A stretch of 64,000 nt of DNA, from assembly GCA_012842395.1 (NCBI GenBank), contig DUSX01000004.1, positions 124,001 to 188,000 on the forward strand, written 5' to 3'. The stretch's first letter is position 1. Every line of letters starts with the position of its first letter. The translations under genes were made by a program, and so were the position numbers. This document shows, piece by piece, positions 1 to 64,000 of this stretch. This DNA comes from Bacillota bacterium. GTDB taxonomy: Bacteria; Bacillota; SHA-98; UBA4971. The notes beneath the pieces are model-generated. The model was not told the origin of the DNA. It did not search any database and worked only from the letters and a program-made list of their open reading frames with translations.

Positions 1-1336
<1,336 letters not shown>

Positions 1337-1434
1337 TCACCAGGCGAAGCCCCTCCGGGAACTCGGCTCGCGGTTCTTGTGTTCGACGCCTTTCCCGCTT
1401 TCCCTTCTCAACCCACGCCCGCCGATGCCTAACG

Positions 1435-1476
1435 AAAACCCTCCGCAGGCCTCACCACCTGCCTGCGGAGGGTTTT
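1435..1476 (-). terminator. Intrinsic terminator between rpmA and obg
   Basis: A perfect 16-bp inverted repeat (1435-1450 with 1461-1476) with a 10-nt loop. Read on the minus strand it ends in GGGTTTT, as expected for a rho-independent terminator of the rplU-rpmA transcript. It sits in a 342-bp gene-free stretch (1265-1606); I see no other gene there. The region between this hairpin and obg presumably holds an obg promoter, but I could not pick a convincing one. Confidence 0.85.
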
Positions 1477-1606
1477 CACCTTCACCCGGAACCACTGGAA
1501 CCACACCCGCGCAGCCTCGGACGCGACGCGTCCCGTTCGCGGCAACGCAGCAGGCTCCTATGCCGCCGCCACCGCAATCTGGCCGCGAGTCACGGACCCC
1601 GCGAGC

Positions 1607-1876
1607 CTATGAACCAGCGGCCTCTACGGGGTACACGCTAACGCGCTTGGCGTCCTTTCCACAACGCTCGTACGACACGCGCCCGCTAACCTTGGCGTAG
1701 AGGGTGTCGTCACCGCCCACTCCCACGTTCGCACCCGGTCGAATCCTGGTGCCTCGCTGCCGGACGAGGATGCTGCCCGCGGGAACGAGCTCGCCCGCAT
1801 GCTCCTTCACGCCCAGCCTTTTCGACCTCGAATCGCGCCCGTTTCTCGAGCTGCCTACGCCTTTCTTGTGAGCCAT
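1607..1876 (-). CDS. rpmA: 50S ribosomal protein L27
   Basis: Large-subunit protein whose N-terminus reaches the peptidyl transferase centre. 89 aa starting directly with [16 protein letters not shown], full length for the mature protein. Most Firmicutes L27 proteins carry a short N-terminal peptide ending in F before AHKKG, which is removed by the Prp protease; that extension is absent here. The gene starts 3 nt after the rplU stop, leaving no room for prp (ysxB), which usually sits between rplU and rpmA. A strong terminator follows at 1435-1476. Confidence 0.97.
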
Positions 1877-1879
1877 GCA

Positions 1880-2251
1880 TCACACCTCCTCGCCATCAGA
1901 AGGGCTCTGTGAGACATCCTGACCCACCGCGGAGGCCTCGGGCAGGATGCGTTGAATGCAGACTTCTGTGAATGGCTGCCTGTGACCGTAGCGCCTTCTG
2001 TAGTTCTTCTTCGCCTTGTACTTGAAGACCAACAGCTTACGAGACTTCCCCTCGGAAACGACCTTGGCGACGACCTTCGCTCCCGGCACAACCGGGGTTC
2101 CGATCTTGACGACGCCCTCGTCGTCGGCGACCAAAAGGATACGATCGAACTCCACGGTCTCCCCAGGTTTCTGGCCGAGTTTCTCGACGCGCAGGGTATC
2201 GCCCTCGCGCACGCAGTATTGCTTGCCACCGGTCTCGACTACCGCATACAT
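1880..2251 (-). CDS. rplU: 50S ribosomal protein L21
   Basis: Large-subunit protein binding 23S rRNA. 123 aa from the ATG at 2251: [12 protein letters not shown] at the N-terminus and the conserved [16 protein letters not shown] near residue 80. The family is normally about 103 aa; the extra roughly 20 residues form an acidic, Ser/Gly-rich tail (ending SPSDGEEV). The 179-nt interval to the end of the RNase G gene (2252-2430) could hold a leader or promoter, which I could not resolve. Confidence 0.96.
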
Positions 2252-2430
2252 CCCGACTTTCGCGCTCCTCTCGCTTCGACTCGCCGGGAACAGGCACGCG
2301 CCTTGGCGTTCTGCGCGTTTTGCTCGAAAGCCCGTCCCGAGCGGCATGGCGACACGCGCCCACAGAGCCTAGTCTACCACACGCCGCTCCGCGGTGTCAA
2401 ATGCGACGCGCCTCGTGTGACCTCGCGTCC

Positions 2431-4203
2431 TCATGCGCCACGGTTCGCGGAGCCGGCTTGCGCACTCGCCTCCCCAAGGCCAGCGCTCGCACCGGGGCCT
2501 CCACCCGCGAGATCCCGGGGCTTCGCGCGCGCATAGGTTCGAAACACCTTGGCTATCTCAACCTTGATCCTCTTGCCGACAAGCTTTCCGCCACCATCGA
2601 TGTCCACGATGTATCCGTCGATGCGTGTTATGCCGTTACTGGGGTTCGAGGCATGCGGCTCCTGGACCTCCACCTCGAGCACGTCCCCAACGCTCACTGG
2701 AAGTGCGCGCTTCTCGACCTCCTCGCGGGTCCCGGTGATCACTACGTCCATATCCTCGATGTGAAGCGCGGGATTCCCTTTGACGTAAATGACCTTGCCT
2801 GTTTCCTGCTCTATCCTGGAGAGATTCGCGCCCCCCTGGCCTATCAAGAGCGCCGCAACGCTTGGATGCAGCGACACGAGCATCGCTTCCTCGGCCTGTC
2901 TCGCTGCCATCCGTCTTATCTCCTTCTCCGCTCGTAGCGCGAGCGTCTCCTCAGATAGCACACGGCCACGCCCGTCGCAGTACGGGCATGGGCGCGACAG
3001 CACGTCCTCGAGCCCCGGACGGGTCTTCTTCCGCGTCATCTCGAGGAGTCCCAAGTGCGTGAAGCCCAGCACTGTGGCGCGGGTCTTGTCCTTCCGGAGC
3101 TCTTCCTCGAGCCTCCTTATCACTTGTTGCCGTGCGTCCTCGGAGTCCATGTCGATGAAGTCGATTACGATGATACCTCCGATGTTCCGCAGCCTCAGTT
3201 GGTGAGCGATCTCGCTTGCGGCCTCAAGGTTTGTCTTCAGCACTGTGTCCTGCAGGTTGGTGGTGCCTATGAACCTGCCCGTATTGACGTCGATGCTTGT
3301 GAGGGCCTCGGTGTGGTCGAAAACCAGGTAACCGCCGCACGAGAGCCATACCCTCCGCCTAAGGGCCTTCTCGATCTCCTCCTCGATCCCGTAGTAGTCG
3401 AATATCGGCTCCTCCTCGGCGTAATACTTCAACTTCCCTTTGAGCTGAGGAGACATGATATTCAAGAGGTCCCTGGCCTTCTCAAACTCGTGGGCGTCGT
3501 CCACGATGAACTCGTCCACGTCCTCTGAGAAGAGGTCTCTCATTATGCGGTAGATGAGATCGTAATCGCGGTGCAAGAGAGCGGGAGCCCGAGTGCGGCG
3601 GGCCTTCATCTTGATGCGCCGCCACAGCTTCACAAGGAACCCGATCTCCTGCGTGATCTCCTTCTCGTCCTTTCCCTCCGCAGCTGTGCGCACGATGACA
3701 CCGCAGCCCCGGGGTTTGGCCTTCGTAGCAAGCTTCTTCAGTCTGGCGCGCTCCTCATCATTGGATATCCTCCTGCTCACGCCCACGTAGTCTACGGTCG
3801 GCATCAAGACGACATTGCGTCCGGGCAGGGTGACTTGGGTGACGACCCGCGCGCCCTTCGTGCCGATGGGCTCCTTCGTGATCTGAACGATTATCTCCTG
3901 TCCTTCCTTAAGAACGTCCTTTATCGAAAGGGCCTTGATGTCCTCTACGTCCAAGTCATCGAACTGGCCTTCTCTCGCCTTGAGCGCGTCTTCCACATAG
4001 AGGAAGGCGTTGCGTTCGAGCCCAACGTCGACAAAGGCCGCTTGCATGCCCGGCAGCACGTTTTCCACGCGGCCTTTATATATGTTTCCGACATACCTCT
4101 GATGCGCCTGGCGTTCGATCTGGATCTCGACCAGGTGCCCGTTCTCTATGACAGCGGCTCGAGTCTCGCCCGGCCGCACATTCACCACTATTTGCTTTAC
4201 CAT
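2431..4203 (-). CDS. rng: Ribonuclease G/E family endoribonuclease
   Basis: Single-strand-specific endoribonuclease for rRNA maturation and mRNA turnover. 590 aa. An S1 domain lies at about 36-115 (YKGRVENVLPGMQAAFVDVG). The DNase-I-like catalytic domain has the metal-binding aspartates in SIDVNTG (Asp305) and IDFIDMD (Asp348). The Zn-link cysteines are in CPYC (406-409). The C-terminal about 90 residues resemble a TRAM-like beta domain. ATG 4203 was preferred (GGAG about 10 nt upstream, protein MVKQIVVNVRPGETR); an in-frame ATG at 4224 has a worse-placed SD. Its place before rplU-rpmA and after the radical-SAM pair is a known Firmicutes arrangement. Confidence 0.95.
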   Translation of the reverse strand: MVKQIVVNVRPGETRAAVIENGHLVEIQIERQAHQRYVGNIYKGRVENVLPGMQAAFVDVGLERNAFLYVEDALKAREGQFDDLDVEDIKALSIKDVLKEGQEIIVQITKEPIGTKGARVVTQVTLPGRNVVLMPTVDYVGVSRRISNDEERARLKKLATKAKPRGCGVIVRTAAEGKDEKEITQEIGFLVKLWRRIKMKARRTRAPALLHRDYDLIYRIMRDLFSEDVDEFIVDDAHEFEKARDLLNIMSPQLKGKLKYYAEEEPIFDYYGIEEEIEKALRRRVWLSCGGYLVFDHTEALTSIDVNTGRFIGTTNLQDTVLKTNLEAASEIAHQLRLRNIGGIIVIDFIDMDSEDARQQVIRRLEEELRKDKTRATVLGFTHLGLLEMTRKKTRPGLEDVLSRPCPYCDGRGRVLSEETLALRAEKEIRRMAARQAEEAMLVSLHPSVAALLIGQGGANLSRIEQETGKVIYVKGNPALHIEDMDVVITGTREEVEKRALPVSVGDVLEVEVQEPHASNPSNGITRIDGYIVDIDGGGKLVGKRIKVEIAKVFRTYARAKPRDLAGGGPGASAGLGEASAQAGSANRGA

Positions 4204-4289
4204 ATCATTTTCACTCCTCGACATAACTCCCCTGTGGGGAGGGCCAGGACGGGCACGCGAGGCATGCGACAGTCGCCTGCCCGTCGGGT

Positions 4290-5024
4290 TCATTCGCGTG
4301 GGAATGGGACGAGCTCCCCATTCCTCTCCACATAAAAGTCCTTTCGCACTATCCTTGCCCGGGCGCACGCGCGCCCGAGACCTGCGCGGCGCGCTATCTC
4401 ACGCGCCACGTCGTCGGGCCGGACGTGCCCCGCTGGTCCGGCCGCCGCCAGCATCCGGACATGCGCCGCTCCGTCCCTCTGGTCGACGCCGAGAGCGTAG
4501 ACCAAGGGTCGTATGTTGACCTCCTTTGTGCCCTTGGGCGTCGTGCGGATGACCCGAACGGAGTCCGCCCGGACGAATCCCTCGATCGCGGCCTCGACGG
4601 CATCCTGAGACGCTATGCCGTCGCCGCACTCAAAAACCATCTCGTAGGAGGCCGCGCGGATCACGGAGCTAAGAGGGGGTTCTCCGAAAGGAAGCACCAT
4701 GCACCACATCAAGCGGAGCCCATCCGGCAGCAAGGGTTCAAGCCTTTCCTTCACCTCGTCTGCGCCCACCCTTTCGCGCAGCTCCACATCCACCAACTCG
4801 CACTCGCTCTCGACCCCGACCGGCAGCGCCGGCGAAAAAGACATACGCGGATGTGGATGGAACCCCTCTGTGAGGGCCACCGGTAGAGCGGCCCTGCGGA
4901 CGGCCCTTTCGACCGCGCGAATGAAGTCAAGATGTGACATGAAACGCGCGGGGCCCTTCTTTGTCAGTCTGAGCCTGCAGGTGGCCTGCGGCTTGCCCGG
5001 CGGAGAGACGGCAGCACTAACCAT
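4290..5024 (-). CDS. TIGR03936/DUF2344 family radical-SAM-associated protein
   Basis: 244 aa. The N-terminus (RLRLTKKGPARFMSHLDFIRAVERAVRRA, then EGFHPHPRMSFSPALPVG) matches the DUF2344 family, which is nearly always encoded next to the TIGR03960 radical-SAM protein; here the two genes are 5 nt apart. No cysteine cluster or known catalytic motif is visible, so it is more likely a partner or substrate carrier than an enzyme alone. The pair precedes RNase G and L21, suggesting an RNA or translation role, but no biochemical function is established to my knowledge. Confidence 0.85.
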   Translation of the reverse strand: MVSAAVSPPGKPQATCRLRLTKKGPARFMSHLDFIRAVERAVRRAALPVALTEGFHPHPRMSFSPALPVGVESECELVDVELRERVGADEVKERLEPLLPDGLRLMWCMVLPFGEPPLSSVIRAASYEMVFECGDGIASQDAVEAAIEGFVRADSVRVIRTTPKGTKEVNIRPLVYALGVDQRDGAAHVRMLAAAGPAGHVRPDDVAREIARRAGLGRACARARIVRKDFYVERNGELVPFPRE

Positions 5025-5029
5025 CGAGC

Positions 5030-6910
5030 CTAAGACACCCCCTCAACAGGCCGCGCGAGGATGCGCGGGGCAACCCTGAGTTCGGGACAAACCCCGCACT
5101 TCACGCACCTCCCGAGCCGGCAATCGGGGGTTGCGACGCCCTCAGCCGCTCTCTTGGACTCCGACACGAGGTACTCTTTTGTCACACCTGCGGTGAGATG
5201 ATCCCACGGCAACACGTCGTCGTATGCCCAATGCGTGTTCGCGTAAAACCTCGGGTCCACACAAGACCTCGCGAAGGCCTCCTGCCACTTCTCGAAACGG
5301 AGTTCCTCGTGCCAAGCGTCAAACCTGCACCCGAGCGCGACCGCCTCCTCAAGGACAGGTGCGAGCCGCCTGTCACCTCTTGAGAACACGGCCTCTAGGA
5401 AACTCGCCCTGACGTCGTGCCACGCAAGCTTGAGACCTTTCCCACGAAGGTGCCGCTTGAGGTAAGCCTGCTTCGCCTCAAGCTCCTCCATTGGACACTG
5501 AGGGTGCCACTGAAACGGCGTGTGGGCTTTCGGGACAAATGATGACACGCTCACGGTAACCTGGGGCGAGCGCGCTGCGCCCGCACGCCTGAGCTCCTCC
5601 CTGCCGCACGCCAAGACCTCCTTGGCAAGATCGACGATGCCCGCCAGGTCCTCATCGGTCTCAGTCGGCAACCCAATCATGAAATAGAGCTTCAGGTTTT
5701 GCCACCCTGCCGCGAAGGCTGCCCTTGCCGCATCAATCAGGTCATCGCGGGTCACGCCCTTGTTTATAACGTCCCTGAGCCTCTGCGTCCCCGCCTCGGG
5801 AGCGAAAGTCAGCCCGCTCTTCCTTCCTCTCTCCACCTCCTTTGCGAGATCGACGGAAAACGAATCAACCCGAAGCGACGGGAGCGAAACTGCAACGCCC
5901 GACCCGGAATAGCGTTCCAGGAGACTTGACACAAGCTCGCGAATGCGCGAGTAATCCGCGCTGGAGAGCGACATCAGCGATATCTCCTCGTAGCCCGTGT
6001 TCGTGACGAGTCGCCCCGCGAGCTCGCAAAGGTCGTCGAGGTCTCTCTCCCTCACAGGCCGGTACACCATGCCCGCTTGGCAGAACCTGCACCCGTGGGT
6101 GCACCCACGAAAGACTTCGAGCATGATGCGGTCGTGGATCACCTCGGCGAAAGGCACGACGAACTTGTCCGGAAACGGCACGGCGCCGAGGTCTTTCACG
6201 ACTCTCTTCCGCACGGGGTAGGCTGCGGCCGGGCTCGTCGGGACTATCCTCGCGATCTTGCCGTCCGCCCGGTACTCAACGTCGTAGAGAGAAGGCACGT
6301 AAACGCCGGGAACCCGCGCGAGGGCTTCCAAAGTTGCCCGCCTCGAAAGCCCCTCTCTCTTGCTGCGCTTGTACTCGTCGACGATCTCGCCCACGGCCTC
6401 CTCGCCCTCCCCGAGCAGGACGGCGTCGAAAAACGGCGCCACAGGCTCAGGGTTGTACGCGCACGGGCCTCCGGCGATAACGAGGGGATCTCGCTCCCCC
6501 CTGGCGCTTGCACGGGCCGGAATTCCCGCGAGGTCCAGCATCGCAAGGACATTAGTGTACGATAGCTCGTACTGCAGGCTAAAGCCTACGATGTCGAACT
6601 CACTGGCGGGCACATGCGACTCGAGGGAGTACAACGGAACGCCCCTGGCCTTCATCGCGGCGTGCATGTCCACCCACGGCATGAACGCTCTCTCGCAAGC
6701 GGTGTCGTCCCGTTGGTTCAGTATATAGTAGAGGATCTTGAGGCCCAGGTGGGACATGCCAACCTCATACGTGTCGGGAAAAGCCAACAAAACCCTGACG
6801 GCCACGTCGTCGAGGCGTTTATGCACGGCATTCCACTCACCGTCCACGTAACGGATGGGCCTTTCCACCTCTGAGAGGATCTCGTCCAACAGCTCCGAGT
6901 TTATCTGCAT
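5030..6910 (-). CDS. B12-binding-like radical SAM protein (TIGR03960 family)
   Basis: 626 aa. Residues about 35-200 form a Rossmann-like (B12-binding-type) domain with VIAGGPCAYNPEPVAPFFDA and LLGEGEE. The radical-SAM cluster motif is C270-x3-C274-x2-C277 (GCTHGCRFCQAG). A cysteine-rich C-terminus (CRLGRCVKCGVCPEL) could hold another Fe-S cluster. ATG 6910 was chosen because GGTGGGG lies 6 nt upstream; a GTG at 6922 is the alternative. It partners the TIGR03936 protein immediately downstream. Substrate unknown; by fold and neighbours a tRNA or protein modification is plausible but unproven. Confidence 0.88.
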   Translation of the reverse strand: MQINSELLDEILSEVERPIRYVDGEWNAVHKRLDDVAVRVLLAFPDTYEVGMSHLGLKILYYILNQRDDTACERAFMPWVDMHAAMKARGVPLYSLESHVPASEFDIVGFSLQYELSYTNVLAMLDLAGIPARASARGERDPLVIAGGPCAYNPEPVAPFFDAVLLGEGEEAVGEIVDEYKRSKREGLSRRATLEALARVPGVYVPSLYDVEYRADGKIARIVPTSPAAAYPVRKRVVKDLGAVPFPDKFVVPFAEVIHDRIMLEVFRGCTHGCRFCQAGMVYRPVRERDLDDLCELAGRLVTNTGYEEISLMSLSSADYSRIRELVSSLLERYSGSGVAVSLPSLRVDSFSVDLAKEVERGRKSGLTFAPEAGTQRLRDVINKGVTRDDLIDAARAAFAAGWQNLKLYFMIGLPTETDEDLAGIVDLAKEVLACGREELRRAGAARSPQVTVSVSSFVPKAHTPFQWHPQCPMEELEAKQAYLKRHLRGKGLKLAWHDVRASFLEAVFSRGDRRLAPVLEEAVALGCRFDAWHEELRFEKWQEAFARSCVDPRFYANTHWAYDDVLPWDHLTAGVTKEYLVSESKRAAEGVATPDCRLGRCVKCGVCPELRVAPRILARPVEGVS

Positions 6911-7055
6911 GAATCGCCCCACCGAGCATATGTTGTCGCATCAGCCATGGTATTCGCGCGTCCCGGCGCCCGAAACCACCGAGCCACCGCGCCCTTCGAA
7001 CACATTCTATCAGATTCCACCGGCCTGCGCTACGGAAACGTCCGCGTGTTGGTTT

Positions 7056-7928
7056 TCATCGTGCGATGGTGGCCGCAAGCGCGTCGGGCCCATGCTCGCT
7101 CATGGCTTTGAGGACGTCCAGCTCGCACGCGAGCGTGCGGATGACGAGCTCCGTGTCAAACACCAGCACGACGTTGAGCTTCCCAGGCACGAAATGTCGC
7201 ACGACGTCCTTGAGACAGGCTTTTTCATGAACCGCGAGCAGGTTCACGGACATCGTGCCAGCCGCCAGGAACTCCCGCTTCTTTCTAAGAGTGTCCCTCA
7301 CCCTCACCCATGATACGGCCCGAGCCTCGCGCGAAGCCGCGAACACCAGAAAGCCTCCGAGCACTGGCAAGAGCACGTTGCAGTGACCCGCATACGCCAT
7401 GATCCCTCCTGCCATGAGAATGCAAAGTCCCAGGACGCGTCCGACGGCCGACGCGAGCCGAGACGCTCCCACCGTGCCGAGGGTGGGGACCAGGGCCGCA
7501 CGCAGGATACGGCCCCCGTCCAGCGGGATGCCGGGAAGAAGGTTGAAGAGCCCGATGGCGATGTTGGTTTCCACCAAGAACCGTGCCAGCGAGCTCGACA
7601 CGAAGCCGCTCCGTTCAAGGACGGCGGCGAGGTACGCGAAGGCGAAGTTGTGGGCCGGTCCGCATACCGCGATGATCGCCTCGCGTGCGGGGCTTGCCAC
7701 GAGAGGCTCCGAAAACGAGGCGACGCCGCCGAACGGCAGGAGTTCGACCCGCTCGGTGCGGATGCCGAAGCATGCCGCGGCAGCAACGTGTGCGAGTTCG
7801 TGCAGGAGGACGACCCAGAACACGAGCAGGGTTTCGCGAAGCAAGCCGACCGAAGCGTAAGCGAGCAGAAAAAGGAGGAAGAACGGGCTCACCCGGAACT
7901 CGATCCCGCAAACGCGAGCGATCCTCAC
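7056..7928 (-). CDS. spoIVFB: Site-2-protease family intramembrane metalloprotease (SpoIVFB-like)
   Basis: 290 aa multi-pass protein. Zn-binding HELAH at 43-47 in a transmembrane segment, GPAHN at 90-94, and the third ligand in GIPLDGGR (Asp137). In B. subtilis SpoIVFB cleaves pro-sigma-K in the mother-cell-derived outer forespore membrane; gene order next to a LytM-type SpoIVFA-like gene in the mre-min block supports the same role. The C-terminal about 70 residues look like a degenerate CBS domain, as in SpoIVFB. Starts with GTG at 7928, overlapping the upstream TGA (GTGA), so translation is probably coupled. Confidence 0.9.
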   Translation of the reverse strand: MRIARVCGIEFRVSPFFLLFLLAYASVGLLRETLLVFWVVLLHELAHVAAAACFGIRTERVELLPFGGVASFSEPLVASPAREAIIAVCGPAHNFAFAYLAAVLERSGFVSSSLARFLVETNIAIGLFNLLPGIPLDGGRILRAALVPTLGTVGASRLASAVGRVLGLCILMAGGIMAYAGHCNVLLPVLGGFLVFAASREARAVSWVRVRDTLRKKREFLAAGTMSVNLLAVHEKACLKDVVRHFVPGKLNVVLVFDTELVIRTLACELDVLKAMSEHGPDALAATIAR

Positions 7929-9016
7929 AACCTCTCCCGCCTGCCCCCCTCAAGGTAGGCAAAGGGATCAACGGGCTTCCCACCCGCCGATACCTCGAAA
8001 TGTAGATGGGGTCCGGTGGAGAGGCCAGTGCTCCCGACCTCAGCGATCTTCTGCCCGGCGCGCACCGTATCCCCAGGCTTCACAAGCACGCGTGAACAGT
8101 GCGCGTATAGGGTCGTAAGCCCGCCTCCATGGTCGAGCTCGACGATCCTGCCGTATGTGCCGCATGGCCCGGCACGGAGGACCCTCCCGGCGGCCGCGGC
8201 CCGGACCGGTGTGCCCATGGGAGCCGCGATGTCCACGCCCTTGTGGAAGAGGCGCCGCTTATATATCGGGTGAACCCTGTACCCGAACCCATAGGTCACT
8301 TGCCCGTTGACCGGCGCCACGAGCTTCCCGGCGCTCGCGAGGGCGCGCGCGGAGGAGGCAGTGGATGAGCTCGAACCGGCGGCCGCGGTCCGTGAGGCGG
8401 CTGCCTTCTGATCCGGCTCCGCAGCGCCAAGCCCCCTCGTACTGGCCGGCTGGGAGGGTCCGGGTCCACTCGGGTCCTCGTGCGATGCAACGGGCTCAAG
8501 AGCGACCCGGCCTGCGGAGACGGAGAAGGCTCGAGCCGCGGTGGGCCCCCGGCTCGCCACTTGATCGTCTATTCCGGCCTCGTGCGGGGTTATGTTCCCT
8601 GCCCCGGGGCTGAGCGGCCCGGTCGCCCCAGGCCTGTTATTAGCGGGAACAGACGGTGCGGGAGGAGATGAAGCAGCAGGGTCCGCAGTCCCAGAGCGCT
8701 CGGCAGGGTCGTCTGCACCTCCCCCTGGGGGCTCGTGCGTCCCGGCCGTCGTCCCCTTCAGGTGGCTGGCGGAGTTGTCGCCTGCTTCTTCGCCCTCGCG
8801 CAAAACCTGCCAAGACCATGGATTCCAAGAGAGAAGCCCCGAAGCTGCGTCCCGAAGGGCCCTCCCGATTTCCGACAGGCTCGTGCTCCGCGTCAAGAGA
8901 GCCTCGACGTACGGCCGCACGGCGGTCGCGAGCGTGAGATTGCTCCTGGTGATCCCGAGAACGAGGGCGAAGATCAGGAGCGAGATCACGGCGTTCCGGG
9001 CGATCCTAGAAGGCAT
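7925..9016 (-). CDS. spoIVFA: Membrane-anchored M23/LytM-domain protein, SpoIVFA-like
   Basis: 363 aa. One N-terminal transmembrane segment (about 9-28), a long low-complexity Pro/Ala/Ser/Gly linker (75-225), then a C-terminal M23 domain. SpoIVFA anchors and inhibits SpoIVFB; it is a LytM-type protein regarded as non-catalytic in B. subtilis. Here the four M23 signature residues are visible: His258 and Asp262 in HKGVD, and His337 and His339 in HLHFE. It could therefore be an active peptidase or bind Zn structurally. ATG 9016 has GAGGAGG upstream. The name rests on position and architecture; another M23 peptidase is the alternative. Confidence 0.72.
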   Translation of the reverse strand: MPSRIARNAVISLLIFALVLGITRSNLTLATAVRPYVEALLTRSTSLSEIGRALRDAASGLLSWNPWSWQVLREGEEAGDNSASHLKGTTAGTHEPPGGGADDPAERSGTADPAASSPPAPSVPANNRPGATGPLSPGAGNITPHEAGIDDQVASRGPTAARAFSVSAGRVALEPVASHEDPSGPGPSQPASTRGLGAAEPDQKAAASRTAAAGSSSSTASSARALASAGKLVAPVNGQVTYGFGYRVHPIYKRRLFHKGVDIAAPMGTPVRAAAAGRVLRAGPCGTYGRIVELDHGGGLTTLYAHCSRVLVKPGDTVRAGQKIAEVGSTGLSTGPHLHFEVSAGGKPVDPFAYLEGGRRERL

Positions 9017-9210
9017 CGCGCTCCTCCTCTCAGGGAAAGCCCCATTCCGCCACGCTAAGAGTATATTGTGGTGGGCTGTGCTCTATGCACCAAGGCCGGG
9101 ACGGCCGCGTCGACGCACGTCCGCGGGCGCGAGCCTCGAGGCACGGGCCCCCGCGCGGCGCACGCGTGCAGTCCGCGGCCGCAAAAGCCGGACCGCCGCG
9201 CGGGACCACG

Positions 9211-9394
9211 CGACAGGATCTGAATGTAGCGCCATAAACCTTCGTCCTCTTTCTTGAGGGCGCTGGGGTTGCCGGTGGTTGCACGACGGGGCGTCGAGAA
9301 TTCGGCTGTCTTACGCGCCGAATTCGAACGAGGCGCGCTGCAAGCGCGCCGTCCCCGGAGGGCAACACCGGCAAACCTGAGCAGGCCCCCTCCG
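9211..9394 (-). repeat. Dispersed intergenic repeat, copy A
   Basis: Reverse complement of this stretch aligns with 56976-57158 without gaps, about 85 % identical by eye across about 160 nt. It carries a 9-bp inverted repeat GAATTCGGC/GCCGAATTC (9298-9306, 9317-9325) conserved in both copies. Differences between the copies fall on all codon positions in the one open frame, so it is not protein-coding. It occupies the middle of the 482-bp gap between rodA and the SpoIVFA-like gene; the rest of the gap (9017-9210, 9395-9498) shows nothing I recognise. Confidence 0.85.
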
Positions 9395-9498
9395 CCCAAA
9401 AGCGGCGCCAAATTCTGGCGACATGCTTGGGGCCCGCCGCGCCAAGCCCTGTCTCTCTGTCTCTCTGAGACGGTCTCGCTAGTCATCGCGGAGAAGAG

Positions 9499-10617
9499 TC
9501 AGAAGAGGATCTTCTGGCGCCTCATGTGGATATCGAGGACCAGGCCGATAGCGATGAGGTTTGCGAGAAGCGCACTCCCGCCGTAGCTGAGGAAAGGCAG
9601 AGGGATGCCGGTCACCGGCATGAGGCTCACGGTCATTCCGACGTTGACCAACACGTGAAAGAGAAGCATCGCGGCGACACCGGTCGCAACCAGCTGCCCG
9701 AACGCGTCCTTCGCGCAGGCCGCTGCGTTCAAGCAGCGCCATAGCACTATACCGTACAGGGCGAGCACAGCGATGGCTCCTACGAAGCCGAGTTCCTCTC
9801 CGATGACGGAGAAAATGAAGTCGGTGTGGTGTGCAGGGAGGAAGTTGAGCTGGGCCTGCGTTCCGTGGAAGAGCCCTTTCCCGAAGAACCTCCCCGACCC
9901 GATGGCGATGGTCGACTGTATGACGTTATACCCAGTGCCTGTCGGGTCCTTGTACGGATTCAGAAATGCCAGCAGACGCGCCCGCTGGTAACCCTTGAGG
10001 AGGAAGAAGAATACCAAGGGGGATGCAACCGCGCCGGCGCCCACCACAGCGAGCAGGTCCTTTCCGCGAGCGCCCGCCACGTAGACCATGGCGAAGGTTA
10101 TTCCGCAGAACACCAGGGCCGTTCCCAGGTCGTTCTGGAGGAGGACCAGGGCCGCGGGGACAGCCGCGTGCAGGAACGCGAAAGCAAGCCCGCGCGGCGT
10201 AGCTATGTCGCGGGCCTCAGAAAGGTGGTTCGCGAGGGTCAAGATCAGTGCCACCTTGGCGAGCTCGGAAGGCTGTAGCGCAACAGGTCCTATTCTGAAC
10301 CAGCTCTGCGCGCCGGAGATCCTATGCCCCATCGCAAGGACGAGCGCGAGCATACCCACGTTGCCAAGATACAGTACCCGGTGCGCTCTCTGGGCGAGCC
10401 TGTAGTCGGTGGTCAGGATCACGGCGCAAAGAAGCACCCCGAGGGCAAAGGCGGCGACCTGCTTCTTGACAAAGTACAACGGATCCTGCGGGGACCAGGA
10501 ACCTATACCGCCGCGCGTCGCGCTGAACACGATGACGAACCCGACTAGGCAGAGCGCCAGCACCGCAAGGATCAGCGCGTAGTCGAGATTCCGCAGTAGA
10601 CGCTTCTCAAGGAGCAC
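9499..10617 (-). CDS. rodA: Rod-shape SEDS peptidoglycan glycosyltransferase RodA
   Basis: Polymerises lipid II into glycan strands during cell elongation with its partner PBP2 (mrdA is in the same block). 372 aa, about ten membrane segments, and the SEDS signatures ALQPSELAK, LLQNDLGTA, YQRARLLAFLNP and GIPLPFLSYGG near the C-terminus. GTG start at 10617 with GGTGAGG 8 nt upstream; it begins 10 nt after the minE stop. Placement beside minCDE and mrdA supports RodA rather than FtsW or SpoVE. Confidence 0.94.
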   Translation of the reverse strand: MLLEKRLLRNLDYALILAVLALCLVGFVIVFSATRGGIGSWSPQDPLYFVKKQVAAFALGVLLCAVILTTDYRLAQRAHRVLYLGNVGMLALVLAMGHRISGAQSWFRIGPVALQPSELAKVALILTLANHLSEARDIATPRGLAFAFLHAAVPAALVLLQNDLGTALVFCGITFAMVYVAGARGKDLLAVVGAGAVASPLVFFFLLKGYQRARLLAFLNPYKDPTGTGYNVIQSTIAIGSGRFFGKGLFHGTQAQLNFLPAHHTDFIFSVIGEELGFVGAIAVLALYGIVLWRCLNAAACAKDAFGQLVATGVAAMLLFHVLVNVGMTVSLMPVTGIPLPFLSYGGSALLANLIAIGLVLDIHMRRQKILF

Positions 10618-10627
10618 AGGCGCGCCC

Positions 10628-10936
10628 TCACCTTCTGTTTTTCCCTCGGCGGGTCGGCTCGTTTCCGCGCCTGATTCCGATCACAGGGACGCTCGCTACC
10701 AACGCAAGTCTCTTGTCGGACGAGTCGAACCTGAGGTTCATCCCTGCCTCGTCTATCTCGACGTACTTCGAGACAGCCTTCGCAAGGTCCAAGCGGAGAC
10801 CCTCGAACACCTGCGGGGAGACGTCGACGCGGTCGCACGCGAGCGCAAGCTTGAGCCGCTCCTTAGCGAGGCTCTTGCTCCCCAGCCCGCCCGGCTTCGA
10901 CTTGCGGCCCAGGATCCGTGACACGAACTCGAACAC
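10628..10936 (-). CDS. minE: Cell division topological specificity factor MinE
   Basis: 102 aa. N-terminal amphipathic membrane-targeting stretch (MFEFVSRILGRK) and a MinD-binding region (SLAKERLKLALACDRVDVSP), followed by the dimerisation domain. MinE stimulates MinD ATPase and drives pole-to-pole oscillation that places the Z ring. GTG start with a GGGAGG SD. It lies directly after minD and ahead of rodA. Bacillus uses DivIVA/MinJ instead, but MinE occurs in clostridial lineages. Confidence 0.93.
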   Translation of the reverse strand: MFEFVSRILGRKSKPGGLGSKSLAKERLKLALACDRVDVSPQVFEGLRLDLAKAVSKYVEIDEAGMNLRFDSSDKRLALVASVPVIGIRRGNEPTRRGKNRR

Positions 10937-10957
10937 GACGCGCTCCCTCCCCCGGCC

Positions 10958-11761
10958 TTACCTGCTCACACCGATCCCGATGATGCGCTTGAGTCTCGAC
11001 CACAGGCCTCCTGCGTCCAGGGACATGAACGGGACGTTCTCCCCATCGATCCTTGCGGCTATACGCCTGAACGCCTCACCAGCTCGGGAGGCTCCGTCGA
11101 GCACCACGGGCTCGCCCTTGTTAGTGGACGTTATCACGCTCTCGTCATCCGGGACCACTCCCAGAAGGTCGATGGCAAGGATGTCTATGACATCCTCCAC
11201 ATTCAGCATCTCTCCGCGTTTCACCATTTCAGGCCGAAGCCGATTCACCACGAGCCTCGGCCTTCCCACGCCCTGCGCTTCGAGCAGCCCCACGATGCGG
11301 TCTGCATCCCTCACCGCGGACACCTCCGGCGTGGTCACGATGACGGCCTCGTCTGCGCCTGCAGTCGCATTCTTGAATCCTCTCTCTATCCCGGCGGGAC
11401 AGTCGACCACAACGTAGTCGAATTCCTGGGCGAGGTTCCTAGTGAGCTGCCTCATCTGCTCAGGCTGAACCGCTTCCTTGTCCCTGGATTGGGCAGCGGG
11501 CATCAAGAACAGCGTCTGTAGACGCTTGTCCCTTATGAGGGCTTGCCGCAAGCGGCACTTGCCCTCGATGACATGAACGATGTCGTATACGATCCTGTTC
11601 TCCAAGCCGAGGACAATGTCCAAGTTACGCAGCCCGATGTCGGCATCAACCAGGGCCACCTTCTTGCCGCGAGAGGCAAGGCCGCAACCGATGTTTGCGA
11701 CGGCAGTCGTCTTGCCCACGCCTCCTTTGCCCGAGGTGACCACTATAACCCTTCCTTCCAT
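10958..11761 (-). CDS. minD: Septum-site determining ATPase MinD
   Basis: 267 aa. Deviant Walker A GKGGVGKTT at 11-19, switch regions with DADIGLRNLD and DCPAG, and a C-terminal amphipathic membrane-targeting helix (LWSRLKRIIGIG). ATP-dependent membrane binding recruits MinC to inhibit FtsZ at the poles; MinE releases it. The start overlaps the minC 3' end by 19 nt, and minE follows 21 nt downstream. Confidence 0.97.
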   Translation of the reverse strand: MEGRVIVVTSGKGGVGKTTAVANIGCGLASRGKKVALVDADIGLRNLDIVLGLENRIVYDIVHVIEGKCRLRQALIRDKRLQTLFLMPAAQSRDKEAVQPEQMRQLTRNLAQEFDYVVVDCPAGIERGFKNATAGADEAVIVTTPEVSAVRDADRIVGLLEAQGVGRPRLVVNRLRPEMVKRGEMLNVEDVIDILAIDLLGVVPDDESVITSTNKGEPVVLDGASRAGEAFRRIAARIDGENVPFMSLDAGGLWSRLKRIIGIGVSR

Positions 11762-12522
11762 CCAGGTTCCTCCTCCATCTCAGCCTTCCTCGCGGAGTAG
11801 GCCTCGATCACTATCTGCTCGTTTCTGATTCGCGCCATCTCGGGACTGCGTGGAGCCTTGCTTTCGCCGTCCGGAGGTCTCGCGATGACATCGGCGATCC
11901 GAAGTTGCGTAGGCATGAACCGCAGCGCAACCACTATTGCACTCTTGTTTTCCGGTGCTCCGGCGTGGGCCACACCGCGGAGAGCACCCATGACCACTAT
12001 GTCGCCCCCGGCCACGACCTCGGCACCGGGGTTCACATCTCCCAGCACCACGATGTTCCCGCCGAACGTCGTGCGCTGGCCTGAGCGCAACGTCCCCCTG
12101 ACTAAAAGCGTTCCGGCAGCTCCGCTGCCTGAGAGCTGTTCGCCCTCGACGCGGCCATGACCGTTTCCCTCGGAGTCCCCGTGCGTCCGTTCGGAAGCCG
12201 GCCCCGGCTTGGACGGCACCGGCGCCCCGGCACGCTGCGGCACCGGCGGCTCCGCCACCGTCGCGAGACCGATTCCGCCAGCCACGCGCGACACCGACAT
12301 GCCGAACGATTCGACTATGTTCACCAGCTCGCGCACGTCGTCATCGGAGAGCGCGAGCTCGCCGATGTCCAGAACCGCGCGGGTCGCCCCGGCGAAAAAG
12401 CTTGACGTTTTCTCGAGCTTGGCCGCGAGCTTCCCTTTCAGGCGCTGAAAGTCTTCGTCGTGGGGCAGGATTATGCACAGGCCCCGTTTCGTCCCCTTGA
12501 ATATCACATCCTCGGTTTTCAT
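11743..12522 (-). CDS. minC: Septum-site determining protein MinC
   Basis: 259 aa. N-terminal FtsZ-inhibiting domain (about 1-90), a Pro/Gly/Ser-rich linker (95-135), and the C-terminal MinD-binding beta-helix domain (VRGTLRSGQRTTFGGNIVVLGDVNPGAEVVAGGDIVVMG). The C-terminal ~30 residues overlap into the minD start. The minC-minD-minE order, downstream of mrdA, is usual for the block. The interval up to mrdA (12523-12651) shows no further gene. Confidence 0.95.
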   Translation of the reverse strand: MKTEDVIFKGTKRGLCIILPHDEDFQRLKGKLAAKLEKTSSFFAGATRAVLDIGELALSDDDVRELVNIVESFGMSVSRVAGGIGLATVAEPPVPQRAGAPVPSKPGPASERTHGDSEGNGHGRVEGEQLSGSGAAGTLLVRGTLRSGQRTTFGGNIVVLGDVNPGAEVVAGGDIVVMGALRGVAHAGAPENKSAIVVALRFMPTQLRIADVIARPPDGESKAPRSPEMARIRNEQIVIEAYSARKAEMEEEPGWKEGL

Positions 12523-12651
12523 GGGCAGCCGCGCACGCCTCCTCCATGGCCCTTTGGGATTGCAAGCGATCTCACCATACTTTCACCAGAGGAAAACGCA
12601 ATTCCTGCCCGTCACCGTTGAAAAACTCCCGACTTGGCGGCGGCCGCATGC

Positions 12652-14523
12652 TCATTCGGCGGGGCCTCCGGCCTCTCCCGCAGCCGCACCACCGCCCGGG
12701 GTACTCGACGTCGCGTCCGCGGAGCGGTCGAGGCCGAAGTACGCCTCCATCACCTTTCTCGCGACAGGCGCGGCCGCCAACGACCCCCCCGTCCCGTGTT
12801 CCACCAAGACCACCACAACGATCTCCGGGTTATCTATGGGCGCGAACCCCGCGAACCACCCATGGCTCGCCCCAGATGGGTTCTGGGCGGTGCCGGTCTT
12901 CCCAGCGGTCGGTATCGGGAATCCCTTGAAAGCCGCAGCCGCCGTGCCCTCCGTAACGACCTTCGCGAGACCCTGTTTGAGGATATCAAGGGACTCTTGA
13001 GATACGTTCACAGTCGAAGCTACCTCGGGCGTAAACTCCCGGATGACCTTACCGTCCGGGGCAAGGATGGCCCTGGCCACCATGGGAACGTGCATAACCC
13101 CGTTCGCGGCCACGGTCGCGTACGCGTTCGCGAGTTGAAGAGGCGTAACGAGGAGGGCGCCCTGCCCTATCGCAACATCGAGGGTCTCAGTGGGATACCA
13201 CATCTGGTCGTACCCTTTGAAATTCATGCGCTTCCATGCGCGGTCGGGCACCAGGCCCGACGCGTCGCCCGGAAAGAGGTCTATGCCGGTCGGCCGCCCA
13301 AAGCCGAACACCCTCGCGTACATGGCCAGGTCGTCGATGCCGACGCGCCGCCCCAGCTCGTAGAAAACGATGTTGCATGAGTTGGCAATGCCGGCGAGCA
13401 AGTCCTCCTTCCCGTGGCCTCTGCCGTGCTCCACGGTCCAGCATGCTTTCCCCGATTGAGGATCTCGGCCGGTGCATACGAACGTATCATCCAACGTGAC
13501 CTTGTGCCGTTCGAGGGCGGCGATGGCGGTTATGATCTTGAAGGCCGACCCGGGAGGATACGTGTGGCTCGTGACCCGGTTCGGCTGGGGGCTAGGCGTC
13601 GAAGAGAGGAAGGCCAGTTCTTCCTTGGACAGCTCACCCACGAACATATTGGGATCAAACGAGGGCTTGCTAACCATGGCCAGTATCTCGCCGGTTCTCG
13701 GGTCCATCGCGACGACCGCGCCGGCCTTGGCCTCACTGGTTTTCGGCGACTTCGATAGCTCGTCCAGCTCCTCGGAGAGGGCTCGCTCGGCCGCGGCCTG
13801 AACCCTCTGGTCGATGGTGAGTACCACGTCATCTCCAGGCACGGGGGCCAGGCTTCCGAGGACCTTGATGGGCTGAGAGAGGCTGTTGACTTCAACCTGC
13901 TCGCCGCCGTCCACTCCGCGGAGGTATTCCTCGAAGGTCCTCTCGACTCCGACTTTCCCTATCAGATCGCCGGGCCGGTAACCTTTGTCTTTGTATGTTT
14001 TCAGCTCGGATGAATCGATCTCCCTTATGAAGCCTATGAGGTGGCTGGCGAAGTCCCCGTACACGTACCTGCGCACAGGGATCTCCTCGATGACCACCCC
14101 GGGAAGGTCGGTGCGTTGTTCGCCTATCGCCGTGACGACGGAAGGGTCCACATCCGTCTTTAGCCTAACGGGATCAAACGGACGTCTCGGCGCGGCAAGT
14201 TTTTCCTTGATGCTCTCCGGCGACATGCCGAGGACTGGGGCGAGCCGTGCGATGGTATTGTCCATGTCTGTCACGTCCTGTGGGACTATGGACACAGAAA
14301 ACGCCATGCGGCTCGTTGCAAGGGGAACACCGTTCCGGTCCAGGATCTTGCCTCTCGGCGCGGGAACCGGGATCACTCGCACCCTGTTGCCCTGAGACAA
14401 CGCCTCGTAGGTTTCGCCGCGCATGATCTGAAGGTGCCACAGGCGTGCAGCCAGTATCACAAGCACCACCAGGGCGACGAGACCGAGGTGTTTCAACCTA
14501 TTCTGTACCGGGGACTCGGGCAC
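12652..14523 (-). CDS. mrdA: Penicillin-binding protein 2 (elongasome transpeptidase)
   Basis: 623 aa class B PBP that cross-links peptidoglycan with RodA. One N-terminal membrane segment (about 13-33), a pedestal/dimerisation domain, then the transpeptidase with active-site S326-A-F-K329, SCN at 382-384 and KTGTA at 542-546. It ends in a Gly/Ala/Pro-rich tail. GTG start at 14523. Position after mreBCD and before minC matches the Firmicutes elongation block. The 248-bp gap to mreD (14524-14771) holds no gene I can recognise, only a short direct repeat CTTAGCCCG near 14600. Confidence 0.95.
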   Translation of the reverse strand: MPESPVQNRLKHLGLVALVVLVILAARLWHLQIMRGETYEALSQGNRVRVIPVPAPRGKILDRNGVPLATSRMAFSVSIVPQDVTDMDNTIARLAPVLGMSPESIKEKLAAPRRPFDPVRLKTDVDPSVVTAIGEQRTDLPGVVIEEIPVRRYVYGDFASHLIGFIREIDSSELKTYKDKGYRPGDLIGKVGVERTFEEYLRGVDGGEQVEVNSLSQPIKVLGSLAPVPGDDVVLTIDQRVQAAAERALSEELDELSKSPKTSEAKAGAVVAMDPRTGEILAMVSKPSFDPNMFVGELSKEELAFLSSTPSPQPNRVTSHTYPPGSAFKIITAIAALERHKVTLDDTFVCTGRDPQSGKACWTVEHGRGHGKEDLLAGIANSCNIVFYELGRRVGIDDLAMYARVFGFGRPTGIDLFPGDASGLVPDRAWKRMNFKGYDQMWYPTETLDVAIGQGALLVTPLQLANAYATVAANGVMHVPMVARAILAPDGKVIREFTPEVASTVNVSQESLDILKQGLAKVVTEGTAAAAFKGFPIPTAGKTGTAQNPSGASHGWFAGFAPIDNPEIVVVVLVEHGTGGSLAAAPVARKVMEAYFGLDRSADATSSTPGGGAAAGEAGGPAE

Positions 14524-14771
14524 GATCTCACACCGCCCTTCCGGTTCGCTCCAGCCGACCGCACACGACGCAAAGACTACGGCTCTTAGCCCGTGCGGCC
14601 CTTAGCCCGAGTCAGCCTCCGCGCGTAGCGGCCTGGACGCCCAACCAAGCCGCTGCCTCAGCGCATCCTTGGGAACTGGGATTGCTGCTGGCTCCACCAG
14701 GCTCCATCCGCCGCGCAGTCCGGCGGCCGGCCCGCGAACTCCGCGCGCGAAGCCCGATGACTACCCACCGT

Positions 14772-15281
14772 CTAGACGGCTTGGCGCCGCTCAGAGGCTC
14801 GTCTCGCGGACAAATCCAGCCACGTAACGAGCTTCGGGAACACCGGCGCGAGTACGGCGGAGTAAACCGCCTGCGCCAGCACCATTCGCGAGCTCCCCAG
14901 GGAGAATCCTAGCGGCACACCAAAGGACGACAGGAGAAAGCTCTCCATCAGCCCGGTGGCGACGGCCCCCAGGAAAACCATGGCGACCGGCACAACGATG
15001 CGGTCATGGAACACCTTTGCGTACGAGAGCCCGGCTCCCATTCCGACGACCGCGCGCACCAGCATGAAAAGCCCGAGGGACTGCCCCGAACACGCATCCT
15101 CAACGAAACCGACCACAAGGCCCACGACCGCTGCGTCTTTCCAGCCGAGCAGCATGCCCACGATCACTACGAACGCACAAACCAAGTCAGGCCTCGCACC
15201 CTGGACCGCCACAAAGGGACTTACCGTTATCTCCAGGACGACGAGGAGAACGCCTGCGCAGATCAGCAAGAAAAGCCTCAT
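14772..15281 (-). CDS. mreD: Rod shape-determining membrane protein MreD
   Basis: 169 aa with about five hydrophobic segments, including the N-terminal LFLLICAGVLLVVLEITVSPF and a central GMLLGWKDAAVVGLVVGFVEDA that carries the typical MreD Gly/Glu-Asp pattern. MreD bridges MreC to the RodA-PBP2 synthase. Its ATG overlaps the mreC TGA (ATGA), indicating translational coupling. Identification rests on context as much as sequence, because MreD is poorly conserved. Confidence 0.9.
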   Translation of the reverse strand: MRLFLLICAGVLLVVLEITVSPFVAVQGARPDLVCAFVVIVGMLLGWKDAAVVGLVVGFVEDACSGQSLGLFMLVRAVVGMGAGLSYAKVFHDRIVVPVAMVFLGAVATGLMESFLLSSFGVPLGFSLGSSRMVLAQAVYSAVLAPVFPKLVTWLDLSARRASERRQAV

Positions 15282-16198
15282 TTGCGCGCTGCCCCCTCGG
15301 TCGACCGCATCTGGTTTTGAGCGTCCGTCTCATCAGGGGCTTCGGGGGGCTCCGGAGCGCGGGTTATGACCAGGACCTCTTCGAGACGGGCAAAGTCAAC
15401 GGCAGGTTTAAGATACGCCTCGGTCCCGACCCCGTACTTGCCTGGCACCAGCTCCACGATATTCCCGATTACCAATCCCTTCGGGTAGATACCCCCCAGA
15501 CCCGACGAGAGGACCCTGTCCCCGACTTGCAGGTCGAAATCCTGAGTGAGAGGCTTGACACGGCAAAGACCTGGTCTGCCTGGATCCCCTTCCACCAAGA
15601 CGAACGTCCTCGTGCGCTGCACCACGCCACCCACCGCGCTCCGGGGGTCAAGGATGAGAAGCACCGTCGCTGTGTGCGCCGAAGCCGACAACACCCTTCC
15701 CACGAGCCCCTCCATTGTCGCGACGGCCATGTTCTTCTTAACGCCCTGGCTCGTCCCCTTGTTGATCGTCACCGTGTCAAGCCAGTTGCTTGGGTCTCTG
15801 CCCACGATCTGTGCGGCGCTGGTCGGATACTCCAGCGTCGCCTGGAAGCCCAGGAGCTTCCGGAGACGGGCATTCTCAAGCCTGTACTCCTCGAGCCGCG
15901 CGTTCTCAGCCATGAGCCGCGATATCTCAAGGTAGAGCCTATCGTTCTCACGGACCAAGTGCTGCAGGTTGGCAACGGTGCGAATCGCGCCGCTTATCCC
16001 GCTGGCTACCTGGAAAAAGACTCTCGCCAGAGGCGTGAGCATCTCGCGCGCGGCACTTTCAGGCGGCGACAGCGCCTCTCTCTCGCCCGAGGTGACGAAA
16101 AGAAGAGCCACAAGGAGAAGCAGTATCGCGGCCATCATCAACCCGTAGCGCTTGCCCCCGGGATTCTGCTGCACGGGCGAGTCACTCCTGCCGGCCAT
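15278..16198 (-). CDS. mreC: Rod shape-determining protein MreC
   Basis: 306 aa. Membrane anchor at about 21-38 (LMMAAILLLLVALLFVTSG), a coiled coil (about 65-110, LVRENDRLYLEISRLMAENARLEEYRLENARL), then the beta-rich MreC core (NKGTSQGVKKNMAVATMEGLVGRV, VGDRVLSSGLGGIYPKGLVIG). It scaffolds PBP2/RodA outside the membrane. The ATG at 16198 is 2 nt after the mreB stop; in-frame starts further upstream would overlap mreB and lack a good SD. Confidence 0.95.
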   Translation of the reverse strand: MAGRSDSPVQQNPGGKRYGLMMAAILLLLVALLFVTSGEREALSPPESAAREMLTPLARVFFQVASGISGAIRTVANLQHLVRENDRLYLEISRLMAENARLEEYRLENARLRKLLGFQATLEYPTSAAQIVGRDPSNWLDTVTINKGTSQGVKKNMAVATMEGLVGRVLSASAHTATVLLILDPRSAVGGVVQRTRTFVLVEGDPGRPGLCRVKPLTQDFDLQVGDRVLSSGLGGIYPKGLVIGNIVELVPGKYGVGTEAYLKPAVDFARLEEVLVITRAPEPPEAPDETDAQNQMRSTEGAARK

Positions 16199-16200
16199 AG

Positions 16201-17259
16201 TCAGACTCTCTCGCCGACCCTCGACGAACTCGTAAGCATCCGGTGATAGCGTTCCATCTCCTCGAGGGCCTTGCCCGCCCCTCTCACGACGCACGTGAGA
16301 GGCTCATCCGCACGGTGCACAGGCATGTTCGTGGACTCAGCGATGACCCGGTCGATCCCCTCTAGGAGCGAGCCTCCCCCCGAGGCGACGATCCCTTTAT
16401 CGATGATGTCCGCGGAAAGCTCAGGCGGCGTTCTCTCTAAAGTCATCTTGACGGCCTCGACGATAGCCGCGACAGGCTCGCGAAGCGCCTCCTGAACCTC
16501 GCCCGCGGTTATGCGGACGGTCTTCGGAAGCCCGGAGACCATGTCCCGCCCCTTCACCTCCAGGCCGAGGTCCGGGTCGCGGGGCCGTGCGGAACCGATT
16601 TGCTTCTTGATCTCTTCGGCAGTCCTGGTCCCGATCACTAGGTTGTAAACCTTCTTCACGTGCTGCACGATGGCCTCATCCATTTCGTCCCCCGCGATCC
16701 TAATGGACCTGGAGGCGACGATCCCGCCCAGCGATATCACGGCGATCTCCGTTGTACCTCCACCGATGTCCACCACCATGTTGCCTGACGGCTCGAACAC
16801 CGGGAGGCCTGCACCGACGGCCGCAGCGAGGGGCTCCTCAATGAGGTACGCCTCGCGAGCGCCCGCCTGGAGCGCCGCATCTATCACGGCCCGCCTCTCC
16901 ACCTCGGTCACGCCGGAAGGCACGCCTATCACGACTTTGGGGCGGACGAGCGCCCGGCCTCTGTGCGCCCGCACAATGAAGTGGCGGAGCATCATCTCGG
17001 TGACGTCGAAGTCAGCGATCACGCCGTCCTTGAGTGGCCGCACAACCACTATGTTCCCGGGCGTCCTGCCGACCATCCGGTTAGCGGCTGACCCAACCTC
17101 CAGAATTGCACCTGTGTCCTTGCGCATCGCCACCACGGATGGCTCCTGGATGACGACCCCTTTACCCTTAACGTAAACCAGAGAGTTGGCAGTCCCGAGA
17201 TCAATGGCGAGATCTTTGGAAAAGAGGGCCAGAACGGGGTCAAGAATCACAGCTCGCAT
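16201..17259 (-). CDS. mreB: Actin-like rod shape-determining protein MreB
   Basis: 352 aa bacterial actin. Phosphate-1 loop [17 protein letters not shown] near the N-terminus, phosphate-2 [13 protein letters not shown], and the adenosine motif [15 protein letters not shown]. Filaments orient the elongation synthases. ATG 17259 ([25 protein letters not shown]) follows a purine-rich SD; a TTG at 17283 is in frame but longer than the family. The start overlaps the 3' end of radC (stop at 17240) by about 20 nt. Confidence 0.96.
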
Positions 17260-18010
17260 TCTCCCTTCCAGCAACACAGGCAACTGGAGCCGCGCCGGCC
17301 TCGTGCCACGACGCCGCCCCCGCGGAAGGCGCGCTGACGGACGCCATAAGGCCGAGTTCCTTGAGGCTTGAGTACCTGTTGTCTCCCACGATTATGTGGT
17401 CAAGCACGTCTATCCCGAGAATCAGACCGGAGCTTGTCAGCCTGCGTGTTATCGCGATGTCCTCGGCGCTCGGAGTCGGGTCGCCGCTTGGGTGATTATG
17501 CACCAGAATGATGCAGGCCGAGTTTCTCCTCAGGCATTCTTTGAATACCTCTCTCGGATGCACGAGGGAGCTGTCGAGACAGCCCACCGACACTGTCACG
17601 ACATCCATGACCCGGTGCTTCGCATTAAGTAGTACGACTTTGAAGTGTTCTCTGTCAAGGTACCGCATCTCGCCCATGAGGAGGCCCGCCACGTCACGTG
17701 GCCCGTTCACCTGAAGGAGCTCTTCCGGCTCGAGTGTCATAATCCTCCTACCTAGCTCGACAGCGGCTTTGAGACGGACGGCCTTGGCCAGCCCGATCCC
17801 CTTGTGACCCGCCAGATCACGTGTGGATGCAGCCGCTATCCCGCGAAGCCCGCCGAATACGCGCAGAACCGTACCGGCAAGCGAGAGAGCTGTCTCGCCG
17901 CGCACTCCCGTGCTGAGGATGATGGACACAAGCTCAGCCGAAGAGAGCGCCTCGGGGCCTGCCCGAAGAAGCCGCTCCCTGGGCCGTTCCTGAAGCGGCA
18001 TTTGTTTCAT
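17240..18010 (-). CDS. radC: RadC/YsxA family JAB-domain protein
   Basis: 256 aa. HhH-like N-terminal half ([23 protein letters not shown]) and a C-terminal JAB1/MPN domain with [14 protein letters not shown] at 171-184, the metal-binding pattern. Despite the gene name, no DNA-repair role is demonstrated. ATG 18010 was selected because the RadC family begins [23 protein letters not shown]; the open frame runs far upstream inside maf, which I reject as coding. Conserved neighbour of maf and mreB in Firmicutes. Confidence 0.92.
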
Positions 18011-18021
18011 CGTGAAACCGC

Positions 18022-18645
18022 TTAGTCGGCCCGGTAAGCGATCCTGCATGCGTTGCACCCCCTGAACGCCTCCTGTGCAAGGTCCACACCTATGGTGCGG
18101 GCGAGGCCCACAAGCCGAAAGATCGGCAAGCCCACCACGTTGAAGTAACAGCCTGATATCCTCTCGACGAGAAGTGCACCCCGCCCCTGTATTGCATAGG
18201 AACCAGCCTTCCCCAGCGGCTCGCCGCTCGCGACATACCAGTCGAGGACGACCGGAGGCAGGCTTGCCATGCGCACCCGCGTGGTTTCGTGGCACGCGGC
18301 CTCGCGGCCTGTCTGGGCGTCCACCAACGCGAGCCCGCTTATCACCTGGTGCCAACGCCCTGACATGCGACGAAGCATCCTACGAGCGTCATCGGGGTCC
18401 GTTGGCTTGCCGAGGACCTCGTGGCCGAGCACGACCACGGTGTCGGCCGCGATGACGACCGCATCGCGTTCCTTGGACGCGACGTGGCGCGCCTTAGCCA
18501 GCGCGAGTGACACGACGCCCCCGGCGGGATCGCTGCAGTCGACGGCGTTCTCGGGTATGCCGCTCGGCACGACGTCGAACTCAAGCCCGATCTGCCGCAA
18601 AAGCTCAGCTCGCGCGGGTGACGCGGATGCCAGAACCAGCCTCAA
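18022..18645 (-). CDS. maf: Maf family nucleotide pyrophosphatase (house-cleaning)
   Basis: 207 aa. N-terminal LASASPARAELL, catalytic-site region AADTVVVLGHEVLGKPTDPDDARRML, and GKAGSYAIQGRGALLVERISGCYFNVVGLP: all Maf hallmarks of the dTTPase/UTPase branch. Hydrolyses non-canonical or regulatory NTPs; in Bacillus it also influences septation. TTG start at 18645 with GGAGGTG about 10 nt upstream; the nearby ATG at 18653 is out of frame. It leads the maf-radC-mreBCD run. A 72-bp gap separates it from apbE. Confidence 0.95.
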   Translation of the reverse strand: MRLVLASASPARAELLRQIGLEFDVVPSGIPENAVDCSDPAGGVVSLALAKARHVASKERDAVVIAADTVVVLGHEVLGKPTDPDDARRMLRRMSGRWHQVISGLALVDAQTGREAACHETTRVRMASLPPVVLDWYVASGEPLGKAGSYAIQGRGALLVERISGCYFNVVGLPIFRLVGLARTIGVDLAQEAFRGCNACRIAYRAD

Positions 18646-18717
18646 CCCCGCATGCCACCTCCGGGCGGCTCCTGTGCAAGTTCCAAAGCCGCACCTTCTA
18701 CCGATCGTCGGGTAAGC

Positions 18718-19839
18718 TCAAGGTGACGGGAACCCTGGAGAGAACACGAGATGTCCATTGGCATCGACCACCATCGCAGAGATCCCGTCCAACCCCTCGA
18801 GGATCTTCGGGCCCTCCACTGGCCCTAACACAAACACCGCCGTAGACAACATGTCAGCATCAACAGACGTCGGTGCGATTATCGTGGCGCTCTCCGCACG
18901 GTCCGCAGGCATGCCCGTCTTGGGATCGAAGATGTGATGGTAACGGTGGCCGTTCTCAATGAAAAACCTCTCGTAATCCCCGGATGTCACGACGGCCCCG
19001 TCTGTTATCTCAACCACAGGGCCCACTGTATCGGTCGGGCTCGAACCCCTTGGATCCCTTATCCCGATATGCCATGGCTTCCCGTCAGGGCGAGTGCCCA
19101 CCGCGACGATGTTCCCCCCTGCGTCAATGAGGGCGTGCTTGATCCCGTGTTCCCTCAGGACCGCCGCGGCCCGGTCCGCCGCGTAACCTTTGGCGATGCC
19201 GCCGAGGTCGATGGACATTCCGGGGTGTGCGAGCCTCACCGTCTTGCTAGCCGGATCAAGCTCCATGGCGCGGAAGTCCACGAGGGCGACGGCTTTTGCG
19301 AGGACGTTGCTGTCGGGCACGTGAGGGGTCTCGGTGCCGAAGCCCCAGGCGTCTACCACAGGCCCGATGGTCACGTCGAACGCGCCTCCAGAGAGCTCCG
19401 AGCATTCGCGTGATTTCTCTAGCAGCGTGAACGTTTCGTCGCTGACCTTGACGGGGTCCCCGCCCGCCGCCTCGTTTATCCTCGTAACATCGCTCGTCGG
19501 AATGAACCTGCTCGTCAGGTTCTCGATCCTACGCATCTCATCGAACGCCGCCGACACTGCGTCCTTCGCCCCCGGACCGAACGCCTGTATACTCACGTAC
19601 GTGTCCATCAGGAACTGGCTATCCACGTACTCCTGCGGGTCGACCACGGCGCTCGCCGTCGCGGCCTTTCCGCTCTCGTTCGCCGCGTGCGGCGCACCTG
19701 CCTTCGGCGGCCACGGGATGACGCTAAACCTCACAAGCAGGTAGCCGACTACAGCGATAACGCCCAGGAGAAGGACGAGAAGGAGGGCCCAGAGCCGACG
19801 CCCCCTCCCCCTCCGCCTGCGCCCGTACTCCCACTTCAA
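18718..19839 (-). CDS. apbE: FAD:protein FMN transferase (ApbE)
   Basis: 373 aa. Attaches FMN to Thr of RnfG/RnfD-type proteins outside the membrane. A basic N-terminus and one transmembrane anchor (about 16-38) precede the ApbE domain: DTYVSIQAFG, GGAFDVTIGPVVDAWGFG, DLGGIAKGYAADRA, DAGGNIVAVG, TSGDYERFF and the Mg-binding DADMLSTAVFVLG. TTG start at 19839 with GGTGG 7 nt upstream; longer in-frame starts would intrude into the divergent SASP control region. It lies downstream of rnfB on the same strand, 650 bp away, and its likely substrates are the rnfG and rnfD products in this window. Confidence 0.93.
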   Translation of the reverse strand: MKWEYGRRRRGRGRRLWALLLVLLLGVIAVVGYLLVRFSVIPWPPKAGAPHAANESGKAATASAVVDPQEYVDSQFLMDTYVSIQAFGPGAKDAVSAAFDEMRRIENLTSRFIPTSDVTRINEAAGGDPVKVSDETFTLLEKSRECSELSGGAFDVTIGPVVDAWGFGTETPHVPDSNVLAKAVALVDFRAMELDPASKTVRLAHPGMSIDLGGIAKGYAADRAAAVLREHGIKHALIDAGGNIVAVGTRPDGKPWHIGIRDPRGSSPTDTVGPVVEITDGAVVTSGDYERFFIENGHRYHHIFDPKTGMPADRAESATIIAPTSVDADMLSTAVFVLGPVEGPKILEGLDGISAMVVDANGHLVFSPGFPSP

Positions 19840-19942
19840 CTGAATTCCACCCCCCGATGGCTTTCCCTGAGACAGTGTATCACTTCTCCTAAACCCTGAC
19901 AAGCAGCCGTTTGGGCTAGCCACCACGGCGGTTCCGCGCCTG

Positions 19943-19971
19943 TCATAGGTTCGTGAGAGATGGCAATGATA
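19943..19971 (+). promoter_or_regulatory. Possible sigma-G-type promoter of the SASP gene
   Basis: TCATA at 19943-19947 and AATGATA at 19965-19971, 17 bp apart, resemble the forespore sigma-G elements (G-H-ATR and CATWMTA) with one and two mismatches. They lie about 55 bp before the SASP start. Support is by eye only. Confidence 0.35.
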
Positions 19972-20024
19972 GAAGTGGATGCCTCCTCGGAACGTGAAAG
20001 AAGCAGAAACCAAGAGGAAGGAGC

Positions 20025-20261
20025 GTGCAAGATTTGGGCAGGAAGAAAAGCAACGACCGTCTGAGGACACTACGCCAGCTCGACCGCTTGAAATGGGAAA
20101 CCGCGGAGCAACTCGGCCTCACGGACGACCTGAAGGACCCCGACAAGCTCAGCGCGGTGGAGGCCGGCAAGATTGGCGGGCAAATGGTGAAAAAGCTGGT
20201 CAAAAAAGGTGAGCGAGCTCTCGCCGAGGACAGCGCAAGAAAGGCTGAAAAAAACCTGTAA
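20025..20261 (+). CDS. Alpha/beta-type small acid-soluble spore protein
   Basis: 78 aa (75 from TTG 20034). DNA-saturating protein of the dormant spore that protects against UV and heat. The two family blocks are present: LKWETAEQLGL in the middle and GKIGGQMVKKLVKKGERAL towards the C-terminus, the latter matching the G-x-x-GG-x-MVK-x-LV signature. The N-terminus is more basic than usual (GRKKSNDRLRTLRQLDRLK). Start is GTG 20025 or TTG 20034; AAGGAG at 20018-20023 fits the TTG spacing better. It stands alone on the plus strand between apbE and rnfB. Confidence 0.88.
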   Translation: MQDLGRKKSNDRLRTLRQLDRLKWETAEQLGLTDDLKDPDKLSAVEAGKIGGQMVKKLVKKGERALAEDSARKAEKNL

Positions 20262-20488
20262 CTCTCCCCGCGAGAAGAGCCCCGAAACCGCCTTCGGACA
20301 CGTCAGCGGGGCTGCCGGCAGCACGCGCCGAAATCAAAGGAGAATTCCCGCGCGCGCCACGGTTCGCACCACGAAAGCGCGCCTCGCGTCCACCGGCAGC
20401 CCCCGTCTCGCCCGAAGGAATCAACCCCCAAACGTAACGCGGCGACACAAGTCGGCCTCACCCAAGCACCATTCACGCATCCGGCGAC

Positions 20489-21322
20489 TTAACTTGCCGC
20501 GAGGCTGCCCGTGCCCGCGGTCGTGTTCCGGCTTCTCATCACGATCGACTTAGTCGGGCATTTCTCAACGCATTTGCCGCACGCGTCGCACTTTGCCGGG
20601 TCTATGACGGCCAGGTTGTTATCCATCGTGATCGCGCCATTGGGGCACGCCTTCATGCACAGCCCGCACCCGATACACCCGACTTTGCAGGTCTTGCGGA
20701 CATCGGCACCGCGCGCGTACGACCTGCACAAAACGGTTACGGATTGGGACTCGGGCACAAGCTGAATGATGCCCCTGGGGCACGCCGCAACGCATCTCCC
20801 GCACGATGTGCATGCTTCCTCATCCACCACCGGGAGGCCGTCCGGCCCCATGTGGAGCGCGTCGAAGGAACAGGCAGCCACGCACGAGCCCATGCCGAGG
20901 CACCCGTACGTGCACGCCTTCGCGCCGCCGCCCACCAGCTGCGCAGCCTTGCAGTCGGCAAAGCCATCGTATACAAACCTCACCCCACACTGGCCCGTGC
21001 CCCCCTGGCACAGCACCCTAGCCACCTTGCGTTCTTTCGCCGCGCCGGCCTCAACCCCCATGATCGCTGCGACTTTCGCCGCGACGGTCGACCCTCCGAC
21101 CGGGCACGCGTCCACAGGCGCCTTGCCCGCGACTATCGCAGCCGCGAGGCCACTGCACCCCGGAAAGCCACATCCGCCACAGTTGGCTCCCGGGAGCACC
21201 TCAACGATCATCTCCTGCCTGGGGTCCTGCTCCACCGCGAACTTCTTCGCAGCAAGAGCGAGCGCGAGGCCGAATATGGCCCCCATTAGCCCGAGGCCGA
21301 GGATCGCCTTGACGTAGATCAT
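20489..21322 (-). CDS. rnfB: Rnf complex Fe-S subunit RnfB
   Basis: 277 aa. Entry point of electrons from reduced ferredoxin. N-terminal membrane helix (5-25), an Fe-S domain with NCGGCGFPGCSG followed by C-terminal cysteine-rich segments: CTYGCLGMGSCVAAC, CTSCGRCVAACP, CIGCGLCMKACP and CDACGKCVEKCP, i.e. several [4Fe-4S] sites. Last gene of rnfCDGEAB. The 227-bp convergent gap to the SASP gene has a weak stem (AGCCCCG/CGGGGCT, 20278-20313) but no clear terminator. Confidence 0.95.
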   Translation of the reverse strand: MIYVKAILGLGLMGAIFGLALALAAKKFAVEQDPRQEMIVEVLPGANCGGCGFPGCSGLAAAIVAGKAPVDACPVGGSTVAAKVAAIMGVEAGAAKERKVARVLCQGGTGQCGVRFVYDGFADCKAAQLVGGGAKACTYGCLGMGSCVAACSFDALHMGPDGLPVVDEEACTSCGRCVAACPRGIIQLVPESQSVTVLCRSYARGADVRKTCKVGCIGCGLCMKACPNGAITMDNNLAVIDPAKCDACGKCVEKCPTKSIVMRSRNTTAGTGSLAAS

Positions 21323-21346
21323 CCCTTGCTCACCCCTCGCGAAATT

Positions 21347-21946
21347 CTACATGACGCCGAAAAGCTCTTTCAGTCGGAAGCCCGCGAATCCCAGGAACGC
21401 GATGGACAAGAGGCCCGTCGTTATGAGGGCGATCGGGAAGCCTTTCAGCGATTCAGGGATTGGCGCGAGGTCCATACGCTCTCTTATCGCGGCGAAGAGG
21501 ATTATCGCAAGCGCAAACCCTGACGCGCCCGCTATGCCGTTCACCGCCGCCTCCAGAAGATTATACTTCTCGGTTATGTTCAGAATGGTCACGCCCAGCA
21601 CGGCGCAGTTGGTCGTGATAAGTGGAAGGTAGATCCCGAGAGCCTTGTAGAGGACAGGGCTCACCTTCTGGATCACCATCTCCACGAGCTGCACCAGCGC
21701 CGCGATGACGAGGATGAAAGCGATAGTCTGGAGATACGTCAGCCCCAGCGGCACGAGGATGTAGTATTGGACCATCCACGTCGCCACAGATGCCACGCCT
21801 ATCACGAAGATGACCGCCATGCCCATGCCGGTCGCCGTCTCGACCTGCTTGGATACTCCTATGAACGGACATACGCCGAGAATCCTCGACAGGATGAAGT
21901 TGTTCAGCAACACCCCGCCAAAGAATATAACAAGGAATTCGCCCAC
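21347..21946 (-). CDS. rnfA: Rnf complex membrane subunit RnfA
   Basis: 199 aa, six membrane segments, with the conserved NNFILSRILGVCPFIGVSK at 15-33 and the half-site ITTNCAVLGVTI; each holds a cysteine (Cys26 and the Cys of TTNCA), together binding the intramembrane [2Fe-2S] shared with RnfE. Part of the ion-pumping ferredoxin:NAD+ oxidoreductase. GTG start. Located between rnfE and rnfB. Confidence 0.96.
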   Translation of the reverse strand: MGEFLVIFFGGVLLNNFILSRILGVCPFIGVSKQVETATGMGMAVIFVIGVASVATWMVQYYILVPLGLTYLQTIAFILVIAALVQLVEMVIQKVSPVLYKALGIYLPLITTNCAVLGVTILNITEKYNLLEAAVNGIAGASGFALAIILFAAIRERMDLAPIPESLKGFPIALITTGLLSIAFLGFAGFRLKELFGVM

Positions 21947-21994
21947 GCGGTATCCCTCCCGTCACGATCATGCGTCAGGCTCGGTCTTATGCGC

Positions 21995-22624
21995 CTACGC
22001 GCGCGCCGCCTTCTTCCCCCGGCGACCCAGGTAATTGAGAAGGCCGATCAAGAGCCCCAGAGTGATGAAACCGCCCGGTGGGAGGATCATCATCACCGCG
22101 GCCAGGCTCCGTTCGAACACCTTGAAACCTGCGAACCCGAAGTCAGGCACCGCCAGGAGTGTGCCGGTGCCGAGGAGCTCCCTGATGGTGCTCATCCCGG
22201 TCAACGCCATGGTAAACCCGAGCCCCATGCCGAGACCATCGGCCAGCGAGTACAGGACGCCGTTCTTGGACGCGAACGCCTCGGCCCTCCCCAGGATGAT
22301 ACAGTTCACCACGATCAGCGGGATGAATATCCCAAGAACCTCGTGCAGCTTCGGGACGAACGCCGCCATGACAAGGTCCACTATCGTCGTGAACGACGCA
22401 ATCACCACGATGTAGCAAGGGATGCGTATCCTGGACGGGATCACGTTCCTCAGCATCGAGATTATGACGTTCGACCCGACGAGCACGAACGTGGCTGCTA
22501 TTCCCATGCCTATGCCGTTCGAGATGGCAACGCTCGTCGCCATCGTCGGGCACATCCCGAGCAGAATCCTGAAAGTGGGGTTCTCCTTGACAAGCCCCTT
22601 TGTAAACTCTGATTTGAAGCTCAT
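21995..22624 (-). CDS. rnfE: Rnf complex membrane subunit RnfE
   Basis: 209 aa, six membrane segments, paralogous to RnfA in inverted topology. The signature FRILLGMCPTMATSVAISNGIGMG carries Cys25, and VVNCIILGRAEAFA carries the second cysteine, forming with RnfA the transmembrane [2Fe-2S] site. ATG directly abuts the rnfG TGA. Strongly basic C-terminal tail (GRRGKKAARA). Confidence 0.96.
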   Translation of the reverse strand: MSFKSEFTKGLVKENPTFRILLGMCPTMATSVAISNGIGMGIAATFVLVGSNVIISMLRNVIPSRIRIPCYIVVIASFTTIVDLVMAAFVPKLHEVLGIFIPLIVVNCIILGRAEAFASKNGVLYSLADGLGMGLGFTMALTGMSTIRELLGTGTLLAVPDFGFAGFKVFERSLAAVMMILPPGGFITLGLLIGLLNYLGRRGKKAARA

Positions 22625-23221
22625 TCACCAGACCCCCTCTCGCGAAGCAAGCTCGAACAGCCGAAGCGCCTCGTCAACGCCGCTCGCGACCGCCCGCGAG
22701 GAGATGGTCGCACCGGTGATGGCCTCCACTTGACCCCCGTCCTTCGTGACCTTCACCGGGGTCCCCGCGCGCAGCCCAACGAACCGCATCTGAAAGTCGC
22801 GGTTGGTAACGTTCGCGCCCAGCCCGGGGGTCTCCGAGTGTTTCACCACCGTGAGCCCGGTCACGACTCCATCGCGCGACACGCCGACCACGGCATCGAT
22901 GGGCCCGCCGTACCCGGACGGGCTGCAAGCAAACGCAGCACCGGCCATCTCTCCGTTCTTGTAACCCACATACACTTTGGTGATCGCAGAGAACTCAGGC
23001 CTACCTCCGCGAGAAGCGGGGGGTGCCACAGCCAGGACCCTATCGGTCTCGTCCTTGAACTCGTCCGCGCCCGGCACCACGCTCGCAAGCGCCTGCTCCA
23101 GCTTCATGGCGGCCTGCGCCGCGATTCGCTCCTCCGTGATGTCATTCACGAAGGCTAGCGCTCCCGCCGCCACCGCGCATATGGCGAAGAGGATGAAACC
23201 CAGCTTCCACACGTCACGCAA
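22625..23221 (-). CDS. rnfG: Rnf complex flavoprotein subunit RnfG
   Basis: 198 aa with one N-terminal membrane anchor (about 6-26) and an extracytoplasmic FMN-binding domain. The flavinylation motif TGATIS is at 169-174, with Thr172 the likely FMN-carrying residue, the substrate of ApbE. TTG start at 23221 (GAGGTGAGG upstream) overlapping the rnfD stop; a GTG at 23212 is a possible alternative. Confidence 0.94.
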   Translation of the reverse strand: MRDVWKLGFILFAICAVAAGALAFVNDITEERIAAQAAMKLEQALASVVPGADEFKDETDRVLAVAPPASRGGRPEFSAITKVYVGYKNGEMAGAAFACSPSGYGGPIDAVVGVSRDGVVTGLTVVKHSETPGLGANVTNRDFQMRFVGLRAGTPVKVTKDGGQVEAITGATISSRAVASGVDEALRLFELASREGVW

Positions 23222-24167
23222 CTTTCCTCACCTCCCCGAACTTGCGCGGCATCGTGAGCCTGTCGATAAGAGCGGTGGCTGCGTTCATGATCAGGATCGC
23301 GTAGCACACGCCCTCTGGATAGCCACCGTAGAGCCTGATGAGCATGGTCAATACCCCACAGCCGACGCCAAAGATGATCTGACCCTTCGGGGTGACCGGG
23401 GTCGTGACGTAGTCGGTAGCCATGAAGAAGGCACCCAGCAGCAGCCCTCCGGCGAGCACGTGAAACAGTGGATCTTGGCCGAAGAGCGCCGCGAGCACCG
23501 CGACCGTGCCGATGAAGGTGAACGGGATACGCCAGCTTATATGCCCCCGCCACAGCAGGTATGCCGCGCCTACTAGTATGGCGATCGCCGACGTCTCGCC
23601 TATCGAGCCTGCAACGTTCCCCAGGAAGAGGTTCAAATACGGCGTCTTAATGCCGCCGAGCCTCCAGAGGGCAAGCGGCGTTGCAGTGGTGACCGCGTCG
23701 AAGTCGGGCACCCACGGGGCCTGGAAGATGGGCCATCTCCACCTCGTCATAAGCACGGGCCACGAAGCAAGCAGGACAGCCCGTCCGATAAGCGCGGGGT
23801 TGAAGACGTTCTGCCCGAGCCCGCCGAAGACGAACTTCCCGATAGCCATCGCGAACACAGCACCGATGGCACCGATCCATAGCGGCAAGTCGGGCGGCAG
23901 GACTAGGGCCAGTAGGAGCCCGGCCACCGCAGCACTGTAATCCCCTATCGTCAGGGGCTTCCTCATGAGCTTTTCCAGCACCGCCTCGGTCGCGACGGCC
24001 GCCGCCACACAAACAGCCATCATGCCGAGCGCCCGGAGCCCGAAAAACCACACGCCTGCCAGAGATGCAGGCATGAGAGCCAGGATAACGTCGCTCATGA
24101 TGATCGGCGTAGACACGGCCGTCCGCTGGTGCGGTGAGGAAGATACTATGAGTCCGGTTCCGTCCAT
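23214..24167 (-). CDS. rnfD: Rnf complex membrane flavoprotein subunit RnfD
   Basis: 317 aa, about nine membrane segments. SPHQRTAVSTPIIMSDVILAL near the N-terminus and GGLGQNVFNPALIGRAVLL are RnfD/NqrB signatures. The covalent FMN site is DAVTTATPLA at 157-166, with Thr163 the probable acceptor. ATG 24167 has GAGGG 8 nt upstream. Follows rnfC by about 40 nt. Confidence 0.95.
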   Translation of the reverse strand: MDGTGLIVSSSPHQRTAVSTPIIMSDVILALMPASLAGVWFFGLRALGMMAVCVAAAVATEAVLEKLMRKPLTIGDYSAAVAGLLLALVLPPDLPLWIGAIGAVFAMAIGKFVFGGLGQNVFNPALIGRAVLLASWPVLMTRWRWPIFQAPWVPDFDAVTTATPLALWRLGGIKTPYLNLFLGNVAGSIGETSAIAILVGAAYLLWRGHISWRIPFTFIGTVAVLAALFGQDPLFHVLAGGLLLGAFFMATDYVTTPVTPKGQIIFGVGCGVLTMLIRLYGGYPEGVCYAILIMNAATALIDRLTMPRKFGEVRKVA

Positions 24168-24209
24168 TGATCGATCCCTCCACAAGAGAACAGGCTTCGG
24201 GCGTGCCGC

Positions 24210-25541
24210 TCAGCTCGCCTGGGCCTTGCGCCTCTTTGCCATGATCTCGGACTTAGCAAGCCTGATCGCCTGAACTAAGCGCCTGCGCGACGGGCATATG
24301 AAACTGCAGCAGCCGCACTCGATGCAATCCAGTGCGTTCATACGCTCGGCATCATCAAACCTGCCAGCCTCCGCATAGCTCGCGATCCACAGCGGCATGA
24401 GCCTCATCGAGCATGCCTCGACGCACTTGCCGCATCTCACGCAAGCCATTGGTTCAACGGGCGCGGCCTCCTCCTCGTTCAGAAGCAGAACCCCGGACGT
24501 GCCCTTTGTGACAGGGATGTCCATCGTGAACTGAGCCGTGCCCATCATAGGACCACCGATAATGACTTTCGCAGGCGGGCTAGAGCACCCGCCGCACGCC
24601 TCGACGAGGTCGCTCACAAGCATCCCGACCTTGACGAGGACATTCTGGGGCTCCGCGACGCATGAACCCGCCACTGTGACCACGCGTTCCACAAGCGGCA
24701 TTCCGGAAACAACGGCATCCTTCACGGCCGCGGCAGTGCCGACGTTGTTTACCACCACGCCCACGTCCACCGGCAGGCCGCCCGACGGGACCTCGCGCCC
24801 GAGGATCGCCCAGATGAGCTGCTTCTCCGCCCCTTGTGGGTATTTCACTTTGAGAGGCACGACCGAGATCCGGTCATCCCCTTTCGCTGCCTCTGAGATC
24901 GCCTCGATGGCGTCGGGCTTGTTCTCCTCGATCCCGATGTAGGCCTTCGTGACACCGGTGGCCTTGAGGAGAAGCTTCGCTCCCTCGACCACATCACCGG
25001 GCCGCTCCACCATAAGGCGATGGTCGGCTGAGAGGTATGGCTCGCACTCCGCCCCGTTCAGGATCACCGTGTCAAAACTCTTCCCAGGCGGGGGCGTAAG
25101 CTTAAAGTATGTCGGGAACGCAGCGCCTCCCAGGCCCACGATCCCAGCCTCGCGGATTATGGCCTTGATCTCGTCGGCCTTGAGGCTGTCCACATCGGCG
25201 CGTGGCTCCACATGTTCATCAAGGGTTTCTTGCCCGTCAGACTCGATCACGATGGATAGCACGTCTCGTCCGCCCGCCTGAGGATGCGGGGAAATGGCCA
25301 CGACCTTGCCCGAGACGCTTGAATGAACCGGAGCTGTGAGCCGGGCGGAGCTGTCGCCGATTTTCTGTCCCACCTTGACCTCGTCACCAACCTTGACAAG
25401 GGGCTCGCAAGGCGCACCCGTGTGCTGGTGGAGGGGGATCACGACCCTAGCCGGAGGCCCAAGCCTCCTTATGGGCTTTGAGGCGGTATCCTCCTTGTGA
25501 TAATGAGCGTGCACTCCTCCCCTGAAGGTTTTCGCTACCAT
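24210..25541 (-). CDS. rnfC: Rnf complex NADH-binding subunit RnfC
   Basis: 443 aa peripheral subunit passing electrons to NAD+. N-terminal RnfC barrel (MVAKTFRGGVHAHYHK), FMN/NADH-binding domain related to NuoF (GLGGAAFPTYFKL, ILNGAECEPYLSADHRLM), and C-terminal two [4Fe-4S] motifs CVRCGKCVEAC and CIECGCCSFICP. ATG 25541 fits family N-termini; a TTG at 25550 has a closer SD. First gene of the rnfCDGEAB operon, the common clostridial order. Confidence 0.95.
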   Translation of the reverse strand: MVAKTFRGGVHAHYHKEDTASKPIRRLGPPARVVIPLHQHTGAPCEPLVKVGDEVKVGQKIGDSSARLTAPVHSSVSGKVVAISPHPQAGGRDVLSIVIESDGQETLDEHVEPRADVDSLKADEIKAIIREAGIVGLGGAAFPTYFKLTPPPGKSFDTVILNGAECEPYLSADHRLMVERPGDVVEGAKLLLKATGVTKAYIGIEENKPDAIEAISEAAKGDDRISVVPLKVKYPQGAEKQLIWAILGREVPSGGLPVDVGVVVNNVGTAAAVKDAVVSGMPLVERVVTVAGSCVAEPQNVLVKVGMLVSDLVEACGGCSSPPAKVIIGGPMMGTAQFTMDIPVTKGTSGVLLLNEEEAAPVEPMACVRCGKCVEACSMRLMPLWIASYAEAGRFDDAERMNALDCIECGCCSFICPSRRRLVQAIRLAKSEIMAKRRKAQAS

Positions 25542-25828
25542 GGCCGCCAAGCACTCCTCCTTAAGCCCCAAATCCGGGTGCAGCCTGAAACGCGCATACA
25601 AAGTCGGGCAGGCACCTTTCAGCGCCTAACCCGCATCGAAAGCATACAAATGGGGATTCCCGCCGGACGTTCAGGGCCGCACCCCAGGGCCAAACCACTT
25701 TATTCTCGACTCGCGCCGATTATCCTGCTACCGCCCGACGCTCTTTTCTTGCCGGAAACCGGGCACTTGCTCCTCTCCGCCGGTTCCCGGGACGCTGCAG
25801 GTCGGGTCATAAGCGTCCCACGCGTATG

Positions 25829-25837
25829 ATAATACCA
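25829..25837 (-). promoter_or_regulatory. Possible extended -10 promoter of the rnf operon
   Basis: On the minus strand TGGTATTAT is an extended -10 (TGnTATTAT), without a good -35. It would give a leader of about 280 nt before rnfC. That leader contains an 11-bp stem with one mismatch (25752-25762 with 25780-25790, 17-nt loop). The gene-free stretch 25542-25970 otherwise shows nothing I recognise. Confidence 0.3.
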
Positions 25838-25970
25838 CAACCGCGCGGGACACGCATCTTGGGAAGGCCCTCCTCGAACTGGAGACTTATGGGCGTCCTC
25901 GCCCTCAAAGGCCGCTGCCGCGCGCCCTCAAGGAGCCGTTCGCCAGAGGCTGGCGCGAATGCGTCACGAT

Positions 25971-26414
25971 TCAACTGCACTTGCCCTGCCCGCAAACAAG
26001 GCTCTCAGCCTCTCCGGGGAAGAAGATCCTAACCTCCCGCTCGTAGCTCTCGCATGAATCCGAGGCATGCACCACGTTCTCCGGAAGGGTCCCGCCGAAG
26101 TCTCCCCTGATCGTGCCCGGGAGCGCATCCGCCGGGTTTGTTGCACCGATGATATTCCTAGCAACCTTGATCGCGTCGGTATCGCGCTCGAGAACGAGGA
26201 GCGCCGACGGCCCGCGGGTGACGTAGTCCAGCAGCCCCTCGAAAATCGGTCGGCCTGCCAGATGCTCGTAGTGGCGAGCGGCGTCCGCCCGCGCGATAGT
26301 CCTCATCTCCATCTTGACGACGCGAAATCCCCTTCTCTCGAAACGCTCGATCACCGCTCCGATGAGCCCGCGCTCCACACCATCGGGCTTCACGATTATG
26401 AACGTGCGCTCCAT
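25971..26414 (-). CDS. ndk: Nucleoside diphosphate kinase
   Basis: 147 aa. Transfers the gamma-phosphate between NTPs and NDPs through a phosphohistidine. MERTFIIVKPDGVERGLIG at the N-terminus, RPIFEGLLDYV, and the catalytic NVVHASDS with His116. Full length. ATG with GGAGG 10 nt upstream. It stands alone between fhs and rnfC with gene-free DNA on both sides. Confidence 0.97.
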   Translation of the reverse strand: MERTFIIVKPDGVERGLIGAVIERFERRGFRVVKMEMRTIARADAARHYEHLAGRPIFEGLLDYVTRGPSALLVLERDTDAIKVARNIIGATNPADALPGTIRGDFGGTLPENVVHASDSCESYEREVRIFFPGEAESLVCGQGKCS

Positions 26415-26654
26415 ATGCTCGATGCCTCCTATGTGAGGGCTTGTCGGCCACCGCCGCGTCGTCGCACGCCGGTAGGTGGCCGGTGTCCCGCTCGGGGACG
26501 GCCCGCCGGGCGGCGTATTCCCACGGAACCCGCCCCGCTAGGCTGGTGACCGCGTGCTGTCCTCGCCGCGCAATCGCCGCCGGCGTCTCGCCTAGGCGAT
26601 GAGCGCCTCGGCCTAGGACCTGGCCCGCCCTCATACGTCCCCATAACGACATCA

Positions 26655-26681
26655 CGGCGGGCCCCGAGGCCGGGCCCGCCG
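26655..26681 (-). terminator. GC-rich hairpin downstream of fhs
   Basis: A 10-bp perfect stem (26655-26664 pairing with 26672-26681, 7-nt loop), 73 nt past the fhs stop. No T-run follows on the minus strand, so it is a weak terminator candidate. It is the only structure I see in the 339-bp gap 26415-26753. Confidence 0.4.
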
Positions 26682-26753
26682 GTCAACAACGCCAACCACT
26701 CAGGAACGCGACCGGGCGCGGTACCACCAGCCCTGAGGCCGCCTCGTGTTCCT

Positions 26754-28457
26754 CTAGAAAAGCCCCTTGATCTTGCCCTGATCGTCGATGTCCACGTTCT
26801 CAGCGGCTGGATGAGCCGGGAGCCCGGGCATGGTCATCATCTGGCCGCACAGAGGCACGAGGAAGCCAGCACCGGCCGAGGCGCGCACCTCGCGTACCGT
26901 CAGCTTCCATCCCCGAGGCGCGCCGCGAAGCGAGGGATCGTCAGAGAGCGAGAGCTGCGTCTTGGCCATGCAGACAGGCAGCCTGCCCAGGCCTTGCTCT
27001 TCGATGACCTTGATGTCCCGCTCGGCCGTCCCGGCGTACACCACGCCGTCGGCCCCGTATATCTCCGTCGCGAGACAGTGGATCTTCTCGCGCACCGAGA
27101 GGTCCAGATCATAGAGGAACCTAAACTGCGGCTTCTCGTGCTCGATAGCATCCAGCACAGCCTCGGCCAGCTCGATGCCGCCCTCACCGCCTCGCGCCAC
27201 GACCTCGGATACCGCCGAACGGACACCGAGCTCCTCGCAGTGCTTGCGCAGGTACTCGAGCTCCTCCCGGTCATCCGCCGGGAACCTGTTGATAGCGACC
27301 ACCACCGGGAGCCCGAACTTCTTCGTCACGTTCGTGACGTGCTTGTCGAGGTTTTCGCAGCCTTTCGCGAGGGCCTCCAGGTTCTTCTCGGCGAGCTTGC
27401 TCTTGGCCACGCCGCCGTGATGGTGCAGCGCGCGCACGGACGCAACGAGCACAACAACGGCGGGCCGCACGTCGGTTATGCGACATACGATGTCGAAGAA
27501 CTTCTCAGCACCCAGGTCTGCCGCGAAGCCTCCCTCAGTGACCACGTAGTCAGCAAGCCGAAGTGCCGTTTCAGTGGCGAGGATGGAGTTGTTCCCGTAA
27601 GCGATGTTGGCGAACGGTCCCCCGTGAACGAACGCTGGCTGGCCCTCAAGAGTCTGTACCAAATTCGGCTTTATGGCGTCCTTCATGATCACGGCCATGG
27701 CGCCGACCGCCTTGAGGTCCGCAGCCGTGACGGGCCTCCCGTCGTACGTGTAAGCCACTATGAGCCTTCCGAATCGTTCCTTGAGGTCTGACATCGAGCG
27801 CGAGAGCCCGAGGCACGCCATGACCTCTGAGGCTACGGTGATATCGAACCCGCTCTCCATCGGAAAACCGTTGGCCTTGCCGCCGAGGCCCACCACGATG
27901 TTACGAAGTTGTCTGTCACTTATGTCCATGACCCGCCGCCACACGACTCTCCTCGGATCTATCCCGAGTTCGTTTCCCTGATGAATATGGTTGTCAACCA
28001 TCGCGGCGAGCAAGTTGTGGGCGGCTCCGACGGCATGAATGTCGCCAGTGAAGTGCAGGTTGATATCCTCCATCGGCAAGACCTGAGAGTACCCGCCACC
28101 CGCAGCGCCGCCCTTGACGCCGAAGGTCGGGCCGAGCGACGGCTCGCGCAGAGCGACCATGACCTTCTTGCCGAGCTTGCCAAGGGCCTGCGTGAGGCCC
28201 ACTGCCGTGCAGGTTTTCCCCTCTCCGGCGGGCGTCGCCGTTATGGCCGTTGTGTAGATGAGCTTGCCGTAGGGCCGGCCCTTGAGCCGTTCGACAGCTT
28301 CCAGGGTCACCTTGGCCTTGTATTTGCCATACAGCTCGATGTCATCCTCGGTAAGCCCCACCTTTGCCGCGATCCGTACGATCGGCTCCAGTCGTGCACT
28401 TTGAGCGATCTCTATGTCCGGAGGGATCCTGCCGTACGTTGGTTCAGCCACCGTCAC
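26754..28457 (-). CDS. fhs: Formate-tetrahydrofolate ligase
   Basis: 567 aa, family length 550-560. ATP-dependent activation of formate to 10-formyl-THF, the first folate step of the methyl branch of the Wood-Ljungdahl pathway, also used for purine synthesis. P-loop-like [18 protein letters not shown] (about 75-92), [23 protein letters not shown] (104-126), [23 protein letters not shown] start at 28457 overlaps the nfnB TGA (GTGA), so it is translationally coupled to nfnAB. No folD or metF gene is in the window. Confidence 0.98.
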
Positions 28458-29872
28458 TCGCCCCTTTCCCGTTTGGCACGAATGAACTTGTCTATCCCGC
28501 GCGCAGCGAGCTTGCCTGCGCCCATCGCGGCTATCACCGTGGCAGACCCGGTCACTATGTCGCCGCCCGCGAATATCCCGGGAACGCTCGTCTCGCCGGT
28601 CTCCTCGTTGATAACCACGTTTCCGTGGCGCCCAAGCTTGAGCCCGGGCACGCTTCTCACTAACAGGGGGTTAGGATCCGTGCCCACCGCGGAGATCATC
28701 GTGTCTACGTCGATCACGAATTCCGAGCCAGGCACCGGCACCGGCCTCCGCCTGCCGCTCTCGTCCGGCTCCCCCAGCTCCATCCTTATGCACTCCATGC
28801 CCCGGACCCAGCCTCGCTCGTCACCCAGAACGCGCACCGGGTTGGTGAGGAGCATGAGCTCGACCCCCTCCTCCTCCGCGTTCTCGATCTCCTCGAGCCT
28901 CGCTGGCATTTCCGCGCGCGACCTTCGGTACACTATGGTGACCTTCTCCGCGCCGAGCCTGAGGGCTGTCCTTGCGGCGTCCATCGCCACGTTTCCCGCG
29001 CCCACCACCGCGACGCGCTTGCCCACGCGAATCGGTGTATCATACTCCGGGAAAAGATACGCCTTCATGAGGTTCGAGCGCGTCAAGAACTCATTTGCGG
29101 AGTACACACCGTTGAGGTTCTCGCCGGGGATGCCCAGGAAGTGCGGTAGACCTGCCCCGGTTCCGAGAAAGATCGCGTCGAACCCGTCGCGAAAGAGCTC
29201 GTCAACGGTCAGTGTCTTTCCCACGAGCGTGTTGGTCCTGATCTCGACACCGAGCCGCTTAACGTACTCCACCTCTTCGTCCACTATGATCTTCGGCAAA
29301 CGAAACTCTGGAATACCGTACCGGAGCACCCCGCCCGTGGAGTGGAGCGACTCGAAGACCACCACCGAGTACCCCATTCGCGCGAGGTCCGCGGCACACG
29401 TGAGCCCCGCAGGGCCGGACCCGACCACCGCAACCCTGCCTGCACACGCGTGGGCGGAAGCCGGGCCCTGAGCATCCCGCGCACCTAGAGCCCTTTCGTA
29501 ATCCGCGGCGAAACGCTCAAGGGCACCGATGGCCACGGGCTTGCCTTTCTTGCCCAGGGTGCATCTGGCCTCGCACTGGGATTCCTGGGGGCAGACGCGC
29601 CCACATATCGCGGGAAGGCTGTTTTTCTCCTTGATCTTCGCGGCAGCCTCGGCGAACTTGCCTTCGCTGATGAGCTTCACGAACGAAGGGATGTCCACCT
29701 CCACAGGGCACCCTGCCACGCAAGGACGCTTCGGGCAGCCGATGCACCGCTTCGCTTCCTCCACGGCGATCTCGGCCGAATACCCGAGGGCCACCTCGTT
29801 GAAGTTCCGTATCCGTTCTCGAGGATCTTGCTTCGGCATAAGATGCCTGTCTACTTTCGCCGGCATTTGCAT
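28454..29872 (-). CDS. nfnB: NADPH-binding subunit of NfnAB-type transhydrogenase (GltD/NfnB family)
   Basis: 472 aa. N-terminal Fe-S domain with [14 protein letters not shown] (about 42-55) and [15 protein letters not shown] (about 90-104), then two Rossmann domains: FAD site [30 protein letters not shown] and NADPH site [25 protein letters not shown]-terminal [17 protein letters not shown]. The family includes glutamate synthase small chains, but the adjacent nfnA makes NADH-dependent reduced ferredoxin:NADP+ oxidoreductase the better call. Overlaps the nfnA 3' end by 22 nt; alternative starts at 29866 and near residue 12. Confidence 0.88.
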
Positions 29873-30702
29873 CCCTCCGCATGCGCCTTGTACCGCTCCA
29901 TGGCAAGCTTCTCCTCGGCGAGGAACCGTGTCTGCCTCGCCATGAGCTCGTCGAAATCCACCTTGTGCCCGTCGAACGCGGGCCCTTCAACACACGAAAA
30001 CATTGTCTTACCGTCCACGGTCACCCGGCATGACCCGCACATCCCGGTGCCATCGACCATTATGGCGTTCAGGCTCACGATGGTCTTGACGCCGAACTCC
30101 GCCGTGACCCTGCACGCAGCGCGCATCATCGGAAGGGGCCCGATGGCGACTACCTCGTCGGGACGAAGGCCTCCGGCAAGCAGATCGTGAAGGAGCCCCG
30201 TCACGAACCCGTGATACCCATAGCTTCCGTCGTCCGTGCAGTAATGAACCTCGTCGCTGACCGCTTCCATCCTGTCCTGGAAGATCAGTAGGTCTTTTGT
30301 CTGGGCACCGATGATCGAGACAACCTTCGTACCCAACTGGTGGAAGGCCTTGGCCTCCGGGTATATAGGAGCGACCCCCACCCCGCCCGCCACGCACACC
30401 ACGGTATCGAGACGCCTTATGTCCCTCGGGGTCCCGAGCGGGCCGACGATGTCGAGAATGGCATCGCCCTCCTCAAGGGTGCCAAGCTCACACGTGCTTT
30501 TCCCGACCTCCTGAAACACCATGGTAATGGTCCCCGCCTTGGGGTCGCTGTCCGCAATGGTCAGGGGAATCCTCTCACCGTGATCATGGATGCGCAACAC
30601 GAAGAAGTGGCCCGGGCGCGCATGCTCCGCGACCTCCCGCGCTTCCACAACGAACAGCTTGATCCTCGGGGCAAGCTCCTCCTTCTTGATGATCCTGTGC
30701 AT
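29851..30702 (-). CDS. nfnA: FAD/[2Fe-2S] subunit of NfnAB-type transhydrogenase (sulfide dehydrogenase-like)
   Basis: 283 aa from ATG 30702 (GGGGGAGAG upstream). Ferredoxin-NADP reductase fold: FAD-binding beta barrel RPGHFFVLRIHDHGERIPLTIAD, NAD-binding VCVAGGVGVAPIYPEAKAF, and a C-terminal cysteine cluster DGTGMCGSCRVTVDGKTMFSCVEGP for the [2Fe-2S]. NfnA binds NADH and bifurcates with NfnB, exchanging NADH, NADPH and ferredoxin electrons in the cytoplasm. First gene of nfnA-nfnB-fhs. Confidence 0.88.
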   Translation of the reverse strand: MHRIIKKEELAPRIKLFVVEAREVAEHARPGHFFVLRIHDHGERIPLTIADSDPKAGTITMVFQEVGKSTCELGTLEEGDAILDIVGPLGTPRDIRRLDTVVCVAGGVGVAPIYPEAKAFHQLGTKVVSIIGAQTKDLLIFQDRMEAVSDEVHYCTDDGSYGYHGFVTGLLHDLLAGGLRPDEVVAIGPLPMMRAACRVTAEFGVKTIVSLNAIMVDGTGMCGSCRVTVDGKTMFSCVEGPAFDGHKVDFDELMARQTRFLAEEKLAMERYKAHAEGCKCRRK

Positions 30703-31235
30703 GTCTCTCCCCCTTATCCGTCGCACAAAGTGAGGGCACACCAGCCTCCGCGCCCAATTTGCGGCAGGCGTCAGGCGCCAGGCGCCGCTGTTGCAACCGC
30801 CAGCTCCTCCGCCCCAGACGAACCGCCCTGCCTCGGAGTCGGGCCCGGTTCCCCATCCTCACTTAGGCCGCAGCGCGCCTAAGCGCTGCGGCCCCCAGGT
30901 TACTGCGAGATCTCTTGATACATTCGCCAGACTTCCTGCTATTCCTTGCGACCACACTGAACTATCAAGCCGTTTTTGAAAGCCTGGCTTCACCCCCCCA
31001 GGGTCCCGCCGTCGATTGCCGCGATGCGGTAGCCTAGTAACGATGCCCTAGCCGTGACAGGGTGGCACGGGGACTGCGCTGGAATGCGGGCGATGTCGCG
31101 ACCGACGCAGGCGGGGACTTCGCTCCGGGCCCGGGGCACCGCGATCCGGTGCGGCCCTGCTCCTGCCTTGGAGACAACAGGCGGTTGCCATTCTCATCCT
31201 TTCGATGGGGCCAGTCGCAGGCTGGCACGCACAAC
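30703..31235. other. Gene-free interval between rex and nfnA
   Basis: 533 bp with no ORF resembling a protein. It holds a perfect 11-bp stem with 6-nt loop at 30866-30893 (GGCCGCAGCGC/GCGCTGCGGCC), not followed by a T-run on either strand. The nfnA promoter is presumably here; a TTGATA near 30966 on the minus strand is suggestive but lacks a good -10. No Rex-box palindrome was found by eye. Confidence 0.5.
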
Positions 31236-31877
31236 CTAGAGGTAATACGCAAGGTGCATGAGCTCCACACTTAGGTCGGTGTTATGAAGCCGTACACCGT
31301 CCGGAACCCTCAGCTTGACGGGGGCGAAATTCAGGATGGCCTCGATGCCGGCGTTCACGCAGGCGTCGACCACCCGCTGCGCCGCCTCCGCTGGAACCGC
31401 CACTATCGCCATGCGGATCTGCCGACTGCGCGTCACATCCGGGATAGCGTCCACATGCTCCACTACCACGTCGCCGACCCGCGAACCCACCTTGGCCGGG
31501 TCGGAATCGAAAAGCGCCGCCAGTCGGAGATGGTAGTTTCTTTCGGCGGCGCGTCGACCTATGATGTATCTCGCCAGAGCCTGGCCAAGGCTGCCGGCCC
31601 CGATGATGGCCACATTTATCTCCTTGTGCAGGTTCAGAACCGACCTGAGCTCATCGCGGAGCACGGCTATCTGGTAGCCAACGCCTTGCTTGCCGAAACC
31701 GCCAAGGAAATTGAGGTCCTTTCGGACTTGCGCGGGGCTCACCCCGGCCCTCTCACCCAGCTCGAACGAGGAGATGAGGCCGCCGTGCACATCTTCGTCG
31801 AGGGTCTCGAGAACACGGAGGTATATAGGCAGCCGCCTTATGACAACATCCGGAATCCGCAGCTTCCTCAATGCCAT
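31236..31877 (-). CDS. rex: Redox-sensing transcriptional repressor Rex
   Basis: 213 aa. N-terminal winged helix (about 1-80: VVIRRLPIYLRVLETL, SPAQVRKDLNFLGGFGKQGVGY) and a C-terminal Rossmann domain with VAIIGAGSLGQALARY (89-104) that reads the NADH/NAD+ ratio; C-terminal helix SVELMHLAYYL swaps in the dimer. High NADH releases it from DNA. ATG 31877 has GGGGGT immediately upstream; a second ATG lies 9 nt earlier. A sigma-A-like promoter lies at 32085-32113. Confidence 0.96.
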   Translation of the reverse strand: MALRKLRIPDVVIRRLPIYLRVLETLDEDVHGGLISSFELGERAGVSPAQVRKDLNFLGGFGKQGVGYQIAVLRDELRSVLNLHKEINVAIIGAGSLGQALARYIIGRRAAERNYHLRLAALFDSDPAKVGSRVGDVVVEHVDAIPDVTRSRQIRMAIVAVPAEAAQRVVDACVNAGIEAILNFAPVKLRVPDGVRLHNTDLSVELMHLAYYL

Positions 31878-32084
31878 ACCCCCCATGGGAAGTTCCGGCG
31901 CCATCGGCCACGCGAACGCGCTTTTCCTGGCCTGGCAGGGGCCCGACCTACGAGCCTCGCGTTCGACGGTATTCGACGCGACGGGCCCTGTTCCTCCCCC
32001 TTGTCTCTGGCCCGCTTCTCCGCCTGGCGAGCCCCGCGCTCCGATAGAGCTCGGGCGGAGAACCCGGACCTCGCCTTGTCCCAT

Positions 32085-32113
32085 ACTATAGCACACCAAA
32101 AGCGGCCTTACAA
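32085..32113 (-). promoter_or_regulatory. Sigma-A-type promoter of rex
   Basis: Minus strand TTGTAA (32113-32108) and TATAGT (32090-32085) with a 17-bp spacer, about 200 nt upstream of the rex start. Two mismatches in the -35 and one in the -10. It lies in the 376-bp gap 31878-32253 between hydA and rex, which also holds the hairpin at 32192-32227 and no gene. Confidence 0.6.
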
Positions 32114-32191
32114 TCTCCGCCAACGCCCATCGCCAACTCCAACCGCCGTCCCAGACCGCGACCGCGCAGAAACCACGCGCATGGTACGCGC

Positions 32192-32227
32192 AAGGGAGCG
32201 GAACAGGCGCGCCCCGTCCGCTCCCTT
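32192..32227 (-). terminator. Hairpin after hydA, likely end of the hyd operon
   Basis: Perfect 11-bp stem AAGGGAGCGGA/TCCGCTCCCTT with a 14-nt loop, 26 nt past the hydA stop. Only a short CTT follows on the minus strand, so termination may be weak. It lies just upstream of the rex promoter. Confidence 0.55.
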
Positions 32228-32253
32228 CTGCCTTGCCCCATTCCGGGACGAGC

Positions 32254-34014
32254 TCAACCCGCGGCCTCACCGCCGCACGCGGCCCTGCTCATCCACGGGT
32301 ACTTCTCCCTCGGGGTGTAGTGCGTGTGCAGAAGACGATGAGATACCTCGCCGAGCGGCTCGCCCAGGAACTCTGCGTATATCTGCTTGATCGCGGGGTT
32401 CAAGTGGGACTTCCTGTACGGGAGACGTCTGTCCGCTTCGTACAGGGCCCTGCCACGGATGCCGCGGATCTCCATGGTCGTGGGGATCGGCTGGCCACCG
32501 CCCCCCACGCACCCGCCGGGGCAGCACATTATCTCTATGAAATGATAGTCAGCCTTGCCCTCGCGGAGGAGGTCCAGGATCTTCTTGGCGTTGCCCAGGC
32601 CATGTGCCACGGCGACCCTCACGTCGAGGTCTCCAACCCTGACCGTGGCCTCCTTTATGCCCTCGAGGCCTCTTACCTCCTCGAATTCGATCGCCGGGAG
32701 CTCGGCCCCGGTGGCCACCTCATAGACCGTGCGAAGCGCAGCCTCCATCACGCCGCCGGTCGCCCCGAAAATAGCGCCCGCGCCGGTGGAGATGCCCATC
32801 GGCTCGTCGTGCTCCTCTTCAGGCAGGTCCTCGAACCGGATGCCGGCCTCGCGCAGCATCCGTCCGAGCTCGCGGCTGGTCAGCACCACGTCGACGTCCT
32901 TGTAGCCCGAGTCGCACATCTCAGGCCTGTCTGCCTCATACTTCTTTGCAGTGCACGGCATGAGCGACACCGAGAAGATGTTCTTGGGATCGATGCCCGC
33001 CTTGCGGGCATAGTAGGTCTTCACGAGCGCCCCGAACATCTGCTGAGGCGACTTGCACGTCGAGACGTGCTTCAGAAGGTCAGGGTAGAAGTGCTCCCCG
33101 AACTTTATCCACCCCGGGCTGCACGACGTGATCATCGGGAGGACCCCGCCCTCCTTCAGCCTCTTCAGGAACTCGTTGCCCTCCTCGATGATGGTGAGAT
33201 CGGCCGTGAAGTCGGTATCCATCACCTTGTCGAACCCGAGCCTGCGGAGAGCGGCGACGAGCTTACCGGTGATGATCTGGCCGGGTGGCAGGCCCATCTC
33301 CTCTCCGATGCTGACCCTTGTGGCGGGCGCAGTCTGAACCACCACATGCTTATTGTGGTCGGCAATCGCCTCCCAGACACGGGCGGTGTCGTCGCGTTCG
33401 GAGATGGCACCCACCGGACACGCATGGATGCACTGGCCGCAAAGGGCGCACGCGACCTCGTCGAGGCCGCGGCCAAATACCGGCGTGATCACAGTGTCAG
33501 CGCCGCGACGCGACGGGTAAAGCACCCCCGCCGCCTGCACGTCGTGGCACATGGAGACGCACCGCCGGCACAGTATGCACTTGTCAGGCTCTCGAACTAT
33601 GGCCGGGGTGGAGTGATCCTCCGGGAGCCCGCGAAGCTTGTGCTCGAAGCGGATCTCCCGCATGCCGAACCTCTCGGCGAGCGCCTGAAGCTCGCAGTTG
33701 CGATTCCTCACGCACTGGAGACAATCCTGGGGGTGACGAGCGAGGAGCAGCTCAAGGTTTACCTTCCTAGCCTGCCGGACGCGCGGCGTGTTGGTGTACA
33801 CGACCATTCCGTCCTGCACCGGGTAGGCACACGCAGGCTGGAGGAGCTTCTGGCCCTCGATCTCAACGACACATATCCGGCAGACGGCTTGTACCGCCAG
33901 GTCTGGGTGGTGGCAGAGCGTCGGGATGTCGATGCCGAGCTTCTTCGCAGCTTCCAGGATGGTCGTGCCGGCATCGGCCTCGACCCTTCGGCCGTCTATG
34001 GTCACCATTGCCAT
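32254..34014 (-). CDS. hydA: [FeFe]-hydrogenase catalytic subunit of NADH-linked (HydABC-type) hydrogenase
   Basis: 586 aa. Order of domains: [2Fe-2S] (Cys34, 45, 48, 62), His-Cys3 cluster (HPQDCLQCVRNRNC, 94-107), two [4Fe-4S] motifs (CILCRRCVSMC at 146-156, CALCGQCIHACP at 189-200), then the H-cluster domain: L1 TSCSPGW 296-302, L2 MPCTAKKYE 352-360, L3 IMCCPGGCVGGGGQP 495-509. L1 has Ser where the textbook motif has a second Cys; as I recall this variant is allowed in the family. There is no C-terminal [2Fe-2S] extension as in Thermotoga HydA. ATG 34014 has AAGGAG about 10 nt upstream. Confidence 0.95.
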   Translation of the reverse strand: MAMVTIDGRRVEADAGTTILEAAKKLGIDIPTLCHHPDLAVQAVCRICVVEIEGQKLLQPACAYPVQDGMVVYTNTPRVRQARKVNLELLLARHPQDCLQCVRNRNCELQALAERFGMREIRFEHKLRGLPEDHSTPAIVREPDKCILCRRCVSMCHDVQAAGVLYPSRRGADTVITPVFGRGLDEVACALCGQCIHACPVGAISERDDTARVWEAIADHNKHVVVQTAPATRVSIGEEMGLPPGQIITGKLVAALRRLGFDKVMDTDFTADLTIIEEGNEFLKRLKEGGVLPMITSCSPGWIKFGEHFYPDLLKHVSTCKSPQQMFGALVKTYYARKAGIDPKNIFSVSLMPCTAKKYEADRPEMCDSGYKDVDVVLTSRELGRMLREAGIRFEDLPEEEHDEPMGISTGAGAIFGATGGVMEAALRTVYEVATGAELPAIEFEEVRGLEGIKEATVRVGDLDVRVAVAHGLGNAKKILDLLREGKADYHFIEIMCCPGGCVGGGGQPIPTTMEIRGIRGRALYEADRRLPYRKSHLNPAIKQIYAEFLGEPLGEVSHRLLHTHYTPREKYPWMSRAACGGEAAG

Positions 34015-34058
34015 TTGCGTATCACTCCTTCCGTCTCTCCTGCTTGACCCCGGCGGGA

Positions 34059-35669
34059 TCAAATCCCGCACGTCCCGGTTGGACAGCGCTTCTCATTGAT
34101 ATGGGATTCGAATTCGTCGCGGAAGTACCTGAGCATCGTCTTTATGGGGACCGGCGCAGCTTGGCCGAGGCCGCAGAGGGACGACGCCTGCATCACCGAG
34201 CCGAGCTCGTCGAGGAGCTCGAGATCCCCTGGTCTTCCCTCGCCGCGAGCGATCCTCGCCACGATCTCACGAAGGCGCGCAGTGCCCTCGCGACACGGTG
34301 TGCACTTGCCACACGATTCGTGCTCGAAGAACCTCATGAAGCACTCGGCTATGTCCACAATGCAGTGGCTGTCGTCCATGATAAGGAGGGCGCCCGAACC
34401 AAGCGCCGAGCCATGTTCGGGCAAGGTGAAGTAATCCATCGGCACGTCGAGCAGCTCGCGCGGGAGGCATCCCCCGGACGTGCCGCCGGTCTGGGCCATC
34501 TTGAAGCCCTTGCCTCCGGGTATACCGCCTCCAATATCGTATATCACGCGGCGAAGCGTGATGCCCATGGGAACCTCGATGAGCCCCTTGTTGTTGATGT
34601 CGCCGGTGAGCGTGAAGACCTTGGTGCCGGGGCACCTCTCAGTGCCAAACTTCCTGAACCAGTCAGGCCCGTTCAGCAGGATTGGCGGGATGTTCGCGAT
34701 CGTCTCCACGTTGTTGACGACAGTGGGCTTCCCGAACAGACCCTCCGTGCCGGGGTAGGGTGGCTTCACCCTGGGCTCGCCCCGCTTGCCCTCGATCGAT
34801 TCTATGAGCGCGGTTTCCTCCCCACACACGTACGCGCCCGCGCCCTTTCGTATTTCCACATCGAATGAGAAACCCGACCCAAGAATGTCGGACCCGAGCA
34901 GGCCGAGGGCTCTTGCCTGCTCTATGGCCTTGGTCAACCTCTCAATAGAAAGCACGTATTCCCCTCGGACGTAAATGAAACCTTTGTCCGCTCCCACCGC
35001 ATAGCCCGCTATGGCCATTCCCTCGAGGATGCTGTGAGGGTCTCCCTCAAGGATCAATCGGTCCTTGAATGTACCCGGCTCCCCCTCGTCCGCATTGCAA
35101 AGTATGTACTTCTGGTCGGCCTCGGCTTTCGCCGTGAAACTCCACTTGAGCCCTGTTGGGAAAGCCGCGCCGCCCCTGCCAACGAGCCCGGATTTCCTCA
35201 CGGCCTCGATGACGTCTGCGGGCTTCATCTCTGTCAGGCACCTCGCGAGCGCTCGGTACCCGTCTCGTGCGATGTACTCCTCGATGGACTCGGGATCGAT
35301 GACCCCGCAGTTCCGGAGGACTATGCGCTCCTGCACGCCAAGGTAGGTCGGCTCCTCGTACGTCACCACTCCGGCCTGGGGTGCTTCGCCCACGAGCCGT
35401 CTCACCACTCGCCCCTTCAAAAGGTGTTGCTCGACTATCTCAGGAACGTCGGAGAGCTGGACCTTCTGGTACAAGGTGCCCTCCGGATAGATCACGATCA
35501 CCGGCCCAAGGTCGCAAGGCCCTAGGCAGCCCGTCTCGACTACCTTGACCTCTTTGTCTAGCCCTTGCCGTTTCACCTCGGCGATGAGCGCCTCGCGAAC
35601 CCCCTTGCAGCCCTCGAGCACGCACGGGGTTCCCCCGCAAACGAGGACGTGCGAACGGTAGAACTCCAC
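34059..35669 (-). CDS. hydB: NADH-binding NuoF-like subunit of the hydrogenase (HydB)
   Basis: 536 aa. Residues 1-90 are a thioredoxin-like [2Fe-2S] domain (CGGTPCVLEGC, ETGCLGPCDLGP), then the NuoF core with FMN site GRGGAAFPTGLKW, NADH site KGAGAYVCGEETALIESIEG, SLBB domain, and [4Fe-4S] site SCGKCTPCREGTARL. The protein stops right after KRCPTGTCGI. Usual HydB proteins (about 600 aa) continue there with a 2x[4Fe-4S] ferredoxin-like domain; it is missing here. GTG start at 35669 with AAGGGAGG 9 nt upstream. Between hydC and hydA. Confidence 0.93.
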   Translation of the reverse strand: MEFYRSHVLVCGGTPCVLEGCKGVREALIAEVKRQGLDKEVKVVETGCLGPCDLGPVIVIYPEGTLYQKVQLSDVPEIVEQHLLKGRVVRRLVGEAPQAGVVTYEEPTYLGVQERIVLRNCGVIDPESIEEYIARDGYRALARCLTEMKPADVIEAVRKSGLVGRGGAAFPTGLKWSFTAKAEADQKYILCNADEGEPGTFKDRLILEGDPHSILEGMAIAGYAVGADKGFIYVRGEYVLSIERLTKAIEQARALGLLGSDILGSGFSFDVEIRKGAGAYVCGEETALIESIEGKRGEPRVKPPYPGTEGLFGKPTVVNNVETIANIPPILLNGPDWFRKFGTERCPGTKVFTLTGDINNKGLIEVPMGITLRRVIYDIGGGIPGGKGFKMAQTGGTSGGCLPRELLDVPMDYFTLPEHGSALGSGALLIMDDSHCIVDIAECFMRFFEHESCGKCTPCREGTARLREIVARIARGEGRPGDLELLDELGSVMQASSLCGLGQAAPVPIKTMLRYFRDEFESHINEKRCPTGTCGI

Positions 35670-35693
35670 GAGAGTAAACCTCCCTTCTGGGCG

Positions 35694-36173
35694 TCACTTG
35701 TATTCTTTTAGGATCAGCGGGACCCGTTCGGGGGTGAGGTTGCCGTACACCGCCTCATTGATCATGATGGCCGGCGCGACGCCGCAAACCCCGAGGCAGC
35801 TGGTGTACTCAAGTGTGAACTTGCCGTCGCTCGTGGTGCCGCCCATCGGGATGCCAAGCTCCCTCTCGAGTGCGTCCACGACGGCCTTTGCTCCCAGCAC
35901 GTGGCACGGAGCGTTCTCACAAACCCGTATTATGTACCGGCCTTTCGGCCTGGTCGAAAACAGGCTGTAGAACGTCGCGACGCCATACACCTTCGACACG
36001 GGGACATCGAGGCCCAAGGCGATCTGGGTGATCGTCTCCTCCGAAAGGTAACCGGCCTCCTTTTGGACGTCGTGGAGGATGGACACGAGGGCTTCGGGTT
36101 TCCTGCAGTATCTTTCGAGGATTCCATCGACCTTGGCCGTACACGCGCGCGTGCCTTCTGACGTCGGCTCCAT
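35694..36173 (-). CDS. hydC: NuoE-like [2Fe-2S] subunit of the hydrogenase (HydC)
   Basis: 159 aa. N-terminal helical bundle (DGILERYCRKPEALVSILHDVQKEAGYLSEE) and thioredoxin-like fold with the four cluster cysteines in CENAPCHVLGA and TSCLGVCGVAP. NuoE/HydC passes electrons between the FMN in HydB and HydA. ATG 36173 with AAAGGAGGGG about 10 nt upstream. It sits between the small 2Fe-2S protein and hydB. Confidence 0.94.
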   Translation of the reverse strand: MEPTSEGTRACTAKVDGILERYCRKPEALVSILHDVQKEAGYLSEETITQIALGLDVPVSKVYGVATFYSLFSTRPKGRYIIRVCENAPCHVLGAKAVVDALERELGIPMGGTTSDGKFTLEYTSCLGVCGVAPAIMINEAVYGNLTPERVPLILKEYK

Positions 36174-36205
36174 GCTCTCCGCCCCTCCTTTCTGTTGGGC
36201 AGGCA

Positions 36206-36568
36206 TCACGCAGTCGCTATGACCCACTCGCCCACAACCTTGCCGTTAACGACGTGGCTTGCCACGATCTGACGCGCTTTCTCCTGCGTCACCTTGCCGT
36301 AGGTCACCTTCGGAGCGCCGGGCTTGATCACGTCAACGATGGGCTCTTGCTCGCATAAGCCCACGCACCCGGTCTGGGTCACCACCACGTCCTGAATGTT
36401 GCGCTTCGCAAGCTCGTCCATGATCGCAGCGAGCGTTTCCCGCGCCCCCGCGGCGATTCCGCACGTGCCCATGCCCACAACGATCCTGGTTGTTTCCTTG
36501 CCCTCCCTCAGTCTGGTCATCGCCTGTGCCTGTTTCCTAATGCGCTCAAGCTCTTCAACGGTCTTCAT
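36206..36568 (-). CDS. Stand-alone thioredoxin-like [2Fe-2S] ferredoxin protein of the hyd operon
   Basis: 120 aa. Cysteines in GMGTCGIAAGARET and TQTGCVGLCEQEP give the C-x(n)-C ... C-x3-C pattern of thioredoxin-like [2Fe-2S] ferredoxins, the same fold as the HydB N-terminus. C-terminal KVTYGKVTQEKARQIVASHVVNGKVV resembles the HydB strand that follows this fold. First gene after the Rex-box-like site, so probably the operon leader; ATG 36568 with GGAGGTG 6 nt upstream. Role likely an electron carrier or extra hydrogenase subunit; not established. Confidence 0.82.
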   Translation of the reverse strand: MKTVEELERIRKQAQAMTRLREGKETTRIVVGMGTCGIAAGARETLAAIMDELAKRNIQDVVVTQTGCVGLCEQEPIVDVIKPGAPKVTYGKVTQEKARQIVASHVVNGKVVGEWVIATA

Positions 36569-36654
36569 CGCGGACACCTCCTGACTTTCCCCTCTCCACC
36601 AAGCCGCGTCAGGCTTGGGTCAGATTGCGCTATATCCGTACATACTTATGTCGC

Positions 36655-36672
36655 TTGCGCCTTTTTTCACAA
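36655..36672 (-). promoter_or_regulatory. Rex-box-like operator in front of the hyd operon
   Basis: Minus strand TTGTGAAAAAAGGCGCAA compared with the Rex consensus TTGTGAA-W4-TTCACAA: the left half and A/T core are perfect, the right half matches at four of seven positions. It lies 87 nt upstream of the first hyd gene, and rex itself is 5 kb away. A promoter overlapping it could not be fixed with confidence. Confidence 0.55.
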
Positions 36673-36823
36673 TCCCCCCTTTACAAGAACCCACGCGCGG
36701 CAACGATCCACACTGCCCCTATGATACCATCGCCTGGTCTCCCACACAATAGCTACTTCAACACGCGGGAGAGGATTCCTCCGCGACCCTGGAACCCACT
36801 CGGGAGCGGCCACTCAGGAGTAG

Positions 36824-37249
36824 TCACTCAGGCCCTATCACCCGCGTGACCTCCGCCCTGAACCGTTCGGGGTTGACCCGCTTTCCGTACGCGTAGACCA
36901 GCCCGTACGACAGACCGAGAAGCACGAGGCCTACCACTGCGCCGAACAGGGACGCGGACGCCCCCCTCCCCAAGGCTCTCGCCACGACAGTCCCGAGGTA
37001 TATGCCTACGACCATGAAGATGAGAGGCACCATATACGCGATGAAAGCCGCCCCGAGCACCCGGGAGCCCTCCAGTTCCAGCGCAACCTCGTCGCCCGGA
37101 CGCGCGCCCGCGCGGTTGGTCGCCTCCACGACCACGGTATCGGTGCGTCCGAAGTCGCAAGCCTTGCAATGACGGCAAGCTTCGTGACGCGTGACCTCTA
37201 CCTTGGCCAAACCCCCGTAGACCTCGACAACCCTGCCACGTTCTTCCAC
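36824..37249 (-). CDS. rseC: SoxR-reducing-system/RseC family membrane protein
   Basis: 141 aa. An N-terminal beta domain with CRHCKACDFGR (likely Fe-S or metal cysteines) and the family's alternating V-rich strands, then two hydrophobic helices (about 66-88 and 95-118). RseC proteins are associated with Rnf/SoxR reduction in Proteobacteria and accompany redox clusters in clostridia. GTG 37249 has GGGAGGG about 6 nt upstream. Last gene of the HydS-type operon, 51 nt after the HATPase gene. Confidence 0.82.
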   Translation of the reverse strand: MEERGRVVEVYGGLAKVEVTRHEACRHCKACDFGRTDTVVVEATNRAGARPGDEVALELEGSRVLGAAFIAYMVPLIFMVVGIYLGTVVARALGRGASASLFGAVVGLVLLGLSYGLVYAYGKRVNPERFRAEVTRVIGPE

Positions 37250-37300
37250 TAGGAACCCTCCCTGGTGGCATCCCATGCGTCGCCACCATGCCTGTCTCAG

Positions 37301-37846
37301 TCATGCTCGCTGGACCTCGCGCAGGCCTTCCCGGATGATATTCCTGATGATTCCCGCGAGCGCCGGGGTTGTCGGGGGTATGTCCCCCAGCAACCTTCTG
37401 AAATCCTGCGAGTCAAAGGAAAAAACCCTGGCACCGCGCGCATGTACGTACCTGAATCTCACGTCCGGGTTGCACATCACGAGGACCGTGATTGTCTCCG
37501 CCATGTCGCCCAGCGGTGCCCGGTCTATGTGGCTCAACCTAAACGTGGCCCGCACTCTCGTGCCGTGTCCTGGCACAGACTCGACGCAAAGGTCTCCCCC
37601 GGCCAGTCTGGCCGCGTCACGAAACAACGGAAGGCCAAGCCCCACCTTGCGTGTGGTGCGCGATGTATAAAACGGGTCCAACGCTGATCTTAGTATGTCC
37701 GCGGGCATCCCGGCCCCGTCGTCCGCCACTTCTATAGTGAGGAGGTCCGAAGGCTCGTCCTCCGAGACGATCACGTCGACGGTCCGAGCCCCCGCCGCGA
37801 TGGAGTTTTGGACGATGTCAAGGACGTGCAACGACAGCTCACGCAC
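37301..37846 (-). CDS. HATPase_c-domain regulator (histidine-kinase-like ATPase without receiver/HisKA)
   Basis: 181 aa. N box HVLDIVQNSIAAGA (Asn14), G1 DDGAGMPAD (42-50), and the ATP lid FYTSRTTRKVGLGLPL (59-74). No dimerisation/phospho-acceptor helix precedes it, so it is not a complete sensor kinase; residues 110-181 form an extra small domain of unknown role. Such proteins recur beside group C/D [FeFe] hydrogenases. 18 nt after the PHP gene, 51 nt before rseC. Its target could be a protein serine, as in anti-sigma kinases, but this is inference. Confidence 0.78.
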   Translation of the reverse strand: MRELSLHVLDIVQNSIAAGARTVDVIVSEDEPSDLLTIEVADDGAGMPADILRSALDPFYTSRTTRKVGLGLPLFRDAARLAGGDLCVESVPGHGTRVRATFRLSHIDRAPLGDMAETITVLVMCNPDVRFRYVHARGARVFSFDSQDFRRLLGDIPPTTPALAGIIRNIIREGLREVQRA

Positions 37847-37864
37847 GCAAGGCCCCCCAACCTT

Positions 37865-38605
37865 TCACCCGACCGGCCAAGCCGCCCGGCCCCCTATCGA
37901 AGCGAGCGCGAGCTTAACCTCTGAAAAGGTCGGTCGCTCCAGGCGAAACGCCGTGTAACCGCGGATCTCGCTAAGCCTGTGGGCGTCGGAGGATACGACC
38001 AGCTGAAACCCAGCGAGCTGCGGAAACATCTCCCTAGCCCGGCTCGCACCGAGCCGCGCGGAAACCTCCAGTGCATCGGGGCATAGGCGCCGCGGGACAA
38101 AGCCCAGGTTCCTGATGAGGCTGAACGACGGCCTGTCGACGTGCGCCGGGATCACAAGGCCTCCAAGCTCCCGGACGCGGCAGGCCACGTCCTCTATGCC
38201 CATAGATGTTGACGCCAGAAGCAGTCGCGTCACTCGACCCTTCAAGACGCCGCGCGGGTCCAGGACGACCTGCTCGCCAAACCTCGCCTCGTCGTTTGCC
38301 ACGTTCGGCAGGCCTTCGTACACCTCCGCCTGCCACCTCGAGAGCGCCTCCGCGTCCTCGAAAAACGTGAGGACATGGACGTCCTCGCGCGTTTGCACCT
38401 CTATGCCGCAAAGAACCGCCACTCCCGCCGCCGCGCCCGCCTCGGCCACCGCGATCGCATTCTCAGCGGAGTTGTGGTCGCATATCCCAAGTAACCCCAC
38501 GCCTTGCTCGGCCGCAACCTCCGCTATGGCTGGCGGGGTCATCTCCGCCTCCGCGCAAGGGGATAGAGCGGTGTGAACATGAAGGTCAGCAAGGCACACC
38601 TCCAA
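37865..38605 (-). CDS. PHP-domain metal-dependent phosphoesterase
   Basis: 246 aa. PHP motifs in order: ADLHVHTALSPC (His9, His11), GICDHNSAEN (Asp43, His44), Glu69 in CGIEVQT, HVDRPSF and SSDAHRLSEI. These ligands form a trinuclear metal site in phosphoesterases such as YciV/RNase AM and PolX-like proteins. TTG start at 38605 with GAGGTGA 7 nt upstream. Between the DRTGG and HATPase genes of the HydS operon; substrate unknown. Confidence 0.85.
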   Translation of the reverse strand: MEVCLADLHVHTALSPCAEAEMTPPAIAEVAAEQGVGLLGICDHNSAENAIAVAEAGAAAGVAVLCGIEVQTREDVHVLTFFEDAEALSRWQAEVYEGLPNVANDEARFGEQVVLDPRGVLKGRVTRLLLASTSMGIEDVACRVRELGGLVIPAHVDRPSFSLIRNLGFVPRRLCPDALEVSARLGASRAREMFPQLAGFQLVVSSDAHRLSEIRGYTAFRLERPTFSEVKLALASIGGRAAWPVG

Positions 38606-38705
38606 CGCGCCCTCACCTCTGACCTAAGCGCGCGCCCGGCGTCCGCGCGCCGGTCGCCGGATCGCTCCGAGTGTTCCGGCAGGCACTGCGCCAGGCACTC
38701 CTCCG

Positions 38706-39062
38706 CTACGAAACCACCGGGAGCCGCCCGCGAATCCCCGCTGCGTAGAGACGGCCCGCGGCCTCGAAGGCCGGCAGGCGGGTTCTGAGAAGCGGGATGC
38801 CTTCCGCATCCGCTCGCCGGACGGCTTCCTCGTGGCACTCCACGCCTCCGGCCACCACGACGGCCGCGAGGCCGACCAGTGTCGCCACGGCGATGATGTT
38901 TTCATGGGCCTGCACGGTCACCCAGATGTCGCCGTCGCGAGCATGAGCCATCACGTCGCTGAGAAGGTCCGAGGCGTAGCCGCACTCGACATCCCTGTCG
39001 AGGCCACCAGCACCGGCTTCGACGGTGCACTCAAGCACGCTGAGGACATCTCGCACCTTCAC
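38706..39062 (-). CDS. DRTGG-domain protein (copy 1)
   Basis: 118 aa, essentially one DRTGG-type domain: MKVRDVLSVLECTVEAG, CGYASDLLSDVMAHARDGDIWVTVQAHENIIAVATLVGLAAVVVAGG, and GIPLLRTRLPAFEAAGRLYAAGI. The domain is a putative ligand-binding regulatory fold also seen in HprK N-termini and CBS proteins. GTG start with GGGGGTGA upstream, 5 nt after the HydS-like gene. Paralogue of the gene at 40835-41326. A 100-bp gap follows before the PHP gene. Confidence 0.82.
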   Translation of the reverse strand: MKVRDVLSVLECTVEAGAGGLDRDVECGYASDLLSDVMAHARDGDIWVTVQAHENIIAVATLVGLAAVVVAGGVECHEEAVRRADAEGIPLLRTRLPAFEAAGRLYAAGIRGRLPVVS

Positions 39063-39067
39063 CTATC

Positions 39068-40417
39068 TCACCCCCCGTCTTCTCTCGGCCCGGGTCCAGC
39101 GCCCATGGCGGACGGGTTCTTCTTCGCGAGGTCGAAGAGCTGTTCCGCGAGGACCTTCACCTGGTCGCGCAGTTTGAAGACGCAATCTGTATCCACTGCC
39201 AGCCCCTGCACGATGTCTTCGGCAAGAGCCCTGCAGTGCGGGGAACCGCAGGACCCGCAGTCAAGCCCGGGCAGCTCCTTCACGACTTTCTCGATCATCT
39301 CCGCCTTGGAGATCGCCCGCGATACATCGTGATCCAGGCGGAAGGCGGGAACTGCCGCGATGTCCTGTCTCATATCAAAGCAGCCAGCCCTGGCACGCCG
39401 AGTGAGCTCCTCTTCTTCCTCCGCTGTGAATGCAGGCATATCGGCGAATCTTTTCGCGAGCTTGTTCAGGTGCACGTGGGCTATGAAGGGGTTGCGAACC
39501 ACGAGCGCGCCTCCGACGCAGCCGCCGATGCACGCCTGCGCCTCAATGAAATCCACGCTGCCGAGCCTGCCGACCTCCACCTCCTCGAGAACGTCGATGA
39601 CGCTGTGAATGCCGTCCACGACAATGTAATTCTCCAGACCAACCGCGGCATTCTCGCCCCCCGATCCTCCCCAGCCGATGCCGGCGCCCGATGCCTTTCG
39701 CCTGGGAGGGACCGAGCCTGGGCTCGCCAGACGCCGCGAGATCTCCCCGTACACGCTGGCGATGGAGATCGCTCCGTCCACAGCCCGGAAGCCGCGCTTG
39801 ACTGCCTCGCGGACCCATGTCACCTTCGCCGGGCACGGCGTGATGAAGAACGTTCCGATCTCGTCCGGCGCGATCCCCAGCTCCCTGCTCTTGCCCTCTT
39901 TCGCCAGCTTGCCCGCGCACGTCATGGGGGAATCAACGGGGATCAAGTGGTCGATAAGCGCGGGGAACCTCACCTGTATGAGCCTCACCACGGCCGGACA
40001 CGCGGCCGATATCATCGGCCGCACCTCCCGGTGCCGCGAAAGATACTCTCGCGTCGCCAGAGTCGCCACGTCGGCACCGCGCGCAACCTCGAACACGTCA
40101 TCGAAGCCCATGTCGATCAGGGCGGCGAGGACCCGGTCGGGGTCGACGTCCGGGCCGAACTGACCGTAAAGCGCCGGGGCCGGCAAGGCGATGGTGTACT
40201 TGAACTCTTTCAGGCGTTCCAACGAATCGGTTATGGCGGTCTTGGCGTGGTTGTCGCAGGTTCTTATGCATTCACCGCAGTCAGTGCACCTTTCCGCGTT
40301 GATCCTGGCTTTGCCCTGCCTCACCCTGATGGCCTCGGTCGGGCAGTTCTTTATGCAACGGGTGCACCCGCGGCACTTTTCTTCGATGAGGAGGACCGAG
40401 TGAAAGAGGCCGCTCAT
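39068..40417 (-). CDS. hydS: Group-D-like (putative sensory) [FeFe]-hydrogenase homologue
   Basis: 449 aa. Two [4Fe-4S] motifs (CRGCTRCIKNCP 15-26; CTDCGECIRTC 44-54), then an H-cluster domain with altered motifs: L1 SAACP 137-141, L2 TPCPAK 193-198 (Cys195), L3 EAQACIGGCVGGA 292-304 (Cys296, Cys300). The four H-cluster ligand cysteines are kept, but the proton-relay Cys of TSCCP is Ala139. The C-terminus carries Cys387-x2-Cys390-x4-Cys395-x16-Cys412, the extra Fe-S motif of group D hydrogenases; there is no PAS domain. ATG overlaps the stop of the anti-sigma-like gene (ATGA). A sensor rather than a metabolic enzyme is my inference. Confidence 0.85.
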   Translation of the reverse strand: MSGLFHSVLLIEEKCRGCTRCIKNCPTEAIRVRQGKARINAERCTDCGECIRTCDNHAKTAITDSLERLKEFKYTIALPAPALYGQFGPDVDPDRVLAALIDMGFDDVFEVARGADVATLATREYLSRHREVRPMISAACPAVVRLIQVRFPALIDHLIPVDSPMTCAGKLAKEGKSRELGIAPDEIGTFFITPCPAKVTWVREAVKRGFRAVDGAISIASVYGEISRRLASPGSVPPRRKASGAGIGWGGSGGENAAVGLENYIVVDGIHSVIDVLEEVEVGRLGSVDFIEAQACIGGCVGGALVVRNPFIAHVHLNKLAKRFADMPAFTAEEEEELTRRARAGCFDMRQDIAAVPAFRLDHDVSRAISKAEMIEKVVKELPGLDCGSCGSPHCRALAEDIVQGLAVDTDCVFKLRDQVKVLAEQLFDLAKKNPSAMGAGPGPREDGG

Positions 40418-40845
40418 GGCAGACTTCCTTTCGGGGGAAGGTTTATCACCATTCTCACGCTCGTGCCTCGACCGACCGTGGACTCGATGTGAAACTGGTC
40501 GGAGTACCTTTTCATGTTGGGCAAGCCCAGTCCCGCGCCGAACCCCATCTCTCGAACGTGCTCGGGTGCGGTCGAATACCCCTCCTGCATAGCCAGGGAG
40601 ATGTCGGGAATCCCGGGACCTTCGTCGTCCGCGGCCACCTCAATGCGGTCAGGCGAGATGTCGACCGCGAGGATCCCACGAGAGGCGTGGATCACTATGT
40701 TCATCTCAGCCTCGTACGCCACGATGGCGGCCCTCCGCGCTGTCTCCGGGTCGACCCCCACCTGACGAAGCGCGCGCTTTACCCGCGCCGCAGCCTCCCC
40801 AGCCGCCTGAAAGTCGCCGCCAGTGACCCTGCACTCAAGGCGCAT
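40414..40845 (-). CDS. RsbW/SpoIIAB-like serine-protein kinase/anti-sigma factor
   Basis: 143 aa. N box YEAEMNIVIHA (Glu46, Asn49), G1 DDEGPGIPD (73-81), lid and G2 GFGAGLGLPNMKRYSD (101-116), C-terminal GRGTSVRMVINLP: the compact GHKL fold of anti-sigma factor kinases. Within the window there is no matching sigma factor or STAS antagonist, so the partner is unknown. ATG 40845 starts inside the preceding DRTGG gene (11-nt overlap), and its stop overlaps hydS, indicating tight coupling of the three products. Confidence 0.85.
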   Translation of the reverse strand: MRLECRVTGGDFQAAGEAAARVKRALRQVGVDPETARRAAIVAYEAEMNIVIHASRGILAVDISPDRIEVAADDEGPGIPDISLAMQEGYSTAPEHVREMGFGAGLGLPNMKRYSDQFHIESTVGRGTSVRMVINLPPKGSLP

Positions 40846-41326
40846 CTCGTGGTCCCCCGCGCGCGGCCCGCTCGCTATCGCCCGCGTTTCCACCGTCCCC
40901 GCCCGCCGCGGGAGCGTTCCCGCCCTCACGGCCGCTGGCCCGAGCCACGGCATCGGCGCCGCTCGTCACCGCACCCGGCCAAGCGCACTTGCCGCGCAGG
41001 CCGGCCTCGAAAAGCAGCCCGGCTGATTCATAGAGCGGGTAGGACGTGCACAGCACGGGAATGCCGGCCTCTTTCGCCATCGAGACTATCTCGGCGGTCG
41101 GCTTCTTGCCGCGGACGAACACGATGGCCGAAAGGTCCATCATCTCCGCCGCCCGGATTATCTGAGGGGTAACCAGCCCTGTGAGAACGAGCATCCTTGC
41201 CCTCGTGAACGCCAGTAGATCGCTGATCAGATCGCACCCGCACGCGGCCTCGATCTCCTGGTCGAGCTTGTCCTCTCCCGTGAGGACCGTCGCGTCGAGG
41301 ATTCTCATGACATCGCGCAGCCGCAC
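40835..41326 (-). CDS. DRTGG-domain protein (copy 2)
   Basis: 163 aa. Residues 1-118 form a DRTGG-type domain (RLRDVMRILDATVLTG, GCDLISDLLAFTRARMLVLTGLVTPQIIRAAEMMDLSAIVFVRGK, GIPVLCTSYPLYESAGLLFEAGLRG), clearly paralogous to 38706-39062. A Gly/Ala/Arg-rich tail of about 40 aa follows. GTG start. First gene of the tightly packed HydS-type operon. Confidence 0.82.
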   Translation of the reverse strand: MRLRDVMRILDATVLTGEDKLDQEIEAACGCDLISDLLAFTRARMLVLTGLVTPQIIRAAEMMDLSAIVFVRGKKPTAEIVSMAKEAGIPVLCTSYPLYESAGLLFEAGLRGKCAWPGAVTSGADAVARASGREGGNAPAAGGDGGNAGDSERAARGGPRDAP

Positions 41327-41385
41327 TCTCCATCATTCCTTCCGGCCAGGATCGCGGGTCCCCAGCCTCCTAAAAGAACGGGGAC

Positions 41386-41937
41386 TCACCGGACCACGAC
41401 CACCGAGTACCCTTTTGCCTCAAGCTCCGCGGCGAGCCTGTCAGCGTTGGACTTGTCTTGAAATGCCCCTACCTGCACCCTAAATGGGACCCCCGGGGTC
41501 ACAAACCCGCTGTACCCGGCGCCGGCTAGCTCGCGTGCGAGGGCCTCAGCGCCAGGTCTATCCTGGAACTCACCCACCTGGACTCGGTACAGGGTCTCAC
41601 CGCCGGATGACGAGGGCAGACTGGAGCTCTCTCCGCTCTGGGCGGACGTGGGGACCATCTCACCGGGCCCGCCCCCTCCGACCGCCGCTGCCTCAGGCGA
41701 CGAAGCGATGGGGCTCGAGGGAGAGGTGGACGCAAGATCCTCTGACGTCCCGGCGGGAGTGACCTCCCCCGCGGCTTGCCGCGGCTGGCCCTCACCCGAT
41801 CCGGGGCCAGACGCAAGGAGGCCGAAAGCGTACCTGCCCATAAGTATGCCAAGACCGATGGCGAGTGCCGCCATGACTATCAGCATCAGCACCATGGACA
41901 GGCTCTGACCCACTCTTCCCCTTCTTTCAGGCATCAT
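41386..41937 (-). CDS. SPOR-domain membrane protein
   Basis: 183 aa from ATG 41937 (other starts at 41934 and 41955). One membrane helix (about 12-40), an Ala/Ser/Pro/Gly-rich extracellular linker, and two tandem SPOR half-repeats: LYRVQVGEFQDRPGAEALARELAGAGY and PFRVQVGAFQDKSNADRLAAELEAKGY. SPOR domains bind denuded peptidoglycan at division sites or the spore septum. Between folC and the HydS operon, same strand; likely cell envelope related. Confidence 0.8.
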   Translation of the reverse strand: MMPERRGRVGQSLSMVLMLIVMAALAIGLGILMGRYAFGLLASGPGSGEGQPRQAAGEVTPAGTSEDLASTSPSSPIASSPEAAAVGGGGPGEMVPTSAQSGESSSLPSSSGGETLYRVQVGEFQDRPGAEALARELAGAGYSGFVTPGVPFRVQVGAFQDKSNADRLAAELEAKGYSVVVVR

Positions 41938-41995
41938 CCGAACCCCCTTCGGCATTATGCCAGCGTATTGCTCCCGGGCGGCGCTTTACACTATA

Positions 41996-44029
41996 TTACT
42001 CCCAACGTCGCGAAGATTCCTCCTGTTCCTGCAAAAGGGCTGGCTCTTCCGCCCACGGCGGCCGCATATGAAGGTGGAGCGGCAGGACCCGCGTGCCCGT
42101 GATATCGTTACCAAGCTTTGCGAGGACGGCCGGCGTCGCGCTCGCGAACACGAGCGGTAAGTCCCGTCTCGCTGCAAGCTCCTTCGCGAGGCGCAGGCCA
42201 ATCAACACGTCGCGCGGGGTCGTATCCTCACCCATGTGAGTGTTGCTGACGATCCCGGTGAAGGCAAGCCTCGAAGAGTCCTCGATGGATTCCAACATCG
42301 CTTCCGCGCCTTTGACGTCCCTCGTGAAGGGCCGGTTCGCGTTCACCACGAAGAACATGTCATATCCGGCCGCATCGAGTTCCACCGAATACCTTGCGAG
42401 GGCTCTCGCACCAACCGGGTCACCCCCGACGTCGAACACCACCGTGGCGCTCTCATCGTGGAACGCGCGCAGTATGTCGGGGGCAAGCGCGGGAAGGTCC
42501 GCCGCCTCGAATCCCGGAGCCGACGAAACGACCTCTATGCCCTCCCGGACCATCTCGCCCGCCGTCTCCCTGGACCTAAAGTAAGGATTGACGATGTCGA
42601 GGTCCACCACGATGACGCGCGCACCCTCGCGCCGTTTCAGCTTCGCAAAGTTCAGCGACACCTCGGTCTTGCCCGACCCGTACGCGCCGCTGAAGATCAC
42701 GATTCTCTGAGTCTTTGGCAGTCTGCCGGCGACCGACAGCAGATGATTCCTCACCTCGCCCACGAGATACAGCGAGCCGCACACGACCAGGGCTCCGCCA
42801 TCGCCCACGCCCGCCAAGCCCTCGTCCACTGCGTCGAGCGCGTTCTCGTTCACGAGGGCCTCGCACCCTTCGCTCGCCGCCAGGGCGGCGATGGCGCGAG
42901 GATCGGCCCCCCCAAGGCGCGACGACGAGGCTCGCGTGGCGACGATGCGGGACGCGAACCCTGCTATCTCATGGATCATCTCCGCGGCTGGCTTGTCCTT
43001 GGAGATCCCCACAACAGCAGTGACGCGCCGGCCACCTACGATCTCCGCTACCGCGCCGGCGAGCCTCCTGACACCGTCGAGGTTGTGGGCGCCATCCACG
43101 ACGACGAGCGGGCACCGTTGGAGAACCTCGAGCCTCCCGGGCCAGCGGGTGACCTTGAGCCCTCGTCTCAAGGCCTCCGTTCCAACGTTTACTCCGAGGC
43201 TGCGAAGCGTCTCTACGACCCCCACCACGCACGCCGCGTTCTCCACCTGATGCTGCCCTAGGAGCGGGATCTCGAACTCGCCCATGTCGACTCCGCCTGC
43301 ATGAGCCCGGAATACCTGGCGGTCGTCCGCGCGTGCGACGCGCTCGCACCATACGTCCTCGCCCACCACCAGCGTCGGTGCGGACTTCTCTGCAGCTACA
43401 CGCTTCACCACAGCGAGCGCATCCGGGTGCTGGACGCCTATCACCACCGGCACGCCAGGCTTGATTATACCGGCCTTCTCGAACGCGATCTGCTGGATGG
43501 TGCCGCCGAGCTTCTCACAATGGTCCATGTCCACATGGGTGATGACGGAAACAAGAGGTGTGAGAACGTTGGTCGCATCGAACCTGCCCCCGAGGCCCAC
43601 CTCGATTACGGCAAAGTCAGCGCGCTCCTCGACGAAGTGAAGGAACGCTGCCACGGTCCCCATTTCGAACTCCGTTGGTGAACCCAGAGCCCGGTCGGCG
43701 GCCACCTCCTGAAAGTGCGGCTTCAACCTCGTTATGAGCTCCGCGAGACGCGCCCTTGGTATGGGCTTTCCGTTTACCCTGATGCGCTCCGTGTACGACG
43801 AGAGATGCGGGGACGTGTACAGGCCGACCCGGAAACCCGCCGCGCGCAGCACGGACGCTGTCATGGCTGCGACCGACCCCTTTCCGTTTGTGCCTGCCAC
43901 GTGGATGGCTTTGAGTCTCAAGTGGGGCGAGCCTACAGCCTCAAGCAGGGCGAGCGTCCGGCCGAGGCCGAGGTTGACTCCGAACTTCCCGAGGGTGTGC
44001 AAGAAGGCGATGGCTTCTTCGTAGTCCAT
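41996..44029 (-). CDS. folC: Folylpolyglutamate synthase/dihydrofolate synthase fused to a C-terminal P-loop NTPase
   Basis: 677 aa in one uninterrupted frame. Residues 1-430 are FolC: HVAGTNGKGSVAAM (44-56), SPHLSSYTERIRVNG, GLGGRFDATNV, FEKAGIIKPGVP, GAHNLDGV; it adds glutamates to folates. Residues 440-677 are a second NTPase with Walker A GAYGSGKTE (448-456), DLDIVNPYFRSRE (476-488) and FDVGGDP (532-538), like stand-alone SIMIBI-class (MinD/CobQ-like) proteins of clostridia. FolC proteins are normally about 430 aa. ATG 44029 precedes MDYEEAIAFLHTLG. 14 nt after nth. Confidence 0.9.
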   Translation of the reverse strand: MDYEEAIAFLHTLGKFGVNLGLGRTLALLEAVGSPHLRLKAIHVAGTNGKGSVAAMTASVLRAAGFRVGLYTSPHLSSYTERIRVNGKPIPRARLAELITRLKPHFQEVAADRALGSPTEFEMGTVAAFLHFVEERADFAVIEVGLGGRFDATNVLTPLVSVITHVDMDHCEKLGGTIQQIAFEKAGIIKPGVPVVIGVQHPDALAVVKRVAAEKSAPTLVVGEDVWCERVARADDRQVFRAHAGGVDMGEFEIPLLGQHQVENAACVVGVVETLRSLGVNVGTEALRRGLKVTRWPGRLEVLQRCPLVVVDGAHNLDGVRRLAGAVAEIVGGRRVTAVVGISKDKPAAEMIHEIAGFASRIVATRASSSRLGGADPRAIAALAASEGCEALVNENALDAVDEGLAGVGDGGALVVCGSLYLVGEVRNHLLSVAGRLPKTQRIVIFSGAYGSGKTEVSLNFAKLKRREGARVIVVDLDIVNPYFRSRETAGEMVREGIEVVSSAPGFEAADLPALAPDILRAFHDESATVVFDVGGDPVGARALARYSVELDAAGYDMFFVVNANRPFTRDVKGAEAMLESIEDSSRLAFTGIVSNTHMGEDTTPRDVLIGLRLAKELAARRDLPLVFASATPAVLAKLGNDITGTRVLPLHLHMRPPWAEEPALLQEQEESSRRWE

Positions 44030-44043
44030 ACCTGCTGTTTTCG

Positions 44044-44757
44044 CTACTCTGAGGAGTTTTCCTTCAGAAACACACACTCTCTGGACAACAGGCACCCATC
44101 GCACCTGGGTTTCTGCGGCCTGCACCGGCGCCGCCCGTGGGTGATCATGTTGACGTGCAGCGGGTAAACCAGCTCGGACGGGACCACAGAGCCCAAGATC
44201 GCGTGGGCGCGGTCAGCATCGCACCCCTTGGGAATGAGGCCGAGCCGCCGCGCCACGCGGAGGACGTGCGTGTCCACGGGAAAGACAGGCATCCCGCACC
44301 CGAAAAGCAACGTGCAGGCAGCGGTCTTTGGCCCCACGCCGTCGAAGGACATCAAGTAGCCACGCGCCGCGTCCGGATCGAGACCCGAGAGAAACCCCAA
44401 GGAAGTGCTTCCGCGCTCGCGGTGCAGGCGCTCTAGAATCCGCTTTATCCGAGCGGCTTTCACACCGGCAAGCCCGCCCGTCTTTATCGCGTCCGCAACC
44501 TGCGCGACGTCGGCCGTCCTGACCTCGTCCCACGACGGAAACCTCTCCTTCAGACGTCGGAACGCCCTCGCAGAGTTGGTGTCGGATGTGTTCTGCGAGA
44601 GGACCGTGGCCACGAGAGCGTCCAACGGGTCCTCCCGGCGGGGACGAGGCGCGCCGTACATTTGCGTCAAGAGTTTCGCGATTCGCCGTATGCACCGCCT
44701 GAGCCCCCGAGCGTCCGCTGCGGTGGCATGACGCACCGGCATGGAGGATGTCCCCAT
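44044..44757 (-). CDS. nth: Endonuclease III family DNA glycosylase/AP lyase
   Basis: 237 aa. DALVATVLSQNTSD near the N-terminus, HhH motif SFDGVGPKTAACTLLF with the catalytic Lys, catalytic Asp in FPVDTHVLRVARRLG, and a complete [4Fe-4S] site C-x6-C-x2-C-x5-C (CRPQKPRCDGCLLSREC). Excises oxidised pyrimidines. ATG 44757 lies just after the valS stop (44765), so transcription is shared with valS. Some Bacillota Nth homologues have other substrates; this is not decided here. Confidence 0.93.
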   Translation of the reverse strand: MGTSSMPVRHATAADARGLRRCIRRIAKLLTQMYGAPRPRREDPLDALVATVLSQNTSDTNSARAFRRLKERFPSWDEVRTADVAQVADAIKTGGLAGVKAARIKRILERLHRERGSTSLGFLSGLDPDAARGYLMSFDGVGPKTAACTLLFGCGMPVFPVDTHVLRVARRLGLIPKGCDADRAHAILGSVVPSELVYPLHVNMITHGRRRCRPQKPRCDGCLLSRECVFLKENSSE

Positions 44758-44764
44758 CACACCC

Positions 44765-47416
<2,652 letters not shown>

Positions 47417-47702
47417 CTCGAGTTCAGCCTCACTGTGAGTTCTCGCCAAGTCTCGCGCGGCAGCCTCCGTGGTTCTCGTGCCTGTATGCGGTGCCCGTGC
47501 CGCCTGGCCCGTTTCCCCACGTTTCGTTCCTCGTGTCGGCCTCGTTCCGAGCGGCCGGAGGCGAGAGGCGCCGCTCCCTCCTTTCCTCAGTCGTCGCCGT
47601 AACGGCTCCACGATCCTGGCTAGGCCGTCCGGCACGTCATTCGTCACTCATCACTCACGACCCACCCACGCGAAAAGAGACGAAGGCTCGTGCGGCCACA
47701 CT

Positions 47703-47739
47703 AGAAAGCCCCTTTCGCCATCCAAGGACGAAAGGGGCC
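47703..47739 (-). terminator. T-box attenuator hairpin
   Basis: Stem GCCCCTTTCG (47738-47729) with CGAAAGGGGC (47717-47708) and a TTTCT run, immediately after the T-box motif. It is the terminator form that competes with the T-box antiterminator. Confidence 0.85.
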
Positions 47740-48057
47740 AACCTTCGCGGTACCACCTTGATTCCTGCCCTCCGCGCAAAGGCGCCTCGTACGGCGCAAG
47801 CGACAGACACGCAGGCGCTCTACAGCTATAACGGGCTCCCCGTCGAGGCCTACTAGGCGCCGGCGCCGCACTTCCCCGCCGCCGGCCATCTCCCCGCGAC
47901 GGCACTGGGCGCCTCACCGTTTCAGCCTCGATGCTCCGGAGCGACCTTCGGCGCGGCCCTCGCTCGGGCGACCTTCCAGCCGGTGGGCCCCCCTCTCTCT
48001 GAGCAGTGCCGCCCTACTCCTCTCCATCAACGCAGGCGTTCTGTGTCGTGTTGTGTT
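47703..48057 (-). ncRNA. T-box leader of valS
   Basis: The minus strand contains the T-box core GGTGGTACCGCG (47757-47746), which pairs with the uncharged tRNA acceptor end, followed by the attenuator hairpin. Towards its 5' end it has GATGGAGAGGAGTA (about 48015-48028), typical of the stem I base. Length about 355 nt. A valine specifier (a GTC at 47900-47898 is a candidate) could not be placed with certainty. With a promoter at 48064-48092 it should raise valS expression when tRNA-Val is uncharged. Confidence 0.88.
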
Positions 48058-48063
48058 GCTTGT

Positions 48064-48092
48064 ATCATACATCGCATCCCAAGGTTCGTCAA
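48064..48092 (-). promoter_or_regulatory. Sigma-A-type promoter of the valS transcript
   Basis: Minus strand TTGACG (48092-48087) and TATGAT (48069-48064) with a 17-bp spacer; one mismatch in each element. It lies directly upstream of the T-box leader. Confidence 0.85.
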
Positions 48093-48156
48093 GGTCCCGG
48101 ATGGACCGGGCACATCAGGGAGCCCACAGCTGCGGGCGGCAAAGCTTGGAGAGACA

Positions 48157-48819
48157 TCAGCCTTTCATGTGGCTCACGATCTCCCAGTACATCCGGAGGC
48201 GCGCCGCGAAGCCTTCCAGCCGCCCGCGCTTCTCCTCCTTCATCACCTGCGAGACTCCGTGCAAGGTCACGCGCTTGACTCTCGCACCCCGCGAAGCAAG
48301 GTGCTTGTTGAGGACGACCTCGATCCCGAACCGGGCTCCTTCCATGGGGATATCCCTCACAAGCGCCGCCCTCACCGCGCGCTGCCCGGACAACCCCGGG
48401 GTGAGCTTCTGCGCAAGCGTGGTCGAGCTCCTTCCGCCTGAGAACACGCCCAGCGTGGCATCGGCCTCGCCCAAAACCACCGGGCGTATCAGCTCATCTA
48501 CGTGGTCCGGAGTGAGCCCAACGAGGTCAGCGTCGATGAACGCCACGACCTCAGCTGCCGTCGCATCGAGCCCTGCCTTCATCGCCCCGCCCTTTCCCAC
48601 GTTGCGTTCGAGCTCAATCACCCTCACGCCAAACGACCGGGCAGTCTCGGCAGTGCCGTCGGTCGACCCATCGCTCACAACGATGACCTCCGAGACATAC
48701 CTCGCCCTGGTTACTGCCGAAATGACTGGGCCGATGCGGGACGCTTCGTTGTACGCAGGTATGATCACCGCGACGCTCGCCGTCTTCCGCACGTCCTGCA
48801 TGACGTCCTGCATGTCCAC
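48157..48819 (-). CDS. Family 2 glycosyltransferase
   Basis: 220 aa. GT-A fold with VAVIIPAYNEASRIGPVISAV at the N-terminus, VSDGSTDGTAE and DADLVGLTPDHVDE (the DxD), consistent with the DPM/GT2 group acting on nucleotide sugars. No membrane segment is apparent, unlike polyprenyl-phosphate glycosyltransferases. GTG 48819 has GGAGG 6 nt upstream; the N-terminus holds a tandem repeat MQDVMQDV. Substrate unknown. 32 nt after ispG. Confidence 0.82.
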   Translation of the reverse strand: MDMQDVMQDVRKTASVAVIIPAYNEASRIGPVISAVTRARYVSEVIVVSDGSTDGTAETARSFGVRVIELERNVGKGGAMKAGLDATAAEVVAFIDADLVGLTPDHVDELIRPVVLGEADATLGVFSGGRSSTTLAQKLTPGLSGQRAVRAALVRDIPMEGARFGIEVVLNKHLASRGARVKRVTLHGVSQVMKEEKRGRLEGFAARLRMYWEIVSHMKG

Positions 48820-48851
48820 GCCAATCCTCCGGTCGCGCGCCCAGGCGCGCC

Positions 48852-49922
48852 TCAGTCTCGCTCCCTTTGGGTGAGCTTGAATATCTCTTCGACGAGCCTG
48901 GACACGATCTCGTCGTGGGGCACCCGCGCAACCGGCTTCCCGTGGGAGAAGAGAAGACCGGCGCCCTCGCCCAAGGCGACCCCGACGTCAGCCTCACGCG
49001 CTTCGCCGGGCCCGTTGACCTCGCAGCCCATAACCGCAACTCTAAGAGGAGCGTCGATTGCCGCCACCCTTGCCTCAACCTCGCGGACCATGCGCAACAA
49101 ATCCCCGTGGCACCGGCCGCAGGTGGGACAGGATACCACCTCCACGCCGAACCGGCGGACCCCCACGGACGAGAGAATGTCCCTCGCGACCCTCACTTCC
49201 TCCTCGGGCTCCGCGGTGAGGGAGACGCGGATCGTGTCGCCGATCCCCTCCAGCAGCAGCGCGCCGATGGCCACGGCGCTCTTGATCGTGCCCGACCTCG
49301 GGCTGCCAGCCTCGGTGAGGCCAACGTGGAGCGGATAGTCGGTCTCCCTCGAGATGGCCTCGTACGCTTGCACAGTGGTGGCCACGTCGGAGGCCTTTAT
49401 GGATACGACGATGTCGCCGAACCCCTCGTCCTCGAGCAGGGCCGCGTTCCGCTTCGCGCTCTCCACCAATGCCTCCGCGCAGGGCGCCCCGTATCTTGCG
49501 AGCAAGTCCCTCTCGAGCGACCCCGCGTTCACGCCTACCCTGATGGGCACGCCTCGCTCTTTCGCAGCCCTCGCGACCTCCCTGACCCTCTCCCTGCCCC
49601 CGATGTTGCCCGGGTTTATGCGCAGCTTGTCGGCACCAGCGGCCAGCGCCGCGAGGGCCAACCTGTAGTCGAAATGAATGTCCGCCACGAGAGGCAGCGG
49701 CGATCTCCTCTTTATCTCCGCAAACGCCTCTGCCGCAGCGGCATCGGGGATCGCGCACCGTGCGATCTCGCAGCCCGCCTCCGCGAGGCTGTGCAGCTGG
49801 CGCACGGTCGCCTCCACGTCACGGGTATCGGTCTTCGTCATCGACTGCACCGTGACGGGCGCGCCTGCGCCGATCCTGATGCCGCCCACCACGACCCCTC
49901 GGCTTTTCCGTCTCTCCAACAT
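48852..49922 (-). CDS. ispG: 4-hydroxy-3-methylbut-2-enyl diphosphate synthase (IspG/GcpE)
   Basis: 356 aa. Reduces MEcPP in the methylerythritol phosphate pathway to isoprenoids. TIM-barrel N-terminal motifs (VQSMTKTDTRDVEATV, VADIHFDYRLAL, RINPGNIGG) and the C-terminal [4Fe-4S] site SCPTCGRC plus MGCEVNGPGEA. ATG start. Downstream of dxr and rseP, as usual. A 156-bp gap to rseP (49923-50078) has nothing recognisable. Confidence 0.97.
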   Translation of the reverse strand: MLERRKSRGVVVGGIRIGAGAPVTVQSMTKTDTRDVEATVRQLHSLAEAGCEIARCAIPDAAAAEAFAEIKRRSPLPLVADIHFDYRLALAALAAGADKLRINPGNIGGRERVREVARAAKERGVPIRVGVNAGSLERDLLARYGAPCAEALVESAKRNAALLEDEGFGDIVVSIKASDVATTVQAYEAISRETDYPLHVGLTEAGSPRSGTIKSAVAIGALLLEGIGDTIRVSLTAEPEEEVRVARDILSSVGVRRFGVEVVSCPTCGRCHGDLLRMVREVEARVAAIDAPLRVAVMGCEVNGPGEAREADVGVALGEGAGLLFSHGKPVARVPHDEIVSRLVEEIFKLTQRERD

Positions 49923-50078
49923 CTATCGCCAAGCCCCCACGCCATCCCCTGTCATTCGCGGCGGCGACTCAAGCGCACCCTGTGGTGCGGCCGCTGCACG
50001 GCCACCGCAGCCAGGTGGATCCGCACGCCCCAGGCTGTGTGCCGAATCACCACGGCGACGCCGCGCCTCGACCGCAGC

Positions 50079-51137
50079 CTACCCTAGCCGCGTGCCGAGC
50101 CGCGCGATGTCCGAGAACGTCGCGAACGCGATCAGCAACGCCAGGATGGCCATGCCGACCATTCGTGCGAACGCTTCCTGCTCCTCGTTGAGCGGCCGCC
50201 TCCGCAGCGCCTCGATACCTAGAAGCACGATCCAACCGCCGTCCAAGACCGGTATCGGAAGGAGGTTGAGGAGCCCGAGGTTCACGTTGAGAAGCGCCGC
50301 CAGATACAAGAGGTTCACCATTCCAAGCCGGGCTGTCTGGCTCACAGCTTGCGCTATGCCGATCGGTCCCGCCACCTCAGGCTTCACCCGTCCCGTGATC
50401 ATCCGGCCCAGCATTACGAGCAGGCCTTTTGAGATGTCCACGGTGAACGTCGCCCCGGCGCGAAGCGCACGGAACACGCTGGCTCGCTGCCACGGCTCCG
50501 AGAGCAACACTCCGATCATGCCCTGGCCTGTCTCAGGATCCTTGGACGGCGTCACCTGGAGCGTCACCCGCGCCCCATCGCGCTCAACCGTGATGTCGAT
50601 GGGTTTCCCCGGGTTGGCCGAGATAGCGTCCCTGACCTCTGCCACCGTCTCAGTGGCGGTCCCTCCCACCGCCACCACCTTGTCGCCTGCCCGCAGGCCC
50701 GCGGCTTGGGCAGGCATGCCCGGGTACACCTCGGACACAACCGCCACTGGAACGCCCGCCGCCACAAAGACCACACTGAAAAGGAGGAAGGCCATCACGA
50801 AGTTCATGAACGGGCCGGCAAGGATCGTCGCTATCCTCCATCTGAGAGGTTTCGCCCTGAAGCTCCTGGGGTCGCTCGCGTCCACATCGTCTTGGGGGTC
50901 GTCAGGGCGGTCCAGGCCAGCGAACTTCACAAAGGCGCCGAGAGGCAGCGCCCGCAGGGAATACGCTGTCTCACCGCGCTTCCTCCGCCACACCAACGGG
51001 CCGAAGCCCACGGCGAACTCGTACACTTTCACCCCCGCGGCCTTGCCTACGATGAAATGTCCGAGCTCGTGGGACAAGGCAAATGTCGCGAAGACAAATG
51101 CAAATGCGACCACCGTAACGACAACGGTTTCAACCAC
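50079..51137 (-). CDS. rseP: Site-2 protease RseP/RasP
   Basis: 352 aa. Zn site SHELGH (22-27), GPFMNFVMAF, PDZ domain (about 120-200), and IPVLDGGWIV near the C-terminus. Intramembrane cleavage of anti-sigma factors and remnant signal peptides. GTG 51137 with GGAGG about 8 nt upstream, overlapping the dxr 3' end. Standard dxr-rseP-ispG order. Confidence 0.96.
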   Translation of the reverse strand: MVETVVVTVVAFAFVFATFALSHELGHFIVGKAAGVKVYEFAVGFGPLVWRRKRGETAYSLRALPLGAFVKFAGLDRPDDPQDDVDASDPRSFRAKPLRWRIATILAGPFMNFVMAFLLFSVVFVAAGVPVAVVSEVYPGMPAQAAGLRAGDKVVAVGGTATETVAEVRDAISANPGKPIDITVERDGARVTLQVTPSKDPETGQGMIGVLLSEPWQRASVFRALRAGATFTVDISKGLLVMLGRMITGRVKPEVAGPIGIAQAVSQTARLGMVNLLYLAALLNVNLGLLNLLPIPVLDGGWIVLLGIEALRRRPLNEEQEAFARMVGMAILALLIAFATFSDIARLGTRLG

Positions 51138-52323
51138 TGAAGCGTCCTCCTCTTTCAGCCACACGCCGCGTCACACGCCGTGCGACATGCTCCCTTGCCC
51201 ACCTGTCGGCTTCGAGGACGTCCTCGATCGTCCGCGGCTCTACGGGGTCGCAGCTCGCCATGGCATCCTCCACCAGAGCGGGGATGTCCATAAAGCCGAT
51301 CCGGCCCTCCAGGAAGAACCTGACTGCCTCCTCATTGGCCGCACTCAAGACGCAAGGAACCGTCCGGCCCGCGCGTATCGCTTCGTATCCCAAACGCAAC
51401 GCGGGAAACCTCCTCACATCCGGAGGCTCGAAGGTCAAGGCGCCGAGCCGGGCCACGTCGAGCGTCTTCGCGCGGCTAGCCCCGCGGGCAGGGTATGTAA
51501 GGGCGTATTGGATGGGGAGCCTCATGTCGGGCGGGCCGAGTTGGGCGATGATCGACCCGTCCACAAGCTCCACCATCGAGTGCACGATGCTCTGGGGATG
51601 GATCACAACGTCGATCCTGTCAGGATCCACGCCGAAGAGCCACCTCGCCTCGATGACCTCAAGGGCCTTGTTCATCAGCGTCGCCGAGTCGACGGTGATC
51701 TTCGCGCCCATGGACCACGTGGGGTGACGGAGGGCCTGCTCCGGTCGGACATTCGCCAGCTCGCCTTCATCAAGCGTGCGGAACGGCCCGCCTGACGCGG
51801 TGAGGATGAGCCTCGCCACCTCGGAGGCGTCGCGTCCGGCGAGGCACTGGAATATGGCAGAGTGCTCGCTGTCCACTGGGACGATCCTCGCCCCGTGACT
51901 CGCGGCCTGCTCCATGACAAGCCTGCCCGCGGCCACGAGGGTTTCCTTGTTGGCCAGTGCTACGGTCTTGCCCAGTGCAACAGCGGCTAAGGTCGGCACG
52001 AGCCCCGCGATGCCCACGATGGCCGACAGCACCACATCTGCCTCCGGATGCGTGGCAACACGCTCCGCCGCTCGCGGGCCGGAGACGACCTCAACATGAA
52101 AACCGCCGCCGCGAAGCCGCTCCCGCAGCGCCCGGGCGGCGTCCTCGTCCACCACGCCGACGATGGACGGCGTCCACCGCCTGATCTGCGTCTCGAGCAG
52201 ATCGATATTCTGCCCTGCGGCCAGCCCCACCACCCGCACGAAGTCGCCGAGCCACCCTGCGACCTCCAGAGCTTGGGTGCCGATGGACCCAGTGGACCCC
52301 AGGACCGCGAGACCACGTTGCAA
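51130..52323 (-). CDS. dxr: 1-deoxy-D-xylulose 5-phosphate reductoisomerase
   Basis: 397 aa. NADPH-binding GSTGSIGTQALEV, metal/substrate motifs PVDSEHSAIFQCL and SATLMNKALEVIEA, C-terminal helical domain. Makes MEP, the committed step of the MEP route. TTG start at 52323 with AAGGGAGTGGGG upstream. Confidence 0.97.
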   Translation of the reverse strand: MQRGLAVLGSTGSIGTQALEVAGWLGDFVRVVGLAAGQNIDLLETQIRRWTPSIVGVVDEDAARALRERLRGGGFHVEVVSGPRAAERVATHPEADVVLSAIVGIAGLVPTLAAVALGKTVALANKETLVAAGRLVMEQAASHGARIVPVDSEHSAIFQCLAGRDASEVARLILTASGGPFRTLDEGELANVRPEQALRHPTWSMGAKITVDSATLMNKALEVIEARWLFGVDPDRIDVVIHPQSIVHSMVELVDGSIIAQLGPPDMRLPIQYALTYPARGASRAKTLDVARLGALTFEPPDVRRFPALRLGYEAIRAGRTVPCVLSAANEEAVRFFLEGRIGFMDIPALVEDAMASCDPVEPRTIEDVLEADRWAREHVARRVTRRVAERGGRFSG

Positions 52324-52505
52324 TTACCCCACTCCCTTGCGCGCGGGAGGTGCCTCGCCCCTTTATCGCCGAACTGCGCCCGGACGAACACCCGGCCCGA
52401 GCGGCCAAAACCGGCTCCAAACCGCCGCCTCGCCCGCACATTGACGGCGGCAAGCCGTCTCTTTCCGCGCTCGCACGATGCTCGCGACGTGCGACTGCTT
52501 TGACG

Positions 52506-53558
52506 TCATTCCTTGGGCGTGAGCGGTAACAAGCCTCCGCGCGCTATCGCCTTGACTATGATAACGATCAACGGGCCGATTATTATCCCGCTCGCTCCGA
52601 AAAGGCGCATCCCTACGTACACAGACACGAGGATCGCGAGAGGGTGGACTCCCACGTTGGCGCCGACCACTCTCGGCTCCGCGCCCTTGCGCAGCAGAAA
52701 CTGCACGGCCATCAGCGCCGCTATGACCACGGTCTCGAAGAGCCGCCTCTTGAAGAGATAGTATGCGATCATCGGCACGTAGAGCGTGCCTGGCCCCACC
52801 ACCGGGATGAGGTCGAGGATGCCGCAAATGATGCCAAGGAGCCACGCGTACCCGGTGCCGGCGATGCTGAACCCGACGATACTCACCACGGTGGTGATCA
52901 TGATCAGGATCAACTGCGCCCTTATGAACCCCAGAGCCGCTGTCATCACCTCGGCCCTCATGGCCTTCGCCTTCTCGCGCCACCTGACGGGGGTCAGGCT
53001 CACAAGGAAGTCAGATATCTCTTTCTTGTCGCGGCTCATGAAGAAGGCCGCGAAGAAGCTCACGACAAGGACGACCCCGATGTTGGGAAGCGCGGTGACG
53101 ATCCCCGTTACTCTTGCCAAGATGGCCTCGATAGCGAGGTACAGCCTGTACTGGTTGTTCCTTATAGCCTCGATCACGGGCGCGGGAAGCTCGCGGTAAA
53201 ACCTCTCCACGTCCTGCACGATCCTTGAGAGCATCTCTTCAAGGCTGACGTTGTACATGGGCAAGGCTCGCGAGAGCTCCTGGATTTCCAGGTAGATCCG
53301 GGAAACGCCCACGACGATGACAACACCGAGCACCATCACGAGGAGGCAAAGCATAAGCAAGACCGCGCCGCCCCTCGACAGCCTCGTCCGTCTCACGAGA
53401 AACTCGACCGGCGGGTCGATGATCGCCGCGATCACGAAGGCGATGATGAACGGCACGAAATACGTCAGCACGTATTTCACTATGAGGAAACACCCGACAA
53501 GGACAGCACCCCACGCGAGGAAATGCTTCCATGTCGCCGAAAGCCCGTGCAACCCCAA
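52506..53558 (-). CDS. AI-2E family transporter, likely sporulation protein YtvI-type
   Basis: 350 aa. About eight membrane segments in two groups (17-90 and 150-345) separated by a hydrophilic loop of about 60 aa that holds an amphipathic helix (ELSRALPMYNVSLEEMLSRIVQDVERFYREL). The later hallmark is GICGILDLIPVVGPGTLYVP. Length and profile match the YtvI sporulation branch of the AI-2E superfamily (TIGR02872); transport substrate unknown. TTG 53558, with alternative starts a few codons in. Between cdsA and dxr, which is unusual in my experience. Confidence 0.78.
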   Translation of the reverse strand: MGLHGLSATWKHFLAWGAVLVGCFLIVKYVLTYFVPFIIAFVIAAIIDPPVEFLVRRTRLSRGGAVLLMLCLLVMVLGVVIVVGVSRIYLEIQELSRALPMYNVSLEEMLSRIVQDVERFYRELPAPVIEAIRNNQYRLYLAIEAILARVTGIVTALPNIGVVLVVSFFAAFFMSRDKKEISDFLVSLTPVRWREKAKAMRAEVMTAALGFIRAQLILIMITTVVSIVGFSIAGTGYAWLLGIICGILDLIPVVGPGTLYVPMIAYYLFKRRLFETVVIAALMAVQFLLRKGAEPRVVGANVGVHPLAILVSVYVGMRLFGASGIIIGPLIVIIVKAIARGGLLPLTPKE

Positions 53559-53646
53559 TCACCCCGTAGCTCCGTCGTTTGGAAGACGAGGGAGGGCGCC
53601 AGCAGCGGAGCACCTCCAGACCGTCGCTCGAGGCCTCGCACATGAC

Positions 53647-54465
53647 TCACATATGAAAAGCCGTTACGTAATAGTACGCTACGGGAATAGCAAACAACAC
53701 ACTGTCAATTCTGTCAAGCACGCCGCCGTGCCCTGGCAAGAAGGTGCCTGAATCCTTCACGTGAGCGTTCCGTTTCATGGCGGACTCAGCAAGGTCCCCT
53801 GCTTGGCCGGCCAGCCCAACCGCTAGGGAAAGCGCCACCGCGTGCGCGGTCGGCACCTGGGGCCACCACCCGAGGGCCACCCCGAGCGCCCTCGCTCCCA
53901 CGCCCACGCACACTCCCGCCGCGAGGCCTGCCAGAGCGCCTTCCACGCTCTTGTTGGGACTCACTTCCGGCATGAGCTTGTGCCTTCCGAACGCGCTTCC
54001 GACAAAGTATGCCCCGATGTCGTTGGCCCAGACGGTCAGGAGGACGGTCATGACATGCCCAAGGCCGGCCGACGCCCCGCCCACCTCTCGCAAGAGAAGG
54101 ATGAGGCCCACAGCCCACCCGATGTAGGCCGCGCCGAACACTGTCACGGCCGGGTTTGCAATTGCCGACTCGCGTCCAAGCTCAAGGGTCTGAAAGACAA
54201 GGCTCGCTATCACCATCCCGGCCAGGACCGCCCCGACCGCTATGCTCGAACCCGTGTAGCCTGCGGCAGCAAACGCCACCACTCCCAAGACCCCCACGGC
54301 TCGCGCCGGCTTGAGGCCCGCGGACCTGGCAAGCCTGTAAAACTCCAGAACGCCCCAGATGCCCACGGCCACGACCATCAACGCGAGCCACGGCCCGCCC
54401 ACCACGACTACGGCCACCACCACCGGCACCGCGATGAGCGCGCTCAAGACCCTCTCCCGCACCAT
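53647..54465 (-). CDS. cdsA: Phosphatidate cytidylyltransferase
   Basis: 272 aa, about seven membrane segments. C-terminal CDP-alcohol signature SAMKRNAHVKDSGTFLPGHGGVLDRIDSVLF. Makes CDP-diacylglycerol for phospholipid synthesis. ATG 54465 with GGAGGATGGC upstream. Adjacent to uppS, the usual order. Confidence 0.96.
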   Translation of the reverse strand: MVRERVLSALIAVPVVVAVVVVGGPWLALMVVAVGIWGVLEFYRLARSAGLKPARAVGVLGVVAFAAAGYTGSSIAVGAVLAGMVIASLVFQTLELGRESAIANPAVTVFGAAYIGWAVGLILLLREVGGASAGLGHVMTVLLTVWANDIGAYFVGSAFGRHKLMPEVSPNKSVEGALAGLAAGVCVGVGARALGVALGWWPQVPTAHAVALSLAVGLAGQAGDLAESAMKRNAHVKDSGTFLPGHGGVLDRIDSVLFAIPVAYYYVTAFHM

Positions 54466-54490
54466 GCCATCCTCCTTCCACGGCGCATCC

Positions 54491-55312
54491 CTAGATGCCC
54501 CCGAATCTGCGAGCGCGGGCTTCGTACGCCCGAATGGCCTTCACGAACTCGTGCCGGGTGAAATCTGGCCACAGCACCGGGGTTACGTACAACTCAGCGT
54601 ACGCAACCTGCCAAAGGAGGAAGTTGGAGATCCGCATCTCTCCTCCCGTCCTAATGAGCAAGTCAGGGTCAGGCAAGCCGGCAGTGTACAGCCGGGACTC
54701 AAGGGCACGCCCATCGATGTCGCTTGGGTCGAGAAGCCCTGAGGCGACTTCCTCGGCCAATCGCCTCGCTGCCCTGACGATTTCGTCGCGCCCGCCATAG
54801 TTGATGGCAAGGTTCACGAGAATGCCGCCGCTCTGCCTGGTCGCGTCCTCGACGTGCTCTATCGCGCGCACCACCTTTGGGGGCAACCCTTCCCGAGCTC
54901 CGATCACGCGAATGCGCGCACCGAAATCAATGAGGGCCTCGAGCCTCTTCTCGAACATCTCCACGAGGAGATTCATCAGGTTGTCCACTTCCTCCGCGGG
55001 GCGCTTCCAGTTTTCCGTGGAGAAAACGTACAGCGTCACGATCTCGATGCCCGTTTCGGAGGCGGCCCTCACCACATCTTCAGCTCTCTCCGCGCCGGCC
55101 CTATGCCCTGCCCACCTCGGGAGATTGCGTCTCGTCGCCCACCTGCCATTTCCATCCATGATGATCGCTACGTGCCGGGGCGGCCCGCCGGCTTGGCCCG
55201 TACAAGGCGGGCAGCCTGCCTCCTCGAGCGCTTCGCATGTGCCCCGCACTTCCTGATCCGTCGCATCAACTCGGACACGAGTCACAAGAGGCGTCACTCC
55301 CCCCGAAACCAC
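54491..55312 (-). CDS. uppS: Undecaprenyl diphosphate synthase (cis-prenyltransferase)
   Basis: 273 aa. HVAIIMDGNGRWATRR (about 47-62) with the catalytic Asp, then VTLYVFSTENWKRP, LAINYGGRDEIVRAARRLAEEV, and RTGGEMRISNFLLWQVAYAELYVTPVLWPDF. Makes the lipid carrier for peptidoglycan. The first about 45 residues before the fold are family-untypical. GTG 55312, GGAG 10 nt upstream. Confidence 0.95.
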   Translation of the reverse strand: MVSGGVTPLVTRVRVDATDQEVRGTCEALEEAGCPPCTGQAGGPPRHVAIIMDGNGRWATRRNLPRWAGHRAGAERAEDVVRAASETGIEIVTLYVFSTENWKRPAEEVDNLMNLLVEMFEKRLEALIDFGARIRVIGAREGLPPKVVRAIEHVEDATRQSGGILVNLAINYGGRDEIVRAARRLAEEVASGLLDPSDIDGRALESRLYTAGLPDPDLLIRTGGEMRISNFLLWQVAYAELYVTPVLWPDFTRHEFVKAIRAYEARARRFGGI

Positions 55313-55348
55313 TTCAAGGGTTCTCCAGGTTTTCTCCTTCGGAAAGGC

Positions 55349-55387
55349 GTCAAGGGGAGGGCCACCTCGCTGCGACCTCCCCTTGAC
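55349..55387 (-). terminator. Hairpin between ferredoxin and uppS
   Basis: 12-bp perfect stem GTCAAGGGGAGG/CCTCCCCTTGAC with a 15-nt loop. On the minus strand it is followed by GCCTTTCC, a poor T-run. It may give partial termination after the ferredoxin gene or protect the mRNA end. Confidence 0.5.
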
Positions 55388-55405
55388 CGTGTATCCCTGC
55401 GGGAT

Positions 55406-55579
55406 TCACTCCTCTTCCACTATCGCGCCCGAGGAGCACTCCTCAGCGCACATACCGCAGTCAGTGCAGACCTCAGGGTCAATCACAAACTTGTCCTCTC
55501 CCTCGCTAATCGCCTCAAAGGGGCACACTTCTGCGCATGAACCGCACTTCGTGCAGTCATCAGTGATCACGTGGGGCAA
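55406..55579 (-). CDS. 2[4Fe-4S] ferredoxin
   Basis: 57 aa clostridial-type ferredoxin. The two cluster sets are Cys9-x2-Cys12-x2-Cys15-x3-Cys19 and Cys38-x2-Cys41-x2-Cys44-x3-Cys48; the first is followed by the usual Pro (CP), while the second is followed by Ser (ECSSGAI). TTG 55579 (GGAGG 8 nt upstream) fits the family N-terminus PHVITDDC; a GTG at 55588 is too close to the SD. Low-potential electron carrier, here in the frr-uppS gap. A likely partner of the Rnf, Nfn and Hyd systems in this window, though not proven. Confidence 0.93.
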   Translation of the reverse strand: MPHVITDDCTKCGSCAEVCPFEAISEGEDKFVIDPEVCTDCGMCAEECSSGAIVEEE

Positions 55580-55594
55580 CGCGGCCACCTCCCT

Positions 55595-56939
<1,345 letters not shown>

Positions 56940-56975
56940 CTAAGTATGTGGCCAAAAGTTCGCGCTCCCTTTCGA

Positions 56976-57158
56976 CGGAGGGGTGCTGCTCAGGGTTCCC
57001 GGTGTTGCCCTCCGGGGACGGCGCGCTTGCGGCGCTCCTCGCTCGAATTCGGCGCGCAAGCCTGCCGAATTCTCCACGCCCCGTCGTGCAAGCACCGACA
57101 ACCCTAGCGCCGTCAACAAAGGAGACGAAAACTTATGGTGCCATACTTAGAGCCTGTT
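56976..57158 (+). repeat. Dispersed intergenic repeat, copy B
   Basis: Same element as 9211-9394 but in the opposite orientation, in the 317-bp gap between tsf and pyrH. The inverted repeat GAATTCGGC (57045-57053) and GCCGAATTC (57064-57072) with a 10-nt loop is intact. It lies antisense to the tsf-pyrH transcript. Rest of the gap: nothing recognisable. Confidence 0.85.
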
Positions 57159-57202
57159 GCATGCCGTTCGCCCTGCCCGGTTGCAGACCTCGGTGAAGAT
57201 GG

Positions 57203-57826
57203 TCAGGCCTCACAGGCGCACGGCTTCTCGATGCCCTCTCCCAGCTCGAATCTGGCGAACCGTCGCACCTGGACCTTCTCCCCAGTCTTCGCTGACACCT
57301 CGGCCACGAGATCGCCTATGGTCTTCTCAGGGTCTCTGATGTAGGGCTGCTCGAGCAGGCAAACCTCGGTGTAGAACTTCTTGAGCCTGCCCTCAACGAT
57401 CTTAGCGACGACCGCCTCAGGCTTTCCCTCGTTCAGGGCCTGCGCGCGGTATATAGCCCGCTCGCTCTCAAGAACCGATTCCGGCACATCAGCGCTGGAC
57501 ACGTAGAGGGGCTTGCTCGCGGCGACCTGAAGCGCGACTTCCCTTGCCAGGTGCCGGAAGTCGTCCGTGCGCGCCACGAAATCCGTCTCGCAATTGACCT
57601 CCACCAGCACGCCGATCTTGCCTCCGAGGTGGATGTATGCCTCAACCACGCCCTCGGCCGCGATCCTGCCCGCCCTCTTATGCATCTTCGCGAGGCCCTT
57701 CTCGCGCAGGTACGCGATGGCCTTCTCCATGTCGCCTCCGGTTTCCTCCAGGGCCTTTTTGCAGTCCATCATTCCGGCCCCAGTTCTCTCCCGGAGTTCC
57801 TTGATGTCCTCGGCTGTCACAGCCAC
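57203..57826 (-). CDS. tsf: Elongation factor Ts
   Basis: 207 aa. N-terminal UBA-like domain with [38 protein letters not shown], core [13 protein letters not shown]. Guanine-nucleotide exchange for EF-Tu. Short form of the family (about 200 aa) with a single core subdomain, rather than the 280-295 aa enterobacterial form. 21 nt after rpsB. Confidence 0.97.
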
Positions 57827-57847
57827 AAGCGCTACCTCCTCGCAAGT

Positions 57848-58714
57848 CTACCGCTCGGTGTCGTCGTCGCGCACCGTGGCGTGATCGTCGTTGTCAACCT
57901 CTGCGACCTCGAGGTCCAGGGGCATCTCGACGACGTCTGTTGCGTCATCGGCATACTCGCCTTCAAGCTCGTGTTCGTGGATCTCCCCGGCCACCGAACC
58001 CTCCTGCGCCTCGGCCGCAAGCGCCGCGTCACGACCCTCAAGGCCCTCTATGACCGCGTCAGCCATCTTCCCGCAAATGAGCTTCACGGCGCGGATAGCG
58101 TCGTCGTTCCCAGGGATCACGTAGTCGACCTCGTCGGGGTCGCAGTTGGTGTCGACGATCCCCACGACGGGTATGCCAAGCTTCCTCGCTTCCTGCACTG
58201 CTATTCTCTCCTTACGCGGATCAACCACGAAAACGGCTCCCGGCAGCCCAGACATCTCGCGAATGCCACCGAGGAACCGCTCGAGCTTCGCTTTCTCCTT
58301 CATGAGGTGCATGACTTCTTTCTTCGGAAGGACCTCGAACGACCCATCCGCCTGCATGCTCTCCAGCATCCGGAGACGCTCGATTCGCTTTCGAATGGTC
58401 CGGAAGTTGGTGAGCATCCCACCGAGCCAGCGTTCGTTCACGTAGAACATGCCGCAGCGTTCGGCCTCTTCCTTGACAGTGTTCCGAGCCTGTTTCTTCG
58501 TTCCCACGAACAGGATGGTGCCGCCCTCTTGCGCCACGCGCTTCACGAACTCGTAGGCCTCGTCGATCTTCCTGACTGTCTTCTGGAGGTCTATAATGTA
58601 GATGCCGTTGCGCTCGGTGAAGATGAAGGGCTTCATCTTGGGGTTCCAGCGCCTGGTCTGATGGCCGAAATGAACCCCAGCCTCGAGCAACTGCTTCATG
58701 GTGACTACTGCCAT
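57848..58714 (-). CDS. rpsB: 30S ribosomal protein S2
   Basis: 288 aa. [41 protein letters not shown] at the N-terminus and [26 protein letters not shown] later. The last about 50 residues are an acidic extension ([20 protein letters not shown]...). ATG 58714 with GGAGGTGAGATA upstream. Structured 5' leader and strong promoter upstream. Confidence 0.98.
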
Positions 58715-58760
58715 TATCTCACCTCCTCCCCCACCGGTTATCCCTCCGCCCCGTTCATCC

Positions 58761-58797
58761 CCCGACAGAACCCGTGCAAACGGGCACCGTTGTCGGG
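58761..58797 (-). promoter_or_regulatory. Bipartite hairpin in the rpsB leader
   Basis: Outer stem CCCGACA/TGTCGGG with an inner CCCGT-GCAA-ACGGG hairpin. It lies between the promoter and the rpsB SD, as expected for a ribosomal-protein autoregulatory leader, but the sequence alone does not prove binding by S2. Confidence 0.45.
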
Positions 58798-58829
58798 ATC
58801 CGGGAGCGTGCGTGCTCACACCAAGTCGT

Positions 58830-58858
58830 AGTATACCACACGACCATATCCATATCAA
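58830..58858 (-). promoter_or_regulatory. Sigma-A-type promoter of rpsB-tsf
   Basis: Minus strand TTGATA (58858-58853) and TATACT (58835-58830), 17-bp spacer, with TGG just before the -10 (extended element). About 115 nt upstream of the rpsB start. Confidence 0.85.
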
Positions 58859-58884
58859 CGAAGGCTCCCACGAAATTTGCAGGC

Positions 58885-58915
58885 CTGAATACGTGACGGC
58901 GGGCGGGGAATACCT
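58885..58915 (+). promoter_or_regulatory. Possible forespore (sigma-G/F-type) promoter of the ger operon
   Basis: TGAATA at 58885-58890, then AATACCTA at 58908-58915, a 17-bp spacer; the -35 is a perfect sigma-G hexamer but the -10 is imperfect. It would leave about 250 nt of leader before gerA. The remainder of 58859-59174 has no gene I recognise. Confidence 0.25.
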
Positions 58916-59174
58916 AAATTACGAGTGCCGGTTGGGGCATGCCTGTCCACCAGTGCACCGTGTTTTCCATAAGGGCTAGCGGGGCCGTACGGCCAGTGGA
59001 AGCGGGCCAGGCCGCTCGCCTCGCTCGCGAAGTCTCGGCGACCACTGCCGGTCGGGACACCACCTTCGACCAATGTGAAGAAGGGCTCCGGCGCACCGGC
59101 AACTATCGGCACCGCTGGCAGGATCGGCGCAGTCACGCGCAGGGTGGCTTTCTTTGGACCGGAGGCCTCCGACG

Positions 59175-61367
59175 TTGAGCTTTCTTCGGAACATCTTGAA
59201 CGAGATAGTGTCCCTCCTCTCCTTCGAAAACCCCGCACGCGAGGAGGAGTTTGTCCTCGACACGCAGCCGAAGCTCCCCGGGCTCACATCTGACGCGCCG
59301 CGGACCGGCGGCGCATCTCCAGGCGCGTCCGCAGGGCCGGACACGGGGCAGGGCAAAGCCCAGGGGCGGGAGCAAGGTACAGGCCAAGTCGGGAGGCGTG
59401 CGGCCCGCCGCGACCGGGCTCAACGGCTCTCGGCGGTCACAGCCCTCGGAGCAGCCCCGGAGCGCACCGCACGGGGGTTCCTGAGGCCAAAGAAGCTCTC
59501 CGCGGTCAGCGTCGGCGCCGACGCAGGCCGTGCCACCCTTCGGCGACGAGCGCGGAGCCCTCTTGAGATTCATGGCCCCGACGCCTTCCACGAAACGTCC
59601 GAGGAGATCCCTCCGTCGGTGAGCGGCGCGACACCGTCTCCCAAGGGGCAGCAGGAGGGTTCCTCCGAGGCCCAAGGCGCCCAAGGACAGAGCGGCGGGC
59701 AAGGGCAACAGGAGGGGGACAAGGCTGATGAGCTGAAGCCTCTCGCAGAGAACCTCCAGGCGAACCTCGGCGCGCTCAAAGAGGTCCTGCATTATGGTTT
59801 GAACTCTGATGTGATCGTGAGGGAGTTCGAGATACCTACGAGCCCGCCCACGAAGGCCGCCATCGTGTTCATGGAAGGCCTGGCGAGCAAGGACATCATC
59901 GACCTTGCGATCCTCCAGCCGCTCATGCTCATATCCAACCTGAACAAAGACCTTCGGGCCTCTGATGTCCTGGAGATCGTGGAGCGCCGTCTCCTGCCGG
60001 GCAATCAGGTATCACGCAAGCACAATCTGCGTGGCGTCGTCGAAGGGGTCATTGCCGGGACCACTTGTTTGCTCATCGAAGGATGTGCCACCGCTCTCGA
60101 AGTCGAAACCAAGTCGTGGGAACACCGGGGCGTGAGCCAGCCCACGGCGGAAATGGTGGTGCACGGCCCGCAGGAGGCCTTCAACGAGACGCTCAAGAAC
60201 AACGTGGCGCTGGTTCGAAGGCGGATGCGCACACCCGACTTGGTTAGCGAGATTCTGAAGGTGGGCACGCTGTCCAGGGTGGACTGCGCTGTGCTCTATG
60301 TGGAGGGCCTCACCAATCCCAAGTTGGTAGCTGAGGTGAAACGACGTATCAACGCCATCACGGCCGACCACATACAGGACACGGGCGTGCTCGAGCAGTT
60401 CATCGAAGACCGACCCCTCGTGCTGGTGCCGCAAACGCTGTCGACCGAGCGCCCCGACAGAATGGCGGCCTTCCTAGCCGAGGGGCACGTCGGGCTCCTC
60501 CTGGATGGAAGCCCGTTCGGCCTCATCGTCCCGGTCACGTTCTGGTCGCTGCTACACGCCGCGGAGGACCATTTCCTGAGGTGGCCCTTCGGCACGTTCC
60601 TCCGCATCGTCCGGGTGGCTGCGCTTGGAGCGGCGCTGCTGCTGCCCGCCGTGTACATAGCTGTAACGAACTTCCACCCGGAGATGATCCCCACCGATCT
60701 CCTTCTCGCTATCGCGGCAACCCGCGAGAAGGTACCCTTTCCAACGGCGGTCGAGGTCATCATCATGGAGATGTCCTTCGAGCTCATTCGAGAGGCGGGG
60801 ATCCGCGTGCCCGGCGTGATAGGACCCACGTTGGGGATAGTAGGCGCGCTCATTCTCGGTCAGGCCGCCGTCGCGGCGTCCATAGTCAGCCCGATCCTTG
60901 TTATAATCGTCGCCCTGACAGCCCTTGGTTCCTTCGCTATACCCAACTTCAACATGGCGTTCGCCGCGCGCATCACGCGGTTCGCCTACATCGCGCTCGC
61001 AGCGGCGTTCGGATTCTACGGCATCGCGGCGGGAGTGTTTGTTCAGATGCTCATATACGTGAGCACGAGATCTTTCGGCGTACCGTTCATGTCCCCCGTC
61101 GCCCCGTTCGCCCAATCCAGCGGCGACGTAGTCCTCCGGTACCCTTCGTGGAGCATGGAGCTGCGCCCGCCGTTCCTCCAAACCAGCCCGAGGGAGCGCC
61201 AACCCGAGGTTGCACGTGGATGGACCCAGGCCGGAGGAGTCGACGCACCCTCGCCAAGCCCGCCCCCCGTGCAACCTTCGCGAGGGGCCCGCACGAAAGC
61301 TGCGGGAACGCCGGCCCCGGCGGCCGAGCCAGGGCCGCAGGACAAGGGGGGCACGGGGCGTGCTTGA
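59175..61367 (+). CDS. gerA: Spore germinant receptor subunit A (GerA family)
   Basis: 730 aa from TTG 59175 (GGAGG 9 nt upstream); an upstream TTG at 59154 is in frame. GerA domain from about residue 190 (LKEVLHYGLNSDVIVREFEI, CTLLIEG-like strands, GLTNPKLVAEVKRRI), followed by about five membrane segments (RIVRVAALGAALLLPAVYIAVTNFH ... AFAARITRFAYIALAAAFGFYG) and a cytoplasmic tail. The N-terminal 30-185 is low-complexity Gly/Ala/Gln/Arg-rich and unusual for length. GerA proteins sense germinants at the spore inner membrane with GerB and GerC. Start of a three-gene operon. Confidence 0.92.
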   Translation: MSFLRNILNEIVSLLSFENPAREEEFVLDTQPKLPGLTSDAPRTGGASPGASAGPDTGQGKAQGREQGTGQVGRRAARRDRAQRLSAVTALGAAPERTARGFLRPKKLSAVSVGADAGRATLRRRARSPLEIHGPDAFHETSEEIPPSVSGATPSPKGQQEGSSEAQGAQGQSGGQGQQEGDKADELKPLAENLQANLGALKEVLHYGLNSDVIVREFEIPTSPPTKAAIVFMEGLASKDIIDLAILQPLMLISNLNKDLRASDVLEIVERRLLPGNQVSRKHNLRGVVEGVIAGTTCLLIEGCATALEVETKSWEHRGVSQPTAEMVVHGPQEAFNETLKNNVALVRRRMRTPDLVSEILKVGTLSRVDCAVLYVEGLTNPKLVAEVKRRINAITADHIQDTGVLEQFIEDRPLVLVPQTLSTERPDRMAAFLAEGHVGLLLDGSPFGLIVPVTFWSLLHAAEDHFLRWPFGTFLRIVRVAALGAALLLPAVYIAVTNFHPEMIPTDLLLAIAATREKVPFPTAVEVIIMEMSFELIREAGIRVPGVIGPTLGIVGALILGQAAVAASIVSPILVIIVALTALGSFAIPNFNMAFAARITRFAYIALAAAFGFYGIAAGVFVQMLIYVSTRSFGVPFMSPVAPFAQSSGDVVLRYPSWSMELRPPFLQTSPRERQPEVARGWTQAGGVDAPSPSPPPVQPSRGARTKAAGTPAPAAEPGPQDKGGTGRA

Positions 61368-62475
61368 GGAAGGCAGGATAGGCACGAATGAAGCCGTGGC
61401 GGCCACCGTATACTTTCTCGCATCGAAGCTGTTCATCTCGTTTCCGCAGCAGATGGCGACGGTGGGCCTCACGGCCGCTTGGGTGATCCCAATCATAAGC
61501 TTCAGCACCGGGGCCCTCGGATTCCTCATCATTGCCGCCCTTCTGAAGCGATACCCCGGGAAAAGCATAGTCGAGATCAGCGAGCAGATAGCCGGCCCCG
61601 TGTTCGGGAACCTCGCCACGCTCGGCTACTTCGCATTCTTCTTCGCAGCCACCATCCTTGTCATGCGGCAGTTCTCCGAGACCGTGGGCACTGCCCTCCT
61701 GCCGCGCACGCCCCTGTCGGTGATCACGGCCATATTTGTGCTCGCGACCCTAATAGCGGTTTACCTGGGCGGAGAGGCGATCACGAGGGCCGCCTTTCTC
61801 GCAGCGCCGCTCATAGTGATCACCCTCGTTTTCCTGAACATCCTGTCGCTTCCTCAGGCCAACCTCGACGCGATGTTCCCAATCTTCGGCCCTGGGCCGG
61901 GCAAGCTCCTGTACCACGGGGTCATCCACTCGGCCATCGCAGGCGAGGTCATGTTTCTGGCGGTCGTCGCCCCACAGCTCAGGGACGGCCACAAGGTGAA
62001 GACCATGGGGCTCATCGCCATAGCCATAACAACCTTCTTCACCAGCGTGTCGGTGCTCGTCTTCGTCACCGTGTTCCCATACCCGCTGTGCTTGCATATC
62101 CCGTATCCAGGGTATGAAACGAGCACCCTCATATACGTGGGCCGGTTCTTTCAGCGCGTTGAGGTAGCGTTCGTGTTCCTATGGGTCATAAGCGGGTGCA
62201 TCGAGTTGGCGCTCGGCGCTTACACTTCAACGATGATCCTCGCCCGGATGCTCAAACTTCCGATATATCGGCCGATCGTGCCCGCGGTTGCAATCATCGG
62301 CTATACGCTGGCATTCACGCCCCCGGACGTGCCGACTGCGACCAGGCTCGACTTCGAGCTCGTGAGGACGTTCGGGGGCATCGCTGTTTTCGTTGTCCCG
62401 GCACTCTTGCTCCTCGTCGCACAGGTGAGGGAGGCCCGGGGAACCAGGAGGGGGGAGCCGACGCGCGGTGCGTGA
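61360..62475 (+). CDS. gerB: Spore germinant receptor subunit B (GerB/GerKB, APC-type transporter fold)
   Basis: 371 aa, about ten membrane segments beginning NEAVAATVYFLASKLFISFPQQMATVG, the GerAB signature region. APC-superfamily germinant-binding subunit. GTG 61360 inside the gerA end (8-nt overlap), GGGGGG upstream. Confidence 0.92.
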   Translation: MLEEGRIGTNEAVAATVYFLASKLFISFPQQMATVGLTAAWVIPIISFSTGALGFLIIAALLKRYPGKSIVEISEQIAGPVFGNLATLGYFAFFFAATILVMRQFSETVGTALLPRTPLSVITAIFVLATLIAVYLGGEAITRAAFLAAPLIVITLVFLNILSLPQANLDAMFPIFGPGPGKLLYHGVIHSAIAGEVMFLAVVAPQLRDGHKVKTMGLIAIAITTFFTSVSVLVFVTVFPYPLCLHIPYPGYETSTLIYVGRFFQRVEVAFVFLWVISGCIELALGAYTSTMILARMLKLPIYRPIVPAVAIIGYTLAFTPPDVPTATRLDFELVRTFGGIAVFVVPALLLLVAQVREARGTRRGEPTRGA

Positions 62476-63880
62476 TCTGGGAGGGCGAGGCACGGGACGC
62501 GTCAGGCTCGCGTTGTCGCTGCTGGTCGTGCTCGCGGTGGCGGCGTGCACCGCGGGATGCTGGGACAGGACCGAGGTGGACGACCTCGCGTTCGTCATGG
62601 CGATCGGCCTCGACGACGCGCCCAACGACATGCTCGCCGTGACCTTCCATATAGCCGTCCCCAGGGCTGTCGCGGGCGCGGGCGGGATCGGCGGAGGCTC
62701 CGGAGGCGGAGGGGGAGGGGGAGCGGGCCAGCAGTCGAGCCTCATCACGACGCTCGTGGGCCGCTCGGTTCTGAGCCTCCTTAACCTCCTGAGCACGCAC
62801 GTGGACAGGCGCCCGAGCCTGGTTCACGGCAAAATGGTGGTCATCGGAGAGAAGCTCGCGAGGCGCGGAATAGCTCCGTACATAGGTGAGCTCGTCAGGT
62901 TCCGCGAGACGCGGAGGACGATGTTCCTCGTGGTGACCAGGGGCACCGCGAAGGAGTTCATCGAGAAGAACCGGCCTGTCCTCGAGCAGAACCCCGCGAA
63001 AAACCTGGAGCTTCTCGCGCTCGCCAATAGGCAGACGGGTTACATCCCGCCGTCCCAGATCCACCGGTTCCTCGTTGAGATGCAGTCCCTCGGAGAGGAG
63101 CCAGTCGTGATCCTCGCGGGCGTGAAGCAGGAAACGCCCGGCGGCAGGACCGAGGAGTCGCGGACAGAGGCACCTGGCGGTGCCTCCGGGGGCACGAAGG
63201 GTCAAGGCTCTTCAGAAACGGGATCCGGGGAAGGGCCCGTGAACGCGGCGAAAATGCTTCCCGTTGCCTCGCGAAGTGATTCCGACTACGTGGCAGGCGA
63301 ATCCCCGTCAGTCGGCGGAAACCCAGTGGAACTCTTGGGCGGAGCGGTGTTTAGAGGCGACCGCATGGTCGGCGAGATAACGGGGCAAGACGTCCGGGCA
63401 ATGCTGCTCCTGCGCGGCACGTTCAAGAGAGGCATCATCTGCGTTGAAGACCCGTTCGTGAAAGGCAAATACGTCTCGTGCGATATCCGCCTTGCCAGGC
63501 CTACCGAAACCACGGTGCGCAGGAACAAAGATGGGTTTCAAGTCAACGTGAAGATGATGCTGGAGGGAGAGGTCATCGGGAGCCAGAGTCTCAAGGACTA
63601 CTCCAACCCCAAGAACCTTCACGCGCTGGAAAAACGGGTGGCGGACGACCTCAAGAGAGGCTGCCGCGACCTCGTGACGAAGGCCCAGACCGAGTTCGGC
63701 GCGGACATCTTTGCGTTCGGCAACAAGGCGAGACACCTCACGAGAACATGGCGCGAGTGGGAGGAGCTCGATTGGCCGAAGAGATTCCCGCAAGCGCAGG
63801 TGAATATCGACCTAAAGCTCGACCTGCGGCGCACCGGCCTGCTCTTCAGGCCGCCCAAGCCGAGCACAGATACGACATAA
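62468..63880 (+). CDS. gerC: Spore germinant receptor lipoprotein subunit C (GerC)
   Basis: 470 aa. Signal peptide with lipobox around AACTAGC and the family marker GCWDRTEVDDLAF directly after it. Three-domain GerC fold: middle SLVHGKMVVIGEKLARRGIAPYI, later KGIICVEDPFVKGKYVSCDIRLA, C-terminal NLHALEKRVADDLKRGCRDLVTKAQTEFGADIFAFG. Two Gly/Ser-rich inserts (about 75-90 and 225-260). GTG start overlaps the gerB stop. Confidence 0.92.
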   Translation: MRDLGGRGTGRVRLALSLLVVLAVAACTAGCWDRTEVDDLAFVMAIGLDDAPNDMLAVTFHIAVPRAVAGAGGIGGGSGGGGGGGAGQQSSLITTLVGRSVLSLLNLLSTHVDRRPSLVHGKMVVIGEKLARRGIAPYIGELVRFRETRRTMFLVVTRGTAKEFIEKNRPVLEQNPAKNLELLALANRQTGYIPPSQIHRFLVEMQSLGEEPVVILAGVKQETPGGRTEESRTEAPGGASGGTKGQGSSETGSGEGPVNAAKMLPVASRSDSDYVAGESPSVGGNPVELLGGAVFRGDRMVGEITGQDVRAMLLLRGTFKRGIICVEDPFVKGKYVSCDIRLARPTETTVRRNKDGFQVNVKMMLEGEVIGSQSLKDYSNPKNLHALEKRVADDLKRGCRDLVTKAQTEFGADIFAFGNKARHLTRTWREWEELDWPKRFPQAQVNIDLKLDLRRTGLLFRPPKPSTDTT

Positions 63881-63902
63881 CTTGCTGAAGGGGGGCCTCG
63901 TC

Positions 63903-64000
63903 GTGCGAATGAGCGTCATCCTCACCACCATGCCGGTTCCGGTTGCCGTGGCGATATACACCGCGAGCTTCGGGCTGTGGCTCTTGCGGCACGGCAACAC
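63903..64000 (+). CDS. Small membrane protein of the ger operon, N-terminal part (cut by window edge)
   Basis: Open frame from GTG 63903, GGGGGG 8 nt upstream, 23 nt after gerC. The visible 32 residues read VRMSVILTTMPVPVAVAIY, then TASFGLWLLRHGN, with at least one hydrophobic helix. Many ger operons carry a fourth small membrane gene (D-type subunit), which would fit; the truncated sequence does not allow a firm call. Confidence 0.5.
   Translation, partial: MRMSVILTTMPVPVAVAIYTASFGLWLLRHGN

Follow-up and report, generated by a model that had tools for sequence, protein, structure and literature searches.

Natural gene fusions in relatives, which are new in this analysis, name HATP1, a predicted serine kinase of the SpoIIAB type, as the best candidate for the missing partner of the group D [FeFe]-hydrogenases (HydS), which are putative H2 sensors. 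It is the best candidate because in relatives it is fused to HydS and to DRTGG1, and the latter is likely a second partner. The genes were found in a stretch of 64,000 nucleotides (the window) of contig DUSX01000004.1 from a Bacillota bacterium. Taken as a whole they are best explained, as we think with moderate confidence, as a H2- or redox-sensing kinase module placed before the hydrogenase which it would watch; this module would be a new variant of hydrogenase-kinase sensing. A 2026 paper (PMC13104023) describes the signal relay of the group D putative sensory hydrogenases as open and calls the search for their interaction partners critical.

Seven ORFs on the minus strand, reaching from RseC to DRTGG1, match their families in Pfam and stand in the order which the initial annotation had given (Table 1). 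The two overlaps described there, ATGA at hydS (40414-40417) and 11 nt between DRTGG1 and HATP1 (40835-40845), are correct as well. The tight packing does not extend to every junction: DRTGG2 and PHP are about 100 nt apart, and RseC is separated from its next gene by 246 nt. The longest ORF for HATP1 begins at 40953; the start at 40845 (MRLEC) is backed by an alignment of 23 orthologues. Beyond RseC the gene series goes on with a 2Fe-2S protein, HydC, HydB and HydA (32254-36577) and, further along the same run, with Rex, Nfn and Rnf. The cassette adjoins the genes for the hydrogen-making enzyme of an anaerobic bacterium.

Table 1. Genes of the HydS cassette and of the neighbouring hydrogenase operon, with positions in the window.
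Feature	Position	Strand	Description	Evidence
DRTGG1	40835..41326	-	stand-alone DRTGG-domain protein, 163 aa	Pfam DRTGG 8.6e-10
HATP1	40414..40845	-	predicted SpoIIAB-like serine-kinase-type GHKL ATPase, 143 aa	Pfam HATPase_c_2 2.4e-11
HydS	39068..40417	-	group D (M2e) putative sensory [FeFe]-hydrogenase, 449 aa	Pfam, alignment, tree, second-sphere residues
DRTGG2	38706..39062	-	second stand-alone DRTGG protein, 118 aa	Pfam 3.5e-7
PHP	37865..38605	-	PHP-domain phosphoesterase	Pfam 9.6e-9; complete metal site
HATP2	37301..37846	-	histidine-kinase-type HATPase	Pfam HATPase_c 2.6e-17
RseC	36824..37276	-	RseC/MucC-like membrane protein (RseC_MucC); neighbour in this lineage	Pfam 4.5e-27
2Fe-2S protein	36206..36577	-	[2Fe-2S] thioredoxin-like ferredoxin of hydrogenase operon	Pfam/NCBIfam
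HydC	35694..36227	-	NuoE-like	Pfam 1.3e-52
HydB	34059..35669	-	NuoF-like, 536 aa	
HydA	32254..34071	-	catalytic NADH-dependent [FeFe] hydrogenase	NCBIfam NF040763 group A6, 905 bits, cut-off 765

Based on its sequence HydS is assigned to group D (M2e) of the putative sensory [FeFe]-hydrogenases. In the tree it falls, with a support of 99/98, within the group D clade which includes T. wiegelii and Thermoanaerobacterium, apart from groups A and C. Its domains in Pfam are Fe_hyd_lg_C, two [4Fe-4S] domains and a C-terminal [4Fe-4S] domain (PF04060, residues 382-414), and there is no Pfam match to a PAS domain. Membership in group C (M2f) was rejected, because no PAS domain follows the H-domain and the clade is a separate one. 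The cysteines of the H-cluster are kept (C140, C195, C296, C300), and the residues Cys299 and Met353/Met497 of CpI are replaced (A139, T193, Q294). The equivalent of Cys299, the cysteine of the proton relay, is not a cysteine in any of 80 HydS orthologues, and together with the group D clade this bears out the sensory type claimed at the outset.

Comparison of 80 named loci and 101 genomes of relatives confirms that kinase-like, DRTGG and PHP genes accompany HydS far beyond close relatives. DRTGG1, HATP1, HydS, DRTGG2 and PHP are contiguous in 58 of the 80 loci, which belong to Bacillota, Atribacterota and Thermodesulfobacteriota; this gene order is shared by dozens of unrelated genomes, far above chance. 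In the initial annotation all seven families were expected to co-occur in this way. This is true for six of them, which form a conserved cassette, but not for RseC, which was rejected as a member of the system, being lineage-specific and present in only 5/80 loci. Of the 78 loci whose upstream sequence is long enough, 76 have HATP1 either directly upstream of HydS or joined to it in one protein. Among the 101 relatives 40 possess both HATP1 and HydS and 58 neither, with one and two exceptions (Fisher p 1.5e-24, not corrected for shared ancestry); PHP occurs together with HydS in 38 and DRTGG1 together with HydS in 39 of them. The HATP1-HydS pair is also found without DRTGG and PHP genes, namely in one spirochaete and at three loci which have a response regulator close by (L103, L056, L065, L102). 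Two genomes (G024, G051) keep HATP1 and DRTGG1 without HydS, and there these proteins must have another input or use.

The fusions are of three kinds. HATP1 and HydS are a single protein in 17 out of 17 genomes of one order, DRTGG1 and HATP1 are joined in the same way in 18 genomes belonging to one class, and in one lineage a CBS-CBS-HATP1 fusion exists. Judged from sequence, the first two imply physical contact of HATP1 with HydS and of DRTGG1 with HATP1. An AlphaFold model of the HATP1-HydS fusion reached a pLDDT of 88.7 and a pTM of 0.78, which is no proof of a defined interface. Neither these fusions nor the DRTGG/PHP set are described in the literature we found on group D HydS. Literature searches for DRTGG combined with hydrogenase gave nothing related, and searches for PHP combined with a histidine-kinase-like ATPase and hydrogenase found nothing.

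According to alignment and fold comparison HATP1 has the GHKL serine-kinase fold, and as a predicted serine kinase of the SpoIIAB type it keeps every catalytic residue: the E/N of the N-box, the DxGPGI and the GFGAGMGL motifs are near-invariant among the orthologues. A classical partner-switching system, in which HATP1 would be an anti-sigma factor and kinase acting through a STAS antagonist while HydS feeds in the H2 state, could be supposed, as both the sequence and the fold of HATP1 resemble SpoIIAB most (nearest PDB structure 1til). However, its score against the spIIAB profile TIGR01925 (1.4e-14, 54.2 bits) does not reach the curated cut-off of 135, and no STAS or SigF-like gene was found within 6 kb of HydS at any of the 80 loci. 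Besides, the genome encodes a single STAS protein, SpoIIAA, which sits beside SpoIIAB and SigF in the spoIIAA-spoIIAB-sigF operon. The STAS position in the cassette is taken by DRTGG1. The anti-sigma output first proposed for this HATPase was therefore rejected for want of a STAS or sigma partner; the anti-sigma reading of HATP1 is weak and classical partner switching as a whole quite improbable.

Both DRTGG proteins exceed the Pfam DRTGG cut-off of 25.2 bits (38.8 and 30.5 bits for DRTGG1 and DRTGG2, respectively) and they are the only two such proteins encoded in the genome. Invariant are D32, S35, D36, T49, G50, R72-G73-K74 and G103 in DRTGG1, and D32, S35, W47, T49, H53 and N55 in DRTGG2. 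The DRTGG half of the DRTGG1-HATP1 fusion model matches 2ioj (TM 0.78). In T. wiegelii the gene following hydS encodes a DRTGG protein of 111 aa that has no AraC domain, and judging from this gene the AraC label on the T. mathranii gene near hydS is probably a misannotation. The metal site of PHP is complete (H9, H11, D43, H44, E69, H77, H155, D207, H209) and invariant in 19 aligned orthologues, the nearest PDB structures being EndoQ (5zb8) and the phosphoesterase 3e0f.

These properties could also indicate a nucleotide signal, i.e. a phosphorylated ligand, perhaps an adenine nucleotide, which is bound by DRTGG1 and DRTGG2, degraded by PHP and, together with HydS, sets the activity of HATP1. 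A search with the DRTGG1 profile hits the regulatory part of the CBS-DRTGG pyrophosphatase 3l2b, which is known with AMP and Ap4A, as far as can be taken from a reference cited in PMC13039410; the CBS-CBS-HATP1 fusion would be compatible with an adenine-nucleotide input, and PHP stands near PHP enzymes acting on nucleic acids or nucleotides. But in the CBS pyrophosphatase the nucleotide-binding site spans the CBS domains and is not formed by DRTGG, and at L110, the one locus of the HATP1-HydS-fusion order read in detail, both DRTGG1 and PHP are absent. We consider such a ligand rather unlikely. The absence of both genes at L110 also indicates that the chain need not be complete in every case.

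HATP2 consists of a HATPase_c domain and a conserved C-terminal extension of about 75 residues. No HisKA/DHp phospho-acceptor domain was found by Pfam, and for this reason HATP2 was rejected as a two-component histidine kinase. Its gene occurs as a single copy in 40/101 genomes, a set that almost coincides with the genomes carrying HydS, and it is tied to the HydABC genes. A PADLOC scan of PHP, HATP1 and HATP2 for a defence system gave only a weak match to the MzaB ATPase domain, for HATP2.

HydS might further serve HydABC as an accessory factor in redox chemistry or maturation, with HATP1, HATP2 and PHP as ATPases or nucleases for assembly or quality control of this hydrogenase. The cassette is closely linked to HydABC, the HATP2 gene lies inside the structural hydrogenase operon, and HydS keeps all ligands of the H-cluster and of the C-terminal cluster. 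Such a function is nevertheless improbable in our view, given the kinase motifs retained by HATP1, the loss of the proton-relay cysteine in all orthologues, and the loci, among them those of Atribacterota and Syntrophorhabdales, which carry the cassette without HydABC genes in the fetched 10 kb. It follows from these loci that HydABC need not be the target.

As regards transcription of the hydrogenase, Rex operators with at least 12/14 matches precede hydC in 6 out of 35 cases among relatives, where 0.2 would be expected. The evidence for Rex comes from relatives, because inside the window there is no Rex operator with at least 11/14 matches. These putative operators suggest that Rex controls hydrogenase transcription. 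Because transcription would then mainly be the business of Rex, the output of the module is more likely post-translational than mediated by a sigma factor.

For the sensing module favoured here the architecture, the conserved cassette, the fusions, the catalytic residues, the Rex-type operators in relatives and the missing STAS and sigma partners, all taken from sequence, suggest the following course. HydS would be a low-activity [FeFe]-hydrogenase tuned to read the H2 or redox state and not for turnover, its reactivity with H2 being expected from published work on relatives. It would directly contact HATP1 and form with it a sensor-kinase unit, which in some lineages is one polypeptide. HATP1 would also contact DRTGG1, which stands where the STAS antagonist (SpoIIAA, RsbV) sits in classical partner-switching operons, and depending on the state of HydS it may phosphorylate or hold DRTGG1; this direction of phosphorylation is presumed, with the invariant S35 or T49 as candidate sites. 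DRTGG2, PHP (the putative phosphoesterase limb) and HATP2 may carry or reset the signal towards HydABC. More tentatively, HydS and HATP1 could possibly be a single-unit H2-gated serine kinase which works by partner switching with DRTGG proteins in the role of STAS proteins and adjusts the adjacent HydABC post-translationally. If true, this would be a signalling logic not described before. The natural single-chain fusions would allow any H2-dependent kinase activity to be measured directly. The cassette is found in fermenters and acetogens (Thermoanaerobacter, Thermoanaerobacterium, Moorella, Acetivibrio); these hosts are of biofuel interest, and the control of H2 versus ethanol yield is a practical question there.

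A close known counterpart is the group D protein TamHydS of Thermoanaerobacter mathranii, which according to the literature reacts with H2 and still lacks a known partner (PMC8163306, PMC13104023). It belongs to the same clade, has the same domain plan (an N-terminal [4Fe-4S] pair, the H-domain and a C-terminal [4Fe-4S] domain, without PAS), likewise misses Cys299 and is also encoded upstream of HydABC. The HydB of the window has fewer residues than that of Thermoanaerobacter (596 aa). The group C (M2f) proteins TmHydS, HfsB/HfsC and R. albus HydS are also putative H2 sensors tied to signalling proteins and group A hydrogenases, but they have PAS domains and work with histidine kinases or PP2C phosphatases, whereas the HydS studied here is free of PAS and has a predicted serine kinase of the SpoIIAB type as its counterpart. 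The same genome harbours two true group C proteins, both with a PAS domain, one with PAS-HisKA-HATPase plus a sigma-54 regulator, the other with PAS plus a SpoIIE phosphatase. The [NiFe] regulatory hydrogenase HoxBC with HoxJ resembles the module proposed here in being a low-activity hydrogenase which signals via a kinase bound to it, as is well established and also mentioned in PMC8163306, but this hydrogenase is unrelated and, unlike HydS/HATP1, works with a PAS-containing histidine kinase and a response regulator. With SpoIIAB and RsbW, finally, HATP1 has in common the fold, the ATP-binding motifs, the catalytic Glu/Asn of the N-box and the position of its gene directly after a small partner gene; it differs from them in that this partner gene encodes a DRTGG protein instead of a STAS or sigma partner, in a longer lid with the motif REMGFGAGMGLPN, and in its fusion to a hydrogenase or to DRTGG in relatives.

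All seven genes that the initial annotation had placed around a putative sensory [FeFe]-hydrogenase (HydS) at 36824-41326 are real and correctly positioned. DRTGG1 overlaps HATP1, a SpoIIAB-like serine-kinase-type ATPase, by 11 nt, and HATP1 overlaps HydS by ATGA.

Positions of the seven genes in the window
Gene	Positions	Strand
DRTGG1	40835-41326	minus
HATP1	40414-40845 (start corrected)	minus
HydS	39068-40417	minus
DRTGG2	38706-39062	minus
PHP	37865-38605	minus
HATP2	37301-37846	minus
RseC	36824-37276	minus

Downstream lie genes for a 2Fe-2S protein, HydC, HydB and HydA, then, at 18718-32270 on the minus strand, Rex (assigned by Pfam) and, judged by eye from sequence motifs, NfnA, NfnB, formate-THF ligase, RnfCDGEAB and an ApbE-like flavin transferase. 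The stretch from HydABC through Rex, Nfn and formate-THF ligase to Rnf is a redox-balancing super-locus. HydA scores as NADH-dependent group A6, and HydB (34059-35669, 536 aa, C-terminus KRCPTGTCGI) is without a C-terminal stretch of the 596-aa Thermoanaerobacter HydB; this HydABC hydrogenase may be of the non-bifurcating type. At 41996-44125 there is a FolC-like ORF of 709 aa, whose part behind the FolC domain resembles a P-loop ATPase (GAYGSGKTE).

From N- to C-terminus, HydS carries two [4Fe-4S] motifs, the H-domain and an FeS motif with four cysteines; no PAS domain was found in it. In the tree, HydS and the M2e protein of Thermoanaerobacter share a clade (support 99/98) that excludes the group C proteins with PAS and the catalytic group A proteins encoded in the same genome. 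All H-cluster cysteines and the four C-terminal ones are kept in 80/80 orthologues, while the position of the proton-relay Cys299 (CpI numbering), Ala in the window, is Cys in 0/80; that of Met353 is T/S and that of Met497 mostly L/Q. HydS of T. wiegelii has A/S/L at these positions, as has, according to published work, TamHydS from T. mathranii (PMC8163306). Domains, clade and second-sphere residues therefore identify HydS as a putative sensory hydrogenase of group D (M2e), in line with the type first proposed. TamHydS reacts with H2, which does not reduce its C-terminal cluster, and its signalling partner was left open (PMC13104023). The two further sensory hydrogenases of the genome belong to group C and, unlike HydS, contain PAS; each lies beside its own HydABC set. 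One (L115, G000:C32, 5594-9646) is fused to PAS-HisKA-HATPase and adjoins a sigma-54 regulator, the other (L116, G000:C20, 6245-9269) adjoins a SpoIIE-type PP2C phosphatase.

When 84,980 species genomes were scanned, 80 best HydS loci were returned, 58 of which carry DRTGG1-HATP1-HydS-DRTGG2-PHP contiguous and co-directional; many others are cut by contig ends or contain gene fusions. Past PHP the usual order is HydC-HATP2-Fd-HydB-HydA. The 80 loci come from Bacillota, Atribacterota and Thermodesulfobacteriota, with single records from Armatimonadota and Spirochaetota. RseC, counted at first among the families of the system, is found at only 5 of the 80 loci. Of 101 whole genomes from relatives, 40 contain both HydS and the cassette-type HATP1 (>180 bits, single-copy in each genome) and 58 contain neither; two have HATP1 without HydS (G024, G051), and one (G052), where HydS is degraded, misses HATP1. 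PHP and DRTGG1 track HydS much as HATP1 does, and HATP2 is present in 40 genomes. The co-occurrence p-values ignore phylogeny; the gene order, kept across distant orders and phyla, is independent of them. G024 and G051 retain DRTGG1-HATP1 (L111, L112), in G051 adjoining RseC, Rex and Nfn-like genes. The complete genome G052 holds a decayed cassette (L114, 6165-7924) with both DRTGG genes intact and HydS and PHP as fragments.

In the order that includes Ca. Fermentithermobacillaceae, 17 of 17 genomes encode HATP1-HydS as a single frame of about 600 aa (57-93% identity to the query) with only a short linker. In 18 genomes of one class, Tepidanaerobacter among them, DRTGG1 and HATP1 are joined in a single frame of about 269 aa, whereas other families of the class have the two genes separate. 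These two fusions arose independently, since they belong to different lineages. When neighbouring genes are fused, this argues strongly, if not conclusively, that their products touch. The smallest unit persisting after loss of DRTGG and PHP genes is HATP1-HydS (L056, L065, L102, L103), near an OmpR-type response regulator in L056, L065 and L102, and in L065 also CheW. A CBS-CBS-HATP1 fusion in one genome (L141/L149, G104:C268, 691-1518; DRTGG1 separate, upstream) hints at an adenine-nucleotide input.

The PHP-hydC gap is long in relatives (median 126 nt). Matches to TTGTTAANNNNTTAACAA, the established Rex operator consensus, occur there at >=12/14 positions in 6/35 (0.2 expected) and at >=11/14 in 12/35 (1.7 expected); upstream of DRTGG1 they are rarer (>=12/14 in 3/65, 0.4 expected). 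At 13/80 loci a Rex gene is encoded no more than 10 kb away, and the window has one as well. Cthe_0335 of C. thermocellum, M2e in Rydzak et al. (PMC3561251), is not growth-phase dependent, unlike other FeFe hydrogenases there. The cassette and the hydrogenase genes therefore seem to form separate transcription units, the second of them under Rex, which would allow the cassette to act post-translationally.

HATP1 retains the N-box catalytic Glu and Asn, DxGPGI and the glycine-rich lid; its closest solved structures, by sequence and fold, are SpoIIAB and then RsbW, and its score is under the SpoIIAB family cut-off. The anti-sigma output initially suggested finds no partner: at none of the 80 loci was a STAS or SigF-like gene found up to 6 kb away from HydS, and the genome's single STAS gene, spoIIAA, adjoins spoIIAB and sigF. 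Both DRTGG proteins of the genome are encoded in this operon; therefore DRTGG1 is placed in the position that SpoIIAA/RsbV hold in classical operons. D32, S35 and T49, invariant in both DRTGG alignments, are possible phosphosites. Gene architecture, linkage, fusions, catalytic residues and the lack of STAS or sigma partners are seen in the sequences themselves; in the mechanism proposed from them, HATP1 would be gated by H2 and act on DRTGG, PHP would form a reset or ligand-degrading limb, and HydABC would be the output. The initial observation is confirmed; its interpretation is supported in part.

That M2e hydrogenases lie near histidine/serine kinases and bifurcating hydrogenases was already known (PMC3561251). 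Comparison with T. wiegelii makes it probable that the AraC regulator reported next to TamHydS is in fact the DRTGG2 protein. In open-licence PMC papers on these hydrogenases we found no mention of DRTGG, PHP, the fusions or the serine-kinase class; what is new beside the known systems is a hydrogenase-kinase sensing variant with a concrete, testable partner assignment.
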